This document shows positions 1 to 64,000 of a stretch of 64,000 nt of DNA, piece after piece. This DNA is from an uncultured Coriobacteriaceae bacterium. GTDB lineage: Bacteria; Actinomycetota; Coriobacteriia; Coriobacteriales; Eggerthellaceae. Position 1 is the stretch's first letter. Each line of letters begins with the position of its first letter. The DNA lies in the NCBI GenBank assembly GCA_949294735.1, contig CASFII010000007.1, positions 1 to 64,000 on the forward strand, read 5' to 3'. The notes below the pieces were generated by a model. The model ran no database searches and was not told the DNA's origin. It worked only from the letters and a program-made list of their open reading frames with translations. The position numbers and the translations under genes were made by a program.

Positions 1-59
1 CTTTACTTTATTGGCATGAAAACAAAAACGCGAGCGTTAACCGCTCGCGAGATTTTTCG

Positions 60-135
60 TGGTGGAGCTTAGGGGGATCGAACCCCTGACCTCAGGCTTG
101 CAAAGCCCGCGCTCTCCCAGCTGAGCTAAAGCCCC
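60..135 (-). tRNA. tRNA-Ala (anticodon TGC)
   Basis: The reverse strand folds as a 76-nt cloverleaf. The acceptor arm GGGGCTT pairs with AAGCTCC, the D-arm begins AGCTCAG, the anticodon loop carries TGC, the T-arm has GGTTCGATCC, and CCA is encoded. It lies downstream of tRNA-Ile on the same strand. The Ile-Ala order is the one usually seen in rRNA spacers, but no 16S gene lies upstream here; whether a 23S gene follows cannot be seen because the window ends. Confidence 0.97.
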
Positions 136-216
136 ACGTTTGTGAGTGCACCCATTCTATCAATAAACGCTCCACCGGCAAACTCGGCTCACGGTGGAGC
201 GTTTATCCACAAAAAA

Positions 217-293
<77 letters not shown>

Positions 294-446
294 ATCAAAA
301 GTGCTCGAATACTTTATACCAGCAACACGCCAAACGCAAGAGTTTTTTGAAAAAGTTCCTGGTCTCTTACGTTCTCTACATGCCTCTTATCAGCATCAAA
401 TCTAACGAGCTTTCCACTTTTGCAATATTCGGGCTCATAAAACAAA

Positions 447-468
447 TACGCCAGCTTTCGCTGGCGTA
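447..468 (-). terminator. Terminator of the zinc-ribbon gene
   Basis: A perfect 9-bp stem (TACGCCAGC / GCTGGCGTA) has a 4-nt loop. On the minus strand it is followed by TTTGTTTT. It lies about 25 nt past the stop of the small gene at 493-642, as expected for intrinsic termination. Confidence 0.8.
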
Positions 469-492
469 CAAAAATCAAATGACTAGGCGAAG

Positions 493-642
493 TTACTTTA
501 CAGCGCCAATGCGGCAAATGGTGGTACCGCAGTCAGGGCACTTACCCTTGGTAATCGGCTTACCGTTCTTGGTAACACTTTCAACTGGGTCCTTCATGGT
601 CTTCTTAGCCTTGCACTTAACGCAATATGCTTCAATTGCCAT
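493..642 (-). CDS. Small zinc-ribbon protein, DUF5679-like
   Basis: A 49-residue protein begins MAIEAYCVKCKAKK and ends with CPDCGTTICRIGAVK. Two CxxC pairs (CVKC and CPDC) about 30 residues apart should bind one zinc ion, and a TKNGKP turn lies between them. Size and cysteine spacing match the DUF5679 family of small actinobacterial proteins. The ATG has GGAAAGG about 9 nt upstream, and a strong hairpin terminator follows, so it is a real monocistronic gene. The family function is unknown; nucleic-acid binding is only a guess from the fold type. Confidence 0.85.
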   Translation of the reverse strand: MAIEAYCVKCKAKKTMKDPVESVTKNGKPITKGKCPDCGTTICRIGAVK

Positions 643-818
643 AGTTCTAACCTTTCCTTCGATTACTTAACTGCTAAAACTTAGCAGTGTTCCTCCTTGT
701 ATTAAATGCACCCCAAGAATGTAACGGGTGGCATACACAGCGGCGCCTTATTTTACACGTTTCCGCACCGCTGTAAACAATTTCTTAGTAACTTCGCTAA
801 AAGTTGACGCTCAATCTC

Positions 819-3800
819 TTAGATGTTGTGAAGTAATTCAGTTACAAAGTTTGCATTTTCTTCCAGCGTTTCTGGGCTTACGTTTTCAAGCACGTCTTCT
901 ATCTGGCCATACAGAGCAGGTTTGTTGCCTTCGGCGCCAACCAGGTGAAGCGTTTGGTATCCAGTCTTTGCAGCGCAAGAAGATGAGGTTTCCTGCCACG
1001 AAAAATCTACCGTGCCGTAACGCATTCCCGTAGCCTGAGCAGCTTTCTTTACATAACGCTTCATACGTGAAGAGGTCTTAACTGGACGATACTTGCCTTC
1101 CTTCTCTACTAAGGAAAGCTCCCCTGCGCCCAAAGAGTCCAGTTCTACGATAACTGCGCCGTGCAAGTCTTGCGCATGCTCGTTTAAGAACGCACGCATA
1201 CCGCCATTGCCGCAAAGTTCTGAGCCTAATGCTACAAACCAAACTTCCGTTGTAATGTCAGAAGCATGGAAGGTGTGAATTTTTCCTATTACTCCTGAAT
1301 AATCAGTGTCGTTCAGCGCTGTTAAGTCAGTCTGCTCAATTTCTTCCTTAGCTTCATTAAAGTCAAAACTATCGCGAGGCTGGAAGGCGTTACGGGATCT
1401 TCTTGAAGTGCCACGCACGTCTTCTCCGCGCATCTCCTCAAGCTCAGGTTCATCGGCATATTCATCGTAGCCCTCTGCTACGTCTTCAGCTTCTTCGGTT
1501 TGAGCTTTACGCTTCATGAAGCGAGAGAATGCACCACCGTTCCAAGAACGTCCCGATTGATTATTCGGAGTGTTTTCAAATTGGCCATCTTCATAGTAAC
1601 CATCTTCATAGCCGTCTTCGTAATCATCTACATAGCCTTGATCATATCCGTCGGCATAGTTTTGGTCATAGTTTTGGTCGTAGTCAAAATTGATTGCCTG
1701 CGTAGCATCTGCAGGTGCCTGTGCGAAATCTTCCTGTACACCTGCTTCGTATTCGCTGTCTTCGCGGAAGCTTTCCCAGCCACCACGAGCAGCACCTACC
1801 TGACGAGCATCGAAGTTGTCGTCCACATGAAGCCACTGCTGCGTGGACACCTCTTCTTCGTCCTTTTTGCGGCGGAATTTGTCAAACAACCGCTGCGCAC
1901 GAGATTTAGGCATTTCTACATACCCAGGACCTGCAAAGGCTCCCGTTTCGGTGTATGAGGTTTCGTAGGCAGAATCGTCAACGTCATCCACATACATGTC
2001 CTCAGGGTTTACGTCTTGCAAAAGTTCGTTGCCTACTGGAGCAAACGCGCCCGTTGCACTTGCAGAGCCAAAAGCTCCCGCAGGGTTAATAAGCTGCGTT
2101 GCGTCCGCATCGTCCGAAGCAAATTCTGGCTCGTAAGCATCGTTAGCAACGAAGTTTTCAGGTTCTTCTGCAGGTTGAACCGCAGAAACCTCGGGAACAC
2201 TTGGTACTGAGCTTTCTTCAGGATGCTCCAAATTAATAGACGGAAGCATAGTAAGCAGACTCTTTGCTGTATCTTTCGTACCTGTTTCGGAAGATGCAAG
2301 CGGTGCGCGCTGCTTCATTTCGCTAATTGGAGCTGCCGGAGCTGTAATGTCGGGCAACGTAATGGGACGGCGAGCTGGCTTCGGGGCATCCTGAGAAGCT
2401 ACCGCTTCAGCCTGCACAGGTTCCTCTGCGGGCTGCATTGGCAGTGCCGCCGTGCTACCAGCAGAAACACTCTGTTCAATACCAGTTACGCTAGGCACTT
2501 CCAGAGATGTTGCTTGTTTTTCAAGCTTGTTGGTGCCTACCTGAAGTTCAGTTATGTCAACAGGAGCCATGGCGGTGGTTGCTCCCAAATCGGAAACGGT
2601 TTCCTGCGCAACTGGAGCTACAGGAGCCGCTTCTGCCACTGAGGTTACTTCCTGAGGAGCCGTTTGCGCAACAACCTGACCGTCGGCAGGCTGAGCACCA
2701 GTTTCGTTGGCAGCTTCAGCAGAGGTTTCGCCTTCCACTAAACTAACGTTTTCGCGATTATATTTTGGAGCCTTAACGTCCATGATGCTTTCACGCATCT
2801 GACGAAGCTTTTGTTCTGGAATAGACGTACCCGCCTGAACCGCTTCGTTTGCCGCTTCAAAGCTATTAGCACTGCCAGCAATAGCAGCATCGAGCGCATC
2901 TGCAAAAACGGAGCGCTGCACGGGAGCAGCTTCTTCAGCAGGCTTCTTCGCCTTTTCTTGAGCGCGCTTAAACCAATCGGGAGTCTCCGTAGAAACGCCA
3001 AAGGCAACAGCCGCTGCGTTCAGCGGAACAGCAGGTTTAATTTCAACTGGTTCCTGGACAGGTGCCTCTTGCGGAGCGGCTTCTTCGGTAAGCTCTGCAC
3101 CTTCACCAGAAACGCCAGCAGCATAAGCAGCCTCACTTTCATGAAGAGCTGCTTCGCCAGTTAGCGCTTCGCGGACATCTTCGCGCATTTCGTGAACATT
3201 TTCTTCGTTGTATTCAGGCAACGCAGGCTCTTTAGTCTGCACCAAATTGTCTGCCACTGAAATAAATGGTGTTGTATCAATAGGCTTGCCCGTCAAAGCA
3301 GCAATAGCGGCTTTAGCAGCTGCCAGTCTGTCGGCAGGCGTTTCTAAATCAATATTGGGATCTGCCGGAACAGGAGATGCGTTGTATTCCAAGGAAGCGC
3401 CTTCAGGAATAACACCAGCGGCACGCAGAGCTTCTTCGCCGTGCAACTTAGCATCGGTTGCACCTGCGCGGTCAGAGGTAGCACGAGAAGCACCTCGCCC
3501 AACGCGCTTTGCCACTTCTAGCAGTACCGCCACGCCAGAAGCGTTGCTATTTGCACCTTCATTGTAACCAGCAGTTTTGTGCACCAGGGCACCTACCAGC
3601 GGAAGAGCGCACAAAATGAGCGCCAAAACGGTAATAACGTTAAGCACAATTTCGGGAACTCCTGGTGTGTTTAAGAAAAACAGACTACGGATAATCAGCA
3701 GCACTGGTATGAAGATCATGGCACCTAAAGTTGCCCACTGCAACTTAGGAATCATGTTCAGCATGCTGCCATTCAGTTCCTTTTTGATCTTGCCGCTGTC

Positions 3801-4220
3801 ATAACGAGCAACAAAAATAACCTTGCGACGACGTGTTCCACCTTCGCTATAACCAGGTTCAAACTTAGCTACCACATTTTGGCTTACTCCTCGCGGGAAG
3901 AAACGCTGCAAAATGGGCTTACCAAAAATATCGGCAACCATAAGTCCCAATGCAAGAAGGGTCAAAATGATTGCCGGAATCATAAGCACATTGAAAAACA
4001 TCGAAAGCACCGTGATAACAATGGTGATACCACAGCAGATAACTCGAGGTGCTTCGAATGCGGTGGTTTCATTAAAGTCCTCAATATGAGCTGAAAGCCC
4101 CGCGTCTTGTTGCAGCTGTTCGGTAATATACAGCGCTGCTTGCTGTTCTTCTTCAGTACCCGCTGGACGCGGTCCTACATTTTGCGACAAAAACGCCACA
4201 TGTTCCATCATGTTTGGCAT
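819..4220 (-). CDS. M28 peptidase-like membrane protein with a very long low-complexity insert
   Basis: The protein has 1133 residues. Residues 1-50 and about 135-240 look like the start of an M28 (aminopeptidase Y-like) domain, interrupted by two pairs of membrane segments (about 58-98 and 160-212). From about 250 to 975 the chain is rich in Ala, Glu, Pro, Asp and Tyr and looks disordered, with repeated YDQNY/YEDGY acidic stretches. The M28 fold appears to resume at about 978-1133. The usual metal ligands look replaced: the expected HYDS is VARYDSGK (137-144), DNASG is NSNASG (224-229), and the paired Glu is SEL. It is therefore probably a non-catalytic relative. The ATG has AAAGG upstream. 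The substrate is unknown. Confidence 0.7.
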   Translation of the reverse strand: MPNMMEHVAFLSQNVGPRPAGTEEEQQAALYITEQLQQDAGLSAHIEDFNETTAFEAPRVICCGITIVITVLSMFFNVLMIPAIILTLLALGLMVADIFGKPILQRFFPRGVSQNVVAKFEPGYSEGGTRRRKVIFVARYDSGKIKKELNGSMLNMIPKLQWATLGAMIFIPVLLIIRSLFFLNTPGVPEIVLNVITVLALILCALPLVGALVHKTAGYNEGANSNASGVAVLLEVAKRVGRGASRATSDRAGATDAKLHGEEALRAAGVIPEGASLEYNASPVPADPNIDLETPADRLAAAKAAIAALTGKPIDTTPFISVADNLVQTKEPALPEYNEENVHEMREDVREALTGEAALHESEAAYAAGVSGEGAELTEEAAPQEAPVQEPVEIKPAVPLNAAAVAFGVSTETPDWFKRAQEKAKKPAEEAAPVQRSVFADALDAAIAGSANSFEAANEAVQAGTSIPEQKLRQMRESIMDVKAPKYNRENVSLVEGETSAEAANETGAQPADGQVVAQTAPQEVTSVAEAAPVAPVAQETVSDLGATTAMAPVDITELQVGTNKLEKQATSLEVPSVTGIEQSVSAGSTAALPMQPAEEPVQAEAVASQDAPKPARRPITLPDITAPAAPISEMKQRAPLASSETGTKDTAKSLLTMLPSINLEHPEESSVPSVPEVSAVQPAEEPENFVANDAYEPEFASDDADATQLINPAGAFGSASATGAFAPVGNELLQDVNPEDMYVDDVDDSAYETSYTETGAFAGPGYVEMPKSRAQRLFDKFRRKKDEEEVSTQQWLHVDDNFDARQVGAARGGWESFREDSEYEAGVQEDFAQAPADATQAINFDYDQNYDQNYADGYDQGYVDDYEDGYEDGYYEDGQFENTPNNQSGRSWNGGAFSRFMKRKAQTEEAEDVAEGYDEYADEPELEEMRGEDVRGTSRRSRNAFQPRDSFDFNEAKEEIEQTDLTALNDTDYSGVIGKIHTFHASDITTEVWFVALGSELCGNGGMRAFLNEHAQDLHGAVIVELDSLGAGELSLVEKEGKYRPVKTSSRMKRYVKKAAQATGMRYGTVDFSWQETSSSCAAKTGYQTLHLVGAEGNKPALYGQIEDVLENVSPETLEENANFVTELLHNI

Positions 4221-4365
4221 ACGCTTCGCCTTTCGCTAATCTTGCGTATTTGCGCTTTTCGTAAGTTCGTTTGCGTGTGATATTGCCGAATTCTATTGCT
4301 GAAAAACTCAACAACAAAGACATGCAAACGCACACGAATGCATAGTTGAGTGAAGTATACGCTAT

Positions 4366-5775
4366 TTAACTTGATATTCCCAGATAATCGCGAAGAAAAG
4401 CGTCCGCCGAACCCACATCAGAACGCGCTTTGTTGTAGGCATCCCGCGCTTCTTGCGTAGTTTCAACAAAGGTATCGGTAATGAACTGCGTTGGGTTGCT
4501 CGCGAATTTCTCGGCCATTTTCGCAGCTGCAGTTTCTGCTTTGTTGTAGGCATCGTTTTCTTTTTGTGCGTCTTCTTTGTTTCTATCAAGTAAAGCTTCA
4601 TTGGAAGCCAGGGCGTGTTTCAAAGCTTCTATCCGCTTTGCAATATACTCTTGATAAGGGGAAACGTCTAACGAAGCGTATTCGCTAGCAACGGTAGCAT
4701 AAGCTCCTTCCGCTTCTTCGAAAAGCTTCTGCGCCTCTTTAAGCTTCTCTGACGATGCTTTGATGTTGTCGTTGGTGGTTTCAGTCACCAAAAGGGCAGC
4801 TTCACGGGCAGCGCTGTCTGCTTCTAAAACCTTGTCCCAAGCAGCAGTTGCATCTTCAGAGGCTGCCGTTGCTCCCTGGGCTTCAGCAATAATTACCTCT
4901 GCATTTTCCAGCATTACTTCCCTGCCTGAAATGGCAGAAAGCGCCTGGTTAGCTGCTTCCCAGTCTTCTGCGCCCTCTTGCATCCCCGAACGCGCAGTTG
5001 TTGCTGCCATAGTAGCGGTTTTAAGCTGTGTGCGAGTTTCGTCCAAAGAAGCCAGCGTATCTTCAAAGACCTTCTGTTGGTCTTCGCTCAACAATGGATC
5101 TGGCGATTCAGCCACCAAGTTGCCCATAGACTCATCCATAGCAACTATCTTTTTGTCAGCTTCTGTAAGCGCATTCATGGCATCATCCAGCGTTGCTAAA
5201 TGCGCTTGGAAGTTGGTGTAGTACTCATATCCGAAATAGCCACCAACACCCAAAAGCGAAGCAGCCAACACCATAATGACCGCAATGGTAATAGTTTTAC
5301 GACGAATTCTCGTGGTTTTGCGTTTGCTTACTTCGCTTGGCGGCACCAAGGTGTCCGAAGAGGTAGGCTGAATGGTTGGCACATCTGCATCAGCCGTGGC
5401 GACTGAAGAACCTTCGAGGAAAGTTTCAGATATACCCTGCGAATCGACCGCATTGGCAGTACTGCTGGGGGCAGAAGAACCAGCAACGGGGCTTAGTATG
5501 CCAGGTGTTTGCGAAGAAGTTTCGGGGAGCACATCACCAGACAGTGGTAGTGCATCTTTTTTTGTAGGAGTAGCAATAGTTTTTCTATGCGGCAACGTAA
5601 ACAGATGAATAGCACCAAAGCCTGGGAACTTTCTTTTCTTTTCCTCTTTTTCATCGGTGGCAGCATTACGCATAGCATCTAACACACTGAAGGAAATTTC
5701 ATTCGAAGTTCCTACGGTGTGTTTTTTCAGATGCGCCGCACGAGCTACTTTGTCTTCGTTCTTCTTCAAATTCAA
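4366..5775 (-). CDS. Single-pass membrane protein with coiled-coil extracytoplasmic domain, unknown function
   Basis: The 469 residues contain a basic and Ser/Thr/Pro-rich cytoplasmic stretch (1-155), a KRKTTRIRRK charge cluster, one membrane helix (about 162-182), then some 280 residues of Ala/Glu/Lys-rich heptad-like sequence predicted to be helical and coiled. There is no enzyme motif. It lies in the same direction as the M28-like gene, about 145 nt upstream of it, so they may be co-transcribed. The first codon is TTG with a weak Shine-Dalgarno; a TTG two codons later (5769) has better spacing to AGG, so the start is uncertain. A cell-envelope structural role is an inference from topology. 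Confidence 0.65.
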   Translation of the reverse strand: MNLKKNEDKVARAAHLKKHTVGTSNEISFSVLDAMRNAATDEKEEKKRKFPGFGAIHLFTLPHRKTIATPTKKDALPLSGDVLPETSSQTPGILSPVAGSSAPSSTANAVDSQGISETFLEGSSVATADADVPTIQPTSSDTLVPPSEVSKRKTTRIRRKTITIAVIMVLAASLLGVGGYFGYEYYTNFQAHLATLDDAMNALTEADKKIVAMDESMGNLVAESPDPLLSEDQQKVFEDTLASLDETRTQLKTATMAATTARSGMQEGAEDWEAANQALSAISGREVMLENAEVIIAEAQGATAASEDATAAWDKVLEADSAAREAALLVTETTNDNIKASSEKLKEAQKLFEEAEGAYATVASEYASLDVSPYQEYIAKRIEALKHALASNEALLDRNKEDAQKENDAYNKAETAAAKMAEKFASNPTQFITDTFVETTQEARDAYNKARSDVGSADAFLRDYLGISS

Positions 5776-5862
5776 ACCTGTATGAAGTCGGTTTCCTTAC
5801 ATACAAATCTGCTGCTGCAGCAAATTTGCAGCGTCTATCTTACCGCAAGCGCTTAAATTGCC

Positions 5863-8844
5863 CTAGCGACGGTGATTTTCCTCAATATCTGCAACCATTT
5901 TAGCTACAGAACAAACTTTGATGGTGCTGCTTGGCATTGATGCCAAAAAGACTTTGCCATAGTTTTTAGTAAGAAGGCGTTTATCAGCCAAAACCAAAAT
6001 TCCCCTGTCATCTGCTTTGCGGATTAAACGCCCTGCCGCCTGCTTCGTTTCTAATACAGCAGATGGAAGCACATATTTTCTCCAGGCAGCGTCATCGCGC
6101 GCCGAACGTTCGCACGAAAGAGGATCGCTGGGTTTTGCAAAAGGCAGCTTCGGAATAACCACTGCCTTTAGCGTTGCCCCTGGCGCATCAAAACCCTCCC
6201 AGAAACTTTTGAGAGCAAACAGGGAAAGGTGTTCATCAGCTAAAAAGTCATCGCGAAGTCCCTTGATAGACACGCCCCATTTCTGGCACACCAAGCGCAA
6301 GCCTTCCCTTTTAAGCTGCGGCTGGACAGCGTCGAAACAACTTTCCATTTCTTTTCTGTTCGTAAACAGAGTAAGCGTTGAGCCCTCTTGAGCCAGGTGG
6401 ACGCCTAAAAGCATGCTCTGCAAAGCCGCCAAATAACTAGGCTCATTTGGTTCTGGTAAATCATTCGGTACATAGATAGTCATATGCTGGTCGTAGTCAT
6501 AGCTGGAATTGAGTCTACAGGTGCGTGCTATGCTGCTCTCTCCTTGGTTCAAACCAAGTGCCGATTCAAACGCCGCAAAAGAATCCCCTACCGTCATGGT
6601 TGCAGAGGTATATACCACTGAATGTGTGTTGGCATAGAGGGTTTCGTTGAGTGCATCACCTACGTTGAAAAGAAGCGCCTCCAACTTGTCGGTTGGTCGT
6701 TCGTTTTTGCGTGAAATAGTTGCTGAATACACAAACGTTTCAGGATTTTGCTTCAAGATTAAGTCTATAGACTGCACCAATTCCTTTAGCTCTAGCGCAA
6801 TGGTGGCAATTTCGCGCTGGATCTCTTCAACACCATCCATGCCTTCTAAAAAACCTACCAATTCCTGAGAGGCAGTAATAAGCTTTTCGGATGCGTCCGA
6901 AAGCGAAAGGCCAAAACCAACAAGCCCACGAAACGTTTCGCTTCCCCGCACGTCGTCATTGAGCCAGATTTCTACGAATTCATACCCCTTGCTACGCTTG
7001 CTGGTGTCGAAGAACAATAGATCCTTCATATGCGCTGTAAAGTCACCTGCTGCCTGAGCAAACGTTTCACCTGCCGCTTTTGCCTTACTGGTAAGCGCAT
7101 ACAAGAGCGTTTCCGCCTCGCTTCCTGCGGGTGTGGCATTGACTGAAGCCTTACGCTCAGCCCGTACGAACACGTTGCGATTTGCATCAGTTCCTTGTAC
7201 ACGTGAAACAATGCGCCCTAAGCTTTCAGCAGTAATCTCTACTGAAAGCGCGTGTCGAGCCTCTTGCTCTGCGTTATGGGCTTCGTCAATCACCCAGTAA
7301 CGCGCAGGTGGCAACAATCCGCTTTCAGCAGCCACATCACAGAACAAAAGACTGTGGTTAGTGACTACGATATCAACAGTTTCCGCTTTTCTTCGGGCGC
7401 CGTGCACAAAACACGCAGTTCCATAATAGGGGCACTTCCTGCGCAAACATTCGTTGCTGGTACAGGTGATGCTTCTGCGAGGCAGCACACGATAATCTAT
7501 TTTGAGTGCGTCCATGTCGTCGTATTCGGTTTGCTCAATATACGAAAGAAGTGCTGCTAAGGCAGGAGCCTGCGAATATTCATTCCCATTTACCGTACGC
7601 ATCTGGGCGCCTTCGTGCACAATACGTTCTATGCGGCGCAGACAAGGATAATGAGAAAAGCCCTTCAGAGAAGCGAAGGTTAAATTCGGAATATAGAGTG
7701 CAAGCGCAGGCAATTCTTGATATACCAGCTGATCAAGCAGCGCATTAGTCTTAGTAGCCACACCAACACTGATGTTATTGAGTTGGGCAGTCATTGCAGC
7801 GGGCACCAAATACGCCATCGATTTCCCAACGCCTGTCCCTGCTTCAACCATAAGATTTTCAGACGAGGTAAACGCATCGCGAACTGCCTGCGCCATGGCA
7901 AGCTGTTCTTCGCGTGGTTCAAAATCTGGGTAAAGCTGACCTACTAAACCATCGGCAGCAAAAGCGTTTTTGATGTCAGCAAGCGACGGGAATTTCAGAG
8001 GCCGTTGCGGATTAGAAGCTAGCTTTTCTGCGTCGTTCTTTGCCTTGGCAGTTTGTGCCCCCTGCGTACGTTCGGCACGAATTTTTCGCAAAGAAAAAGA
8101 TCCTGGTTCAGAATTTTTCTGAGCGAAATATTCAAACACTGTTACCGTCGGCCACTGTTCAGGAGTAGCCATACCTGCAATTTCTTTCACTAAAGCTGCT
8201 GGCATAGCTTCTACGGCTGCCAATAAAATGCGAAAGAGCGCGCAGGTTGCCGCTACGTCAGCATCAGCCCTATGAGTAGAGAGTGGAGCGTCGAAAGCCT
8301 TCACTAAGTCAATCAGACGGTGTGACTTAAGCCGTGGCAGCGCAATACGTGCCAAGTCAAGCGAATCAAGCCACGTGTTTTCTAAAAGAGGATACCCGGC
8401 AGGATGTTTTGTTGTGAAATTGCGGTCAAATTCAGCATTGTGAGCTACCAACTTGGCGTCACCCACAAACTCTACTAGCTGTGCTAATGCTTCAGAAGGA
8501 ATAGGCGCATCTGCCACATCTTCGTCGTGGATGTTGGTCAAATGAGCCACGTCGTCTGGAATAGGCTTTCCAGGATTCACGAACGTGATAAACCAATCGG
8601 TAATTTCGCCGTGTTTCATGCGAGCAGCAGCAATTTGAGTAAGTTCGTCATGGTTTAAAGAAAAGCCTGTGGTTTCGGTATCAATTATGACAAGGTTTTG
8701 ATCGAACTCACCAAAGTCTGCCGCAGCAGCAGCTGCTTTTAAACCAGCGTATCGTTCAGCAATTTCTTGGGGAGTTTTTTCCGTTAGCCATTTTGCCAAC
8801 GACTCAGAAACAACTCCAGAAACAACCGTTTCTCTATTCCCCAT
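5863..8844 (-). CDS. DnaQ-like exonuclease fused to DinG-family helicase
   Basis: About 993 residues from the ATG at 8844; the frame is open to a TTG at 8880. The N-terminal third is a DEDD 3'-5' exonuclease: DTETTG (motif I), VAHNAEFDRNF (motif II) and HRADADVAAT (motif III). The remainder is an XPD/DinG-type SF2 helicase with Walker A AGTGVGKS, an iron-sulphur cluster set of cysteines (CTSNEC, KCPYYGTAC) and a DEAH box in VIDEAHNAEQ. The C-terminal part has SFWEGFDAPG and QAAGRLIRKADDRG (motif VI). This fusion is the usual DinG form of Gram-positive bacteria, thought to act on branched or R-loop DNA during repair. The next gene on the other strand diverges from it. Confidence 0.9.
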   Translation of the reverse strand: MGNRETVVSGVVSESLAKWLTEKTPQEIAERYAGLKAAAAAADFGEFDQNLVIIDTETTGFSLNHDELTQIAAARMKHGEITDWFITFVNPGKPIPDDVAHLTNIHDEDVADAPIPSEALAQLVEFVGDAKLVAHNAEFDRNFTTKHPAGYPLLENTWLDSLDLARIALPRLKSHRLIDLVKAFDAPLSTHRADADVAATCALFRILLAAVEAMPAALVKEIAGMATPEQWPTVTVFEYFAQKNSEPGSFSLRKIRAERTQGAQTAKAKNDAEKLASNPQRPLKFPSLADIKNAFAADGLVGQLYPDFEPREEQLAMAQAVRDAFTSSENLMVEAGTGVGKSMAYLVPAAMTAQLNNISVGVATKTNALLDQLVYQELPALALYIPNLTFASLKGFSHYPCLRRIERIVHEGAQMRTVNGNEYSQAPALAALLSYIEQTEYDDMDALKIDYRVLPRRSITCTSNECLRRKCPYYGTACFVHGARRKAETVDIVVTNHSLLFCDVAAESGLLPPARYWVIDEAHNAEQEARHALSVEITAESLGRIVSRVQGTDANRNVFVRAERKASVNATPAGSEAETLLYALTSKAKAAGETFAQAAGDFTAHMKDLLFFDTSKRSKGYEFVEIWLNDDVRGSETFRGLVGFGLSLSDASEKLITASQELVGFLEGMDGVEEIQREIATIALELKELVQSIDLILKQNPETFVYSATISRKNERPTDKLEALLFNVGDALNETLYANTHSVVYTSATMTVGDSFAAFESALGLNQGESSIARTCRLNSSYDYDQHMTIYVPNDLPEPNEPSYLAALQSMLLGVHLAQEGSTLTLFTNRKEMESCFDAVQPQLKREGLRLVCQKWGVSIKGLRDDFLADEHLSLFALKSFWEGFDAPGATLKAVVIPKLPFAKPSDPLSCERSARDDAAWRKYVLPSAVLETKQAAGRLIRKADDRGILVLADKRLLTKNYGKVFLASMPSSTIKVCSVAKMVADIEENHRR

Positions 8845-8941
8845 GGGATATACCCCAGCTTTCAAAACCAATGCGCGCAACAGGCAGCATACGTGTACAA
8901 TATTTCATCAATACCAGTAATTTTACGACATGGGAGGGCTC

Positions 8942-9580
8942 ATGGAGCGCTACTTTGGGACATACCAGAGGTTCGACACGCTTTCTAAAAAGGACGCCAC
9001 TTTACTTATCGGCGCTGACTGCGTGGTGGGCGAAGCGTTTGAAATCTTTTTTAAAACAGAAAATGGAAAACGCATCGCATGGATGAAAAATCGTTTTGGT
9101 GCTGAAGTTGGTTTTTTTGACGAAGATTTTTCCCGCAAACTCAGTTTATGCGAAGCCAAAGGCTTCGTTATGAAAGCACTCTTTGCACTCGTTGCCTATA
9201 ACGATCTTCCCTCTCCTGGTTTCTACTGGGGTGAAGCTGCCGTTATGTGCTATGACCCTCGCCTAGCTGAGCCTTTTGAAACCTTTATTGCTGGCATAGG
9301 TGAACGCCTTGGTAATGGGGTACGCCCTGACATTAGTTTTGGGGAACAAGGGGTTGACCAAATTATTCAAAGCAATGGTACCTGGCAGCCTACCCAAACC
9401 GTTCCTATGCCAGAGAAGCAGGCTGGCATGGCCGTGTTGAAAGCACGCAAAAAAGTAAGCGAAGGGCTTATTGAACAAGGCAGGCAAGGAAACAAAGGTT
9501 GCTACGCCGTAAGCTGGCTTTTCATTATTTTACTAGTGGTACTGGCCGCCTTTGGCCTACACTGGTTAGGCATGTTCTAA
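8942..9580 (+). CDS. Tail-anchored protein of unknown function
   Basis: About 212 residues from the ATG at 8942. I prefer this to the ATG at 8930 because GGGAGGG lies between the two, just upstream of 8942. The soluble part (1-185) is mixed alpha/beta with one region rich in aromatic residues. A single hydrophobic helix (WLFIILLVVLAAFGLHWLG) ends the protein, so it should be tail-anchored with the bulk in the cytoplasm. I recognise no domain. It diverges from the DinG gene and converges on ddl across a tandem repeat. Confidence 0.65.
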   Translation: MERYFGTYQRFDTLSKKDATLLIGADCVVGEAFEIFFKTENGKRIAWMKNRFGAEVGFFDEDFSRKLSLCEAKGFVMKALFALVAYNDLPSPGFYWGEAAVMCYDPRLAEPFETFIAGIGERLGNGVRPDISFGEQGVDQIIQSNGTWQPTQTVPMPEKQAGMAVLKARKKVSEGLIEQGRQGNKGCYAVSWLFIILLVVLAAFGLHWLGMF

Positions 9581-9581
9581 G

Positions 9582-9672
9582 ACAGCGTGCTAAGCAAGCG
9601 TGCTAAAGCAGCATCCTAATCAAACGCGCTAGGACAACGTACTGATTCAAGGTACTAGTCCAGCGCGTATTC
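9582..9672. repeat. Seven degenerate 13-bp tandem units between converging genes
   Basis: Starting at 9582 the sequence can be cut into seven 13-nt units, for example acagcgtgctaag, caagcgtgctaaa, gcagcatcctaat, caaacgcgctagg and acaacgtactgat. They share the pattern CA-n-CG-n-nCTA. An eighth, weaker unit may precede them over the end of the upstream gene. The last two units cover the end of ddl. No role is known. Confidence 0.7.
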
Positions 9673-10605
9673 AATCAACTTCGTACAAAGCTCTGGGAAG
9701 CTAATCTCTGCAACTCTGGCAGCGTCTGGCAGCAATGACGTACTGGTCATGCCAGGCAAGGTATTTGTTTCTAAAATCCAAGGAGTATTGTTTGCATCAA
9801 TAATAAAGTCGGAGCGTGAAACGCCCTTACAATGAAGTGCCTTGTGGGCTTTGCAAGCAGCTTCTTGCAATTGTTTTGTCAATTCTTCAGAAAGAGGTGC
9901 AGGGCAAATATGCTGCGATCCACCAGGTGCATACTTTGATTCGTAATCATAGAAGCCATGCTGAGGGACAATTTCAATAACAGGGAGCGCCAAAAGCTCT
10001 TCGTTGCCAAGTACAGCAACCGTTACTTCCGTCCCAGAAATATATTGTTCAATCAGAATATCGCCGTATGATTCGGCTGCTTTGATTGCTTGTGATAATT
10101 CTTCAGCAGTTTTAGTAATATAAACGCCCAGTGCACTTCCTTCAGAGGAAGGTTTTACCACGCAGGTGCTCCCCAGCTGATGCATCACTTCTTCTACATT
10201 TACGGTATCTTCATTTGTCAGACGTATGGATTGCGGCGTATGTAGTCCAGCCTCTTCGTAGAAAAGCTTTGCCTTTGCTTTATCGATTGCCGTAGCACTA
10301 GACCAGATGCCAGAACCAATGTAGGGCAAACCAGCAATTTCCAAAAAGCCTTGCAGGGTGCCATCTTCAGCATGTTGACCATGAACACAAAGAAACGCAA
10401 CGTCAAAGTTTCCACCAATGAGTGTTATAAGGTCTTGTTTGTCTGCAGGATCTAGTTGAGTAACTTGAAAACCAGCTTCTACCAAAGCATCGTGAGCACC
10501 TTTGCCGGAAGCAAGCGAAACTTCCCTTTCTCCACTGGTACCACCAGCAAGCAACGCTACCTTACATGTTGCAGGTACAAGCTTCTTGGAACCTAAGCTA
10601 CTCAT
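9655..10605 (-). CDS. ddl: D-alanine--D-alanine ligase
   Basis: Cytoplasmic ATP-grasp ligase making D-Ala-D-Ala for peptidoglycan. The N-terminal AGGTSGEREVSLASG, HGQHAEDGTLQGFLE, GLPYIGSG, the ATP-binding KPSSEGSALGV and the C-terminal LETNTLPGMTSTSLLP are all family signatures. I take the ATG at 10605 (316 residues) because GGTGGAG precedes it closely; the frame runs 23 codons further up without a better start. It stands alone and diverges from rlmN. Its last codons fall within the 13-bp tandem repeat. Confidence 0.93.
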   Translation of the reverse strand: MSSLGSKKLVPATCKVALLAGGTSGEREVSLASGKGAHDALVEAGFQVTQLDPADKQDLITLIGGNFDVAFLCVHGQHAEDGTLQGFLEIAGLPYIGSGIWSSATAIDKAKAKLFYEEAGLHTPQSIRLTNEDTVNVEEVMHQLGSTCVVKPSSEGSALGVYITKTAEELSQAIKAAESYGDILIEQYISGTEVTVAVLGNEELLALPVIEIVPQHGFYDYESKYAPGGSQHICPAPLSEELTKQLQEAACKAHKALHCKGVSRSDFIIDANNTPWILETNTLPGMTSTSLLPDAARVAEISFPELCTKLIEYALD

Positions 10606-10760
10606 TTCTCCACCTTCGTAAACTTCGGTATAATCACTGCTCAAATGAGCACCTCGAACGCCTTGCTTTTGCAAGCGTTCCTAAGAGGCAAAGAGATTTT
10701 ATAGCAGAATTGAAGTACTGGGGTGCATAAGTCACTAAATTAGCGGAACGGATTGCGGTA

Positions 10761-11798
10761 ATGAAGCAATTTTCACAAAGTGAAGTGGTTCGCCTGCTGG
10801 CAGAAAAGGGACTTCCTAAATTTCGTGCCGACCAAGTTTTACAATGGATGTACCAAAAGGGAGTGTTTGACTATTCCCAGATGACAAATTTGTCAAAAGC
10901 GTTGCGCGAAGAGCTCGCCGAAAGTTTTCCCCTTGCTCCAGCTGAAGAAATTGACAAAAGAATTTCTGCCGATGGAACCCGTAAATACGTGCTTCGCTAT
11001 GAAGACGGTGCTTGTGTTGAAACTGTTGCTATGCCCAGCACTGAAAACTCTCAAAAAGACCGCTTGAGTGTTTGCTTTTCCACTCAGGTAGGCTGTGCAA
11101 TGGCGTGCGCATTTTGTGCCACAGGCCAGGGAGGTTTTACGCGTAACCTTTCTGCTGGCGAAATGGTGGAACAAATTCTGCATGCGCAAAAAGATATTGG
11201 CGAACGCATCACTAATGTTGTTGCCATGGGTCAAGGAGAGCCCTTTTTAAATTACGACAACACCATCGAAGCGCTTCGCATCATAAACAACAAAAAATTC
11301 CTTGGTATTGGAGCCCGCCATATTACTGTTTCTACCTGCGGAATTATAAAAGGCATTGACCAATTTGCTAACGAACCAGAACAGTTTACTTTAGCAATTT
11401 CTCTGCACGCCGCACGCCAGGAAGTACGCGACAAACTTATGCCCCATGTTGCTTCACAACCACTCCCCCAGCTTAAAAAGGCTTTGGAACGCTATATTGC
11501 GAAAACCAACCGGCGACCCAGCTTTGAATACTTACTTATGCAGGGTGTAAACGACAGCAAACAAGATTTAGAAGCGCTGCTAGCATTTTGCGATGGTTTG
11601 CTGTGCCATGTAAACCTTCTCCCTTTAAACGAAGTACCTGGTTCTCCTCTGAAGCCAGCTGCACCTCAAACAGTGCGATTATGGACTAGTACGCTGGGAG
11701 AACATCATATTGAAGCCACTTTGCGAAAATCCCGCGGATCCGATATTGCTGGAGCATGCGGTCAACTCAAAAACACCATCTGGAAAAACCTTAGCTAA
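10761..11798 (+). CDS. rlmN: Dual-specificity RNA methyltransferase RlmN
   Basis: A radical-SAM enzyme of 345 residues that methylates C2 of A2503 in 23S rRNA and A37 in some tRNAs. The cluster motif is CAMACAFC, followed by GQGGFTRNL and VAMGQGEPFLN. ISLHAARQEVRDKLMP and NLLPLNEVPGS are typical of the family, and CG near the C-terminus (GACGQL) supplies the second catalytic cysteine. The gene is monocistronic, with a bidirectional hairpin downstream. Confidence 0.96.
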   Translation: MKQFSQSEVVRLLAEKGLPKFRADQVLQWMYQKGVFDYSQMTNLSKALREELAESFPLAPAEEIDKRISADGTRKYVLRYEDGACVETVAMPSTENSQKDRLSVCFSTQVGCAMACAFCATGQGGFTRNLSAGEMVEQILHAQKDIGERITNVVAMGQGEPFLNYDNTIEALRIINNKKFLGIGARHITVSTCGIIKGIDQFANEPEQFTLAISLHAARQEVRDKLMPHVASQPLPQLKKALERYIAKTNRRPSFEYLLMQGVNDSKQDLEALLAFCDGLLCHVNLLPLNEVPGSPLKPAAPQTVRLWTSTLGEHHIEATLRKSRGSDIAGACGQLKNTIWKNLS

Positions 11799-11812
11799 GA
11801 TAAAACCAAAAT

Positions 11813-11838
11813 AATAAGCCCCAAAACTGGGGCTTATT
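11813..11838. terminator. Bidirectional hairpin between rlmN and parB
   Basis: A perfect 10-bp stem AATAAGCCCC / GGGGCTTATT with a 6-nt loop lies between converging rlmN and parB. A-rich sequence precedes it and a short T-run lies within the stem foot, so it can serve both directions. Confidence 0.65.
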
Positions 11839-11948
11839 AAGGGTTATATAGAAGCTAGAACAATGGATTCTGTCCTATGGCCCTAAAACAGCACCTTTTG
11901 TCCAATAGCTCAACCTAGAGCATTAAATCTTGAACTACATTCCGGACT

Positions 11949-13043
11949 TTACTTGTCTTCTTCGCTTCCTGTAAGTTGTACGAACAAACGTTCTAATTCT
12001 GATTCGTCTTTGAACTCAATTTCAATTTTGTTCTTACCCTTGGAAGACTTCACACGAACATTGGTGTGCAGAATATCTTTGAGCTCACGCGCAACCTTTT
12101 TGTACGAAGGAGGAAGAGGCGTACGTGAAGATTCTCCAGCCGCTGGCTTTTTGCCAGAAAGCAAGCGCGCAATAGCTTCTGCTTCGCGAACCGTAATCTG
12201 CTCTGCCTTCATCTTTTCAGTGAGCTTCTTGCGCCCTTCTTTGGTAGGAATAGAAAGAATAGCACGAGCATGACCAGCGGTAATCTTTTCCTCAAAAAGC
12301 AACTGCTGTGCATCCTCTGGAAGCTCAAGCAGTCGTAGCGCATTAGCAACCGTAGAACGACCCTTTGACATTGCCTGGGCAACATCAGACTGAGTCATCT
12401 TGCAACGTTCCATCAGACGACGGTATCCATACGCTTCTTCAATAGGGTTCAAATCTGAACGCTGGACGTTTTCAATCAAGGCTAATTCAAGAGCTTTGTC
12501 ATCATTAGCTTCTTTGATGCGAACAGGGATAGTTTTAAGACCCAGTTTTCTGCAAGCCTGCCAACGGCGTTCGCCAGCAATAATCTGATAAGATTGCGGA
12601 CCCGTTGCGCGAACCAAAATAGGTTGCAACAATCCGTCTTTTTCAATGGAGGCTGCCAGTTCTTCAATTTCTTCAGGCTTGAAATTAGTACGAGGCTGAT
12701 CAGGGTTAGGTACTACTGAAGACAAAGGTACTTCGTCAAGTTTGCGTTCAATAACTGCCTGAATGGTTAATTCTTCAACAGCTTCCGGGGAAGCAGCCTT
12801 TGTTGCTTCCTTTTCGCTTGTCTTTTGCTTTTCAGGTCGTGGATGCGTTGGAACTCCAATTTCTACAATCTCGTCAGCAGGAAGTTCTGCTTCAACAACA
12901 ATACGCTCACGGGCAGGAGTAGGAGCCTTTTCTGAGGCAACCTGTTTACCTTGTTTACGTTCAGTTGTTTGTACTTCTTCAGGGGCACCGCCTAACAGAG
13001 AGTCTAATCCACGGCCTAATCCCGATTTTGCTGCTTTAGCCAC
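11949..13043 (-). CDS. parB: Chromosome partitioning protein ParB
   Basis: A 364-residue CTP-dependent DNA clamp that loads at parS. The N-terminus begins with the GLGRGLDSLL box, then a charged linker of about 110 residues, then VPNPDQPRTNF and the CTP-binding segment with GERRWQACRKLGL. A helix-turn-helix that reads parS (MTQSDVAQAMSKGRSTVANALRLL) and a basic C-terminal dimerisation domain follow. It starts with GTG and overlaps parA by 8 nt, so translation is coupled. Four parS sites lie just upstream of parA. Confidence 0.96.
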   Translation of the reverse strand: MAKAAKSGLGRGLDSLLGGAPEEVQTTERKQGKQVASEKAPTPARERIVVEAELPADEIVEIGVPTHPRPEKQKTSEKEATKAASPEAVEELTIQAVIERKLDEVPLSSVVPNPDQPRTNFKPEEIEELAASIEKDGLLQPILVRATGPQSYQIIAGERRWQACRKLGLKTIPVRIKEANDDKALELALIENVQRSDLNPIEEAYGYRRLMERCKMTQSDVAQAMSKGRSTVANALRLLELPEDAQQLLFEEKITAGHARAILSIPTKEGRKKLTEKMKAEQITVREAEAIARLLSGKKPAAGESSRTPLPPSYKKVARELKDILHTNVRVKSSKGKNKIEIEFKDESELERLFVQLTGSEEDK

Positions 13044-14037
13044 GGCTAATCACTTCCTTTGCTAGATCAATATAGGACTGAGCACCCTTACCTGAAGGGT
13101 CATACTGTGTAATAGGTTGACCGAAGCTAGGTGCTTCGGAAAGTTTTACGGTGCGAGGAATAAGGGTATTGAATACTGTTTTGCCAAAGTAATTACGTAC
13201 TTCGTCAACAACCTGGCGAGCAAGAACCGTACGTCCATCATACATGGTAAGAAGTACACCGTAGATGTCTAACGTAGGATTCAGGCGGTTTTTGACACGT
13301 TTCATTGAATCAAGAAGTTTTGTCACACCTTCCAGCGCATAGAATTCGCACTGAATGGGAATGAGAAGCTTGTCAGCTGCTACCAAAGCATTCACAGTTA
13401 AAAGACCAAGAGAAGGTGGGCAGTCAATCATAATGTAGTCATACTTACCGCGCAGGCTTCCTACGGCGTCTTTTAAGCGATTCTCACGGGCCATTTCTGC
13501 AACAAGCTCTACTTCTGCCCCAGCAAGATTAATGGTAGCTGGAACAAGGTCTAAGCCCTCACAAACGTCAGGGATAATAACGTCCTGGATAGGAACATCG
13601 TTTAGTAGAACGTCATAAACACAATTCTGGATTGCGCTCTTATCGATTCCTAAGCCGCTAGAAGAATTACCTTGCGGGTCAAGGTCAACCAGAAGTACCT
13701 GTTTGCCCATTTCGCCCAAAGCTGCGGAAAGATTAATAGCGGTAGTAGATTTTCCAACACCGCCTTTTTGATTAATGATTGCAACGATCTTTGTCTGACC
13801 AATAACATGCTGTACTGGCTTCTTGTCTTTATATGATTTAATAGGAGTAGAAACCACTTCAGAATAGTCACGTGCAGACTTAGGCTGTACCTCACGTTCA
13901 ACTACGGCAGCATTTTCAACCTCTTCGAGGTCTTCATATGCTTCTTCATTTGATTCTTCGGCGATTTCTTCGACTGATTGCGAAAGAGTTTCGACTTCTT
14001 GGTGTCGCTCTTTCTTGAGACTGTCAAACCAACCCAC
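13036..14037 (-). CDS. parA: Chromosome partitioning ATPase ParA (Soj)
   Basis: A 333-residue deviant-Walker ATPase that moves ParB-DNA complexes. The P-loop is NQKGGVGKSTTAINL, with DLDPQGNSSSGLG and DYIMIDCPPSLGLLTVNAL following. Before the ATPase there is an unusual acidic extension of about 75 residues (rich in Glu, with VEEIAEESNEEAYEDLEEVE), absent from typical Soj proteins. The start is GTG with AAAGGGG six nt upstream. It is the first gene of parAB, downstream of rsmG. Confidence 0.95.
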   Translation of the reverse strand: MGWFDSLKKERHQEVETLSQSVEEIAEESNEEAYEDLEEVENAAVVEREVQPKSARDYSEVVSTPIKSYKDKKPVQHVIGQTKIVAIINQKGGVGKSTTAINLSAALGEMGKQVLLVDLDPQGNSSSGLGIDKSAIQNCVYDVLLNDVPIQDVIIPDVCEGLDLVPATINLAGAEVELVAEMARENRLKDAVGSLRGKYDYIMIDCPPSLGLLTVNALVAADKLLIPIQCEFYALEGVTKLLDSMKRVKNRLNPTLDIYGVLLTMYDGRTVLARQVVDEVRNYFGKTVFNTLIPRTVKLSEAPSFGQPITQYDPSGKGAQSYIDLAKEVISRG

Positions 14038-14119
14038 AGAATACCCCTTTCTATGTTTTGCCTTATAAAGGCACTGCTCCGTTTGTGGTATTACCTATTC
14101 AGTTGTTTTATAAAAAGAA

Positions 14120-14135
14120 TGTTTCACGTGAAACA
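14120..14135. promoter_or_regulatory. parS site 1
   Basis: Exact 16-bp palindrome TGTTTCACGTGAAACA, the bacterial parS consensus bound by ParB, about 80 bp upstream of parA. Confidence 0.97.
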
Positions 14136-14187
14136 TCTTCGTATTAGTAAATTTGTACTAGCAAGGTATCTAACTTCGCGTTTTGAT

Positions 14188-14203
14188 TGTTTCACGTGAA
14201 ACA
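14188..14203. promoter_or_regulatory. parS site 2
   Basis: Exact parS palindrome, extended by AT on each side (GATTGTTT / AAACAATC), 68 bp from site 1. Confidence 0.97.
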
Positions 14204-14349
14204 ATCTACCTTCAACAGTACAATATCTGTGAGTTCTCAACCAGTTGGAAAGTATAGAGTAAGAAAAATTACTTGCATAGCGAAAAATAGAAAAATAATC
14301 GACTAGTTTACAAAAATTATAATCTCGTTCTCATTAAAAAAGAGATGAT

Positions 14350-14365
14350 TGTTTCACGTGAAACA
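14350..14365. promoter_or_regulatory. parS site 3 inside a 34-bp palindrome
   Basis: Exact parS core. The symmetry continues without mismatch to 34 bp (14341-14374, AGAGATGATTG on the left mirrored on the right). The longer palindrome may also fold as a terminator. Confidence 0.97.
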
Positions 14366-14408
14366 ATCATCTCTTGCATTGTAAAGAATAGAAAGTATTT
14401 CAAATCGA

Positions 14409-14424
14409 TGTTTCACGTGAAACA
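14409..14424. promoter_or_regulatory. parS site 4
   Basis: Exact parS palindrome 24 bp before the rsmG stop codon. The four sites occupy only about 305 bp of the 410-bp rsmG-parA gap; the rest of that gap is AT-rich and holds no gene. Confidence 0.97.
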
Positions 14425-14447
14425 TCTCATGAAGAACTACCTATTTT

Positions 14448-15116
14448 TTACTTTGAAACCAGTGGTCTCTTTTGAGCTAAACCAGACTTACGAGGAAGCT
14501 TAATCTGCGGATCACTAACTTTTTCAAACGTGAGAATACAACGTTGATTATCAGCAAGCATAAACTCATTCTTACGTAAAAGCTTCATTCCAACCATTTT
14601 TTGAATTGCGAGCGCAGTTTCCAATTCTTCAGAATCTAACTTAGCTTTATAACAAATTAGATGGCCACCCAGTTGCAGCAGGGGAGCAGCTAGTTCTAAT
14701 AATGAAACAAGCTGCGTTAAGGCACGAGCTGTAATGACAGCAAATTCTCCTGCTCTTTCTCTTCCGAGATCTTCAATCCTGCCGTGATACGTACTTACAT
14801 AATCCTGGAGACCAAGTTCTTTAATAATGTGATCTAACACATCTGTCTTTTTACGCACTGCATCTACAAGGAGCGTTTCTCGCTTAGTGACAACAGCTAA
14901 CGGAATTCCAGGAAATCCCCCGCCAGTTCCTAAGTCTGCATATTTACCATCATGTGCCTGCATAATTTCAGGAAGTCCTGTTAAACTATCTTCTACATGA
15001 AGAAGTTGTCCTTCTTCATATGAGGAAATGCGCGTGAGATTAGTAATTTCGTTTGCTTTAAGTACTAATTCCAGATGTTTATTAATCAATCCACGGTCTT
15101 CAGCTGAGATTTCCAT
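14448..15116 (-). CDS. rsmG: 16S rRNA (guanine527-N7)-methyltransferase RsmG
   Basis: A 222-residue SAM-dependent enzyme (GidB) that methylates G527 of 16S rRNA. The SAM site YADLGTGGGFPGIPLAV is clear, followed by VRKKTDVLDHIIKELGL and VITARALTQLVSLLELAAPLL. The C-terminus (IKLPRKSGLAQKRPL) is the conserved RsmG ending. Its place ahead of parAB near the origin is the usual one. AAAGGCG lies upstream of the ATG. Confidence 0.95.
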   Translation of the reverse strand: MEISAEDRGLINKHLELVLKANEITNLTRISSYEEGQLLHVEDSLTGLPEIMQAHDGKYADLGTGGGFPGIPLAVVTKRETLLVDAVRKKTDVLDHIIKELGLQDYVSTYHGRIEDLGRERAGEFAVITARALTQLVSLLELAAPLLQLGGHLICYKAKLDSEELETALAIQKMVGMKLLRKNEFMLADNQRCILTFEKVSDPQIKLPRKSGLAQKRPLVSK

Positions 15117-15178
15117 AAAGCGCCTTTCATGGTGTACGTTAGATACGTGTATTGTAGCGTATCGAATAATTACAAAGG

Positions 15179-15575
15179 GAATCCCAAGGAGATAAGTCTT
15201 TTGGGTTTTAAAGAGTCTTGTTTGCGAGTGTAGACAGCTGGGTTTCCGGACACCCGCAAAGCTACCGTTTGCTTACGCTCACCTATGCGCTTTGCTGCTT
15301 CGCTTCAATAGTAAATAGTACAGTTTGAAGCTCAGAGTGTCCTTCAACCCAGCTGCCTACACTCAGCAAACACCCTGAAGCCCGAAAACAAGTCTGAGCT
15401 TCATGCTTTCCTATTTTAATGTGAAGCGAAGCAGCGCGACGCATAGTGAGAAGCCTTTGGCTTCGAACGATAGGAGCGCGTCGAAGTTGGAGGGCTTCAG
15501 GATGTTTGCTACATATGAGGATAGAACCCACAAAACACGTCCCCTTGGTTTTCCCTTGGTTTTCCGCCCCCTTGG
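15179..15575. repeat. REP-flanked structured element, copy A (two modules)
   Basis: This non-coding stretch upstream of rsmG holds two modules in opposite orientation. Module 1 has an 18-bp stem (15366-15383 with 15492-15509, one mismatch) around a 108-bp core. Module 2 has a 28-bp stem (15226-15253 with 15337-15364, a few mismatches) around an 83-bp core. The cores are related (TGAAGCGAAGCAGC, GCATAG, CTGAGCTTCA) but the two stems are unrelated in sequence. Degenerate REP-like hairpins with CCCAAAAGAC and ACGTCCCCTTGG motifs bound it. A second copy lies at 33564-33822. No protein is encoded that I can support. Confidence 0.75.
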
Positions 15576-15597
15576 TTACTTGATTCAATTGAAATTA

Positions 15598-15622
15598 AAA
15601 AGCCCACGCAAAGGTGGGCTTT
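15598..15622 (-). terminator. Terminator downstream of jag
   Basis: The stem AAAGCCCAC / GTGGGCTTT with a short loop is followed on the minus strand by TTTTTAATTTC. It lies 24 nt after the jag stop, ending the rpmH-to-jag gene run. Confidence 0.85.
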
Positions 15623-15645
15623 AAATACTTATATATTAGTACTGT

Positions 15646-16224
15646 TTAGTGAGGAATGACCACCACGTGACGAGCAGCACCTTCGCCTTCAGATGCCGTT
15701 TCAACACGGTTATCATCACGAAGCGCAATATGAACGATACGACGCTCATACGGGGTCATCGGACGAAGCTTAATAGAACGATGCTGTGCAACCGCGCGGT
15801 TTGCGGAAGAATGAGCAATAGATTCCAACTTCTGACGTTGACGACTCTTATAACCCTCGACATCAACAACAATAGGGTAGCGGTAGCCGATAGAACGCAC
15901 CGTAATTGCAGAAACTAAGAACTGCAGGGCATCCAAGGTCTTACCATGACGACCAATAAGAACAGCTAAATCATCGCCAGTGATGTCTAGGATAAGTTCA
16001 CCTTCGTCACCCTCATATTCATCAATGGTGATTTCACCAACGTTGAAGTATTTCAAAATATCTTGAAGTGCTGCAATTGCAGTGTCGGCAATACGATCAA
16101 GTTCTTCGTCAGAGATTTCTTGGTCATCAGCGCTTTCAATTTCTTCGACTACTTCTTCATATTCAGAACCATTAAGGTTCTCTGCGTCGAACTCCAATTC
16201 AACGCCTTCAATGTTTTCAGCCAT
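15646..16224 (-). CDS. jag: Jag/KhpB (EloR) RNA-binding protein
   Basis: 192 residues: an acidic N-terminus, a KH domain (about 60-125) with VLIGRHGKTLDALQFLVS, and an R3H domain with the Arg-His signature in SANRAVAQHRSIKLRPMTPYERRIVHIAL. Proteins of this type regulate cell elongation and bind RNA in Gram-positive bacteria. It follows yidC by 39 nt with AAGGAG before its ATG, the standard spoIIIJ-jag arrangement. Confidence 0.92.
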   Translation of the reverse strand: MAENIEGVELEFDAENLNGSEYEEVVEEIESADDQEISDEELDRIADTAIAALQDILKYFNVGEITIDEYEGDEGELILDITGDDLAVLIGRHGKTLDALQFLVSAITVRSIGYRYPIVVDVEGYKSRQRQKLESIAHSSANRAVAQHRSIKLRPMTPYERRIVHIALRDDNRVETASEGEGAARHVVVIPH

Positions 16225-16263
16225 GCTGTACTCCTTAAAAGTAAACGTTTACGCAAGAAAGCT

Positions 16264-17061
16264 TTAGCGCTTTTTCTTTGGCTTCGGCTTTTTAACCCTG
16301 CGTTCCACATCAATCTCAGAAGGTTTAACTTTCTTCGGAGCAGCATTTTCTTCGGCCTGTTCACGTTCATCTTTTGTACGAACAAGATGCTGAGAAATAC
16401 GCTGTTGAATAACTGCGATCAAAGAAGAAGTACTCCAGAACAAAAGTACACCAGCAGGAGAACTCCAACCAATAAAGAGCATCATAATGCTCATACCGCC
16501 AGAAATAGCGAGCATCTGTTTAAACTGATTACCCGGCTTATTGCGATTACCCCACTGCAGAGCAATTGAAGGAACAAAAGTCAGCGTTGCAAACAAAAGC
16601 AATACAATTAAATAGGGAACAAATGTTCCAAATCCCTCGCTCAAAGCATTACCAGGAGTAAGAACCAGGCTCGGAATAATGTTATAGAACGTAAAAGAAG
16701 ATATATCACCAATATGCTTTGGCATGTCGTAGGTCAAAACCTGGAACAAAGCCATAAAGATAGGCATCTGTAAAAAGACCGGTAAGCAACCCATGATAGG
16801 GTTCGATTTTGCCGTTGCCATAACTTTTTGCATTTCTTGCTGCTGGCGAATAGGATTATCCGCATAGCGCTGCTGAATTTTTGCAACTTCTGGCTGCAAC
16901 TTTTGCATGTAGTACGAAGATTTCGCGCTCTGATGCATAAGAGGTGCCACACAAATACGGAAGATAATCGTAATGATGATGATGGCTAAACCCCAGTCAC
17001 CGCAGAAGTTGTAGAAGAATTGAATAATGCTAAATATCCAATCCTTAAACGCTTCCCACAT
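16264..17061 (-). CDS. yidC: Membrane protein insertase YidC (SpoIIIJ type)
   Basis: 265 residues. It is the short Gram-positive type, with membrane segments near residues 20-40, 95-120, 145-170 and 190-225 and a very basic C-terminal tail (RRVKKPKPKKKR) that can contact ribosomes. The conserved arginine of the hydrophilic groove lies in IIIFRICVAPLMHQSAKSS. MQKLQPEVAKIQQRY and NPIMGCLPVFLQMPIFMALFQVL are family signatures. No lipobox precedes the first segment, so it lacks the lipoprotein form seen in Bacillus. Confidence 0.95.
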   Translation of the reverse strand: MWEAFKDWIFSIIQFFYNFCGDWGLAIIIITIIFRICVAPLMHQSAKSSYYMQKLQPEVAKIQQRYADNPIRQQQEMQKVMATAKSNPIMGCLPVFLQMPIFMALFQVLTYDMPKHIGDISSFTFYNIIPSLVLTPGNALSEGFGTFVPYLIVLLLFATLTFVPSIALQWGNRNKPGNQFKQMLAISGGMSIMMLFIGWSSPAGVLLFWSTSSLIAVIQQRISQHLVRTKDEREQAEENAAPKKVKPSEIDVERRVKKPKPKKKR

Positions 17062-17133
17062 ACCTTTTCCTTTCTTCTATACCAAAGAGGCACAAACACG
17101 AAACCCGTTATTTGTTCCTTATATAACCCTTAC

Positions 17134-17391
17134 TTAAGGAACAGGGTCATATCCGTGTCCGCCCCCCGGACGGCAACGTAAAATGCGTTTTGCAGTTAAT
17201 ACAAACCCTTTGCAAAACCCATATCGTTTAAAAGCTATAAGACCATATTCAGAACAAGTAGGCGTAAAACGACACGCATTGGGAAAATGCGGCGAAATAG
17301 CCAGCCGATAAAACATAATAAGACCCACTGCAATATACATTGGTATCTTCTTTATGAAGCCCAAACCTTTATGCAATACGTCAGTTTTCAT
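17134..17391 (-). CDS. yidD: Membrane protein insertion efficiency factor YidD
   Basis: 85 residues with the YidD signature YRLAISPHFPNACRFTPTCSEYGLIAFKRYG and the ending CRPGGGHGYDPVP. It is a small membrane-associated protein that helps YidC-dependent insertion. It overlaps the end of rnpA by 11 nt, as is normal for this locus. Confidence 0.95.
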   Translation of the reverse strand: MKTDVLHKGLGFIKKIPMYIAVGLIMFYRLAISPHFPNACRFTPTCSEYGLIAFKRYGFCKGFVLTAKRILRCRPGGGHGYDPVP

Positions 17392-17743
17392 GTCGTAGTT
17401 CCGAATGATCCAGCGCTTTTTCGCATGCCTGCAGTACTTTACTATAATTCACCTGAGTGAGCGACGATTTTGCAAGAAATATTACGTCGAAACCTGGGAA
17501 AACCCCACCTAAATCATGGCAAAGTGCTCTCATGCGTCGCTTCGCTTTATTTCTCCAGACAGCATTCCCTACTTTTTTACCTGCAATAAAAGCAACACGA
17601 CCATATTGGTCGTGTTGTTCTAAGTTCTTATTTTCGCTGCGTTTCCCTACAATAAGAGTAAGGTAGGGAGTATGCAGGCGTGAGCCGTTTTGAAATAAAG
17701 CGGAAATCTCTGCGCTGGATTTAATAGTATCCAACACAACCAC
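17381..17743 (-). CDS. rnpA: Ribonuclease P protein component
   Basis: 120 residues, basic, with the RnpA signature KVGNAVWRNKAKRRMRAL and the preceding GRVAFIAGKKVGNAV. It binds the RNase P RNA and aids 5' maturation of tRNA. The start is probably GTG 11 nt after rpmH; a second GTG two codons later is possible. Confidence 0.94.
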   Translation of the reverse strand: MVVLDTIKSSAEISALFQNGSRLHTPYLTLIVGKRSENKNLEQHDQYGRVAFIAGKKVGNAVWRNKAKRRMRALCHDLGGVFPGFDVIFLAKSSLTQVNYSKVLQACEKALDHSELRHEN

Positions 17744-17754
17744 CGCTTAAACGG

Positions 17755-17889
17755 TTACACACAAAGACGCTTGCGACCCTTTGCGCGACGTGCAGAAAGA
17801 ACGGCACGACCACCCTTCGTGGCCATACGCGCGCGAAAACCATGACACTTAGCACGCTTGTGAGCGTTTGGTTGATACGTGCGTTTCAT
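17755..17889 (-). CDS. rpmH: 50S ribosomal protein L34
   Basis: A 44-residue protein read from the reverse strand: it begins [20 protein letters not shown] and ends [11 protein letters not shown], the typical L34 sequence with most residues basic. AGGAGA lies upstream of the ATG. It is the first gene of the rpmH-rnpA-yidD-yidC-jag run and borders the likely replication origin. Confidence 0.97.
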
Positions 17890-18619
17890 ATATATCTCCT
17901 TTACGGTAGAAAACTCACTTTAACGTTGACAGAGTAACTTCAAAATTATATATACTTACACACGAAAGTCAACGAATTTTCTGTGAAGGCATTCAGATGG
18001 TTTATGAATGCGGAACTGGAAAAAGAGAAAAAATAAACAAGCACAAATGAATAACCTCTTTATCCATGAAGTTTTCCACAAAATCTAATTTTTAATGGTG
18101 GAAAATGTTAAAAACTTTCTCTTCACTCATAAAATGCTGTGGAAAACTTTAAATGTCACCTTTTTACCCTCGCATTAAGTGTAATTTTTGAAATGTATAA
18201 AATTGGCATCTTTAAGAACGATATTCCAAAAAACTAGCTTCTGAACTGGTATTTTACTTATACATTACAAACTAAATTGTAAGGATATAGGACGCTTGTT
18301 CTATTTTTTCTCCTTCGATCAAGGGACTTTAAAAATTACCACTCTTTTAATCTGGGAAAACGTAAATATTTGTAATGTCAAGAGATATTTCAACAATTTA
18401 AAAATTTTTTTAAACAAATTTTTACGCCTGGTTTTTTCTTTTTCAGAGTTTTCCACAATCTTTGAATAAAATGTTGAAAACTTAGAAAATGCCTAATCGA
18501 AACGGTGTAAAAACTTTTTCAATACTTCTTTAGTCATTGGAATTTAATATATTTACGCAGATGGGTAGATTTCAACCACTGAAAACAGCTACAATGCTGC
18601 TGAATTTTCTTGAAAAACA
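17890..18619. other. Probable replication origin (oriC)
   Basis: This AT-rich 730-bp gap lies between rpmH and the genes leading into dnaA, the classic origin position. DnaA-box-like 9-mers are visible: TTATCCATG at 18060, TTTTCCACA at 18072, TGTGGAAAA (the reverse complement) at 18138, and TTTTCCACA at 18449. A related TGGAAAA site is near 18100. Long A/T runs around 18390-18440 could be the unwinding element. No gene is visible in it. Confidence 0.8.
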
Positions 18620-19432
18620 ATGAAAAACGAAATTGAAAACGGAAAAACCTTGAACGAAGCAGAAAAACAGAGCACAAATTTTCCAAATCTTTTAAATCAA
18701 TCTGAATGTCAGTTTGATTATTCTTTTGTGCCAACAACGGCTCGTATTGCTGTATATGATGATTTAAGAAGTGCGCCTCGTATTACTGAAATCCAACCAG
18801 CACCAACAACTGACTATATAGAACACCTGAGTTCAAAAATATATGAACAAGCAAAATTAGTAGGCGGTAAAATCCCCTACACTGTCATTCGTGAAGTGTC
18901 TGAAAACTTTATTCATGCACAATTTAGTGAAGTAGTTGTTTCTATATTGGATGAGGGAAACACTATTCGCTTTGCAGACCAAGGACCGGGAATTCAACAA
19001 AAAGAAAAGGCACAACTTCCAGGATTTAGTTCTGCCATAGAACCAATGAAACACTATATCCGTGGTGTTGGATCTGGCCTCCCTATTGTTAAAGACTACC
19101 TTGATTTGTCACAAGGCACTATCACGATAGAAGACAACTTAGGAACAGGCGCTGTGGTAACTATTTCCTTAGCACACAAACAACCTCAAGAAACGCCAAC
19201 TGTTCAACATATTCCTCTACCGCCTTTAACAGAACGCGAAAAAGAATTTATTAAACTTTTCGCGCGCGAGGGAGCTTTAGGAATCACTGATGTGACACAA
19301 ATGACTGATTATTCAAACTCAACCACCTACAACACTTTTTCACGTTTAGAAGAGGCAGGTATTATTGAAAAAAGCCTTGGTAAAAAACGTATTCTTACTA
19401 ACCTTGGTTTTCAAATCAGTAAAGCCTTATAA
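18620..19432 (+). CDS. Histidine-kinase-like ATPase with C-terminal winged-helix domain
   Basis: 270 residues. The middle part (about 80-185) is a GHKL/HATPase fold: N-box REVSENFIHA (91-100), G1 box ADQGPGI (about 118-124) and G2 box GVGSGLPIVKDYL (149-161), then GTITIEDNLGTGAVVTI. No phospho-acceptor histidine domain is seen. The end (about 202-265) resembles a winged helix (LTEREKEFIKLF, NSTTYNTFSRLEEAGIIEK). It is thus more like an anti-sigma-type ATPase joined to a DNA-binding module than a two-component kinase. It sits between the origin and dnaA, in the same direction, suggesting a regulatory role in initiation; that is inference. Confidence 0.75.
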   Translation: MKNEIENGKTLNEAEKQSTNFPNLLNQSECQFDYSFVPTTARIAVYDDLRSAPRITEIQPAPTTDYIEHLSSKIYEQAKLVGGKIPYTVIREVSENFIHAQFSEVVVSILDEGNTIRFADQGPGIQQKEKAQLPGFSSAIEPMKHYIRGVGSGLPIVKDYLDLSQGTITIEDNLGTGAVVTISLAHKQPQETPTVQHIPLPPLTEREKEFIKLFAREGALGITDVTQMTDYSNSTTYNTFSRLEEAGIIEKSLGKKRILTNLGFQISKAL

Positions 19433-19552
19433 ACTTTTTTAAACTTAAAAGAAATTACGCCTATAAATATTTTTGATTTTGCCCCACTATGGGCTTTTCG
19501 TTACAATCTTTCCTACTCTGGGGAACTAGTAATAAGTGTTTAGGTGAGAACA

Positions 19553-21070
19553 ATGATGGATAGTTCTAATATTCAACAAGCGTGGTTGGACGTTTGTGAA
19601 CAAATTAAAAAGTATGAAGGGGTAGATAGTACCCAGATTAATGCTTTCTTTTCTCGCTTGGTTCCTCAGGCTATTAGCGACGGTTTCTTAATGATTACCG
19701 CTGACAATGAATTTATTAAAACATGGATTGAACGTCATTATTTAGAATTTATTCGCCAGGCACTTCAAGATCTTTATCATATGCCTTTCACGGTACTTAT
19801 TGAAATTGACGAAAGTGCAGCGAAGAATATATCAATTCCAGTAAATCCTGTGCCAGTACAACCTATTCCAACTTCAGAAAACGTGGTATATGTGCCAGTA
19901 CAACAGCATCAGGAACAATTTCATTCAAACTATCCAGCACAAAATGTATTAATAAAAGAAGAAAACTATATTGATGTATATAAGGAGCCTAAGCCTTTAC
20001 CTGATCAAACTAATAACCCAACTTCTATGTTGACTTTTGAAAACTTTGTTATTGGTGATTCTAACCGTATGGCTTATTCAATGGCTGTTTCAGTAGCAGA
20101 AATGCCTGGTAAAGCACATTTAAATCCTCTTTTTATTTATGGTAAGAGTGGGCTCGGTAAAACACATTTAATGAGAGCTATTCAGAATTATATTCACGAA
20201 ACGCAGCCTAATCTACGCACCGTATATGTGGATAGTGCTGAACTATTATCTGATTATATGGATGCTAGCGCTGCTCATGATAAAGAAAAAACTAGCTTTA
20301 GAAACTTTAAAACTCACTATGAAGAAGCTGATGTTTTACTTATAGACGACGTCCAATATCTTCAAGGTAAAAAACAAACCTTAGATATTGTGTTTCAAAT
20401 CTTAAATAAAATTACTGATATGGGAAAACAGGTTGTTTTATCTGCTGACCGCGCACCTAAAAACATTGACATCGACGAACGCTATAAAAGTCGTTTTAAT
20501 TCTGGTGCAACTTTTGATATTCAACCTCCTGAAATTGAAACAAAGCTTGGAATTGTAAAAAGCTGTATTCAAGATTACAAAGAAAATGAAAAGAAGCCGG
20601 ATTTTAACATCCCTGAAAATGTACAAATTTATATAGCTGAAATTTCAAGTTCTAATATTCGCGAACTTAAAAGTGCGGTCACAAAAGTTATTTATCAAAT
20701 GGTGTATTTTAACCAAAGCACTATTACCTTAGATGAAGTTAAGAGTCTTTTAGAAAATCATTTTTCTGGTGGATCTACAAAACGATTAACTATCGCTGAT
20801 ATTCAAAAGGTAGTTGAAGAATTTTATAAAGTAAGCCACGCTGACCTTGTAGGGAAGAAACGTACGAGAAATATTATTTATGCGCGCCAGATTGCAATTT
20901 GGTTATGCCGCCAGTTATTAGATCTTCCTTATAACGACATTGGTAAGAAATTTAATCGTGATCACAGTACTGCCATGTATTCAGTTTCTGAAGTAGAAAA
21001 AGCTATCAAGGAGAGCCGTGAACTACGTGAGGAAATTGAACTACTGCAGCAAAAAATAAAAGAAGATTAA
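19553..21070 (+). CDS. dnaA: Chromosomal replication initiator DnaA
   Basis: About 505 residues. The N-terminal domain I carries the helicase-interaction region, followed by a Pro/Gln-rich linker (about 95-150). The AAA+ domain has GKSGLGKTHLMRAIQNY (Walker A) and LLIDDVQYLQGKKQT (Walker B). Domain IV reads DnaA boxes with ARQIAIWLCRQLLDLPYNDIGKKF and DHSTAMYSV, a variant of the usual DHTTVLHA signature. I choose the ATG at 19553 because AGGTGAG lies just upstream; a second ATG follows at once, and a GTG at 19544 is less likely. A strong terminator follows. Confidence 0.95.
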   Translation: MMDSSNIQQAWLDVCEQIKKYEGVDSTQINAFFSRLVPQAISDGFLMITADNEFIKTWIERHYLEFIRQALQDLYHMPFTVLIEIDESAAKNISIPVNPVPVQPIPTSENVVYVPVQQHQEQFHSNYPAQNVLIKEENYIDVYKEPKPLPDQTNNPTSMLTFENFVIGDSNRMAYSMAVSVAEMPGKAHLNPLFIYGKSGLGKTHLMRAIQNYIHETQPNLRTVYVDSAELLSDYMDASAAHDKEKTSFRNFKTHYEEADVLLIDDVQYLQGKKQTLDIVFQILNKITDMGKQVVLSADRAPKNIDIDERYKSRFNSGATFDIQPPEIETKLGIVKSCIQDYKENEKKPDFNIPENVQIYIAEISSSNIRELKSAVTKVIYQMVYFNQSTITLDEVKSLLENHFSGGSTKRLTIADIQKVVEEFYKVSHADLVGKKRTRNIIYARQIAIWLCRQLLDLPYNDIGKKFNRDHSTAMYSVSEVEKAIKESRELREEIELLQQKIKED

Positions 21071-21094
21071 TAAACCTTAAAACCTTTAACTTCT

Positions 21095-21128
21095 AAGTCC
21101 TCTGAAACTCATTAATTTCAGAGGACTT
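21095..21128 (+). terminator. dnaA terminator
   Basis: A perfect 13-bp stem (AAGTCCTCTGAAA / TTTCAGAGGACTT) with an 8-nt loop and a following TTCTTTA tract, 24 nt after dnaA. Confidence 0.9.
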
Positions 21129-21417
21129 TCTTTATAAGTTAAGTTACAAACTTATGTTCGGAAGAAAAATAGTTAATAGATGACTGATATATGACTTATA
21201 AGTAGGTATTTCTTTAAGAAAGATAATATTACCGATATTTTTAGTTAATAAAAAATACTTGTTATAAGTCATTCTTAACCATAGATTTTTAACCTATGAA
21301 CTGGGAACATGTAAGTTATTAACAAATTAACTGAAGTTATTATTGTTATTACCTAATAATTAAATATTTAAAAAGAAGCTCTATAATAATGACCTCAAAA
21401 ACAATCAAAGGAGCATC
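21129..21417. other. AT-rich dnaA-dnaN spacer
   Basis: About 290 bp of very AT-rich sequence with repeated TTATAAGT/ACTTATAA words (near 21133, 21190 and 21262). I see no DnaA box that matches well and no gene. It must contain the dnaN promoter, and it could be a second unwinding segment of a bipartite origin. Confidence 0.5.
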
Positions 21418-22512
21418 ATGAAATTTAGTATCAACCAATCTGAATTACAAAACGCCTTATCGGTTGTAATGAAGGGTATTTCAACACGCTCAACCCTTCC
21501 AGTTTTAAGTGGTATTTTGCTTGAAGCTAAGGACGATGCTCTTGTTTTACAAACGACTGACCTTCAACTTTCTACTCAATATAAGGTTGCCGCTTTAATT
21601 GAAGAAGAAGGTAAAGCAGTTATTCCTGGTAAGTTATTTTCAGAAATTATTAAAAATTTAAGTGATGCAGCTGTTCATGTTGATGCTAATGAAGAACAAG
21701 CTCTTATTAGTTGTGATACTTCATCTTTTTCTTTGAAAACATTAAATCCGGATGATTTTCCTAGCTTTCCACACGTTGATATTTTGCAGCGCATTGAAAT
21801 TCCTTTTAATCAATTTAGTGCCATGGTTAAACGTGTTGCAAAATTGGTTTCAAAAGATGAATCGCGCGCTATCTTAACTGGTGTATTAATTAGTGTAGAA
21901 AATAATACGTTAAAGATGGTAGCTACTGACTCTTATAGGTTAGGTATCACTGAAGTAGAATTATCAAACCCTGTTGATGAATTCCAAGCAGTTATCTCTG
22001 GCAATTTCTTAACTGAAGTTGCTTCACTACCTAAGTCAGAACAAACTATTCAACTTGCGTTAGCTGAAAATCAAATTGTAGTCACGTGTGGCGATACTGT
22101 TCTTATTAATAGACGTATTGAAGGTAATTTTCCTAACTATCGCCAGCTGTTACCTCAAAGTTATATTACTCGCACAAAAATTGATGTAAATCGTTTAAGT
22201 GCAGCAGTTAAACGTACATCCCTTTTAGGATCCAGCGTTTCGCCTGTTAAGTTTGATATTAATGTAGCTTCTCAAACCGTACAGCTTTCAGCTGCTTCAC
22301 AAGATGTTGGATCTGCGCAAGAAACACTTCCTTGTGAAGTAGAAGGCAAAGACATTGAAATAGCCTTTAACTTCAATTACGTATTAGATGGTCTTTCTTC
22401 AGTTAATTCTGAAAAGGTATTTTTAGAAACAGTTTCTGGATTAAAACCAGGTATTTTCCGTGCAGAAGAAGAAAACTATCTCTACTTAGTTATGCCAGTA
22501 CGTATTGCTTAG
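21418..22512 (+). CDS. dnaN: DNA polymerase III beta subunit (sliding clamp)
   Basis: 364 residues in three clamp repeats; begins MKFSINQSELQNALSVV and ends with the clamp ending YLYLVMPVRIA. The RSTLPVLSGILLEA, LMKIVATDSYRL-type (LKMVATDSYRLGITE) and NRRIEGNFPNYRQLLP segments are diagnostic. AAAGGAGC precedes the ATG by six nt. It encircles DNA and tethers the replicative polymerase. recF follows after 21 nt in the same operon. Confidence 0.97.
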   Translation: MKFSINQSELQNALSVVMKGISTRSTLPVLSGILLEAKDDALVLQTTDLQLSTQYKVAALIEEEGKAVIPGKLFSEIIKNLSDAAVHVDANEEQALISCDTSSFSLKTLNPDDFPSFPHVDILQRIEIPFNQFSAMVKRVAKLVSKDESRAILTGVLISVENNTLKMVATDSYRLGITEVELSNPVDEFQAVISGNFLTEVASLPKSEQTIQLALAENQIVVTCGDTVLINRRIEGNFPNYRQLLPQSYITRTKIDVNRLSAAVKRTSLLGSSVSPVKFDINVASQTVQLSAASQDVGSAQETLPCEVEGKDIEIAFNFNYVLDGLSSVNSEKVFLETVSGLKPGIFRAEEENYLYLVMPVRIA

Positions 22513-22533
22513 TTATTTTTAGTAGAGCACTTA

Positions 22534-23670
22534 ATGAGTTTAAAAGTTCAAAACATTTTCTTTCGAAATTTTCGAAACTATTCTGAACTTTCTTTAAACA
22601 ACTTAGGTGCTCTTACTATTTTTGTTGGCCAAAATGCTATTGGTAAAACTAACATCATTGAAGGTATTCAGCTCTTAACTGCGCTTACTTCTTTTCGTAA
22701 TCCACTCTTACAACAACTTATTCAACAAGGAAAAGAAGAATCATATATAGCAACTGATGTAAGTGATGGTTCTCGTGAATTAACTATTGGTCTTCACATT
22801 AAAGAGCATAGTAAAAAGTATGTCGTAAACGGTAAGGGTAAACAGACACAAGATTTAAAGGGATTAATACCTAGTGTTTCATTTACACCTGATGATTTAT
22901 ATCTAATTAAAGGATCTATGTCTGAAAGAAGAAACGCTTTAGACGTTTTAGGTTCTCAACTTTCTTCTAATTATTATGTAATAAAAAAAGACTACGAAAA
23001 AATAATTAAACATAAAAATAAGCTACTTAAAGAAGAAGCATCAGATCTTTTATTAGATAGTATTGATGAAACACTTACTATTTGTGGAGCACAATTAAGC
23101 TGCTATAGAAGTTCACTACTTTCTAAATTAGCTCCATTATGTGCTGATTCTTATAAACAAATTATTCCAGGAGGAGAAGAATTATCGGTAACGTATATTC
23201 CGTCCTGGGAGGTCAAAAATTCAAAAAAATTTTCCCGCCCTTCTTCTGATATTACCAATAATGAAGTATTACAAAAAGACGCTGCTCGCGAGCTTCTTCA
23301 GACCGCGCTACATGGCGCGCGGTCTGAAGAGCGAGCGCGAAAACGTTCTGTCATAGGACCCCACGCAGATCACATTAATTTTGCGTTAAATAATTTAGAT
23401 GCCACAACTTTTGCTAGTCAGGGGCAACAACGTTCTATTGTTTTAGCCTATAAGCTTGCGGAAGTTCAAATGATTGAAGATCACCTACATCAGAAACCAA
23501 TCCTTTTGTTAGACGATGTTATGAGTGAACTTGATGAACAGCGCCGCACTTCATTAGTGTCGTTTTTAATGGAAGATACCCAAACATTTATTACGACTAC
23601 CAATTTACAATACTTCAATGATGGATTATTACAAAGGGCACAAATTGTTCAGCTACCTTTAGAAATTTAG
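22534..23670 (+). CDS. recF: DNA replication and repair protein RecF
   Basis: 378 residues of an SMC-like ATPase that helps load RecA at gaps. The N-terminal FRNFRNYSELSL and Walker A VGQNAIGKTNIIEGI, the ABC signature region ASQGQQRSIVLAYKLAE and Walker B PILLLDDVMSELDEQRR are all present. A GC-rich perfect 14-bp inverted repeat lies inside its coding sequence. The stop codon is embedded in another hairpin. Confidence 0.96.
   Translation: MSLKVQNIFFRNFRNYSELSLNNLGALTIFVGQNAIGKTNIIEGIQLLTALTSFRNPLLQQLIQQGKEESYIATDVSDGSRELTIGLHIKEHSKKYVVNGKGKQTQDLKGLIPSVSFTPDDLYLIKGSMSERRNALDVLGSQLSSNYYVIKKDYEKIIKHKNKLLKEEASDLLLDSIDETLTICGAQLSCYRSSLLSKLAPLCADSYKQIIPGGEELSVTYIPSWEVKNSKKFSRPSSDITNNEVLQKDAARELLQTALHGARSEERARKRSVIGPHADHINFALNNLDATTFASQGQQRSIVLAYKLAEVQMIEDHLHQKPILLLDDVMSELDEQRRTSLVSFLMEDTQTFITTTNLQYFNDGLLQRAQIVQLPLEI
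23295..23330. repeat. GC-rich inverted repeat inside recF
   Basis: TCTTCAGACCGCGC (23295-23308) pairs perfectly with 23317-23330 across an 8-nt loop. It encodes residues around LLQTALHGARSEER. Such a stem is out of keeping with the AT-rich gene around it. Confidence 0.8.
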
Positions 23671-23693
23671 CGCGCATGTAAGCGCTAAATTTC
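23662..23693 (+). terminator. Hairpin at the end of recF
   Basis: The perfect 11-bp stem GAAATTTAGCG / CGCTAAATTTC encloses the recF stop codon region. There is no long T-run after it, so it may terminate weakly or protect the mRNA end ahead of gyrB. Confidence 0.55.
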
Positions 23694-23841
23694 ATATGGT
23701 TACGTCCTAAACGGGAAATTTTTCTTACTTACCCATAAACACCCTGTGAAATAGGCTCTAAGTGTGCTTAAACGCTGTATTTCATAGCTTTATCATACTA
23801 TCCATGGTATAATAAATCGGTTCGATTACTAAGCGTTGTAG

Positions 23842-25818
<1,977 letters not shown>

Positions 25819-25874
25819 GCGCTTTTGCGCCAAACAACCAAAACCAGAAGCGTTTAAATTTGAAAGGATTTTGA

Positions 25875-28601
25875 ATGGCTGACGATATTGAAAACAACGG
25901 TAGCTTCGACGAATTTCTTTCCCGTGCCGAAAGCGACTTTGACGCAGAACAAAACGGAACGGAACATGATTCTGACGACGCTGCTGAAGTAAGCGTAAGC
26001 GGGCACGAATCAGGTGAACATGCTATTTCTGATGAAGCTCGTGCAGCTGCCATGATTGTGGACATGCCACCTGCTCATGGTGAAATTATTGAAGGCGCCA
26101 ACGGTGGGGAAGGAACTACCGTTCGCAGCGCTTATTTGGGTAAGGAAATGCAACAATCCTTCTTGGAATATTCCATGAGCGTTATTGTTGCCCGCGCCTT
26201 GCCTGATGTGCGCGACGGTTTAAAACCAGTTCACCGCCGTATTCTGTATGCCATGAATGAAAGTGGCTATACGCCAAACCGCGCCCATATGAAATCGGCA
26301 CGTACTGTTGGTGACGTTATTGGTAAGTACCATCCTCATGGTGACAGCGCAGTGTATGACACCATGGTGCGTTTAGCTCAACCATTTTCTATGCGCGTGC
26401 CGCTGATTGATGGTCACGGTAACTTTGGCTCTATTGACGGCGACAGTGCTGCGGCTATGCGTTATACCGAAGCACGCTTAGACAAAGCTGCTATGGAATT
26501 AATGCGCGACCTTGATAAAGAAACGGTCGACTTCCAGCCCAACTACGACGAAAGCTTGGAAGAGCCAACTGTTTTACCGGCACGCTTCCCGAATCTTTTA
26601 GTAAATGGTTCTTCGGGTATTGCTGTTGGCATGGCCACCAACATTCCGCCGCACAACCTGGGTGAAACCATTGATGCTACTTGTTTATTGCTGGATAACC
26701 CGGAAGCCACCACTGAAGAAATCATGCAGGTTATGCCTGGCCCTGACTTTCCAACAGGTGGCACCATCATGGGTAAAAAGGGCATTATTGACTACTTCGA
26801 AACTGGCCGTGGTTCGTTGACGGTTCGCGCGAAGTATCGCATTGAAGAAAAGAAAAATGGCAGAAGCTCCATTGTGGTGACGGAGATTCCTTACCAGGTA
26901 AATCGTAAGCGTCTGTTGGAAAAACTGGGTGAACTCGTTCGCGACAAAAAGCTGACCGAAATTTCCAACATTCACGACGCTGCAGACCGTCATGGCATTG
27001 ACATTATTATTGATCTGAAGCAAAACGCCATTCCTCAGGTTGTGTTGAACAAGTTGTTCAAGCATACGCAGCTGCAAATTGGCTTTGGCGTAATTATGCT
27101 GGCACTGGTAGACGGTGTGCCGCGCGTACTTTCCTTGAAGGAAACGCTTCATTACTACATTGAACACCAAAAAGATGTTATCACCCGTCGTACGCGTTAT
27201 GAATTAACGAAGGCAGAAGAGCGTGCTCATCTACTAGACGGTTTGATTATTGCGCTCGATAACATTGACGAAGTAATTAGCATCATCCGTTCTTCCCAGA
27301 CCGACAAAGAAGCAGCGCAGCGCTTAACGGCTCAGTTTGGTTTAACTCAAAAACAAACTGACGCTATTTTGGAAATGCGTCTGCGTCGTTTGACGGGTTT
27401 GGAACGCCAGAAGATCGAAGCTGAATTGGCTGAACTTCGCGAAAAGATTGCGTACTACAAGCGTGTTTTGGAAGATGATGGCCTCGTGCGCGAAATCATC
27501 AAAGAAGAACTTCAGGAAATCAAAAAGAAGTTTGGCACGTCCCGCAAGACTAAAATTGGTAATGAAGCTAAAGACATTGAAGTAGAAGACTTAATTGCCG
27601 ACGAAAACATGGTAGTAACCATGACCCGTAGTGGTTATGTCAAGCGCTTGCCAGTGACCACGTATCGTCAGCAAAAGCGCGGTGGCAAGGGTATGCAGGG
27701 TGTCAACCTGAAAGACAACGACTACGTCGAACATCTCTTTATTGCTTCAACGCACAACTATATGCTGTTCTTTAGCACGGCTGGCAAAGTCTATCGTCTG
27801 AAGGTGTATGAAATCCCTGAAGCAGGACGCCATGCTCGCGGCACCGCTATTGTGAACCTGCTGCCGCTGGCACGTGATGAAAAGATTTCTGCGGTTATTG
27901 CAACGAAGGACTTCCCTGAAAACGAATACCTAATGTTTGCAACGCAACAGGGTATGGTAAAGAAAACTTCCATGAGCCTGTATGACCGTTCTCGTCGCGA
28001 TGGTTTGATTGCTATCAATCTGAAAGATGGCGACAGTTTGATTGCCGTTCGTCGCGTGGCTCAGGGCGAAAAAGTCATGATGGTTTCTTCTGCTGGTAAG
28101 GCAATTCTGTGGGATGAAAGTGAAGTACGTGCCATGGGCAGAGACACCATGGGTGTGCGCGGCATGACGGTTCCCGCATATGCGCAGGTACTGGGCATGG
28201 AAATTGCTAAACCTGACACAGACTTGTTCGTTATTACGGAAAAGGGCTACGGTAAACGCACTCCTGTTTCGGAATACCCCGAACATCACCGTGGCGGTCA
28301 AGGTGTGTTTACCATCAACATGACGGAAAAGAAGGGTCAGCTTTCAGTCATGAAGATTGTCGGCGCCGATGACGAAATCATGATTATTTCCGAAGAAGGC
28401 GTTGTGGTACGCACCCCAGTTTCAGGTATTTCCGAACTGGGCCGTTCTACCCAGGGTGTGCGTGTTATGAATGTGGCCGAAAAAGACCGCGTCAGCGCGG
28501 TGGCCATTTCTTCGTCGGGTAAAAAGAAACGCTCCGGTACGTCGAATGACAGCATGAGCGAAAATGACTTCGACGAAATGGAAGAAAGCGATACCGAATA
28601 A
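25875..28601 (+). CDS. gyrA: DNA gyrase subunit A
   Basis: 908 residues. After an acidic N-terminal extension of about 75 residues (rich in Asp, Glu and Ser), the core starts with [35 protein letters not shown]. The quinolone-resistance region has the catalytic tyrosine in [10 protein letters not shown], and [17 protein letters not shown] precedes it. The C-terminal beta-pinwheel has the GyrA box QRRGGKG (here [11 protein letters not shown]), confirming gyrase rather than topoisomerase IV. The extension is longer than in most GyrA proteins. Confidence 0.97.
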
Positions 28602-28606
28602 CTCAA

Positions 28607-28636
28607 AATATGCCCGCGAAACACCGCGGGCATATT
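28607..28636 (+). terminator. gyrA terminator
   Basis: A 12-bp perfect stem AATATGCCCGCG / CGCGGGCATATT with a 6-nt loop starts five nt after the gyrA stop. The T-rich part is inside the stem foot. Confidence 0.75.
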
Positions 28637-28753
28637 ACTAGTTAGAGGTTTGTGGTAAATCGGTTTAGTACTATTCGCTACAAGAGAGCTCTAAGTTAAA
28701 CGCAAACAAAATAGACAATGTTGAAGGTCAAAGAAAAAGGGAAAGGACGAATC

Positions 28754-29212
28754 ATGGCCGAACCTTTAGTAGGAATTATTATGGGAAGCACGTCTGATAT
28801 GGAAGCTATGCAGCCTTGCATGAAACAGCTGGAAGAATTTGGCATTCCTTATGAAGTAAAGGTAGCTTCTGCACATCGTAAACCAGCTGAAGTTCATGCG
28901 TGGGCCTCGGGTGCACACGAACGTGGCATGCGCGTCATTATTGCTGCAGCTGGTAAAGCCGCTCACCTGGGTGGGGTAGTAGCAGCTTATACGCCAAACC
29001 CTGTTATTACGGTTCCCATGAAAACGTCTGACCTGGGCGGTCTGGATTCTTTGCTTTCTATGGTGCAGATGCCTTCGGGTGTTCCCGTTGCTTGTGTTGC
29101 TATTAATGGCGCAAAGAATGCTGCCATTTTGGCTGTGCAAATGTTAGGTACGGGCGACGAAGCTATGCGCCAAAAGATTATCGATTTTAAAGCTGCAATG
29201 GCTGAAGCTTAA
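28754..29212 (+). CDS. purE: N5-carboxyaminoimidazole ribonucleotide mutase (PurE class I)
   Basis: 152 residues from the ATG at 28754, which has AAAGGA upstream; an earlier in-frame ATG at 28718 adds 12 residues without support. The class I signature GIIMGSTSDMEAMQPC, VASAHRKP, IAAAGKAAHLGGVVAAYTPNPVITVP and LDSLLSMVQMPSGVPVA are all there. It moves the carboxyl group from N5-CAIR to CAIR in purine synthesis. No other pur gene is adjacent, and the neighbour iorA is unrelated. Confidence 0.95.
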   Translation: MAEPLVGIIMGSTSDMEAMQPCMKQLEEFGIPYEVKVASAHRKPAEVHAWASGAHERGMRVIIAAAGKAAHLGGVVAAYTPNPVITVPMKTSDLGGLDSLLSMVQMPSGVPVACVAINGAKNAAILAVQMLGTGDEAMRQKIIDFKAAMAEA

Positions 29213-29341
29213 ATTTGTTTGAAGCATTGATTGGCAGGTAGGCTTAGTTTAGATTTTCGCAGATCAGAATCATGTTCTGACTAAGGCTTGACCTTAGGTT
29301 TAACAAGGGTCACCGACAACAGGTAAGCAGGTGGAGTAAAA

Positions 29342-31393
29342 GTGAGCGCTAAAAAACTACTCATGGGAAATGAAGCTTTTGCTCATGCAGCGCTTGAGGC
29401 AGGAGTTCGCGTTGTTGCAGGATACCCAGGAACACCGTCTTCAGAACTGATTGAAACTATTGCCAAATTGCACGCCGAAGGCAAAGCGCATGGCGTACAT
29501 GTGGAATGGTCCACCAATGAAAAAGCTGCCTTAGAACTTTTGGCAGGTGCTTCCTATGCAGGGGCACGATGCTTGTTTACCTGTAAGCAAGTTGGTTTAA
29601 ATGTTGCAAGCGATGCCCTCATGAGTTTGAACTATGTGGGCATCAAGGGCGGGTTAGTACTTTTTGTGGCAGATGATCCAGGCCCTATTTCTTCTCAGAC
29701 CGAGCAAGATACGCGTCGGTTCGCAGCGTTTGCAAAAGTTCCCGTGTTGGATCCTTCTACGCCTGAAGAGGGTTTTGCCATGACGAAGGCAGCCTTCGAA
29801 CTGTCGGAGCGTTTTCATACTCCCGTGATAGTGCGGCCAACGACGCGTATTAACCATGCCTCTACCTTCTTCGAAGTTTCGGATGAAACGTCTGCGCGCA
29901 AGATTCCCGAAGAAGGATTTGAGCGCAATCCGAAATGGGTTATTTTCCCGAAACGTGCCTTTGAAGCACACGGGGAAATTAATGACCGTTTGCAGCAAAT
30001 GGCCACCTTATTTTCCGAAGAAGAACCTTACGTTGGGTTTAATGCAATAAAGACGCGCGTCAACACGTATGCTGTATTGCACACGGAGGTGGATTCTGAA
30101 AACAAGACTGGTGCGCGTAGTGATACGGGCACTGGCGCGAGCGGTATTCAGCCGGCGCTCGGTATTGTTGCTGGCGGTATTTCTGCAGCTTATGCTCATG
30201 AGGCATTGCGCCTGATACAGAAACGTCTACAAAAGAATGCAACCGTTAAACCGTCTGAGAGCAATCTTGCTACCAGCACCAACAACGCGTCACAGCTTCC
30301 GCCTTATAAATTCCTGCAAATTGGCACGCCGTATCCCTTCCCAGAAAAATTGGTAGCTTCTTTTGTTGAAGGGCTTACCGATGTTTTGGTTTTAGAAGAA
30401 CTTGATTACATTTTAGAAGACGAACTGTTCAAGCTGTGTGGCAAGAGGGGAATTAGCCTGCGAATCCATGGCAAGTTGGACGGCAGTGTGAAAGATCGCG
30501 GCGAAAATACGGTCGACAGCATACTTACTTCGTTGGCGAAATTCATAGGGCTCGATGAAGCGTTAGTTGCGCCTTCCGTTGCAGGGTCTTCCGCCCTGGA
30601 CGCTTCGCATCTTCCTGTGCGTCCGCCCGTTCTTTGTCCGGGATGCCCTCATCGCGGAAGTTTCTATGCAGTAAAAAAGGCCTTGGGCAAAACCCCTGCG
30701 GTACTTTGTGGTGATATTGGTTGTTACACCTTAGGAAATGCAATGCCATTGGATGCAGTAGACACCTGTTTGTGCATGGGTGCAGGCATCACCATGGCGC
30801 AGGGCTTTTCCGTTGCCGAGCCTCAGAAAAAAACCGTGGCATTTGTGGGAGACTCAACGTTTTTTGCTAGTGGATTACCTGGTGTAGTAAACGCGGTTTA
30901 CAACGGACACAACATTACGCTTTGCGTGTTGGATAACGCCACCACCGCTATGACGGGTTCGCAACCTCACCCAGGTACGGGACAAACGTTGATGGGTCCC
31001 CAAAACAAACCAGTTTCTATAGAAGCCGTGCTGAAAGCGTGTGGCGTGGAATGCGTAGTGCATGCAAATCCTTTGAATTTCGCCGAAGCTAAACAGGCAG
31101 CACAAACCGCGCTTGATTATCAGGGCGTGTCTGCCATTCTTTTTGAATCACCCTGCATACAACTCAAAAAACCCGATGCTCCTGTGCGGGTAGATTCCGC
31201 AAAATGTACCGGCTGCAAACGTTGTATTACTGAAATTGGTTGTCCTGCGTTGGTATTTAATCCTTCGGCTGGAAAACGAGGACAAGCAGGTGTTGATCCT
31301 TCACTTTGCAATGGCTGTGGGCTTTGTACTCAACTTTGTACCTTCGACGCTTTGGTGGTAAACAAGGGCGGGGAAGGAGCAAGTCATGTTTAA
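29342..31393 (+). CDS. iorA: Indolepyruvate ferredoxin oxidoreductase, alpha subunit
   Basis: 683 residues. It starts with the pyrimidine-binding domain (MGNEAFAHAALEAGVRVVAGYPGTPSSE), has a TPP domain with GDIGCYTLG, GDSTFFASGLPGVVNAVYNGHN and LDNATTAMTGSQPHPG, and ends with a ferredoxin domain (CTGCKRCITEIGCP and CNGCGLCTQLC). It oxidises indolepyruvate and other aryl 2-oxoacids to arylacetyl-CoA with reduction of ferredoxin. The start is GTG after GGTGGAG. It overlaps iorB by 8 nt. Confidence 0.95.
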   Translation: MSAKKLLMGNEAFAHAALEAGVRVVAGYPGTPSSELIETIAKLHAEGKAHGVHVEWSTNEKAALELLAGASYAGARCLFTCKQVGLNVASDALMSLNYVGIKGGLVLFVADDPGPISSQTEQDTRRFAAFAKVPVLDPSTPEEGFAMTKAAFELSERFHTPVIVRPTTRINHASTFFEVSDETSARKIPEEGFERNPKWVIFPKRAFEAHGEINDRLQQMATLFSEEEPYVGFNAIKTRVNTYAVLHTEVDSENKTGARSDTGTGASGIQPALGIVAGGISAAYAHEALRLIQKRLQKNATVKPSESNLATSTNNASQLPPYKFLQIGTPYPFPEKLVASFVEGLTDVLVLEELDYILEDELFKLCGKRGISLRIHGKLDGSVKDRGENTVDSILTSLAKFIGLDEALVAPSVAGSSALDASHLPVRPPVLCPGCPHRGSFYAVKKALGKTPAVLCGDIGCYTLGNAMPLDAVDTCLCMGAGITMAQGFSVAEPQKKTVAFVGDSTFFASGLPGVVNAVYNGHNITLCVLDNATTAMTGSQPHPGTGQTLMGPQNKPVSIEAVLKACGVECVVHANPLNFAEAKQAAQTALDYQGVSAILFESPCIQLKKPDAPVRVDSAKCTGCKRCITEIGCPALVFNPSAGKRGQAGVDPSLCNGCGLCTQLCTFDALVVNKGGEGASHV

Positions 31394-31979
31394 CGTACTG
31401 TTAGCTGGTGTTGGCGGACAAGGGACGGTACTGGCAGCAAAAGTGCTTGCTCAGGCTGCTCAGTCAAAAGGCTGGAAGGTCCGCACCGCTGAAACCATAG
31501 GCATGGCGCAACGCGGAGGAACGGTTCTTTCTCATGTGCGCATGGGGAACCAGGGCGAAGAAGTTTATTCGCCGCTTATCTCTGCAGGCGAAGCACAACT
31601 CATCATAGCTTTTGAACCAGCTGAAGCGGCTCGTGCATTTTCTTATGCCGCACCTGGCGCAACCGTTATTACGGCAAAATCGTCGGTACAGCCAGTAACC
31701 GCTGCTCTTTCAGGCGGTAGTTATTCTGCTGAAACAGTGTTGGCGGAACTTAAAACAGCCGTGGAAGAGATGCAAGGTACTCTGCTGGTGGTTGAAGACG
31801 AAAGCCTTTGTGCCCAAATGAAAACACGCAAGGTGCTAAACACGTTGCTTTTGGCTTATGCCACAGCAAATAGTGCGCTGCCTCTTTCGCTGGAAGAATT
31901 GAAAGAAGCACTTGCCGCATGCGTAAAGCCAGCTTTTGTGGATATGAACATTGCGGCCGTAGATTTGGTGGCAGAGTAA
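31386..31979 (+). CDS. iorB: Indolepyruvate ferredoxin oxidoreductase, beta subunit
   Basis: 197 residues. FNVLLAGVGGQGTVLAAKVLAQAAQSKG, TAETIGMAQRGGTVLSHVR and the LIIAFEPAEAARAF segment are signatures of the gamma-type domain of 2-oxoacid:ferredoxin oxidoreductases. It is the small subunit of the IorAB enzyme, translationally coupled to iorA. paaK follows about 320 nt downstream and likely shares the same aromatic amino-acid pathway. Confidence 0.94.
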   Translation: MFNVLLAGVGGQGTVLAAKVLAQAAQSKGWKVRTAETIGMAQRGGTVLSHVRMGNQGEEVYSPLISAGEAQLIIAFEPAEAARAFSYAAPGATVITAKSSVQPVTAALSGGSYSAETVLAELKTAVEEMQGTLLVVEDESLCAQMKTRKVLNTLLLAYATANSALPLSLEELKEALAACVKPAFVDMNIAAVDLVAE

Positions 31980-32299
31980 GCGCGGCCTGAAAGGCAAATT
32001 GATTCTTTACGCTCTTTACGCGAAATCCACTTTAGCGTACTATAGTGGCATGGAACGAATTTCTAACATCCTTGATTTCAAAGCCGCGCGCAAAGCGTTG
32101 GCTGGTCGATGGCTTTAGCTTCAAGTCTTTTTAGGCTTGAAGCGCTTCCGAGCGTACAGGTTCTTCCAAATTCCCTTTAAAACTGTACGCATTTCCCTGT
32201 AGTACTGTTCATGCGAATGGCTGGATAGTTTAGCGGCACAATACAATACGTGTTGCTAAACGGAACAATAATCCAGCAATCTCAGAGAAAGAGAAAGCC
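31980..32299 (+). promoter_or_regulatory. iorB-paaK gap with nested leader hairpin
   Basis: The 320-nt gap holds a possible 22-codon ORF at 32050-32118 (MERISNILDF...), a GCTTCAAG/CTTGAAGC hairpin at 32118-32143, and a nested structure just before paaK: the outer stem GCTGGAT / ATCCAGC (32220-32226 with 32271-32277) around TTTAGCGGCAC / GTGTTGCTAAA. It looks like an attenuator-type leader; no known riboswitch class is recognised. Confidence 0.45.
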
Positions 32300-33541
32300 A
32301 TGCAATTGACCAACGAACAATTTGACCTTCTGAAAAACGAATTCAAAACACTCAAGGAACGTTCACCGTTTTATGCGAAGAAATTTGCGGACATTGATTT
32401 AACCGATGTGCAAACCCAAGCTGATTTTGAAAAGCTGCCGTTTTCTGAAAAAGACGACTTGCGTGCAGCTTATCCGCTGGGACTTCAGGCCGTGCCTGAT
32501 GAAGAAGTGGTGCGTATCCATTCTTCCAGCGGTACCACAGGCACACCCGTTATTATTCCTTACACCCAACAAGACGTTACCGACTGGGCTATTCAATTTG
32601 CGCGTTGTTATGAAACGGCGGGCATTACCAACAAAGACCGTATCCAAATTACTCCGGGTTACGGACTCTGGACTGCGGGCATTGGTTTTCAGTTGGGAGC
32701 TGAACGCTTGGGTGCCATGGCAATACCCATGGGTCCGGGCAACACGGAAAAGCAGCTACAGATGATGCAAGATTTGAAATCTACAGTCTTAGGCGCCACC
32801 AGCTCGTATGCACTTCTGTTGGCAGAAGAGATTAACCAACGAGGGTTGCGCGACAAAATCTATCTGCGCAAGGGCGTCATTGGGTCAGAGCGCTGGGGCG
32901 ATAAAATGCGCGCTCGCATTTCAAATGAACTGGGTGTTGAAATCTTCGACATCTATGGGCTGACGGAAGTGTATGGCCCGGGCATTGGTATTTCGTGCAG
33001 CGAGCACGCGGGCATGCACGTATGGAGCGACTACGTCTACATTGAAATCATCGATCCGAAAACAGGCGAAGTACTGCCTGATGGGGAAACGGGTGAACTG
33101 GTGCTCACTACGCTTCGCAAACAAGGTGCACCGCTGATTCGTTATCGAACGCATGACTTGACGCGTATTATTCCCGGAGCGTGCAAATGCGCTCATGGTG
33201 ACAAGCATCCGCGTATTGATACGCTGGTTGGTCGTACGGACGACATGTTCAAAGTGAAGGGCTGCAATATGTTCCCTGCTCAGGTGGAAGACGTCATTGC
33301 TATCACCGACGGTGCTTCTTCTGAATATCAGGTTATGATTGAAAACATTTCTGGGCGCGATGTTTTGACGGTGTTGTTTGAAACGGCGCTTGAAGGTGAT
33401 GCTAAGAAGCGTTGCGAAGAAGAATTGGCTATGATCTTTAAGGCGAAAATTGGTTGTACGCCTGATGCTGTGGGTGTGCCCATGGGAGAATTGCCGCGTT
33501 CCGAAAAGAAGACAAAGCGCATCTTCGACAGCCGCTACTAG
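32300..33541 (+). CDS. paaK: Phenylacetate-CoA ligase
   Basis: 413 residues of the ANL adenylate-forming family. The phosphate-binding loop is HSSSGTTGTPVIIPYT, followed by DIYGLTEVYGPGIG, ETGELVLTTLRKQGAPLIRYRTHD and GRTDDMFKVKGCNMFPAQVE. A cysteine/histidine cluster (CKCAHGDKHPR) near 296 is typical of the family. In fermenters beside IorAB, such enzymes can run toward arylacetate plus ATP; that direction is inference. GAGAAAGAG precedes the ATG. Confidence 0.93.
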   Translation: MQLTNEQFDLLKNEFKTLKERSPFYAKKFADIDLTDVQTQADFEKLPFSEKDDLRAAYPLGLQAVPDEEVVRIHSSSGTTGTPVIIPYTQQDVTDWAIQFARCYETAGITNKDRIQITPGYGLWTAGIGFQLGAERLGAMAIPMGPGNTEKQLQMMQDLKSTVLGATSSYALLLAEEINQRGLRDKIYLRKGVIGSERWGDKMRARISNELGVEIFDIYGLTEVYGPGIGISCSEHAGMHVWSDYVYIEIIDPKTGEVLPDGETGELVLTTLRKQGAPLIRYRTHDLTRIIPGACKCAHGDKHPRIDTLVGRTDDMFKVKGCNMFPAQVEDVIAITDGASSEYQVMIENISGRDVLTVLFETALEGDAKKRCEEELAMIFKAKIGCTPDAVGVPMGELPRSEKKTKRIFDSRY

Positions 33542-33563
33542 TTCTACCGTAACCAAAAAACCT

Positions 33564-33822
33564 AAGAACCCAAAGGACACCAAGGGGACGTGTCTTTTGG
33601 GTTCTTGTATTAAAGAAGCACTTGCCCTTAAACCCTCAACTTCGACGCGCTCCTATCGTTCGAAGCCAAAGGCTTCTCACTATGCGTCGCGCTGCTTCGC
33701 TTCACTAAAATACAGGCAAGTTTGAAGCTCAGACTTGTTTCGGATTCAAGGGCAAGCGCTTCTATCAACCTATACCCCAAGCAAAATCCAAAACACACGT
33801 CCCCTTGGTGTCCTTTGGTTTT
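33564..33822. repeat. REP-flanked structured element, copy B (one module)
   Basis: Two REP-like hairpins in inverted orientation bound the element (33564-33606 and 33783-33822). Each has a CCAAAGGACACC arm and an AAGGGGAC loop. Between them a 22-bp stem (33614-33635 with 33742-33763, three wobble-type differences) surrounds a 106-bp core. The core is almost identical to module 1 of copy A at 15384-15491 in reverse orientation, including the GAAGCC-AAA-GGCTTC hairpin and CGACGC/GCGTCG pairing. The stem sequence is quite different from copy A. Its right end touches the nramp stop codon. Confidence 0.8.
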
Positions 33823-35359
33823 AGATGATTCCGAAGAAACCCAAGGCTTCCATGATAAAAAGCGCAACTGTCAGTAGCACCACTACTACGATGGTGAACC
33901 AAATGAGCACTTTCGAAACGCGGTGGGTGCGGAAATTTCCCATGATGCGTTTGTCCGCAGAAATGATTGCCATGAACACCAGCAGCACGGGCAAGATGAT
34001 GCCGTTTACAAACTGAGCAGTCAGCATAACGCCCATCAAATTGATGTCGGGCAGTAGTACCACAATAGCGGAAAACGCAATCACAAAGGTGAAGATACCT
34101 TTAAACATAGGCGCTTCGCTCCATTTGAAGTTCACGCCAGCTTCCCACCCAAACGCTTCGCAGATCACAAACGAAGTAGTAAGCGGCAAAACGCAAGCCG
34201 CCAAAAACGACGCAGCAATTAGCCCAATTGCAAACAGTGCTTCGGCATACTGACCGGCAAAGGGAGCCAAAGCGCGTGCAGCGTCAGCAGCACTTTCGAT
34301 TTCAATACCTTGAGGGAATAAAACGGCACCTGTGGTGACAATGATGAACCACGCAACCACGCATGCAGCTATGGTCCCTGATACTGCGTCTACCTTTTGT
34401 GAAAACAGTTCTTTGGTAGTTACACCTTTTTCAACCACGTTACTCTGTGAGAAAAACATCATCCATGGAGCAATGGTGGTACCAATCATGGCAATAACCA
34501 GGGAAATGAAACTTAGGTCGTTTACGATATGCGGCACCACCGTATGAAGTGCGGCGTCTTCCCAGTCTGGCTGCGCCATAAAGGCAGCAATAATGTAGGT
34601 CACAAACACCAGAGAAAGAATCAGGAACACTTTTTGCACGCGCTTATAGCTGCCGCCAACAACTAAAAGCCACACTGCAATAGCAGCAACGGGTACCGAA
34701 ACATACTTCGATACACCAAACATTTCCATACCTGATGCAATACCGGCGAATTCAGAAAACGTGGTAGCAACGTTACCAATAAGCAACGCCAACATAGCAA
34801 GGGCAGCTAAGCGAATACCGAAGCGTTCGCGAATGAGCGCTGCAAAACCCTTACCAGTAACAGCACCCATGCGGCTGGCCGTCATTTGCACCACCATCAA
34901 AAGGATGCACATGATGGGAACAACCCAGAGTGCAGCAAACCCAAACTTTGCGCCGACGGTGGAATAGGTTGAAATGCCGCCGGCGTCGTTGCCTGCCATA
35001 GCGGTGATAATGCCCGGACCCATAGCCGCCAGAACTAACAACAGTTTGTTGGTGGGCTTTTTAACTAAGGGTTCCTGGTTCGTGGTGGAATCCACTGAAA
35101 GATCCCGGTTGTTTGCCAAGGCTTGTGCTTTGGCTTCAGCTTGTGCTTGAGTTTGTTCAGAAGACCTTGCGGAGAGTTTCCTTGAAAGAACACTGGTGTT
35201 CTGAGAGTCTTTCTTGCCGAATCCAAAGGTGAAGTGTTTTTTCTTTTCGACGGTTCCTTTTTTGGCAGCAGCAGCTTTAGCCCATGCCTGGGCTTTAATT
35301 TGCTTATCCCTTTTCTGGGCAGCTTTCATAGATTGAATTGTCTGTTTCTTTTCTGCCAT
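33821..35359 (-). CDS. NRAMP-related divalent metal transporter (NRMT-like, probable Mg transporter)
   Basis: 512 residues. A basic, Ala/Gln/Lys-rich cytoplasmic N-terminus of about 105 residues precedes 11 or so membrane helices. In helix 1 the canonical DPGN metal site of MntH is replaced: GPGIITAMAGNDAGG (114-128). The helix 6 region has IAMIGTTIAPWMMFF in place of the methionine-containing MPH motif. These changes are those described for NRAMP-related magnesium transporters of the SLC11 family. Next to it, in the same direction, is an MgtE-like sensor protein, which supports Mg rather than Mn transport. Confidence 0.82.
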   Translation of the reverse strand: MAEKKQTIQSMKAAQKRDKQIKAQAWAKAAAAKKGTVEKKKHFTFGFGKKDSQNTSVLSRKLSARSSEQTQAQAEAKAQALANNRDLSVDSTTNQEPLVKKPTNKLLLVLAAMGPGIITAMAGNDAGGISTYSTVGAKFGFAALWVVPIMCILLMVVQMTASRMGAVTGKGFAALIRERFGIRLAALAMLALLIGNVATTFSEFAGIASGMEMFGVSKYVSVPVAAIAVWLLVVGGSYKRVQKVFLILSLVFVTYIIAAFMAQPDWEDAALHTVVPHIVNDLSFISLVIAMIGTTIAPWMMFFSQSNVVEKGVTTKELFSQKVDAVSGTIAACVVAWFIIVTTGAVLFPQGIEIESAADAARALAPFAGQYAEALFAIGLIAASFLAACVLPLTTSFVICEAFGWEAGVNFKWSEAPMFKGIFTFVIAFSAIVVLLPDINLMGVMLTAQFVNGIILPVLLVFMAIISADKRIMGNFRTHRVSKVLIWFTIVVVVLLTVALFIMEALGFFGII

Positions 35360-35401
35360 TCCAAAACCTAGTTACAAGTTAATCTTCTTGTTTATTGCCC
35401 T

Positions 35402-35432
35402 AAAAACCCAAAAGACACGTCCCCGTGGGTTG
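35402..35432. repeat. Solo REP-like hairpin
   Basis: AACCCAAAAGACACGTCCCC, followed by GTGGGTT, lies between the nramp and mgtE-like genes. It matches the ends of the elements at 15.2-15.6 and 33.6-33.8 kb but stands alone. Confidence 0.65.
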
Positions 35433-35435
35433 TAC

Positions 35436-36785
35436 TTAAAAGCTGTAACCCAAAATCTGCAGAAGTGCCAAGGTGTAAATCACCAAGAAGATGCATGCAC
35501 CCAGCACCACGCCTACCACTTTGCCAATTGCCATCTTGGTCTTTTCGTCGCTCATGTCTTCTTCGATGGCATCCCATGCGTCGTCAACCGTAACGATACC
35601 CAAGATAGAACCATTTTCATCAACCACCGGCATTGCGGGAAGTTCGTACTTGAAGATGTCTGCTGCTACGTCTTCTTCAATTTCATCCGGTGTTGCCGAA
35701 ATAACGTCGCGGAACATAATTTCGCTCACTGGCTTTTCGCTGTTGTTCAGCACCAACGTACGCAGCGAAAGAACGCCCACAAATTTGTCGTATTCATCAA
35801 GCACATACACATAGTGAACAGTGGGGTGGTCTTCAGGAAGCTCGCGCAGAACCTCAACCGTTTCACCTACGGTAGTGTCCTCATGCACCGTTACAAACTG
35901 GGTGGTCATCATGCCGCCTGCAGTGCCGTCTTTATATCCCAGCAGTTGGCGAATTTCGGTTGCGTCTTCAACACCCATCAAACGCAAGAGCGTTTCGGCT
36001 TTTTCGTAGGGGAGGTCACGAACGATGTCGGCTGCGTCGTCAGGATCCATGTTGCCCAGAAGGCCAGCTGCGCGCTTTTCGTCCAAGTCCTCAATGAAGT
36101 CTGCCTGGTATTCGTCTTCCATTTCCGAAATAACTTCGGTGGCCTGCGCGTCGTCCAGATGCTTGAATACGTTTGCACGCTGCTGCGGATCTAGTTCTTC
36201 CAGAATGTCTGCCACGTCGGCAGGATGCAGCTCGTCCAAGCGTTTGTGCGTAACAGACAGCTGTACCTTGGAAAGGTCGCGGTCAACCAAGTCCATGTAG
36301 TTCCAGGCAATAATTTGTTCGTCGATGTGTTTGCCGAAGGTTTTTGCTACTGCCACTACGGCACGTTCCAGCAAAGGTGAAAGTCCGCGCAGAATACCAC
36401 GCGTGCCCACTTCAGCACCCAGCAAACGCAGTTGCGTGCCAGACTGGGAAAGCTTGAGGTCGTTTACGCGCACAACTTTCATACCCTGCGTGTCAACAAT
36501 TTGCTTGTCCAAAAGGTCGCGCGCCAGCAAAATTTCGCTGGGCTGCAAATAGCTGAAGCGAATGTCAGGGGAATCTACTTTAAGCGTAATGCCGTCGTCA
36601 TCGAACGTGTCAACGTACTTGCGCCACGAAATCATGAACGGTACCTTGCCTGGACCTTGGAATGCCAGGCTGGTGATGCGCGGGAACATTTCACCGGTGG
36701 AAATTGCCAGGTCAGAGATTACGCCAATCTTTTCGCCCGTGGCATCCACGACGGGTTTCCCCATCATTTGAGAAAGATAGAGCAT
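35436..36785 (-). CDS. MgtE-like Mg sensor protein: PRC-barrel, MgtE N-domain, paired CBS, one membrane helix
   Basis: 449 residues. A PRC-barrel-like start (MMGKPVVDATGEKIGVISDL) repeated near 90, then an MgtE N-domain of helical repeats (LHPADVADILEELDPQQRANVFKHL, LLGNMDPDDAADIVRDL), two CBS domains (MTTQFVTVHEDTTVGE, VSEIMFRDVISATPDE), and a single membrane helix at the end. The five-helix pore domain of true MgtE is missing. It probably senses intracellular Mg and gates or regulates the adjacent NRMT-type transporter, 76 nt downstream; this is inference from the pairing. AAGGAAAT precedes the ATG and lies within a hairpin. Confidence 0.85.
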   Translation of the reverse strand: MLYLSQMMGKPVVDATGEKIGVISDLAISTGEMFPRITSLAFQGPGKVPFMISWRKYVDTFDDDGITLKVDSPDIRFSYLQPSEILLARDLLDKQIVDTQGMKVVRVNDLKLSQSGTQLRLLGAEVGTRGILRGLSPLLERAVVAVAKTFGKHIDEQIIAWNYMDLVDRDLSKVQLSVTHKRLDELHPADVADILEELDPQQRANVFKHLDDAQATEVISEMEDEYQADFIEDLDEKRAAGLLGNMDPDDAADIVRDLPYEKAETLLRLMGVEDATEIRQLLGYKDGTAGGMMTTQFVTVHEDTTVGETVEVLRELPEDHPTVHYVYVLDEYDKFVGVLSLRTLVLNNSEKPVSEIMFRDVISATPDEIEEDVAADIFKYELPAMPVVDENGSILGIVTVDDAWDAIEEDMSDEKTKMAIGKVVGVVLGACIFLVIYTLALLQILGYSF

Positions 36786-36792
36786 GCTATTT

Positions 36793-36840
36793 CCTTACCG
36801 CCAGTCGTCCCTTTGACCACCGGTAAGGTAGCCGAAAGGG
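36793..36840 (-). promoter_or_regulatory. Possible pseudoknot covering the ribosome-binding site of the Mg sensor gene
   Basis: On the minus-strand mRNA, CCTTACCG (36821-36828) pairs with CGGTAAGG (36793-36800), which holds the Shine-Dalgarno. Its loop contains AAAGGG (36809-36814), able to pair with CCCTTT just upstream (36835-36840), giving an H-type pseudoknot. Further up, GGCTTCG / CGAAGCC near 36855-36905 can form another stem. It does not match the M-box that I know. Confidence 0.5.
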
Positions 36841-37063
36841 ATTACATACTGTGAGGCTTCGATTTTCGAACCTTCAAGTACGTTCCTTTCCTAAGACACC
36901 TGCGAAGCCAAACAAACCGTGCTGTTAGAAGTGCGGTTTCAGCGAAGTACTGGCGTGTCTGCCAGTTTGCTGAAGCCATGCTCACACCAACTTTGGCTTC
37001 ATAATAAAAAACCGCACGTGCTGCTACCTTTAATTAACAGTCGTTGCGGAACATCTGCTGAAA

Positions 37064-37140
37064 TGGTGCGCCGTGAGGGATTCGAACCCCCGACGTACTG
37101 ATTCGTAGTCAGTCCCTCTATCCAGCTGAGGTAACGGCGC
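37064..37140 (-). tRNA. tRNA-Arg (anticodon ACG)
   Basis: A 77-nt cloverleaf; acceptor GCGCCGT / ACGGCGC, anticodon ACG, T-loop GGTTCGAATC, encoded CCA. A34 is expected to be deaminated to inosine. Downstream on the minus strand, GCACGTGC and then TTTTTT near 37007-37022 act as a probable terminator. Confidence 0.97.
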
Positions 37141-37474
37141 ACGTAGTACAGCCCGACTATTGTTGCAGGTTTAGGAAGCAGTGTCAACAAAAAAGTTAGC
37201 ATTTTTGTGCGAATTTGCCCTGCTATAACCTGCAGGTTTTACACAAATTTGAACAAATGGCTAGCGTTGCGTGTGGTTTAGGGGGCTATTTTGCTTAGGC
37301 AAGTAATGACTCGAAAAGCATAAAAATTGAGCGCTTAATTATATAATTCGCCAAAAAGTATAATTAAGAACCTCGAAACAGCGAAAAAAACGCTTCTTAA
37401 TTATATAGAAGATAATTAGTAATTTCTTAAAGACGCCATGTTGGAAGATAAAGATTAACTCGGAAGAATGAAAC

Positions 37475-37565
37475 TGGCGGAGAGCTGGGGATTCGAACCC
37501 CAGATACCCTTGTGGGGTATACTCGCTTAGCAGGCGAGCACCTTCGGCCTCTCGGTCAGCTCTCC
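37475..37565 (-). tRNA. tRNA-Ser (anticodon GCT)
   Basis: A 91-nt class II tRNA with a long variable arm (ATACCCCACAAGGGTAT), acceptor GGAGAGC / GCTCTCC, anticodon GCT and encoded CCA. The 330-nt gap between it and tRNA-Arg is AT-rich, with TTAATTATAT repeated near 37333 and 37395 and no gene. Confidence 0.97.
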
Positions 37566-37689
37566 GCGCCAGCATAGACGCACCTGCCGTACGCAGATGC
37601 GATTAGCTATAATAGCGTGAGCCCTCCTAAATTACAAGAAAAAATGTGTTAGCATGGCATCTAACAATCCTACCTAAGGAGTGAGCTCA

Positions 37690-38682
37690 ATGGGCGAAAT
37701 CGCAGAACAAAGCAGTAATCAAGCTTTCATTTTGGGCGTTGATGGCGGCGGTTCCACCACTACTTTTTTGGCAACTACTCTTGAAGGTGAAACGCTTGCG
37801 CAAATTAAGGTGAGCGCGGTCAGCCACAAATCGGTTGGCGAAGAACGCGCCCGCAACAATTTCAAGGAAGGCGTTGAAAAACTGAGCGAGGCTTTGGGTC
37901 AGCCTGCGACGAACGCACAGTTTGGCGTATATGGTCTTTCGGGTTTAGATACGCCGAACGATAAAGTTTTCCTGGAAAACATGGTGTTCGAAAATGGCTT
38001 TGATCCTGAGCGCAGCCTGGTTATTAACGATGCCTACCCGCCGCTGTTTGCTATGAACAACAGCTGGGGTGTGGTGCTGGTAGCTGGTACCGGTTCTATT
38101 GCTACGGGTTTGAGCCCTTCGGGCAAAATGCTTCGTACCGGTGGTTGGGGCTATGCGTTTAGTGACGAAGGTTCTGGCTACTGGATGGGCAAGGAAGCTA
38201 TTCGCTATACGCATCTGTATTGCGACGGCTTGGGCGAACCTGACGAACTGTTCAACAACATTGCTCAGGCAACGGGCGTAAACCGCATTGAAGAACTTTC
38301 TTGGTGGGCGGGGAATAATCCTGCTCCTCGTGAAATTGCTAAGCTGGCTTCGGTGGTTTTAGCTGGTCAGAGCCCCTGTGCTATTGCTATTCAAAAAGGC
38401 GCCGCTCGCGAACTTGCAAAACTTACCACCATGTTGGTAGAGCGCTTGGACGAAGCAGAGTGCGCTGAAGCAGCCAAGGCGTTAGATCCGCAGGCAATTC
38501 CTGTTGTTTTGTCAGGCGGTTTGCTTATTCATAAGCACTTCTATGACGAAGTGGTGGCACAAATTGAAAAGAATTGGCCTCTTTCTGTGCCGCCGAATAT
38601 TCAGCACATTGACTGCACCCCTGCGCGCGGCGACATCGTGATTGCGCAGATGGTTATTCAAGGAAAGAACCCCTTCGCTTAG
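37690..38682 (+). CDS. BadF/BadG-type kinase, probable N-acetylglucosamine kinase
   Basis: 330 residues from the ATG at 37690, which has AAGGAG eight nt upstream; a GTG three codons earlier is less likely. The ASKHA fold is shown by FILGVDGGGSTTTFLATT (phosphate 1), VLVAGTGSIATGL (phosphate 2), GGWGYAFSDEGSGYWMGKEAIR and VVLSGGLLIHKHFYDE. The GDEGS-like region is typical of the eukaryote-type GlcNAc kinases within the BadF family. It should phosphorylate amino sugars from wall recycling. It is monocistronic with a strong terminator. Confidence 0.82.
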   Translation: MGEIAEQSSNQAFILGVDGGGSTTTFLATTLEGETLAQIKVSAVSHKSVGEERARNNFKEGVEKLSEALGQPATNAQFGVYGLSGLDTPNDKVFLENMVFENGFDPERSLVINDAYPPLFAMNNSWGVVLVAGTGSIATGLSPSGKMLRTGGWGYAFSDEGSGYWMGKEAIRYTHLYCDGLGEPDELFNNIAQATGVNRIEELSWWAGNNPAPREIAKLASVVLAGQSPCAIAIQKGAARELAKLTTMLVERLDEAECAEAAKALDPQAIPVVLSGGLLIHKHFYDEVVAQIEKNWPLSVPPNIQHIDCTPARGDIVIAQMVIQGKNPFA

Positions 38683-38690
38683 GCATTACG

Positions 38691-38722
38691 TTACGGCAGC
38701 TTAACGGCTGCCGTAATTTTTT
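38691..38722 (+). terminator. Terminator of the sugar kinase
   Basis: The stem TTACGGCAGC / GCTGCCGTAA is followed by six T residues, eight nt after the stop. Confidence 0.92.
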
Positions 38723-39218
38723 GGCGCAGAGGACTTTGTATTTCTTCTTAGTTCTTATATGCCTTTCCTTAAGTGCAAAACACGCCCGGTTGCGCAATGG
38801 TACAAGACTACTTGTTGGTTGCATTAACTTTTTCAAGTCACCCTAACAGGCATGTTTTTTCTTTGCCAAGTTGAAATTATCGCGTATTTTCAATTCCACA
38901 AATTGTAGGCTTAACCCTCAAATACTGTATCATCTATTGTGCTCATATTGAGGTTCTCAGAGAAAGGTACGTCGTACAATATAGAGGTACGCTAAAGAAC
39001 AAAGTTGATGAGATAGGTAAGCGTAAGATGCTCATCTTTGACAACCAAGTAGCGGTTGCTGTACCTGCCCTGAGAGTTTTCTAAATGTGTTTAAAGATGT
39101 TTCAGAGTTGTGCGAGTTCAGCTTGAGCTCCTTCACTTACACGAGCGCATCTCTATAACTTGTAAAGGAAGTAAGCAAGGGCTGTATCAAGTAGCCTAGT
39201 TTGACTTAAGAGGACTAT
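38723..39218. other. Left border of the defence island, no gene seen
   Basis: About 495 bp without a supported ORF. It contains short stems (GATGAG / CTCATC around 39009-39036) and must hold the promoter of the helicase gene. It separates the housekeeping kinase from the restriction-type genes. No tRNA end or direct repeat suggesting integration is obvious. Confidence 0.5.
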
Positions 39219-42200
39219 ATGTACCCGCGACTCATAGATAATAAAAGGCAAAACCTAGAATCTGTGCTTTCTGAGATTATAAATTCGGGTAAGTATAAGT
39301 ATTTGTCAATTGCTACGGGCTATTGGGACTTGCCTGGCATGATAGATATTATCGACGGTCTTGCAAAATTCAAGGGGATTAGACTCCTTATAGGGCAGGA
39401 ACCATTGCCTCATCGTCTCCAGAAATCACTTAAGCTCGACGAAAACAATCCCGACACATTGTTTCCAGATAAGAATTTTTCTTACGACCTCGAACGGCTT
39501 GGTAGAGAAGAAGAACACAAGGTCTCAGAATTACGTAACGTTGCTCGCAAACTTACGACTCTCATGAAGGATGGCAAGCTTGAAGTCAAAGTTTTTCGCA
39601 GACCAAGACTTCATGCAAAAGCTTACATCTTTGGTGAAATGGGGGCGTCAGAGGCAGTTGGTATTATAGGCTCGAGCAACTTTACTAAAGCCGGTCTCAC
39701 AAGCAATGCAGAGCTAAATTGGCTCGAACAGGATCAGCATTTTGTGTTATTCCAGCCCCAAAACGAGCAACAGGAGCATGGACATCTCAGTTGGTTCAAC
39801 GAAATGTGGGAGAACGAGGAAGCTGAACCATGGACAGGAACGTTCACTGAAATACTTGAAAAGAGTCCTGTTGGTGACATGATGTATGGCCCCTATGATG
39901 TCTACATTAAGACACTCATGGAGGTGTTTCCCGATGAACTACTTCCGCCTCAACGGCTTTCAGACGACACCCGTGACCCTCTTTTTGCATTTCAAGATCG
40001 CAATGCTGGTATCTTGCTGAACAAGCTACAGAAGATGGGTGTGGCGATGCTTTCGGACTCTGTTGGCCTCGGCAAGACCGTGACCGCTGGCGCCGTCGTC
40101 AAACACTATCGCGAGACCGGAGCACATCGTATCCTCGTGATAGCGCCTGCGGCACTCAAACAACAGTGGTATGACGACCTTGGAAAACACTTTGGACTTG
40201 ACGGCAATGACTTTTCCGTTATTTCGATGCAAAATACTTCTGAGCAGGAACGCCTTATTGATGAGATGCGAAAGCCCTGGGTTCGTGAAGTAGATCTTTT
40301 CGTTATTGACGAGGCTCACAATCTTCGAACGCCGTCAAGTACGCGTTATGAGACAATCTTACGTCTGCTCGACACGAGTCCGAATGCTCCTGTACTTTTG
40401 TTGACTGCTACTCCTATCAACAATAGTCTTATGGACTTCGCCAATCAAATTCAGCTTGGACTGCGCGGCAGCATGGTTTCTGTTCCTGTTCAGTATCGGA
40501 ATAATGATGATGTTGTCCAGAGTATCGATTTTATTGATGCTCTCAGGCAGATTCAGGCTGAAGCAAAGAAGGCGGAGAAAGCTGGCATAGCCTTCGATTG
40601 GAGCCGATACGACACGACACTAAGAAGCGGACTTAGACATTATCTGGTGCGCTCTACGCGACAAGGTGTCGAAGCGGAAGGAAGTCTCCAGAAAGGAGGC
40701 GTACAGCAGCACTTCCCGCGTACTACGGTGAAACAACTTACTTATCGATATGCTGATACCATTGTTGAGCAAGTCCACAATCTATGTTCCGTCGAGCAAA
40801 ATCAGCTATTTGAGGGCGTTGATCCTCTGCGTCTGAACCTAGACATTGCGTTGGAGATCACTCAGCAGACGATGCATCCCTTAGACCTTTTAGCGCCCAT
40901 TTTTGCAGGCAAAGGGAAGCCCGCAGCATTAGATGCCGTTGACGACCATGTCGCCCGCATGTTGTTTGAGCAGGAACAATCCCAGTCGCTGATTCCCGGA
41001 ATCTTTCAAATTATTAATTTTCTCGGCTTCGTCCCGTATAGACCTGATTTATACCGCCACCGTTACTATGGCAAGACTAAGGAGCAGATTCAGGATCTCG
41101 GCCTCAAGACAGAGGAACGAACTAAGTTAAACACTCAGCGAGCTATTCACAACATCTTGCACGTAACTTGGCTTAAGCGGCTTGAATCGTCTGCTGCTGC
41201 ACTCCTCAAATCTGTGAACTACTACAGCAAACGCCTTGACATATTCGAGAAGTATTTGGACAAGGGTTACATTGTTTCGCTTACGGATGCTGCCGAACTT
41301 GAATCGGAGTACGGAGAGGACTTGGAGAAGGCCTTTTCCGCTTATGAGCGTTCGACAAAAGCGCTTCAAGCGGCTCTCGATGCTGGGAAGGATATCTCTG
41401 GAATGAAGATTGAGGGTGTCGAAAAGCGCGAGGCGTCTTTTCAAGAATACAAAATCGAACAGCTCCGAAAAGACATTTCAAGGGATCGCGGTATCCTTCA
41501 CCTCCTACAAATTATTCTACAATATATGCAGGATTCAGACGTGAACGGTAAGGCACACGCTTTTGCCGACGAGGTCAAAAAACTCGTCGCAAACGCTGAC
41601 CACGGAAAGAAAGTTCTCGTATTTAGCTTCTTTGCTGACACGATAGACTATTTAAGGGAAACCATGCCCGCATTGATGATTGATGTCCCGAATTTTGGGA
41701 CGCGTAGCGCCTTTTTGACCGGCTCCAGTGGTGGAAAGACCGAAGAGATTGCTTGTAGATTTGCTCCTGTTGCTAAAAAGCATATCCTCAAGGACGGTGA
41801 AACAGAGATTGACTTCCTGTTTGCAACTGATGTTCTCTCAGAAGGGCAGAATCTCCAGGATGCTGGCATTCTTATCAACTATGACCTCCACTGGAACCCA
41901 GTGAGAATGATTCAGCGAAACGGACGCATCAATCGATTGGGCTCTGTCTATAAGGATGTCCAGATTGTTAATATGAAACCACACGACGATCTTGAGTTGT
42001 ATCTGAATCTTGTCAGACGTCTAGAGCGAAAAATTGACACCATTAAGAATAGTATCGGTACCGACCAGAGCATTCTTGGTGAGCAGGAAAACCCGATTGA
42101 GTTTGCTGATTTCTACAGCGAAGACGTTGCTAAAGCATCAAGTGCCGCCGAAGCTATCTCTGCATCCTCTCAGGCACTTGACGTATTCGACTCTGCCGAT

Positions 42201-42911
42201 GAATATATCTTCGAGCTGAGGCGTTTTTTGGACGAACACCAAGATGATGAAATCAGAAGAAGAATTGAGACAATACCATCAGGAAAATGGAACTATTTAC
42301 CTGAGAGAGAAATCCGTTTACTCGCAAGTCAGTCTGAAGGTTTCTTACCTGCTAAAACATACCTTGCCCTTGAACGAGTTGAGGGGCATAGTGCCATTTC
42401 GAACGAGCCATTTAATACAACTATGTTTGTCAAGGTGATCGCGACAGGCAGATATCCTGCAGAGATTGTCGAGGAAGTAGAGGCTCTTTCTGTAATAAAA
42501 ACAACGCCAGATGACAATAAGCTGCAACGCGACACAATTTCTTCGAACTTAAACCGAAGCAAAGTTTCCAAGCGTGCCAATAGGATGGCGCGGGTCAGAG
42601 CCGAAGCGATAGATAATCTAAGGACGATTCATCCTTCAGAGCAAAAGGCGCTCGTTGCCATACAGCCTTATCATCCCGGAGAAATTGACTTTCAAGGTCT
42701 TGTACGAAAAGGTATTCGCCGTGAACAGGATAATCGTGAGTTTAAACAAATCGTTAGGCTAATCAATAACGACGTAAAAGAACGCGGGGTCATTACTTCC
42801 TCGACAAACACGCGCTTCATTGCTCTCATGAACAAGCTTAGCGAACATGTCGCTGAAGAACACCGAGCAGATACTATTGAAGATGTACTCTTCTATGCGA
42901 GCAAAGAATAG
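39219..42911 (+). CDS. PLD-nuclease/SF2 helicase of a restriction-like defence system
   Basis: 1230 residues. The N-terminal third is a phospholipase D-like nuclease domain with one HxK (RLHAKAYIFGE, 131-139) followed by GSSNFTKAGL (151-160). The rest is an SNF2/HepA-type SF2 motor: SVGLGKT (281-287), VIDEAHNLR (362-370), LLTATPINN, then the second RecA domain with TDVLSEGQNLQDA and IQRNGRINRLGS (motif VI). Similar helicases accompany methyltransferases in DISARM (DrmD) and in unclassified DNA-modification systems. It probably translocates and cuts unmodified DNA. GAGGA precedes the ATG. The methyltransferase gene starts 11 nt later. Confidence 0.88.
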   Translation: MYPRLIDNKRQNLESVLSEIINSGKYKYLSIATGYWDLPGMIDIIDGLAKFKGIRLLIGQEPLPHRLQKSLKLDENNPDTLFPDKNFSYDLERLGREEEHKVSELRNVARKLTTLMKDGKLEVKVFRRPRLHAKAYIFGEMGASEAVGIIGSSNFTKAGLTSNAELNWLEQDQHFVLFQPQNEQQEHGHLSWFNEMWENEEAEPWTGTFTEILEKSPVGDMMYGPYDVYIKTLMEVFPDELLPPQRLSDDTRDPLFAFQDRNAGILLNKLQKMGVAMLSDSVGLGKTVTAGAVVKHYRETGAHRILVIAPAALKQQWYDDLGKHFGLDGNDFSVISMQNTSEQERLIDEMRKPWVREVDLFVIDEAHNLRTPSSTRYETILRLLDTSPNAPVLLLTATPINNSLMDFANQIQLGLRGSMVSVPVQYRNNDDVVQSIDFIDALRQIQAEAKKAEKAGIAFDWSRYDTTLRSGLRHYLVRSTRQGVEAEGSLQKGGVQQHFPRTTVKQLTYRYADTIVEQVHNLCSVEQNQLFEGVDPLRLNLDIALEITQQTMHPLDLLAPIFAGKGKPAALDAVDDHVARMLFEQEQSQSLIPGIFQIINFLGFVPYRPDLYRHRYYGKTKEQIQDLGLKTEERTKLNTQRAIHNILHVTWLKRLESSAAALLKSVNYYSKRLDIFEKYLDKGYIVSLTDAAELESEYGEDLEKAFSAYERSTKALQAALDAGKDISGMKIEGVEKREASFQEYKIEQLRKDISRDRGILHLLQIILQYMQDSDVNGKAHAFADEVKKLVANADHGKKVLVFSFFADTIDYLRETMPALMIDVPNFGTRSAFLTGSSGGKTEEIACRFAPVAKKHILKDGETEIDFLFATDVLSEGQNLQDAGILINYDLHWNPVRMIQRNGRINRLGSVYKDVQIVNMKPHDDLELYLNLVRRLERKIDTIKNSIGTDQSILGEQENPIEFADFYSEDVAKASSAAEAISASSQALDVFDSADEYIFELRRFLDEHQDDEIRRRIETIPSGKWNYLPEREIRLLASQSEGFLPAKTYLALERVEGHSAISNEPFNTTMFVKVIATGRYPAEIVEEVEALSVIKTTPDDNKLQRDTISSNLNRSKVSKRANRMARVRAEAIDNLRTIHPSEQKALVAIQPYHPGEIDFQGLVRKGIRREQDNREFKQIVRLINNDVKERGVITSSTNTRFIALMNKLSEHVAEEHRADTIEDVLFYASKE

Positions 42912-42922
42912 GAAACCAAGTT

Positions 42923-45900
42923 ATGCTGAAGAACGAATATGAAAAGATCGATAGACTTATTCGCTCCCTTCATTCTGAGACCAATCGTGATATGAGTCTT
43001 GACATTGCTATCGAAGCAGCTAACGAATTTATGCGCATTGTGTTTCCTAAGTCCGCCAAAGGTGAAAAATGGTCTGACGAACTCCTCGAGGGTGAAGATC
43101 TTTTGGATGAGACGATTCCGGTGTCAAGCTTTCCAAACCAGAAGGTCGAATCATGGTTCGAAAAACATCCCTATCTCGGCGGTGAACGTGTTGCAATGCG
43201 TCACTTTCATGATGATTTGGCGCCCATCGAGAGCAAGTTTTACTGGCTAAATAAGAGTTCGGCGAAGTCTCGTGTTGCAGCTGGCGTTAGCCTCACTCCA
43301 AACTGGGAGGACAGCGAGCTGACTAAATTTCCCTCCTACAAAGTAGGCATTGACTTCTTCTTGACTGCTGACGGAAACTCATTACTCGTCGCTATTAGTA
43401 ATGAAGGTAACCTGCGAGTCATGGAGCTCTCCGAAAGACTTTCAAACACTCAAATTGAAATCCTTCGCAATATTGATGGAGCTGCTGGCTTCGATGGAAT
43501 TGGCAATCTTGAGCCGCAACGAACCATTCATAAGACGCTTTGGGATGCCTTCTCGCTTAAGGAGGTCAACAAGAAGTTTTATGAGGGAGTGGCAGAACAT
43601 TTTCAAATTCTTCTACAGTATCTTCACGATAACGCGGGGAAATCGCAAGAGGAAGCAAAGCTTTTTGCGAACCGTCTCATTGGTCGTTTATTGTTCATCT
43701 GGTTCCTTCGCAAGAAGGGTTTTATTAACGAAGATATGGGATACTTTGATTGCAAGGGCATCCCTGCCAAGGAATACTACGAAGAATGCCTTAAACCTCT
43801 CTTTTTTCAGACACTTAACATGCCTGCTGATGAAAGGCATGCAATCGGTGAAAAATACGATTATTTTACGCCATTTCTCAACGGTGGTCTTTTCGACGCC
43901 AAACCAGGTGATTGGATCGATGAGATGGTGGACTTTCCACCTGACTGGTTTGAGTCTCTTTACGCCCATTTCGAAGAGTTCAATTTTACAACAGACGAAT
44001 CGACACCGGAATACGAACAGGTTGCGATTGATCCTGAGATGCTTGGTCGTGTATTTGAAAACCTTCTTGCCGCGCAGCTTGATGAGACCGGCAAAGAAGC
44101 TCGTAAGGCGAGTGGCTCCTTTTACACTCCACGCGAGATTGTCGCCTATATGTGTAAGGAGTCCCTACGGGAATACTTATACGATGTTTTTGGTACAGAA
44201 GGTTCACGGTCAGGTGTTGATCGCCTGTTGGATATGTCTGATCAGGATTTTGAGGTTAAGCATTCCGATGCAAAAAAGAGCCTTTGGGGTGTTGAGCGCA
44301 CTGTTGAGATGACAAATAAGGCAATACATGCCCTCGATGAACTTAAAATTGTTGACCCCGCTTGTGGTTCGGGAGCCTTTCCCATGGGCATGCTTCAACT
44401 TCTCACCAAGATGTACAACCGACTCGGTTCGGGGCTTAATTCTTATGATATGAAACTTCGGATACTCGGCAACAATATATACGGCATTGACGTCCAGCCT
44501 ATGGCAGTGGAGATATCTCGTCTACGCGCTTGGCTTAGCCTTGTGGTCGATGAGAGTAACCCGAAGAACGTTCGTCCGCTGCCGAACCTTGATTTCAAGT
44601 TCGTATGCGCAAACACGCTCGTGCCTCTTGTGGAAGATGAGCCTCAAATGACGCTCTTCGATGATTTTAATAATGAAGCTTTGGAGCGTCTTGACTCAAT
44701 TATGGGACAGGGTTATTACACAGCCACTGATCCCCAGGAAAAAAAGCGTCTAAGAGAAGAATATCGATATGCAGTTATTGCTCTTGAGGAAGAAAGCAGC
44801 GCACAAGGAAGCAGGCGGCTCAAGCAGCGAATGGGGTGGAATCCTTTCGACTCAAGTCAGAGTTCGGACTTCTTCGATACTAAGGTCATGTTCAATCTAT
44901 CACGTGGCTTTGATATAGCTATTGGCAATCCTCCGTATATCCAGCTGCAAAAGATGCAGACAGAGATGAAAAAACTATATGAGACGCTAGGCTACGACAC
45001 ATATGAAAGCACAGGGGATATCTATGCGCTATTCTATGAACGAGGTATAGAACTTCTTCGTCCAAATGGGATTCTTTGCTATATCACATCGAACAAATGG
45101 ATGCGCGCTGCATACGGAGAATCCCTTAGGAATTTCTTCCTTTCAAAAACCAGCCCAATTACTTTAATTGACTTTGCAGGTACAAAAGTATTTGAGTCGG
45201 CAACCGTGGATGTCAACATCTTGATTACTAAAAAATCAAATAGTGCTGGCTTTGTCGCTTCAACTATCATTCGTGATGATTGCCGTAACAATATGAGCGA
45301 TTATATTAGGCAGCATGCTGTCAAGAACACCTTCTCAAAGGGTGAGAGCTGGGTTATTCTTAGCGAAATTGAAAAGAGCATCAAGAAGAAGATTGAAACA
45401 GCAGGCGTTCCGCTAAGAAACTGGGATGTTAAAATCAATCGAGGTGTACTCACTGGATGCAATGAAGCTTTCATCATCGACGGTGCAACAAAGGACAGAC
45501 TCATTGCTGAGGATTCGAAGTCTGCCGAACTTATTCGACCGATTCTCCGTGGCAGAGACATCAAGCGATATGGCTATGAGTTCGCTGATCAATGGCTTAT
45601 CGCAACTTTCCCTGCTAGACATTACGAAATTGAAAACTATCCAGCCATACAGGCTTTTTTGGGCGGATTTCGCCCAAAGTTAGAGCAGACTGGGCTTCCT
45701 CTGACGAACCAGGAACGAGAAAGCGTGGCAAAACATGCTGCAAAATATCACATTACAATGTCATCAAAAGATTTGATTAAAGCCCGAAAGAAAACCAGCA
45801 ACAGATGGTTTGAAACGCAAGACACGATTGCTTATTGGGACGATTTCTCTAAGCAGAAAATTGTCTGGGGTAACCTATGTCTTCAATCACAGTTCGCATT

Positions 45901-46234
45901 AGCTGACGAGGGCTATTTCATAAATGCCCCTTCCCCGCTAATTACACCAGGATACACGTGGCTTCTTGCGATACTAAATTCCAGAGCAGCTGATTGGTAC
46001 ATTCGCTCTCTTGGGGTAACTAGAAATGGTGGCTACTTTGAATATAAACCGATGTTTGTCGAACGCTTACCCCTACCTGATTTGACGCACGCGCAAAAAG
46101 AACAACTCAGTTACTATGCAGCATTGTTAATTGAAAGCGAAGGAAACAACACTGCAGTAGAAACAGCGATAGACGAAATCGTGTTCGATATTTATGGCTT
46201 GAATGTAAACGAAAGAGAGTATCTGCTTCGATAG
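42923..46234 (+). CDS. Eco57I-like adenine methyltransferase with switchable specificity region
   Basis: 1103 residues. The catalytic core has GSFYTPREIVAYM, SAM motif I in VDPACGSGAFPMGML (about 477) and the N6-adenine motif NPPY in AIGNPPYIQL (about 669). The C-terminal part is a TaqI/PglX-type specificity region (PLRNWDVKINRGVLTGCNEAF, then KQKIVWG and LNSRAADWYI). From residue 792 the coding sequence lies in an invertible segment: two perfect repeats (45295-45406 and 45467-45601) recur inverted at 46903-47209. The architecture recalls PglX of BREX, but no other brx/pgl gene is here. It should modify host DNA and direct the helicase-nuclease. Confidence 0.9.
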   Translation: MLKNEYEKIDRLIRSLHSETNRDMSLDIAIEAANEFMRIVFPKSAKGEKWSDELLEGEDLLDETIPVSSFPNQKVESWFEKHPYLGGERVAMRHFHDDLAPIESKFYWLNKSSAKSRVAAGVSLTPNWEDSELTKFPSYKVGIDFFLTADGNSLLVAISNEGNLRVMELSERLSNTQIEILRNIDGAAGFDGIGNLEPQRTIHKTLWDAFSLKEVNKKFYEGVAEHFQILLQYLHDNAGKSQEEAKLFANRLIGRLLFIWFLRKKGFINEDMGYFDCKGIPAKEYYEECLKPLFFQTLNMPADERHAIGEKYDYFTPFLNGGLFDAKPGDWIDEMVDFPPDWFESLYAHFEEFNFTTDESTPEYEQVAIDPEMLGRVFENLLAAQLDETGKEARKASGSFYTPREIVAYMCKESLREYLYDVFGTEGSRSGVDRLLDMSDQDFEVKHSDAKKSLWGVERTVEMTNKAIHALDELKIVDPACGSGAFPMGMLQLLTKMYNRLGSGLNSYDMKLRILGNNIYGIDVQPMAVEISRLRAWLSLVVDESNPKNVRPLPNLDFKFVCANTLVPLVEDEPQMTLFDDFNNEALERLDSIMGQGYYTATDPQEKKRLREEYRYAVIALEEESSAQGSRRLKQRMGWNPFDSSQSSDFFDTKVMFNLSRGFDIAIGNPPYIQLQKMQTEMKKLYETLGYDTYESTGDIYALFYERGIELLRPNGILCYITSNKWMRAAYGESLRNFFLSKTSPITLIDFAGTKVFESATVDVNILITKKSNSAGFVASTIIRDDCRNNMSDYIRQHAVKNTFSKGESWVILSEIEKSIKKKIETAGVPLRNWDVKINRGVLTGCNEAFIIDGATKDRLIAEDSKSAELIRPILRGRDIKRYGYEFADQWLIATFPARHYEIENYPAIQAFLGGFRPKLEQTGLPLTNQERESVAKHAAKYHITMSSKDLIKARKKTSNRWFETQDTIAYWDDFSKQKIVWGNLCLQSQFALADEGYFINAPSPLITPGYTWLLAILNSRAADWYIRSLGVTRNGGYFEYKPMFVERLPLPDLTHAQKEQLSYYAALLIESEGNNTAVETAIDEIVFDIYGLNVNEREYLLR
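45295..45406 (+). repeat. Inverted repeat IR1, expressed copy
   Basis: 112 bp identical, base for base, to the reverse complement of 47098-47209. It includes the perfect palindrome CAGCATGCTG (45311-45320), a candidate recombinase crossover site. The reading frame is the same in both copies. Confidence 0.97.
45467..45601 (+). repeat. Inverted repeat IR2, expressed copy
   Basis: 135 bp identical to the reverse complement of 46903-47037. It is separated from IR1 by a 60-bp variable block in both copies. Confidence 0.97.
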
Positions 46235-46323
46235 GACACATTAAATCAGTGCATTGGCTTTGTCTAAGAGATGATAAGTGGCAAATATCCAAATGAGATG
46301 GGCACCCGCTGCCCACTCTTACT

Positions 46324-47208
46324 TCAGTGAGATCCAAGCTTATTCATAGCCAATATGAAATTCCGCTCTTCTTGATCAAAATCAAATCGATCAAAAATCA
46401 CTTCGTCAAGTCTATTGCGTATAGCACTTTGATTGCCAGACAAAAGTAAGCCGAGCAACTCTTTCATCCGCTTTTCGTCACTATGAGATATTGGCGGAAT
46501 TGGCAGTAACTCAACTAGGTATTTCTTCCATCTTAAAGTACCCATTCCGGTTGTAGTTCCGTACTTCGCAAAGAAATATTCTGAATAGGATGAGTTTAGA
46601 TAACAAAGTAGATATTCAAGGTGACTTCCCGTTATCATGAAAACAGTTGCCTCCGGACTAAACTCCCCCTCCAAATCAATCGCAAACTTGGGAGTATCCG
46701 ATATTTCACCCCAGACAATCTTCTGCTTATCTAAATCGTCCATATAAGCGCAATTCCTTAAGTTGTAAGGGGTAACGCCTTTGTCTCCGCGTTTTGAGAT
46801 AACATCCCAATATTGATTAAGGTGACGCTTTATCGCGGGATAGAGAGAAACGTCAACAGGAGGAATTGTTCGTCCATTACTCTTGTATCCATTGTGCGTA
46901 GTGATAAGCCATTGATCAGCGAACTCATAGCCATATCGCTTGATGTCTCTGCCACGGAGAATCGGTCGAATAAGTTCGGCAGACTTCGAATCCTCAGCAA
47001 TGAGTCTGTCCTTTGTTGCACCGTCGATGATGAAAGCGTCGTTACAGCCAGTCTTAATCCCATAATTGATGCTGATATTCCAATCACGGAGAGGTTTGCC
47101 TGCTGTTTCAATCTTCTTCTTGATGCTCTTTTCAATTTCGCTAAGAATAACCCAGCTCTCACCCTTTGAGAAGGTGTTCTTGACAGCATGCTGCCTAATA
47201 TAATCGCT
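46324..47208 (-). pseudogene. Silent inverted cassette for the methyltransferase C-terminus
   Basis: The minus strand is open for 294 codons without a start codon of its own, beginning in the frame of residue 792 of the methyltransferase. It encodes SDYIRQHAVKNTF as in the expressed copy, a different 20-residue block (KPLRDWNISINYGIKTGCND), the shared FIIDGATKDRL region, and then an unrelated recognition part (TTHNGYKSNGRTIPP ...), ending in LAMNKLGSH. Inversion across IR1 would replace 312 residues with these 294, giving a 1085-residue protein. It is not a decayed gene but a stored alternative. Confidence 0.92.
46903..47037 (-). repeat. Inverted repeat IR2, silent copy
   Basis: Exact 135-bp inverted match to 45467-45601, within the silent cassette. 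Crossing-over here would exchange only the recognition part beyond it. Confidence 0.97.
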
Positions 47209-47209
47209 C
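47098..47209 (-). repeat. Inverted repeat IR1, silent copy
   Basis: Exact 112-bp inverted match to 45295-45406, with the CAGCATGCTG palindrome at 47184-47193. It ends 27 bp before the recombinase start codon, so the recombinase gene stays outside the invertible segment. Confidence 0.97.
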
Positions 47210-47236
47210 TTTTGTCTTGAACAGTAAGGAGTAATT

Positions 47237-47851
47237 ATGAATTACGGCTATATTCGCGTAAGCAGTGACAAACAGACTGTCGAAAACCAAAGATTCGAAA
47301 TATCCAGGTTTGTCGAGCAATCCGGACTCACTATTGATGGCTGGATAGAGGAAACCATAAGTGGTGCTAAAAACTACGATAAACGAAAACTCGGAAACCT
47401 ATTGAAGAAAGTCAGCAGGGGAGATTTAATCATTTGTGCAGAGCTGTCTCGCCTTGGAAGAAACCTTTTCATGATAATGGAAATCTTAAACATCTGTATG
47501 ACCAAGGGGTGCAGGGTCTGGACAATCAAAGACAACTATCGGCTTGGAGACGACATTCATAGCAAGGTGTTGGCATTTGCGTTTGGGCTTTCTGCCGAAA
47601 TAGAGAGGGAACTCATCAGCCAGAGGACAAAAGAGGCATTGGCTCGTAAGCGCGCCGAAGGCGTCGTTCTTGGGCGACCAAAGGGAAGACAATCTTCTAA
47701 GGTGAAACTATCTGGTAAGGAAGCTCTAATTAGGGGACTTCTTGATGAGAACGTTTCTCAAAGTGAAATTGCACGCATACTAAAAGTGAATCGTGCAACA
47801 GTCAAAAGATTCATTGATACGCGATTGGATATAGAAATTACAGTAAGTTGA
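47237..47851 (+). CDS. Serine recombinase / DNA invertase (Mpi-like)
   Basis: 204 residues. The resolvase domain starts MNYGYIRVSSDKQTVENQRFEI; Ser9 in YIRVS is the predicted nucleophile. LSRLGRNLFMIMEIL and AFAFGLSAEIERELISQRTKEAL match the family, and GRPKGRQSSK leads to a helix-turn-helix (SQSEIARILKVNRATVKRFID). The small size and sequence resemble the Mpi master invertase group. It faces away from the silent cassette, 27 bp from IR1, and is the obvious agent of inversion. AAGGAG precedes the ATG. Confidence 0.93.
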   Translation: MNYGYIRVSSDKQTVENQRFEISRFVEQSGLTIDGWIEETISGAKNYDKRKLGNLLKKVSRGDLIICAELSRLGRNLFMIMEILNICMTKGCRVWTIKDNYRLGDDIHSKVLAFAFGLSAEIERELISQRTKEALARKRAEGVVLGRPKGRQSSKVKLSGKEALIRGLLDENVSQSEIARILKVNRATVKRFIDTRLDIEITVS

Positions 47852-48093
47852 GGTTGGCTACTTTTATATAGCTTGATATGATGCGGTTCCATGCATTTTG
47901 TTTCTAATCTTTTCGGCCGCGCTTTTCTTTTGCTCAAAAGTCTGTAGCTATTCAAGCCCAGTGCTTCTGTTTCCGCTGTTATAAACTTATTCTTCCTGCG
48001 CGGGCGGGAATTATGCTTTCGTAGAACATCTTGTCTCGTTGCTTTAAGATTGTGGCAAGTTGATTAACTTTTGAGCCAAAATAAGGAGTTCGG

Positions 48094-48867
48094 ATGGGAA
48101 ACAGCAGGCCAGAATTCAAAGAGCTTGATGTCTGGATTGTCGAAGTTTTAGTAAGGCGTCTGCAAGAAAAGGGTAGCGTCATCACTTATTCAGATTTGGC
48201 TAAGGAAGTCAAATCGGAAAAAGATTGTCCACCAATTAATCCACATGTTTCGTTTAACCACCCATTAGGACGAATACAGAAAGCTTGTTTTGAGGTAGAC
48301 GTGCCGTGCATTCCGGTTATGGTTGTAGGTAAGACAGGAATGAAGCCAGGTACGGGATTTGTTGCAGCTTACAAGGAGATTCATCCCGAACAAGGTGATG
48401 AAGACGAAAAGGCCATTGCAAAAAAAGAGTGGGAAAGGGTTCGAGAGTGTCGGAATTGGCAGCCTCTTCTTGACTATTACGGAATCGAGTTAGAGTTTAT
48501 TGCTCCAAAGAACTATAAGATTGAAAGAATCGCAGAGGAAAGCTACAAGGAAAGCTCAAAAATCGTCGAAAAGATAAGTAAGGAAATTGCCCGTAATCCC
48601 GAAGCACGAAAACGTTGTTTGGAACTCAAGGGCACCAGCTGTGTGGTGTGTGGATTTGACTCCGAAAGTCTGTATGGAATTCCCGGTGTCATACATGTTC
48701 ATCACTTGAAGCCGTTATCTGAGGAGTTAAAAACAAGAGGTGAAGTTATCACTGATCCTGTAAAAGATTTAGTGCCTGTTTGTCCAAATTGCCATGCTCT
48801 TATACATAGCAAAGGGTCAAGGAACGAGTGCTATAGCATCGAAGAAGCTAAAGCTATAATCAATTGA
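48094..48867 (+). CDS. HNH endonuclease, possible restriction nuclease
   Basis: 257 residues. The N-terminal 150 residues (FKELDVWIVEVLVRRLQEKG, then HPLGRIQKACFEVDVPCIPVMVV) form a domain I do not recognise. The C-terminal part is an HNH nuclease with a zinc site: CVVCGF, IHVHHLKPLSEE, LVPVCPNCHALIHS. Such McrA-like proteins often cut modified or foreign DNA. It follows the recombinase by 242 nt. AAGGAG before the ATG indicates its own ribosome-binding site. Confidence 0.85.
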   Translation: MGNSRPEFKELDVWIVEVLVRRLQEKGSVITYSDLAKEVKSEKDCPPINPHVSFNHPLGRIQKACFEVDVPCIPVMVVGKTGMKPGTGFVAAYKEIHPEQGDEDEKAIAKKEWERVRECRNWQPLLDYYGIELEFIAPKNYKIERIAEESYKESSKIVEKISKEIARNPEARKRCLELKGTSCVVCGFDSESLYGIPGVIHVHHLKPLSEELKTRGEVITDPVKDLVPVCPNCHALIHSKGSRNECYSIEEAKAIIN

Positions 48868-48925
48868 AATAATTAAAATTATTTCGTTGCGTTAATTCAT
48901 CAACACAGAAGGGCAGGTAAGTGCC

Positions 48926-49588
48926 ATGAGTGGCGTAATCTATATTCTTACAAATCCATCTTTTCCCGATTATGTAAAAATTGGTTATGCTGATGATATT
49001 GGAAAACGACTTCAACAGTTGAACCGCAGCGAGTGCATCCCTTTTGCTTTTAGAGTTTACGCAACTTATGAGGTTGATTCTCGTTTGTCAGATTTAAAAA
49101 TTCATAGCATTATTGATAAACTAAATCCAAATTTACGTTCAATAGAAAACTTCAACGGGAAGAAAAGAGTTAGAGAGTTCTATGCGATGGACCCCGAAGA
49201 TGCCTTTGCTATTCTTGAGGCTATTGCAGAGATTAACGGCCACAGGGACAAACTGAAGCTCGTGCCTCCCAACGAAGAAGAGCTTGAAGCGGCTGATATT
49301 GCTGAGGATATAGAAGAACAGAAATCTGAAAGACTTGCTCCATTTGCTTTTTCTCTCTGCAATATTCCAATTGGTGCAACCATAGAATATTGCAACAGGG
49401 CTGATGAGAAGTCAGGTTTAACTTGTGTTGTTGTAGATGATCATGGCGTTGAATATGATGGCAAAAGGTGGTCTCTATCAGCCTTGGCGTCTATGCTAAC
49501 TCAATCAAAATGGGGTGTAGCAGGACCAAGGTATTTTAAATATAAGGGCGAGTGGCTAAACGACATAAGAAGGCGTTTGGGCAATTGA
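48926..49588 (+). CDS. GIY-YIG nuclease with DUF4357 C-terminal domain
   Basis: 220 residues. The N-terminus GVIYILTNPSFPDYVKIGYADDIGKRLQQLN is the GIY-YIG/T5orf172 form (Y-x-L and V-K-I-G-Y with the catalytic Arg in KRLQQL). The C-terminal 60 residues (GLTCVVVDDHGVEYDGKRWSLSALASMLTQ, then YFKYKGEWLNDIRRRL) look like DUF4357, often found at the end of restriction-type proteins. It follows the HNH gene by 58 nt and may be a partner or a separate defence nuclease. Confidence 0.83.
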   Translation: MSGVIYILTNPSFPDYVKIGYADDIGKRLQQLNRSECIPFAFRVYATYEVDSRLSDLKIHSIIDKLNPNLRSIENFNGKKRVREFYAMDPEDAFAILEAIAEINGHRDKLKLVPPNEEELEAADIAEDIEEQKSERLAPFAFSLCNIPIGATIEYCNRADEKSGLTCVVVDDHGVEYDGKRWSLSALASMLTQSKWGVAGPRYFKYKGEWLNDIRRRLGN

Positions 49589-49704
49589 TGTCAAGCAATA
49601 AACTGCCAACAGCATTCCTCTACTTATGGTTTGATGCTAACTTAGAGGAATGCAAACGTACAAATATAAAGAAGAGCCCTGCCAGATAGTTTTGTGACAA
49701 AAGG

Positions 49705-49805
49705 GGTTTAAAGCAGTGACAAACTGACTGGTATTCAAACTGATTATTCGATTACGACGTGAAAACACGTGTTTTAAAGCAGTGATAAACTGACTGGAAT
49801 TCAAC
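49705..49805. CRISPR. Two-unit CRISPR-like mini-array (no cas genes)
   Basis: Two near-identical repeats of 35-36 nt (49705-49740 and 49771-49805) are separated by a 30-nt unique spacer. Both share TTTAAAGCAGTGA, AAACTGACTGG and ATTCAA. Repeat ends are inverted (GTTT...AAAC). The size and 30-nt spacer suit type II arrays. Related single copies lie near 50555 and at 52504. The gap 49589-49921 holds nothing else but a terminator. Degeneracy suggests a remnant; other short repeats cannot be excluded. Confidence 0.5.
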
Positions 49806-49865
49806 CGGCGCAGACTCAGTCTGAACTTCGGTGAGCTCCCAAAATGTGAGCTCGGCTGTTTCGAC

Positions 49866-49898
49866 AAAGCGGGGAACCAACGGGCGGTTCCCCGCTTT
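49866..49898 (-). terminator. Ferredoxin terminator
   Basis: A 13-bp perfect stem AAAGCGGGGAACC / GGTTCCCCGCTTT with a 7-nt loop, 23 nt after the ferredoxin stop. Confidence 0.85.
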
Positions 49899-49921
49899 AC
49901 ATTGCGATGCCGCGCATCAAG

Positions 49922-50107
49922 CTACTCGATGGTGATTGCAGAGGCGGGGCAGTTGTTGGCAGCCTCCTGGGCGGCATCCATGGCGTCCTCGGGGATGTCC
50001 TTATCGATGGAGACGGAGTAGCCGTCGACGGAGATGGAGAAGACGTCCGGGCAGGTGCCTTCGCAAAGACCGCAGCCGATGCACTCTTCGTTAACAGTAG
50101 CCTTCAT
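49922..50107 (-). CDS. Single-cluster ferredoxin
   Basis: 61 residues. The motif CIGCGLCEGTCP plus a distant CP (NNCPASAITIE) gives the four cysteines for one [4Fe-4S] cluster, the other half having lost its cysteines (VFSISVDG). It is the small soluble electron carrier type seen in anaerobes. AGAGGAG precedes the ATG by five nt. It could serve IorAB, though it is far away. Confidence 0.93.
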   Translation of the reverse strand: MKATVNEECIGCGLCEGTCPDVFSISVDGYSVSIDKDIPEDAMDAAQEAANNCPASAITIE

Positions 50108-50342
50108 GTTGACTCCTCTCTCTTGCCTGAGTCCTTGCTCAGGTTTCTTTCTTTGTACACGTTTTGCGCAGCGGGCGCAACTGCTTTCCGCGCAGAGGTC
50201 AAATTGTCAGAATTAATTAGCTGTCCTATATGCAGTACAGTCATTTCTTTACAACGCGCTATCCTTTTTCTTACAGAATGCTTAGCAAGCTAAACCGTAA
50301 TAAGAATACGTAGTAAGAACAAAGGCTTACGGAAGGATTATC

Positions 50343-50555
50343 ATGGCAGCAGAAGACTACACCATCAAAAACTTCCCTGACGACAAAACACTGGAACGCG
50401 AAGCAAGAAGTTGTCCTATGCTCGCATATTGTCCCGACCGAACATTTTCTTTCTGTTTGAAAAAATGGGTTAACGTTAATCATGAGCTAATGTTTCGCAA
50501 GGTAACTTTCAAGCATTGCTATGAATGCCAACATCCCGATGAACTTGCGAAATAG
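50343..50555 (+). CDS. Small cysteine-rich protein, unknown function
   Basis: 70 residues, with GGAAGGA before the ATG. Five cysteines lie in CPMLAYCP, FCLKKW and CYEC, which could bind metal. I recognise no family. The stop codon abuts a CRISPR-like solo repeat. Confidence 0.6.
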   Translation: MAAEDYTIKNFPDDKTLEREARSCPMLAYCPDRTFSFCLKKWVNVNHELMFRKVTFKHCYECQHPDELAK

Positions 50556-50580
50556 TTGCAGAGCAGTGACAAACTGACCA
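50555..50580. repeat. Partial solo copy of the CRISPR-like repeat
   Basis: GAGCAGTGACAAACTGAC here matches the core of the mini-array repeat at 49705 except for its first base; the flanks have diverged. Confidence 0.55.
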
Positions 50581-50711
50581 TCACTCTCATTCAGAGACAA
50601 CCAGGCTCTCTCGCAACAGAAGCAATACCTAAACCCATGCCGAATTCTTTGAGGCGGTCCTGTCCATGGGATATAATTCAAGCACATGACCGAAAAGTGC
50701 TTGGAGTCGCA

Positions 50712-51626
50712 ATGACCGCTGAATGCCCTAACGATTTCCCTTACGAAGTCGCATCGAGCACCTCAAGTTCCGAGGTTCGAGCGACTTATTGGAAAGTTGC
50801 TTCAGGTCTGCAGGAGGTCGACGGTCTTACACCTTCCCCTTATATGAAAACGGTTGCGCAGGAATACATTGCAGGCAAGCGGTCTGCCGCCGAAATCAGC
50901 GAGCTAATCAAGGTCTACTACCGCAAAAGATTGGCCTCTCAAACGACAGACACAACCGCCACCCGAGCAAATACCGAACTTGAGGCAGACGCCGTAAGTT
51001 GCCGCATCGTTGAGATTCTTGATCGCAACGCCTTCATATTCGCGCCTTTTATGTTAGACGACATCCATCAGCAGCTCTTTCAAGATCTCGACTCAAGCAT
51101 TTATCAGCCCGGTCGACACAAGACCGAGCAGCTGGTAAAAAGCGAACTGATTCTCAACGGCGACAGCGTGCTCTACGCTGATCCCTCCATGGTCGAACGG
51201 GCACTTTCGTTCGCATTCACAGAGGAGGAAGCCTACGCGTACGCCGCCGAATTCGACGACGCGCAAATCGACCACCTGTCGCGTTTTGTAGCGCGCTTGT
51301 GGCAGATTCATCCATTTTGCGAGGGAAACACGCGAACTGTCGCAGTGTTTACTATTCTCTATCTGAAGCATTTGGGGTTCGATGCCAACAATGAGCCGTT
51401 TGAAAATCATGCTCGCTACTTCCGCGACGCCCTGGTGCGTGCGAACTACCGAAACGCCAAAGCAGAAGCTCTCCCTGACCGGACGTTCCTCAATCGTTTC
51501 TTCGAGAATCTACTTGCTGGCGGGAAGAACGAACTGCGTTCCCGCGACCTCATGGTTCAAGCACTCTTCGACAACCCAACGCTCCTGCGTAACGTTGAGC
51601 TGTCGAAAGCCATTAATGCTCAGTAG
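50712..51626 (+). CDS. Fic-domain protein (probable AMP-transferase)
   Basis: 304 residues from the ATG at 50712. I choose this over the longer frame because TTGGAG lies upstream, a TATAAT box lies at 50671-50676, and the longer frame runs through the solo repeat. The Fic motif is HPFCEGNTR (about residue 200), with the catalytic His, Asn and Arg intact. N-terminal residues 35-75 (VDGLTPSPYMKTVAQEYIAGKRSAAE) resemble a VbhA-type inhibitory domain, suggesting self-inhibition. The target is unknown. Confidence 0.85.
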   Translation: MTAECPNDFPYEVASSTSSSEVRATYWKVASGLQEVDGLTPSPYMKTVAQEYIAGKRSAAEISELIKVYYRKRLASQTTDTTATRANTELEADAVSCRIVEILDRNAFIFAPFMLDDIHQQLFQDLDSSIYQPGRHKTEQLVKSELILNGDSVLYADPSMVERALSFAFTEEEAYAYAAEFDDAQIDHLSRFVARLWQIHPFCEGNTRTVAVFTILYLKHLGFDANNEPFENHARYFRDALVRANYRNAKAEALPDRTFLNRFFENLLAGGKNELRSRDLMVQALFDNPTLLRNVELSKAINAQ

Positions 51627-52064
51627 CGAAAGGCAGAGATGCACGTAAAGCAGTTGCGAGTGGTGGTGCCCATGCTGGCGCTGCTGCTGCCGCCACAGCT
51701 CTGTGCGCGGTTTCGGCGCTCGCATTCGCTGCGCGTCGCATTAAGGAGCGCTAAGGCTCATTTGTTTCATTGCCGAGCTGTAAAATAGAAATACGGTTCG
51801 CGTGATAAACCACTACGGCCGTCGGGACCTGTGCCCGGCGGCCGTTTCTTGTCTTCTTGGTGTTTATGCCGTGTTTGCCAAAGACGGAGGAATTGCAACG
51901 GCTATTTGCAATCAGCCGGAACATGCCATAAAAATCGCCAGGTGAAACGGTGTAAACTGTAACTCTACTGACGGTCGAGCCGACTCAACTGATGGTCGGT
52001 TGAGTGCGGAAGCTCTATTTCTTACGATGGAGCCAGAATCAACCGCACGAAGAAAGGATTAATT
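51627..52064. other. Fic-XRE gap: possible coding remnant, terminator and repeats
   Basis: 51641-51754 reads ARKAVASGGAHAGAAAAAT... to RRIKER-stop in frame but has no start, so it may be a gene remnant. A GC-rich terminator follows at 51815-51858 (ACGGCCGTCGGG / CCCGGCGGCCGT, then TTTCTTGTCTT). Near 51969-52003 the words ACTGACGGTCGAG and ACTGATGGTCGGTTGAG are repeated, a possible operator for the XRE gene. Confidence 0.5.
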
Positions 52065-52478
52065 ATGACCAAGCAGACCTTCGGCTCCACCATAGCGGCC
52101 CTTCGGAAAGAAAAGGGCATGACCCAACAGGAACTTGCTCAAAATATGGGCGTCACCGACAAAGCGGTTTCGAAGTGGGAACGCAACCTTTCGTTCCCCG
52201 ATGTTGCGTCGCTTCCCAGGCTTGCTGAACAGCTTGGTGTCACGGTTGACGAATTGCTCGAGGCGAAAACCTCCGCGCAAGAAGAATCTTCCCAAGGCAA
52301 GGTTCTCGCGCTTGCCGAATTGGTCCTTAAAGCCGTTGCGCTTGCTATGGGCGTAGGTGTGGTGGCGCTTACTATCATGGACGAAGTTGATCCAAAAAAC
52401 GCGCTTTGCCTGCTTGGCATTGGGCTTGCTTGCCTTGCTCTTGTCCAGCTTACGAGTGAAGGCGACCGAAGCGAATAA
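52065..52478 (+). CDS. XRE-family regulator with membrane segments
   Basis: 137 residues. A Cro/CI helix-turn-helix at residues 5-65 (IAALRKEKGMTQQELAQNMGVTDKAVSKWERN, LAEQLGVTVDELLEAK) is followed by a linker and two hydrophobic helices (about 84-104 and 115-130). It is a small membrane-bound or membrane-associated regulator as often seen in Firmicutes and Coriobacteriia. AAGAAAGGA precedes the ATG. Confidence 0.85.
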   Translation: MTKQTFGSTIAALRKEKGMTQQELAQNMGVTDKAVSKWERNLSFPDVASLPRLAEQLGVTVDELLEAKTSAQEESSQGKVLALAELVLKAVALAMGVGVVALTIMDEVDPKNALCLLGIGLACLALVQLTSEGDRSE

Positions 52479-52503
52479 CACGCTTTCGCGCGACAGTTCT
52501 GCG

Positions 52504-52539
52504 GTTTTGAAGCAGTAACAAACCGACGGGTATTCAAAC
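52504..52539. repeat. Solo full-length CRISPR-like repeat
   Basis: A 36-nt copy beginning GTTTTGAAGCAGT and ending GGGTATTCAAAC. Its ends GTTTGAA-type and TTCAAAC are inverted. It stands alone, about 2.7 kb from the mini-array. Confidence 0.55.
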
Positions 52540-52700
52540 GATAAAAGAAATTTGAAGAAGACAATGGCTCACAAGCAGTTGTCGGTCACTACCGTATGGG
52601 ATAAGAGGAAAATGAGATAATGATTTTGTACCTATAAGCTCAGGGCAACATAAACGCAGAGTGCAGGGTGCAGGACAACTAACGCACGACGGAGGCGACA

Positions 52701-52967
52701 GTGGGCGGATTTACGTTTATGGCGGCGCTAGCAACGGCCGGCATTCTTGTTGCTATCTTCTTTGCTGCGCTTGCGGTGTTCATTGTGGCAACCGTCATAT
52801 CCATCGTTTTTGCCGCACGCACAAAAAAGCGCCGTGAACAGGGGAAACCACTCGGCGCTCTTATTGCCATTCCTATAGTTCTCTACGTGCTAAGTGCGCC
52901 TACCGTGCTGTTTGGCCTGACTACGGTAGTTATTCCTTCTTACATTGAATCTGTCACCACCACTTAG
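52701..52967 (+). CDS. Small membrane protein, possibly the first part of an ankyrin protein
   Basis: 88 residues with a GTG start and GGAGG ten nt upstream. Two long hydrophobic helices (about 5-38 and 53-80) flank a basic loop (RTKKRREQGK). The frame continues after its TAG directly into the ankyrin ORF, so the two could once have been one gene. I recognise no family. Confidence 0.6.
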   Translation: MGGFTFMAALATAGILVAIFFAALAVFIVATVISIVFAARTKKRREQGKPLGALIAIPIVLYVLSAPTVLFGLTTVVIPSYIESVTTT

Positions 52968-53009
52968 AATGACTGCACTTCGGCAGTTGTTAAACATAAT
53001 CCTGAAGAA

Positions 53010-53579
53010 TTGGAGCGCTTTTTGGAGGATTCGTCGCTTCAGGTGCCTGATGATGGCGAAGAATCTTACAGAAGCCTTGTGCGTCTTGCCATTGAATATG
53101 GTGACGAAGAGTGTGTCGAAGTGCTGCTGAACGACGCCGAAGAAAAGAGCAGCCCAGTAGATTTGAACGTCCCTTTGGATGAATACAACGACGAAGGTGT
53201 GGTGACTGGCGCAGAATACGCTCTGGCTATGGCTACTGATCTATTCTTTTTCAGCTCGGTCGATATGATTCAGGTTCTTCTTGAGTACGGTGCCAATGTA
53301 AACGTGCTAGACGAATACGGCAACACACCTCTTTACAACGCTTGTTCAGGATTTTGCTCAAACAAGTTTAACGATGAACCCGAGCAACTTGTTGAAACCG
53401 AAGAGGTCATTGATGTACTTCTTGAGGCTGGTGCTGACACTTCAGCAATAAACGAAGAAGGCCTGACTCCGTGGGATGCGTACCAGCAAACCATTCGTGA
53501 ATATGAAGAATTGGGTGCTATTACGTCGGAAGAGGCGGCGGCCCTGCTTTCTGAACGCTCGGAAACGCTGAAGCCCTAA
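53010..53579 (+). CDS. Ankyrin-repeat protein with uncertain start
   Basis: About 189 residues if translation begins at the TTG at 53010. The frame is open back to the stop at 52965 (reading NDCTSAVVKHNPEELERF). Ankyrin units are seen in VRLAIEYGDEECVEVLLND, MIQVLLEYGANVNVLDEYGNTPLYNACSG and VIDVLLEAGADTSAINEEGLTPWDAY. The protein is acidic and probably binds another protein. There is no good ribosome-binding site or ATG, and it is in frame with the small membrane protein, so it may be the broken-off end of a longer gene. Confidence 0.6.
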   Translation: MERFLEDSSLQVPDDGEESYRSLVRLAIEYGDEECVEVLLNDAEEKSSPVDLNVPLDEYNDEGVVTGAEYALAMATDLFFFSSVDMIQVLLEYGANVNVLDEYGNTPLYNACSGFCSNKFNDEPEQLVETEEVIDVLLEAGADTSAINEEGLTPWDAYQQTIREYEELGAITSEEAAALLSERSETLKP

Positions 53580-53878
53580 GGTGTATAAGCGGAGGCCTTA
53601 GCGCCCTAAGGTACACAAAGTTTAGCGCGCCAATCATGCCTGCTTCCAAAGCAGTCCTTTTCTTCCTGTCTTTGCCGTTGTGCTTAACGATTCAATCTTG
53701 CTGTGCGGATAAGCAAGAGATGCCTGCAGCACAAAGATGGGGAACGTCAAAAATGTTGCGCAACATATTTCGCTAAAAAAAGATAATTTCCTTGCCTTCT
53801 TATTCGAAGAACTCGGAGGACATGATTGTAGGCATTCAAGGGAGGAAGGCTGTCTGTAGCAAAAGAAAGGAGTAAAGA
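53580..53878. other. Gap without gene before lipoprotein
   Basis: About 300 bp with no supported gene. GTGTATAAG...GCCCTAAGGT and a second CCTAAGGTACAC copy near 53577 and 53605 form short direct repeats (GCCCTAAGGT). The lipoprotein ribosome-binding site AAAGGAG is at its end. Confidence 0.4.
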
Positions 53879-54724
53879 ATGATGAGAATTTTGAAGCCCT
53901 TAATAATTGCCATGATGTTTGCCGCCATAGTGTGTTGCGGAGCATGCTCGACGGCTGGAGGTGAGAATAATAAGTCTACACCGACAACAGCAACAGACAC
54001 AGTCTCAATCGATGGTATTTTCGTTGATGATTCCTGGGCGGATGAGGAGAGCAATCAACTAAAACGTGTCTACTTATTCTATACCCTTTCTCCAGACGAG
54101 GAGAATCTCGAAGCAGATAGTAAATATACGGATTTAATTGTCAACAATAAGAACACCTACACGGGTGAGCATTATCCAGATGCCTGTGACTATATGCCTA
54201 GCTATTACTATTCAGATTTCATAGAAGACGTCTATATGGGCAGTGAGTTAAAGGTTGCAACGGTTTTCGAAATTCCCGAAGCAGATCTCGCTGCAGGTAG
54301 AACAATATCTATTAAGGATGATCAAATTCCTACGATAGAAAAGATTAGCTTGAGCACAGACGATATCGTGCATTGCGCATCGGTGGAAGAAATCGCCCAG
54401 AAGGTGGATCCCGACGGATACCAGCAAGCCTTGAATTTACGCAACGAGGCAGACTCGGCGACGACAAAGCGTGTTAGGAACGCAATCAATGGCTATTACT
54501 GGTCCTTTTTTGTTAATAATATGTCTTATACAACTGAATTTTTCGCACCCAATAAATTTACTACCACTTTATTGGATCAAGAAGTTTCAGGAACATATAC
54601 TGTTACTAACGGGTTTGTAATTCTTAGGAATGACAGCAATGGTTTTACCGTTGAAGTTCCATACGCTTTCGACGGTGGGGAAATAGAACTCGACCTGCCT
54701 ACGGCATATAGCGTATACGAGTAA
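53879..54724 (+). CDS. Lipoprotein of unknown function (1)
   Basis: 281 residues. A signal peptide with a lipobox (AAIVCCGAC) ends at a cysteine near 20-23, so the protein should be anchored outside the membrane. The mature part is acidic, with a Tyr-rich patch (YMPSYYYSDF) and a C-terminal beta-rich section (SGTYTVTNGFVILRND). I recognise no domain. AAAGGAG precedes the ATG. A hairpin with a T-run ends the gene. Confidence 0.75.
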   Translation: MMRILKPLIIAMMFAAIVCCGACSTAGGENNKSTPTTATDTVSIDGIFVDDSWADEESNQLKRVYLFYTLSPDEENLEADSKYTDLIVNNKNTYTGEHYPDACDYMPSYYYSDFIEDVYMGSELKVATVFEIPEADLAAGRTISIKDDQIPTIEKISLSTDDIVHCASVEEIAQKVDPDGYQQALNLRNEADSATTKRVRNAINGYYWSFFVNNMSYTTEFFAPNKFTTTLLDQEVSGTYTVTNGFVILRNDSNGFTVEVPYAFDGGEIELDLPTAYSVYE

Positions 54725-54760
54725 CTTCAGGATAACAGTATTCGTATACTGAATTTAAAT

Positions 54761-54795
54761 ACCCCTGGCACTTCTTCGCTGGGGGTTGTTTTTCA
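54761..54795 (+). terminator. Terminator of lipoprotein 1
   Basis: An imperfect stem ACCCCTGGC / GCTGGGGGT is followed by TGTTTTTC. Confidence 0.75.
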
Positions 54796-54979
54796 TACGC
54801 TTGGAAGCTTTCACTTTATAATGTTAAAGAGAGCCACGGGAAACACAAGTGACTGAATACATAGAGCACAAAGGACAAACTCGTTTGCAGTACAACGGAT
54901 AGTTTTATTATTTCGTAAAAATAATGGGTGCGAATAGTCATAAAAAAGTAGCCTTAAAACCAAAGCAAAGGAGGCTAGC

Positions 54980-55789
54980 ATGAACCTGATGAAAGTGGCA
55001 GGCGTTTCCGTTGTTGTTCTGGCTGGCCTTCTTGTTCTTGTGGGTTGTTCTTTTAATCGCGCTGCGGAAAAGCAAGAACCCGCCGACACCGCCACCCCTT
55101 CCGCTTCCACCCCCGCCAACGGCGAATTCGTAAGCGCGGCGATGGTCGTAACCTTCGGCGACGGCGAAATTCTCTTCGTAGATCAAGACACCGACACGCC
55201 CTATTTCCCTACGTTACCTGAAGATACGCCGAAACTTACTACCGGCAACATCGTGCGCGTTACGGGTAACGGTATCATGCTGGAAAGTTATCCTGGTCAG
55301 TACCCAGGCATCACGAACGTCGAAGTAATCAAAGAAGGTACGCCCGCAGACGCTGAAAAATATGCGGACATCGTAGCAGAAATCTGGCAGCCGAAAGATC
55401 CCGCCGAACTGCCGTATGCCTCGGTTGAATACACTACGGAGCTTGCGGTTACCTCCGTCATGCTTCCCGCCCTGAGCTACGTCTGGAATTACGAAGAGGA
55501 TGGCGAAGCGCATACCATAGCCGAAGACGCGAAGCAGCCCAATCAAATTGCTGCCGAAAATCTGCCAGACGTGCGCGTTGACGCTCCAACTGAAGTAACC
55601 GCAAACTTCGACGTGAATACCACAAGTATTTCTGTGATGCGCTGGAGTGAAGATGTGCTTAACTCTGAAGGGGAAGCGGTGCAAGTGTTAGCGGACGAGC
55701 TTTCGTTCATCGTTGAACCTGGGTATCGTTACGCCATCTTTGCCACCTTTGAACAAGGTGAAGTTACTTACGCTTTTACTGTGTTGTGA
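54980..55789 (+). CDS. Lipoprotein of unknown function (2)
   Basis: 269 residues. The signal peptide (MNLMKVAGVSVVVLAGLLVLVGC) has a clear lipobox LVGC. A Pro/Thr/Ala linker leads to a short OB-like beta region (TTGNIVRVTGNGIMLESYPGQYPGITNVEVI) as seen in DUF3221-type secreted proteins, then an uncharacterised beta-rich region. AAAGGAGG precedes the ATG. Function unknown. Confidence 0.78.
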   Translation: MNLMKVAGVSVVVLAGLLVLVGCSFNRAAEKQEPADTATPSASTPANGEFVSAAMVVTFGDGEILFVDQDTDTPYFPTLPEDTPKLTTGNIVRVTGNGIMLESYPGQYPGITNVEVIKEGTPADAEKYADIVAEIWQPKDPAELPYASVEYTTELAVTSVMLPALSYVWNYEEDGEAHTIAEDAKQPNQIAAENLPDVRVDAPTEVTANFDVNTTSISVMRWSEDVLNSEGEAVQVLADELSFIVEPGYRYAIFATFEQGEVTYAFTVL

Positions 55790-56070
55790 CGCAAAGAAGT
55801 GCACCGTCTGTACCGTAATACTGGATACACTGCTGACATTAAAGTCTGCTATCTTAAGTCGCACGAGTGATGGTTGATAACCAAGAGAGATTAAGAGGTT
55901 GTTTTTTGTTTATACCAAGCCTCGGCATGCGCGGATGCTTTTGCAAAGTATAAGCGCGTATGCGAGCGTTTTGTAGCTGTAATCAAAACGTAAGAGTGCG
56001 GTTTCATTTAAGCAAGACAGTTATGCGAAAATAATTTCTAATTTCCAGAGGTAAGAGGTAGGGGAAACTA

Positions 56071-56571
56071 ATGAGAATTCGCACTTGCATAACATTGCTT
56101 TTCGCAGCTGTTCTTACACTTCCTCTTTCGGGATGCTTTGGTGTGCCTAGTGTCAACAATGTTATGGATAAGACCGAAGAGATTGTTTCTCAGGCACAGG
56201 ATCTTGCGGGTGCGTTATCGAACGTTGAATGGGGCAAGGTTTCTCGACTTGTGATAAAAGATGTTTCAACAGGCGAAGTAGTTCGCGAGATAACCGATCA
56301 AGTAGAGATTAAGCAGGCTTTTGAACCACTTTCGGAAGTGAACGGTCTAACCATAGAACCAGAAACAGAACCCGAATACCTGCTTGAACTTTGGCAGCCA
56401 GAAACACAAAAGATTGGTCAAGCTTCGAATTCGCTTGGTGAGGTTTTAGCTCTCGAAGTAACTACCTACAAAGATTCTCCCACCCTGAAACTTGCGATTA
56501 CTCCTATCGGAATGGAGCTCTATCTTGCTTCGCAGACTAGTGCTGACGCTTTGCGCGCGTTAGTAGGCTAG
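56071..56571 (+). CDS. Lipoprotein of unknown function (3)
   Basis: 166 residues with signal peptide and lipobox LSGC (about 19-22). The mature part has a helical stretch (MDKTEEIVSQAQDLAGALSNV) and a beta-rich domain that mentions no known motif. It is the third lipoprotein in 2.7 kb, but the three share little sequence beyond a signal peptide. GGTAAGAGGTAGGGG lies upstream of the ATG. Confidence 0.72.
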   Translation: MRIRTCITLLFAAVLTLPLSGCFGVPSVNNVMDKTEEIVSQAQDLAGALSNVEWGKVSRLVIKDVSTGEVVREITDQVEIKQAFEPLSEVNGLTIEPETEPEYLLELWQPETQKIGQASNSLGEVLALEVTTYKDSPTLKLAITPIGMELYLASQTSADALRALVG

Positions 56572-56607
56572 ACAGAAAAAGCTCTGTGATTGTAAGTGTT
56601 TGCAGCT

Positions 56608-57072
56608 TTAATAGGATACTTCTTCGTAGGTAATTCCTCGTTCAGTTTTGAGCCACTCGAAGAACCCAGCACAATCAAACACGTTTATGTATTCGCTAGC
56701 AGGAAAGTTTGCATCTCGCGTAATAATGGCATCAGCTTGAAGCCTCAGTGCCAACTGGAATAACAGAGCGTCCTCTGGATCTTTCCAGTTCGTAGAAAGC
56801 ATAGCATCGACATCGGTTTCAGTAACGGGCAGAACGTTTATAAAGGTGCGAAGCAATCGTAACCTTTCCATAACCTGGGGCAGAAGCGTAGAACGCCCTC
56901 CGTCAGAAGCAATGTATACAATATCGGTCATCTGAGACGCAGAAATCCACAGACTAACTTCGCCTACGCGTCCAACAATCATCAGCTTACGTACGTCTTC
57001 ATAGAATGGCTCACGTCTGTTTAGGAAATCTATAATTACGTTGGTATCCAGCAGGAGTTTTATTCGCGCCAT
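56608..57072 (-). CDS. PIN-domain toxin
   Basis: 154 residues. Acidic residues of the RNase active site are seen in LLLDTNVIIDFLNRREPF (D8), TETDVDAML, WKDPEDALLFQLA and IITRDANF. This is the PIN_3 type. It follows the antitoxin gene by only 2 nt. It would cut RNA when released from the antitoxin. Confidence 0.88.
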   Translation of the reverse strand: MARIKLLLDTNVIIDFLNRREPFYEDVRKLMIVGRVGEVSLWISASQMTDIVYIASDGGRSTLLPQVMERLRLLRTFINVLPVTETDVDAMLSTNWKDPEDALLFQLALRLQADAIITRDANFPASEYINVFDCAGFFEWLKTERGITYEEVSY

Positions 57073-57074
57073 GT

Positions 57075-57371
57075 TTACACTAGCCCCTTAGCACGGGCGC
57101 GATCCATTTTTATTTCTGCGCGGCTCATGGAATCAAACCTTGTTGCAAGAGGCTTTGCGGGAGCAAGAGCATCAACAAATTTTGCTGCAGATTCCCAGTC
57201 TTCCGAAGTGGTTGGACTGTTCGTCAAAAACGAGGCATCCTGTTCAGAAACTAGGCGGTCGTACATAAAATTTATTGCCTGCGAAGCATTGAGTCCAAAC
57301 TTTTCGAGCACTGCATTCCCAGAAGATTTCTTTTCTGGGGACATTCGGCCAGTAACCATTGCGCCATCCAT
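57075..57371 (-). CDS. RelB/DinJ-like antitoxin
   Basis: 98 residues from the ATG at 57371, which has AGGAGG five nt upstream; the frame continues seven codons further up without one. GNAVLEKFGLNASQAINFMYDRLVSEQDASFL resembles the ribbon-helix-helix start of RelB/DinJ. The C-terminal part should wrap the PIN toxin. Its promoter carries two operator-like repeats. Confidence 0.85.
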   Translation of the reverse strand: MDGAMVTGRMSPEKKSSGNAVLEKFGLNASQAINFMYDRLVSEQDASFLTNSPTTSEDWESAAKFVDALAPAKPLATRFDSMSRAEIKMDRARAKGLV

Positions 57372-57410
57372 ATAGGCCTCCTTGCCTGACAATCGGCTAA
57401 AATCTGCGAA

Positions 57411-57438
57411 TGTTGTACAAAGTTGTTGTACAGATTAT
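57411..57438 (-). promoter_or_regulatory. Toxin-antitoxin promoter and operator
   Basis: Two direct TGTTGTACA repeats (57411-57419 and 57424-57432) lie between a TATAAT-type -10 box on the minus strand (57433-57438) and the antitoxin gene. They suit autorepression by the antitoxin. Confidence 0.6.
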
Positions 57439-57517
57439 AGCATGTGACTTTCCTATCCAAGAATAATTTATGTTAAATGTTGGATTTAAAACCATCTGAT
57501 CAGGGCATATGTCTAAA

Positions 57518-57537
57518 TAATGTACAAATGTACATTA
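57518..57537. promoter_or_regulatory. Perfect palindromic operator before the truncated TetR gene
   Basis: TAATGTACA and TGTACATTA are perfect inverted half-sites around AA. It lies about 20 bp before the remnant TetR start, typical of a TetR operator. Confidence 0.65.
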
Positions 57538-57557
57538 AGAGTAGAGGAACTATCAAC

Positions 57558-57650
57558 ATGACAGAAGACAAACTATCTCGTGCAAAGCGCAATCCCGAAG
57601 GGCGCAAGCGCGCAATTTTAGGTGAACCATGGACGATACGATTCGTATGA
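57558..57650 (+). pseudogene. Truncated TetR regulator, N-terminal remnant
   Basis: A 30-codon frame begins MTEDKLSRAKRNPEGRKRAIL, the typical start of TetR/AcrR regulators just before the helix-turn-helix, then runs out of homology and stops at 57650. It overlaps the MFS start by 22 nt. A deletion has probably removed the regulator's body, placing the transporter directly behind the operator. It could still serve as a leader peptide. Confidence 0.6.
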
Positions 57651-59170
57651 ATCCGCCCAAAATATCTAAGGCACGCCGTTGGGCGGCGCTTGCGGTGGTG
57701 TTGTTCGGGCAGTTTGTTGTGTCTATTGACATGACGGTTCTCAACATTGCCCTACCAGATTTAACCGCTGAACTTCAGCCAACTTCTGACCAGCAGCTTT
57801 GGATTATTGACGTGTATTCATTGGTGCTTGCTGGCTTATTGGTGACAGTCAGTTCCCTTTCGGATAGATGGGGCAGAAAACGCATGATGCTTGCGGGCTT
57901 TGCGGTGTTTGGCATTGGATCAGGCCTTATTATGTTCGCCACCACTACTGAAGAGGTAATTGCCCTGCGTGCGTTTTTGGGTGTAGGTGCGGCTATGATT
58001 ATGCCAACCACGATTTCTATGGTGCGAAGCATATTCTTGGATGCCAAAGAGCGCGCTTTTGCTTTAGCAGGCTGGTCAGCCATTGGTGGTTTAGGTATGG
58101 CTGCAGGCCCGTTAATCGGTGGTTTTCTGCTAGAACACTTCAGTTGGCATGCGGCGTTTTTGGTAAACGTGCCGCTAATGGCGGTATCGTTTGTTGCCGG
58201 TCTTCTGATTCTTCCGGAAATTCGCGTAAAGAACCCTGGTGGATGGGACATTCTGGCAGCCATTATTTCTCTTGTAGGCATGACGCTGCTCATGTGGGGC
58301 ATCAAACATGTGGCTGCTTTGATGGCTTTCGACACAAAAGGCGTAGTAGCTCTTATTACTGGGCTTGGCTTAATGGCAGTCTTTTTGGTGCGATGCGCTC
58401 GTTCGGACAATCCGCTGCTTGACGTTACTCTGTTTCGCAGCAAGCCTTTTACTGCTGGCATCATTGCGGCACTTGGATCCATGTTTGCTTTGGCATCGCT
58501 TTCGTTTTTGCTTTCGCAGTGGTTGCAGCTGGTGTACGGTTGCGGTCCTCTAGAGGCGGGGATGCGTCTAGTACCTATGGCGCTGACCAGCATTGTGGGT
58601 GGTATTGCTGCGCCAGCGTTTGCTATGCGTTTTGGTGCGCGCAACATTACGGCGGCAGGGCTTGCTGTTGGTGCAGTTGCTATGAGCATGCTCATTATGT
58701 TCCACGGCAATCTAACCTATGTTCCTGTGATGGTTTCTATCAGCTTAGTGGGCTTGGGTACGGGCGCGCTGGCAGTAGGGTCGTCGGTAATTATGTGCGA
58801 AACTCCTGTCGAAAAAGCATCAAGCGCAGCCAGCTTGGAAGAAATTTCTTACGACCTGGGTAACGTTTTGGGCGTAGCCATTCTTGGTAGTGTTGCCTCT
58901 ATTGTCTATAGGCTCGGACTTGACCCTGTGGCGTTGGCAGAATCGGGGCTGAGCTCGGCTGCTATAGATGAAGCTATGCAGTCGTTTAGTGCGGCGGCTC
59001 AGATTGCTGAACAAACAGGCGCAGCAGAGCTTTTACGCGAAGGAGCTGCTTCGTTTTCCGAGTCAATCATCATCACAAGCTTCGTTGGTGGGCTGGTGCT
59101 TCTGGCGGTAGCCATTGTGGTGTGGAAACTTATTCCGCGTGATTTAGACATTACGGAAGGCGAACATTAA
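57629..59170 (+). CDS. MFS multidrug exporter, DHA2 (14-helix) type
   Basis: 513 residues with about 14 membrane helices, close to QacA/EmrB. FVVSIDMTVLNIALPDLTAEL (motif in helix 1), LSDRWGRKRMMLAGFAVFG (motif A), and GWSAIGGLGMAAGPLIGGFLLEH (motif C, antiporter type) are clear. It should expel toxic hydrophobic compounds by proton exchange. AGGTGA precedes the ATG at 57629. The truncated TetR frame overlaps its start. Confidence 0.9.
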   Translation: MDDTIRMNPPKISKARRWAALAVVLFGQFVVSIDMTVLNIALPDLTAELQPTSDQQLWIIDVYSLVLAGLLVTVSSLSDRWGRKRMMLAGFAVFGIGSGLIMFATTTEEVIALRAFLGVGAAMIMPTTISMVRSIFLDAKERAFALAGWSAIGGLGMAAGPLIGGFLLEHFSWHAAFLVNVPLMAVSFVAGLLILPEIRVKNPGGWDILAAIISLVGMTLLMWGIKHVAALMAFDTKGVVALITGLGLMAVFLVRCARSDNPLLDVTLFRSKPFTAGIIAALGSMFALASLSFLLSQWLQLVYGCGPLEAGMRLVPMALTSIVGGIAAPAFAMRFGARNITAAGLAVGAVAMSMLIMFHGNLTYVPVMVSISLVGLGTGALAVGSSVIMCETPVEKASSAASLEEISYDLGNVLGVAILGSVASIVYRLGLDPVALAESGLSSAAIDEAMQSFSAAAQIAEQTGAAELLREGAASFSESIIITSFVGGLVLLAVAIVVWKLIPRDLDITEGEH

Positions 59171-59304
59171 TATGCTGAATCGTCATACTGCCTGCGTTGC
59201 AAGCAGCCAATTTTCATCCTAATGTCCATGGTGACGGTTTATACTTATAGGCACTTCAAGTCATTGAGAACTTAGAGATACGTTTCCTTACGTGAGAGCA
59301 AGGA

Positions 59305-59730
59305 ATGAAAATGAAGAACACACAGCCTACGTCTGACCGTGCGCTTGTTCGCGCTGCAATAATCTATAGCATAGTTTGGGTTGTTGCCGTGGGGTATTAC
59401 TGGTACAGCCTGTACTTTGGTGACACGGGTGGCGGCTGGATTATGGGCTATATTCTTACCTATTTTTATTTAGCGCTGCCCGCTGCTGGGTTCATTTCAG
59501 CTTTGTTTATTGCTCGCGGTAGAGACTTAGGAACTTCTCGTTATTTTGCGCCCATTGTATTTGCGGGGCTTTATGCTTTGGCAACTATACTTACGTTTAG
59601 TCTTTCAACGAACATAGGCATGACAAACATCGGGGACGCCGATTTGGTCTTTTATCTCGGGATGGGGTTTGTGCCGCCGTTAGTGGGAATGCTTATTGGG
59701 GTTATTTCCACGCGCAACCGCAGAAGATAA
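59305..59730 (+). CDS. Four-helix membrane protein, unknown function
   Basis: 141 residues with four membrane helices (about 15-35, 45-70, 82-102 and 113-135) and a basic C-terminus (STRNRRR). GAGAGCAAGGA lies upstream. I recognise no family. The next gene is also a small membrane protein in the same direction, 68 nt away. Confidence 0.65.
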   Translation: MKMKNTQPTSDRALVRAAIIYSIVWVVAVGYYWYSLYFGDTGGGWIMGYILTYFYLALPAAGFISALFIARGRDLGTSRYFAPIVFAGLYALATILTFSLSTNIGMTNIGDADLVFYLGMGFVPPLVGMLIGVISTRNRRR

Positions 59731-59798
59731 CCGCACTTCTTACAGACACTTAAGGACACATCAGAAACGGGCAATGCAGCAAGCGGAAGGAAACTGAT

Positions 59799-60164
59799 AT
59801 GTGGCGCTTTGGAATCCCTGCACTTGTCGCACTGACCATTCTTCCTCTTTTGGTTTGCATAGGGGCAGCACTTGTTCTGCCAGAAATAGTTCCCTTGCAT
59901 ATGGACTTTAGCGGAGAAATAAACCGCTGGGGAAACAAGGGAGAATTCCTTTTTATTATGGGTGGAGTTTCTCTCTTCTGCAACGTACTTTGTTCTTTGT
60001 GCTATGTATTTGCTCCCACGCTCAAGCGCTATAACCTATTGAACTCTCCGAAGGACAGCATCACTATTGCTCGCTGGATACTTTTAGGCACTATGGTGTT
60101 TTGCGACGTGCTTATTATTGGCATCATCATCTGGTTTACAAACATCGCACTTGCCGCGGTATAG
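59799..60164 (+). CDS. DUF1648-like membrane protein
   Basis: 121 residues. The start LPLLVCIGAALVLPEIVPLHMDFSGEINRWGNKGEF contains the DUF1648 signature (LP..iP.H.d..G..d.wg.K), common to SdpI-like immunity proteins and others. Three helices in all. AAGGAAACTGAT precedes the ATG. It may be a small regulator or immunity-type membrane protein; not certain. Confidence 0.7.
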   Translation: MWRFGIPALVALTILPLLVCIGAALVLPEIVPLHMDFSGEINRWGNKGEFLFIMGGVSLFCNVLCSLCYVFAPTLKRYNLLNSPKDSITIARWILLGTMVFCDVLIIGIIIWFTNIALAAV

Positions 60165-60200
60165 TTTTAGGTAGATTTTGAATCTTTTACGCACTCAGCT

Positions 60201-62006
60201 TTATTCCAAATAGGCGCCTGTTTGGCGGTTCCAAAGGTGTGCGTATTCGCCTCCTGCAGCAATAAGTTCTTCGTGAGGTCCGTCTTCCACAATGCGGCCA
60301 CCATCTAACACCACAATGCGGTCTAGGCTGGCAACGGTAGACAAACGATGCGCCACTACCACCGAAGTTCTCCCGCGCATGAGTTCTGCCAGCGCATCCT
60401 GTACCAAGTGTTCGCTTTCGGAATCCAGTGCGCTAGTGGCTTCGTCCAACACCAGAATCGGGCGGTCAGCCAGCATGGCGCGCGCAATGGCAATGCGCTG
60501 GCGCTGTCCGCCAGAAAGCTTAATGCCGCGCTCACCGGTAATGGTGTTGAAACCTTGGGGAAGGCGTTCAATAAACTCAAGCGCATTTGCGCGACGCGCG
60601 GCTTCGCGAATTTCTTCCATTGTTGCATCTGGTTTGCCATAGGCAATGTTTTCAGCGATGCTGCGGTGGAAGAGTAGTGCCTCTTGGGGAACGTAGCCAA
60701 TGGAGCGGCGCAAAGACTGTTGCGTACACTTCGAAATATCTTGTCCGTCAACCAAAATACGCCCTTCTTGGATGTCGCTCAAGCGCAATAGAAGCTTGGT
60801 CAGGGTGGTCTTACCCGACCCACTAATGCCTACCAAGCCAACACGCTGACCTGCGGGAATATTCAAGTCAAAATCGTGGAACACCTTGGTTTGCGCACCG
60901 CCGTCTTCGTAGGCAAATCCAATGTTTTCGAAGTCAACAGCACCTTCACGCACCTGCAAATCTGGTGCACCCGGCACGTCGGAAACCAAGCGTTCTTCGT
61001 CCAAAACTTGCGTCATTCCGCTAGCATCACCAAAAGCACGGTTAAACCGCTGCAGACCGCTGTTTATGAAGTTGAACTGAAGTGTCATGTTGTAGGTGTA
61101 GGTGAACATCATCACGAGCGTACCAGGCGTGATGCCAAACCAAGCATTACCGCCCGAGATAAACACCACAACCACTGTCATAATGATTACCGCAATACCT
61201 GCCGTAATTACACCGCGCACCAGCGAAGAGCGCATGCGTTTTGAATCGCGCTTCACTACTTCGCGGTTTGCCTGGTCAAACAGCCCACGTTCGTAATCTT
61301 CGCGGCCGTAGGTCTTAACGGTCAAAATGTTGGTGACGGCATCAGATAGTTCACCCGAAAGGTCATTTTGCGCCTGTGCTGCCGCCTCGTTCAAGTGCAA
61401 AATACGCTTATACATGATGTAGGAAATCATGGCATATACCGCAAACAGCGCCATCAAAATAACCACGTAAATGGGCACGCGTGGACCCAGCAGAATGCAC
61501 ACAAACACGACTGATCCGAATACAGGCAAAAATGGATGAACCAAGGCTTCAACCAGCTGGTTGTAAGCAGCCATGAATTTGGAAGTTTGAGAAACCAGTG
61601 TTCCGCCGAAGCGGTTGGAATGGAAGGTCATGGATTGGTTGGAAAGTGCGTCGAAGCTCATGGTTGCGAGGTCGTAACTCACGGCAATTTCAAGCTTCCA
61701 GAGAGCGTAATCCTGTAACTTGCTGCACGTTTGACCGCAGACGTTTACCAGTACTAGTGCCAAAATATACGGCCCAAAGACGGTAAACACCTGGTCGGCA
61801 GGTACGGGGGCTGCGCTTACGCGGTCAACAATAAGACCCATCACAAAAGGATTGCCATAGGTTTGAAAACCACCAAAGAACAAAGTGGACAGTACAAGCA
61901 GCGAAAACAACCCAAAGTGTTTGCGCGTTACTACCCAGTAGTAGTGCAGTGTGCGCCTAGTGGTGGAAGGTGTAGAAGAAGGTCTTATTGTTCGGTTTTC
62001 GCTCAT
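60201..62006 (-). CDS. ABC exporter, fused permease and ATPase
   Basis: 601 residues. Six membrane helices in residues 30-320 (type IV exporter fold) precede the nucleotide-binding domain with GISGSGKTTLTKLLLRL (Walker A), IGYVPQEALLFHRSIAENIAYG (Q-loop), LSGGQRQRIAIARAML (signature) and PILVLDEATSALDSESE (Walker B). A single half-transporter should homodimerise. Cargo (lipid, drug or peptide) cannot be told from sequence. It converges on the DUF1648-like gene. Confidence 0.92.
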   Translation of the reverse strand: MSENRTIRPSSTPSTTRRTLHYYWVVTRKHFGLFSLLVLSTLFFGGFQTYGNPFVMGLIVDRVSAAPVPADQVFTVFGPYILALVLVNVCGQTCSKLQDYALWKLEIAVSYDLATMSFDALSNQSMTFHSNRFGGTLVSQTSKFMAAYNQLVEALVHPFLPVFGSVVFVCILLGPRVPIYVVILMALFAVYAMISYIMYKRILHLNEAAAQAQNDLSGELSDAVTNILTVKTYGREDYERGLFDQANREVVKRDSKRMRSSLVRGVITAGIAVIIMTVVVVFISGGNAWFGITPGTLVMMFTYTYNMTLQFNFINSGLQRFNRAFGDASGMTQVLDEERLVSDVPGAPDLQVREGAVDFENIGFAYEDGGAQTKVFHDFDLNIPAGQRVGLVGISGSGKTTLTKLLLRLSDIQEGRILVDGQDISKCTQQSLRRSIGYVPQEALLFHRSIAENIAYGKPDATMEEIREAARRANALEFIERLPQGFNTITGERGIKLSGGQRQRIAIARAMLADRPILVLDEATSALDSESEHLVQDALAELMRGRTSVVVAHRLSTVASLDRIVVLDGGRIVEDGPHEELIAAGGEYAHLWNRQTGAYLE

Positions 62007-62335
62007 GCGGCCAGTCCTGTTTTAGTTAGCGTGCCTGTTTAGTCTCACAGTATAAATGAAGCAATTTGGAAGTGCCTTGTTTGTTCAAGGTTGTGCAATT
62101 TCGGAAAACAAGAGGAAAAAATAGGGGAAAGTTTTTTAATTATATTTCCGAATTGGAGAGCGAAACGTAAGAATCCTGGAAAAAATACTCATTTTACAAC
62201 CCGAATAGAGGCCTTGTGTTCAGAGTTTGTTCACCTTGTGGGTAAGCGGGTTGGTTTTTCGGCGAAAGCTATACTCGCTGACATTCAAGCACACATCAAA
62301 CAGGCTTTACAGAAAGCGGGAAAGAGGTGGTTGCT
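62007..62335. other. Upstream region of amt
   Basis: A 329-bp gap between diverging ABC exporter and amt. A 91-codon frame at 62091 overlaps amt in another frame and has no family match or good start, so I treat the gap as regulatory. I do not recognise a nitrogen-control site. GAGGTGG at 62325-62331 is the amt ribosome-binding site. Confidence 0.5.
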
Positions 62336-63610
62336 ATGTTTGATGCGGGAACTACAGGGTTTATGATTGTTTGCTCGATGCTTGTGCTTTTGATGACGCC
62401 AGGCTTAGCGTTTTTCTACGGAGGGTTATCGCGGCGCAAAAATGTGGTTAACACCATGATTATGTCGTTCGCCGCACTTGGCATTGTAGGAGTTACCTGG
62501 GTTATTGCTGGCTGGTCGTTTGCCTATGGCGGGGATGGGTCGATCCCATTTTTCGGAGGATTCGATGAGCTTGGTCTTTCTGGAATAGTAAATGCCATGC
62601 TCAACGAATCACCAGATGCTTTAAGTCATGATTCCTACCCAGTTTTGGTGGATGTTGTTTTTCAGGCAGCATTTGCCATGATTACTACCGCTATTATCAC
62701 GGGGTCATTGGCTGGGCGTATGAAATTTGGTGCCGTTGCTGTGTTTGTAACCATTTGGGTGTTGGTGGTATATAGTCCGCTTGCTCACATGGTGTGGGGT
62801 GGTGAAGGATCACTCATTGGCAGCATGATTGGCGCATTAGACTTTGCAGGTGGAGACGTTGTTCATATCAGTTCAGGTTTAACAGGGCTTATTCTGTGCT
62901 TAGTTTTAGGCAAACGTCGCGAATTTGGCATGATTAACTATCGACCTCACAATGTACCCTTCGTGGCTCTAGGGGCTGCTCTTTTGTGGTTCGGTTGGTT
63001 CGGCTTCAACTCGGGTTCGCAATTTGCGCCTGATGGTATAGCGGCTTTGGCAATGTTGAACACGGTGGCAGCATCCGCAGCAGGCTTGATTTCCTGGATG
63101 ATTGTTGAGCGCATCCGCTCAGGCAAGCCTACCCTGGTAGGCGCAGCAACTGGTTTGGTGGCAGGCTTGGTGGTTATTACTCCTGCAGCAGGCTTTGTTG
63201 AGCCGTGGGCGGCCATCGTGATGGGTCTTGTAGTTTCGCCTGTATGCTACGTAGCTATTTCGCGCTTGAAGAGAAAGATTGGCTACGATGATGCATTGGA
63301 CGCTTTTGGGTGTCATGCTATAGGTGGTATTACGGGCGGTATTCTGACAGGTATTTTCTGCATACCTGAACTTTCGTGGACAGGTTTCGGTGGGCTTCTT
63401 TACACTGGCGACCCTACATTGTTGGTCGCACAGGTTTTGGGCATTTTGGTAACCATTGCATTTGTGGCAATAGCTGACCTGATCATTGCTTTTGTAGTAA
63501 AGGCGCTGTTTAAGGGTTCGCTTCGTGTAAGCACTCACGACGAAGCGGTCGGCTTGGACGTTGCCGCACACGGTGAAAGCGCATATCCGGCTTATCTGGG
63601 TCTTGATTAG
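62336..63610 (+). CDS. amt: Ammonium transporter Amt
   Basis: 424 residues from the ATG at 62336, five nt after GAGGTGG. It has about 11 helices. MLVLLMTPGLAFFYGGLSRRKNVVNTMIMSF (start), GSLAGRMKFGAV, PLAHMVWGGEGSL, GDVVHISSGLTGLI (the pore histidine region) and DDALDAFGCHAIGGITGGILTGIF (second histidine) are all characteristic. It takes up ammonium through a trimeric channel. glnK follows by 12 nt, and the two proteins interact at the membrane. Confidence 0.96.
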   Translation: MFDAGTTGFMIVCSMLVLLMTPGLAFFYGGLSRRKNVVNTMIMSFAALGIVGVTWVIAGWSFAYGGDGSIPFFGGFDELGLSGIVNAMLNESPDALSHDSYPVLVDVVFQAAFAMITTAIITGSLAGRMKFGAVAVFVTIWVLVVYSPLAHMVWGGEGSLIGSMIGALDFAGGDVVHISSGLTGLILCLVLGKRREFGMINYRPHNVPFVALGAALLWFGWFGFNSGSQFAPDGIAALAMLNTVAASAAGLISWMIVERIRSGKPTLVGAATGLVAGLVVITPAAGFVEPWAAIVMGLVVSPVCYVAISRLKRKIGYDDALDAFGCHAIGGITGGILTGIFCIPELSWTGFGGLLYTGDPTLLVAQVLGILVTIAFVAIADLIIAFVVKALFKGSLRVSTHDEAVGLDVAAHGESAYPAYLGLD

Positions 63611-63622
63611 AAAAGAGGCATC

Positions 63623-63961
63623 ATGAAAAGAATTACTGCTATTGTTCGTCCAGAAAAGTTCGAAGAGCTCAAGGAGGCTTTGTTTGCAGCCAACGTTTCT
63701 GGTATGACGGTGTCTCAGGTGCAAGGCTGTGGAAGCCAACACGGTTGGAAAGAGTATTATCGTGGCACTGAAGTTCTTCTAAATATGATTCCTAAAATAA
63801 AGTTTGAACTAGTTGTGGCCGATGAAAAGGTAGAAGAGTTAATCGATTTGATTTGCAAAACGGCTGCAACGGGTAACGTGGGGGATGGCAAAGTTTTTGT
63901 CACTCCAGTGGAAGAAGTGGTTCGCATTCGCACGGGAGAAAAGGGCGAAAGCGCCATCTAA
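63623..63961 (+). CDS. glnK: PII-family nitrogen regulator GlnK
   Basis: 112 residues; starts MKRITAIVRPEKFEELKEALFAANVSGMTVSQVQGCG, ends with the PII signature TAATGNVGDGKVFVTPVEEVVRIRTGE. The T-loop reads EYYRGTEVLLNMIPKIK. The position that is Tyr51 in Escherichia coli (GAEY) is Val here (GTEV), so covalent uridylylation or adenylylation at that site is not possible. Signalling should depend on ATP/ADP and 2-oxoglutarate only. It would block Amt when nitrogen is plentiful. Confidence 0.95.
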   Translation: MKRITAIVRPEKFEELKEALFAANVSGMTVSQVQGCGSQHGWKEYYRGTEVLLNMIPKIKFELVVADEKVEELIDLICKTAATGNVGDGKVFVTPVEEVVRIRTGEKGESAI

Positions 63962-64000
63962 GTTCTTAAAGCTGTCAAAAGTCAGTCTATAAGGAACGCT

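Follow-up and report, generated by a model that had tools for sequence, protein, structure and literature searches.

The 64,000-nucleotide stretch of DNA analysed here (the window), from a gut-type bacterium, carries two adjacent genes on the plus strand. The first (39219..42911, 1230 aa) encodes a PLD nuclease-Snf2 ATPase, a putative restriction/translocation subunit identified by its ORF, Pfam matches and fold. The second (42923..46234, 1103 aa) encodes a Type IIG-like gamma-class N6-adenine methyltransferase with an active TRD, assigned from the ORF, Pfam, PADLOC and a structure model. Both ORFs were intact in the ORF list, with 11 nt between them. The first-pass annotation had placed the two genes correctly at 39219–46234, but this span was too narrow. 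The unit also includes a silent TRD cassette (46324..47209, minus strand) and an invertase gene (47237..47851, plus strand), both of which had been left outside.

The PLD-like domain of the helicase covers aa 21–175 (39279..39743, plus strand). It matched Pfam PLDc_2 with 33.1 bits (cut-off 27) and RE_NgoFVII exactly at the cut-off. Matches to SNF2-rel_dom and Helicase_C (Pfam) make up a complete Snf2 motor. The PLD residues H132 and K134 (HxK), N154 and E165 were invariant across 31 homologues, as were the Walker A lysine K286, D364-E365-H367 and the QRxGRxxR motif of the motor. The model has a Snf2 fold (Z about 20 versus solved Snf2 ATPases). This core dominated the fold comparison of the whole helicase. 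Among the Foldseek matches, SauUSI came no higher than rank 50. As each chain has a single HxK motif, a full PLD active site would need a dimer, by analogy with BfiI, SauUSI and CglI. A search of phage records gave no match to the helicase.

The constant part of the methyltransferase (aa 1–790; 42923..45292, plus strand) comprises an N-terminal domain and the catalytic domain. Pfam identified Eco57I (145 bits) and TaqI_C, a TaqI-like specificity domain, and the DPACGSG and NPPY residues were invariant or almost so in about 30 homologues. No conserved PD-(D/E)xK motif was found in the N-terminal domain across the family, which leaves the partner's PLD domain as the one recognised nuclease. PADLOC scored the protein at 816 bits as Type IIG RM, whereas its PglX and DrmMI models reached 97 and 79 bits. 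The BREX-1 PglX profile gave 105 bits (cut-off 500). The best fold match of the model (pLDDT 85) was CamA, with a TM-score of 0.77 by CamA length, followed by PglX, BseCI and MmeI; BpuSI was also among the matches. Overall, PglX is a more remote relative of the methyltransferase than Type IIG enzymes, CamA and BseCI are. Because of the PADLOC scores, 'Type IIG-like' is a better label than the 'PglX-type' chosen in the first-pass annotation, and plain PglX was rejected as the closest relation on the scores.

The silent cassette repeats the C-terminal domain of the methyltransferase, in register from the first recombination site (site 1) to its own stop. It is an open frame of 305 codons containing TaqI_C and has no start codon for the full frame. 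An inverted repeat of 312 bp (left arm 45295..45606, plus strand; right arm 46898..47209, minus strand) shows 91% identity between cassette arm and gene. The repeat is a mosaic: 112 bp are identical (45295–45406), about 60 bp are divergent, 135 bp are identical again (45467–45601) and the sequences diverge thereafter. Directly behind the cassette lies the invertase, a Mpi-family serine recombinase of 204 aa (NCBIfam NF009949, 332 bits, cut-off 272; Resolvase in Pfam). Inverted repeats, a silent TRD and an adjacent recombinase, which characterise invertible-specificity R-M systems, are thus all present. The same four-part layout was found in eight other loci: two Lactococcus plasmids, a Clostridia bacterium, three Bifidobacterium species, a Bacteroidetes bacterium and an IMG/VR contig. 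A more distant locus in Prevotella nigrescens has two silent cassettes, with a crossover near the NPPY codons. Searching the genus around Bifidobacterium saimiriisciurei (nine genomes) added nothing further.

Three putative recombination sites were located in the TRD, each with an inverted partner. Site 1 (CGATTATATTAGGCAG) lies at the TRD start in the SDYIRQ codons (45298..45313, plus strand; partner 47191..47206, minus strand). Site 2 (CGATTCTCCGTGGCAG) lies in the RPILRGR codons (45540..45555, plus strand; partner 46949..46964, minus strand), and site 3 (CGATTTCTCTAAGCAG) in the DDFSKQK codons (45841..45856, plus strand; partner in the silent cassette at 46723..46738, minus strand). In distant loci, the exact inverted repeats narrow to the codons for SDY(I/V)RQ (site 1), RPILRGR (site 2) and DDFSKQK (site 3). 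The motif common to all three sites is CGATTN6RGCAR. It has six matches in the window, which are exactly the three inverted pairs and divide the TRD into three modules. The expectation was 0.8 and none of 100 shuffles reached six, where the motif was derived from the same alignments and matches in one arm do not count independently of those in the other. Genome-wide, there were 12 matches, and only the six of the locus cluster. The cassette starts at site 1 in the window locus, Olsenella and Lactococcus, at site 2 in Bacteroidetes and in locus L058, and at site 3 in Bifidobacterium. In most cassette-free homologues, CGATT is missing at the site codons. The sites fall in codons of conserved protein motifs, and coding constraint may account for some of the similarity between them.

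When each of the three pairs was inverted in silico, the methyltransferase frame stayed open. Repeated inversion resulted in eight distinct proteins, all open and 1078–1110 aa long. With the TRD divided by three site pairs, it is very likely that two full-length states exist, and there may be as many as eight.

Comparison with relatives suggests that the TRD is switched by programmed inversion, with active and silent TRDs seen in exchanged states between related genomes and plasmids. Olsenella sp. KGMB02461 belongs to the same taxonomic order as the source genome, and its helicase is 86% identical; two of its contigs both end within the invertible segment. The silent TRD of the window matched the active TRD of Olsenella at 79% in module 2 and 89% in module 3, and the active TRD of the window matched the silent one of Olsenella at 76% and 90%; active against active gave 55% and 44%, the module 3 comparison spanning 38–39 residues only. 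Between the Lactococcus plasmids pJM1F and pUCCL629A, module 1 is exchanged (97% in both directions), as is module 2 (89% measured one way, the reverse judged by eye). Plasmid pUCCL635A is a recombinant with module 1 of one kind and module 2 of the other. Module 3 is exchanged between B. saimiriisciurei and B. rousetti (63–68%); its two copies within one Bifidobacterium genome share about 32–37%. The mosaic repeat, pUCCL635A and the Bifidobacterium cassettes starting from site 3 suggest that sites 2 and 3 may also be used independently in the window genome.

For the exchanged copies of the window and Olsenella, pN was 0.12 (about 12% of nonsynonymous sites) and pS was 0.69–0.76. This low pN at high pS means that purifying selection acts on both the active and the silent copy, so that the silent copy is kept functional. 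This is expected only if the silent copy is occasionally expressed.

The gene pair was found in many genomes. One genome per species was scanned, which gave 80 relatives of the helicase, and 51 loci (helicase > 230 bits, > 1 kb of downstream sequence) were counted by hand. In 46 of the 51, the methyltransferase is directly behind the helicase, within about 37 nt. These homologous loci belong to Actinomycetota, Bacillota, Bacteroidota, Omnitrophota, Patescibacteria and others. Clustering of the neighbouring ORFs showed three main recurrent partners and, beyond these, only small three-locus clusters. The partners were a Cro/C1-type HTH gene directly upstream at the helicase start (13 Bacteroidota loci), a serine recombinase family (12 loci, counting upstream genes that are probably not the invertase) and an antisense TRD (8 loci). 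Genes for DUF499, PglZ or DrmB were not recurrent near the homologous loci in this clustering. In the helicase tree, the cassette was concentrated in a Bacillota/Actinomycetota clade, many members of which are host- or food-associated, and at least five cassette state changes were seen in this tree, which was built by a quick method and has several long branches. In two Lactococcus plasmids the pair occurs with no cassette; it is therefore able to stand alone. The PLD-Snf2 and methyltransferase pair thus forms a separate, widespread family.

The 536 bp upstream of the helicase contain no ORF of the Cro/C1-type HTH kind, promoter-like matches in them were at chance level, and no such controller gene was found in the window. 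An extra controller gene as part of the window locus was rejected.

The view in the first-pass annotation that DISARM or BREX parts are here reduced to two genes is not supported, as the nearest relatives in many phyla are also two-gene loci and no third defence gene recurs. It had also stated that the window has no drmAB, pglZ, brxC or brxL gene. Ten further window genes, the majority of them no more than about 15 kb from the pair, were scanned, and none was a defence core gene. In the 1.34 Mb genome (86% complete), PglZ, DUF499 and the MZB/DUF1998 domain of DrmB had no match. It had also proposed to check for decay by asking if homologues always occur with further genes. This came out negative. 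As homologous loci show no recurring core gene of DISARM, BREX or Hma, the locus is not a decayed one.

The pair itself is already known and little described. A 2018 paper on pLd8 of Lactococcus lactis FM03P reported its genes orf33-orf34, with their DISARM-like domains, as a putative Type II R-M system (PMC6098607). By their description, they encode a PLD-SNF2 helicase and a Type IIG-like methyltransferase with TaqI_C, as here. The window pair belongs to this type, with adjacent co-directional genes and an Eco57I/TaqI_C methyltransferase. The part of the pLd8 account drawn on here does not describe an invertible TRD, a silent cassette or an invertase, all of which are present in the window locus (PMC6098607).

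DISARM is defined by DrmA/DrmB (DUF1998/MZB) with DrmC (PLD) and a methylase; here, the MZB domain had no match in the 86% complete genome and the helicase reached 159 bits versus a DrmD cut-off of 610. BREX is defined by the phosphatase PglZ, the ATPase BrxC and PglX; PglZ had no match in the genome, and the methyltransferase stays below the BREX-1 PglX cut-off. The Type-2 BREX-related (Hma-type) systems share with the locus an HKD (PLD) nuclease-Snf2 helicase fusion and an N6-methyltransferase, but include an ATPase of the DUF499 type and, in almost all cases, DUF3780 (PMC12839542), whereas DUF499 is absent from this genome and not recurrent in homologous loci. As in Type IIG enzymes, gamma-methyltransferase and TRD are in one chain; the N-terminal PD-(D/E)xK nuclease of that class is missing from it.

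Type I R-M systems have a separate HsdS and a PD-(D/E)xK HsdR, in contrast to the TRD fused to the methyltransferase and the PLD nuclease found here. In the phase-variable Type I systems (hsdS inversion, e.g. in Streptococcus pneumoniae; PMC4948785), inverted repeats and a recombinase swap active and silent TRDs, as here. Those systems shuffle the separate HsdS and restrict with HsdR, whereas the TRD of the window locus forms the C-terminus of a methyltransferase made as one chain, and the restriction subunit is PLD-Snf2. In Type ISP enzymes (LlaGI, LlaBIII), nuclease, translocase, gamma-methyltransferase and one TRD act jointly on a half-site, and the same is proposed here; they are single chains with an Mrr-like nuclease, whereas the locus has two ORFs and a PLD nuclease (PMC3874165). 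SauUSI (PMC7913695) and CglI/NgoAVII (PMC4267653, PMC5737866) are similar to the locus as ATP-dependent nucleases with a helicase-like motor. In SauUSI, a single chain holds both the PLD nuclease and the motor, as here, but it targets modified DNA, has its own recognition domain and lacks a methyltransferase. In CglI/NgoAVII, unlike here, nuclease and motor are separate proteins.

The locus is probably an ATP-dependent two-protein restriction-modification system in which programmed inversion switches the DNA specificity. The basis for this lies in the sequence: the gene anatomy, the conserved operon, the repeats and sites, the open frames, the exchanged states and the selection. Two suggestions of the first-pass annotation are supported: a two-gene restriction-type system with the PLD nuclease fused to the helicase, and a switched methylase that carries the specificity. 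The C-terminal TRD of the methyltransferase would recognise a short, probably asymmetric sequence, in which an adenine would be methylated, and this would shield host sites. At an unmodified site, the same TRD would position the PLD-Snf2 protein in a complex, the Snf2 motor would translocate with ATP and a PLD dimer would make the cut. This cycle is proposed because of the analogy with Type ISP (PMC3874165), SauUSI (PMC7913695) and CglI (PMC5737866). In cells, the Mpi-type invertase would recombine the inverted CGATTN6RGCAR sites and swap the active for the silent TRD. After a flip, the newly exposed host sites would have to be methylated ahead of cutting.

An unlikely reading is that the locus is foremost an epigenetic switch (phasevarion), where inversion re-patterns methylation and the helicase is regulatory or restricts weakly. 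Phase-variable Type I systems do alter methylomes and phenotypes (PMC4948785), and CamA, the closest solved relative, is an orphan methyltransferase. Nevertheless, the PLD and ATPase residues are invariant even in divergent homologues and the helicase gene is retained in the operon. Moreover, most homologues lack any silent cassette, so switching cannot be the core function of the family. A BREX-like exclusion, i.e. a modification-dependent block of phage replication with no DNA cleavage, has only a slim chance: the methyltransferase distantly resembles PglX in sequence and fold, but PglZ and DUF499 genes are absent from the genome and from the conserved neighbours, and the motor is fused to a PLD nuclease with complete catalytic residues. 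Slimmer still is the chance of a dead inverted duplicate and an invertase with its targets elsewhere, given the open 305-codon frame, the purifying selection and exchanged states, the eight other loci with this layout and a motif that is paired nowhere else in the genome. A remnant of DISARM, BREX or Hma that lost its other genes is hardly credible and was rejected: domain types are shared with the DrmD, DrmMI, HmaA and PglX models, but homologous loci in many phyla have two genes, PglZ, DUF499 and MZB are missing from the genome, all motifs are intact and pN is low.

Under the preferred reading of a switched restriction-modification system, the modules may differ in the bases they read. In the sequence alignment with CamA, R840 and L843 of module 1 are opposite Gln346 and Ile349. 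These two CamA residues contact base pair A3:T3 to read it, as the structure with DNA shows (PMC8187626). At the positions of R840 and L843, the silent copy carries Y and K. The CamA contacts 425–455 are opposite module 2, and 473 and 517 are opposite module 3, in a weak part of the alignment. Because the contact positions are distributed over modules 1, 2 and 3, each module probably contributes base contacts. It is nearly as likely as not, and agrees with all the evidence, that one invertase swaps three base-reading modules independently, giving up to eight specificities from one methyltransferase gene, and that module 1 alone alters which base pair is recognised at one position.

The invertible TRD described here is a new addition to phase-variable R-M. 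In the literature covered, no account of a PLD-Snf2/methyltransferase operon with an invertase was found. In a 2023 survey, Milman, Yelin and Kishony reportedly predicted gene-altering programmed inversions in Type II R-M genes, which may include this family. The analysis defines a widespread two-gene restriction family that is annotated as Type IIG and has its nuclease in an unsuspected partner. It also offers a testable case in which modules smaller than a domain can be exchanged to make up a DNA specificity, with module 1 aligned with residues by which CamA reads bases. Should the modules be independent, the methylomes of natural orientation variants would directly give the recognition code. 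Switchable restriction specificity also bears on the phage resistance of dairy starter plasmids, where the operon occurs both with and without the cassette.

The helicase–methyltransferase pair was found on three Lactococcus dairy plasmids (loci L094, L095 and L008), all with the same pair. The presence of the silent cassette and the invertase varied between L094/L095 and L008, and L095 and L008 had their flanking genes in common. These two loci present a natural locked variant.

In three assemblies (loci L011, L014 and L018), the contig ended inside the target-recognition domain (TRD) of the methyltransferase. In the case of Olsenella sp. KGMB02461, another contig held the other end. In draft genomes, broken TRDs may be markers of invertible loci.

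The Prevotella nigrescens locus L135 (NZ_CP082843, 377000–395000; described stretch 2668–14494 within the locus) comprised an HTH regulator, the PLD-Snf2 helicase, the methyltransferase, two minus-strand silent cassettes of the Eco57I/TRD type, and an Mpi-type invertase, which was 68% identical to that of the window. The repeat (47 bp) lay close to the NPPY codons, and the crossover position there differs from that of the window locus. A small HTH gene of the Cro/C1 type touched or overlapped the helicase start in 13 Bacteroidota loci (between L030 and L050), resembling the controller proteins of R-M systems.

Downstream of the R-M locus of the window, we found genes for an HNH protein (48094–48867), a T5orf172/GIY-YIG-like protein (48926–49588; PADLOC PDC-S57, 319 bits) and, at 50556–51626, a Fic protein that includes a VbhA-like part (PADLOC PDC-S72, 249 bits). 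These genes give the locus the appearance of a small defence island. An HTH_3 regulator gene and then an ankyrin-repeat gene were found at 52065–53579.

The G+C content was low (32–36%) at 18001–24000, where dnaA, dnaN and a recF/SMC-like gene were all located. Hence, the replication origin likely lies within the window. The distance from the R-M locus to this likely origin was about 18 kb.
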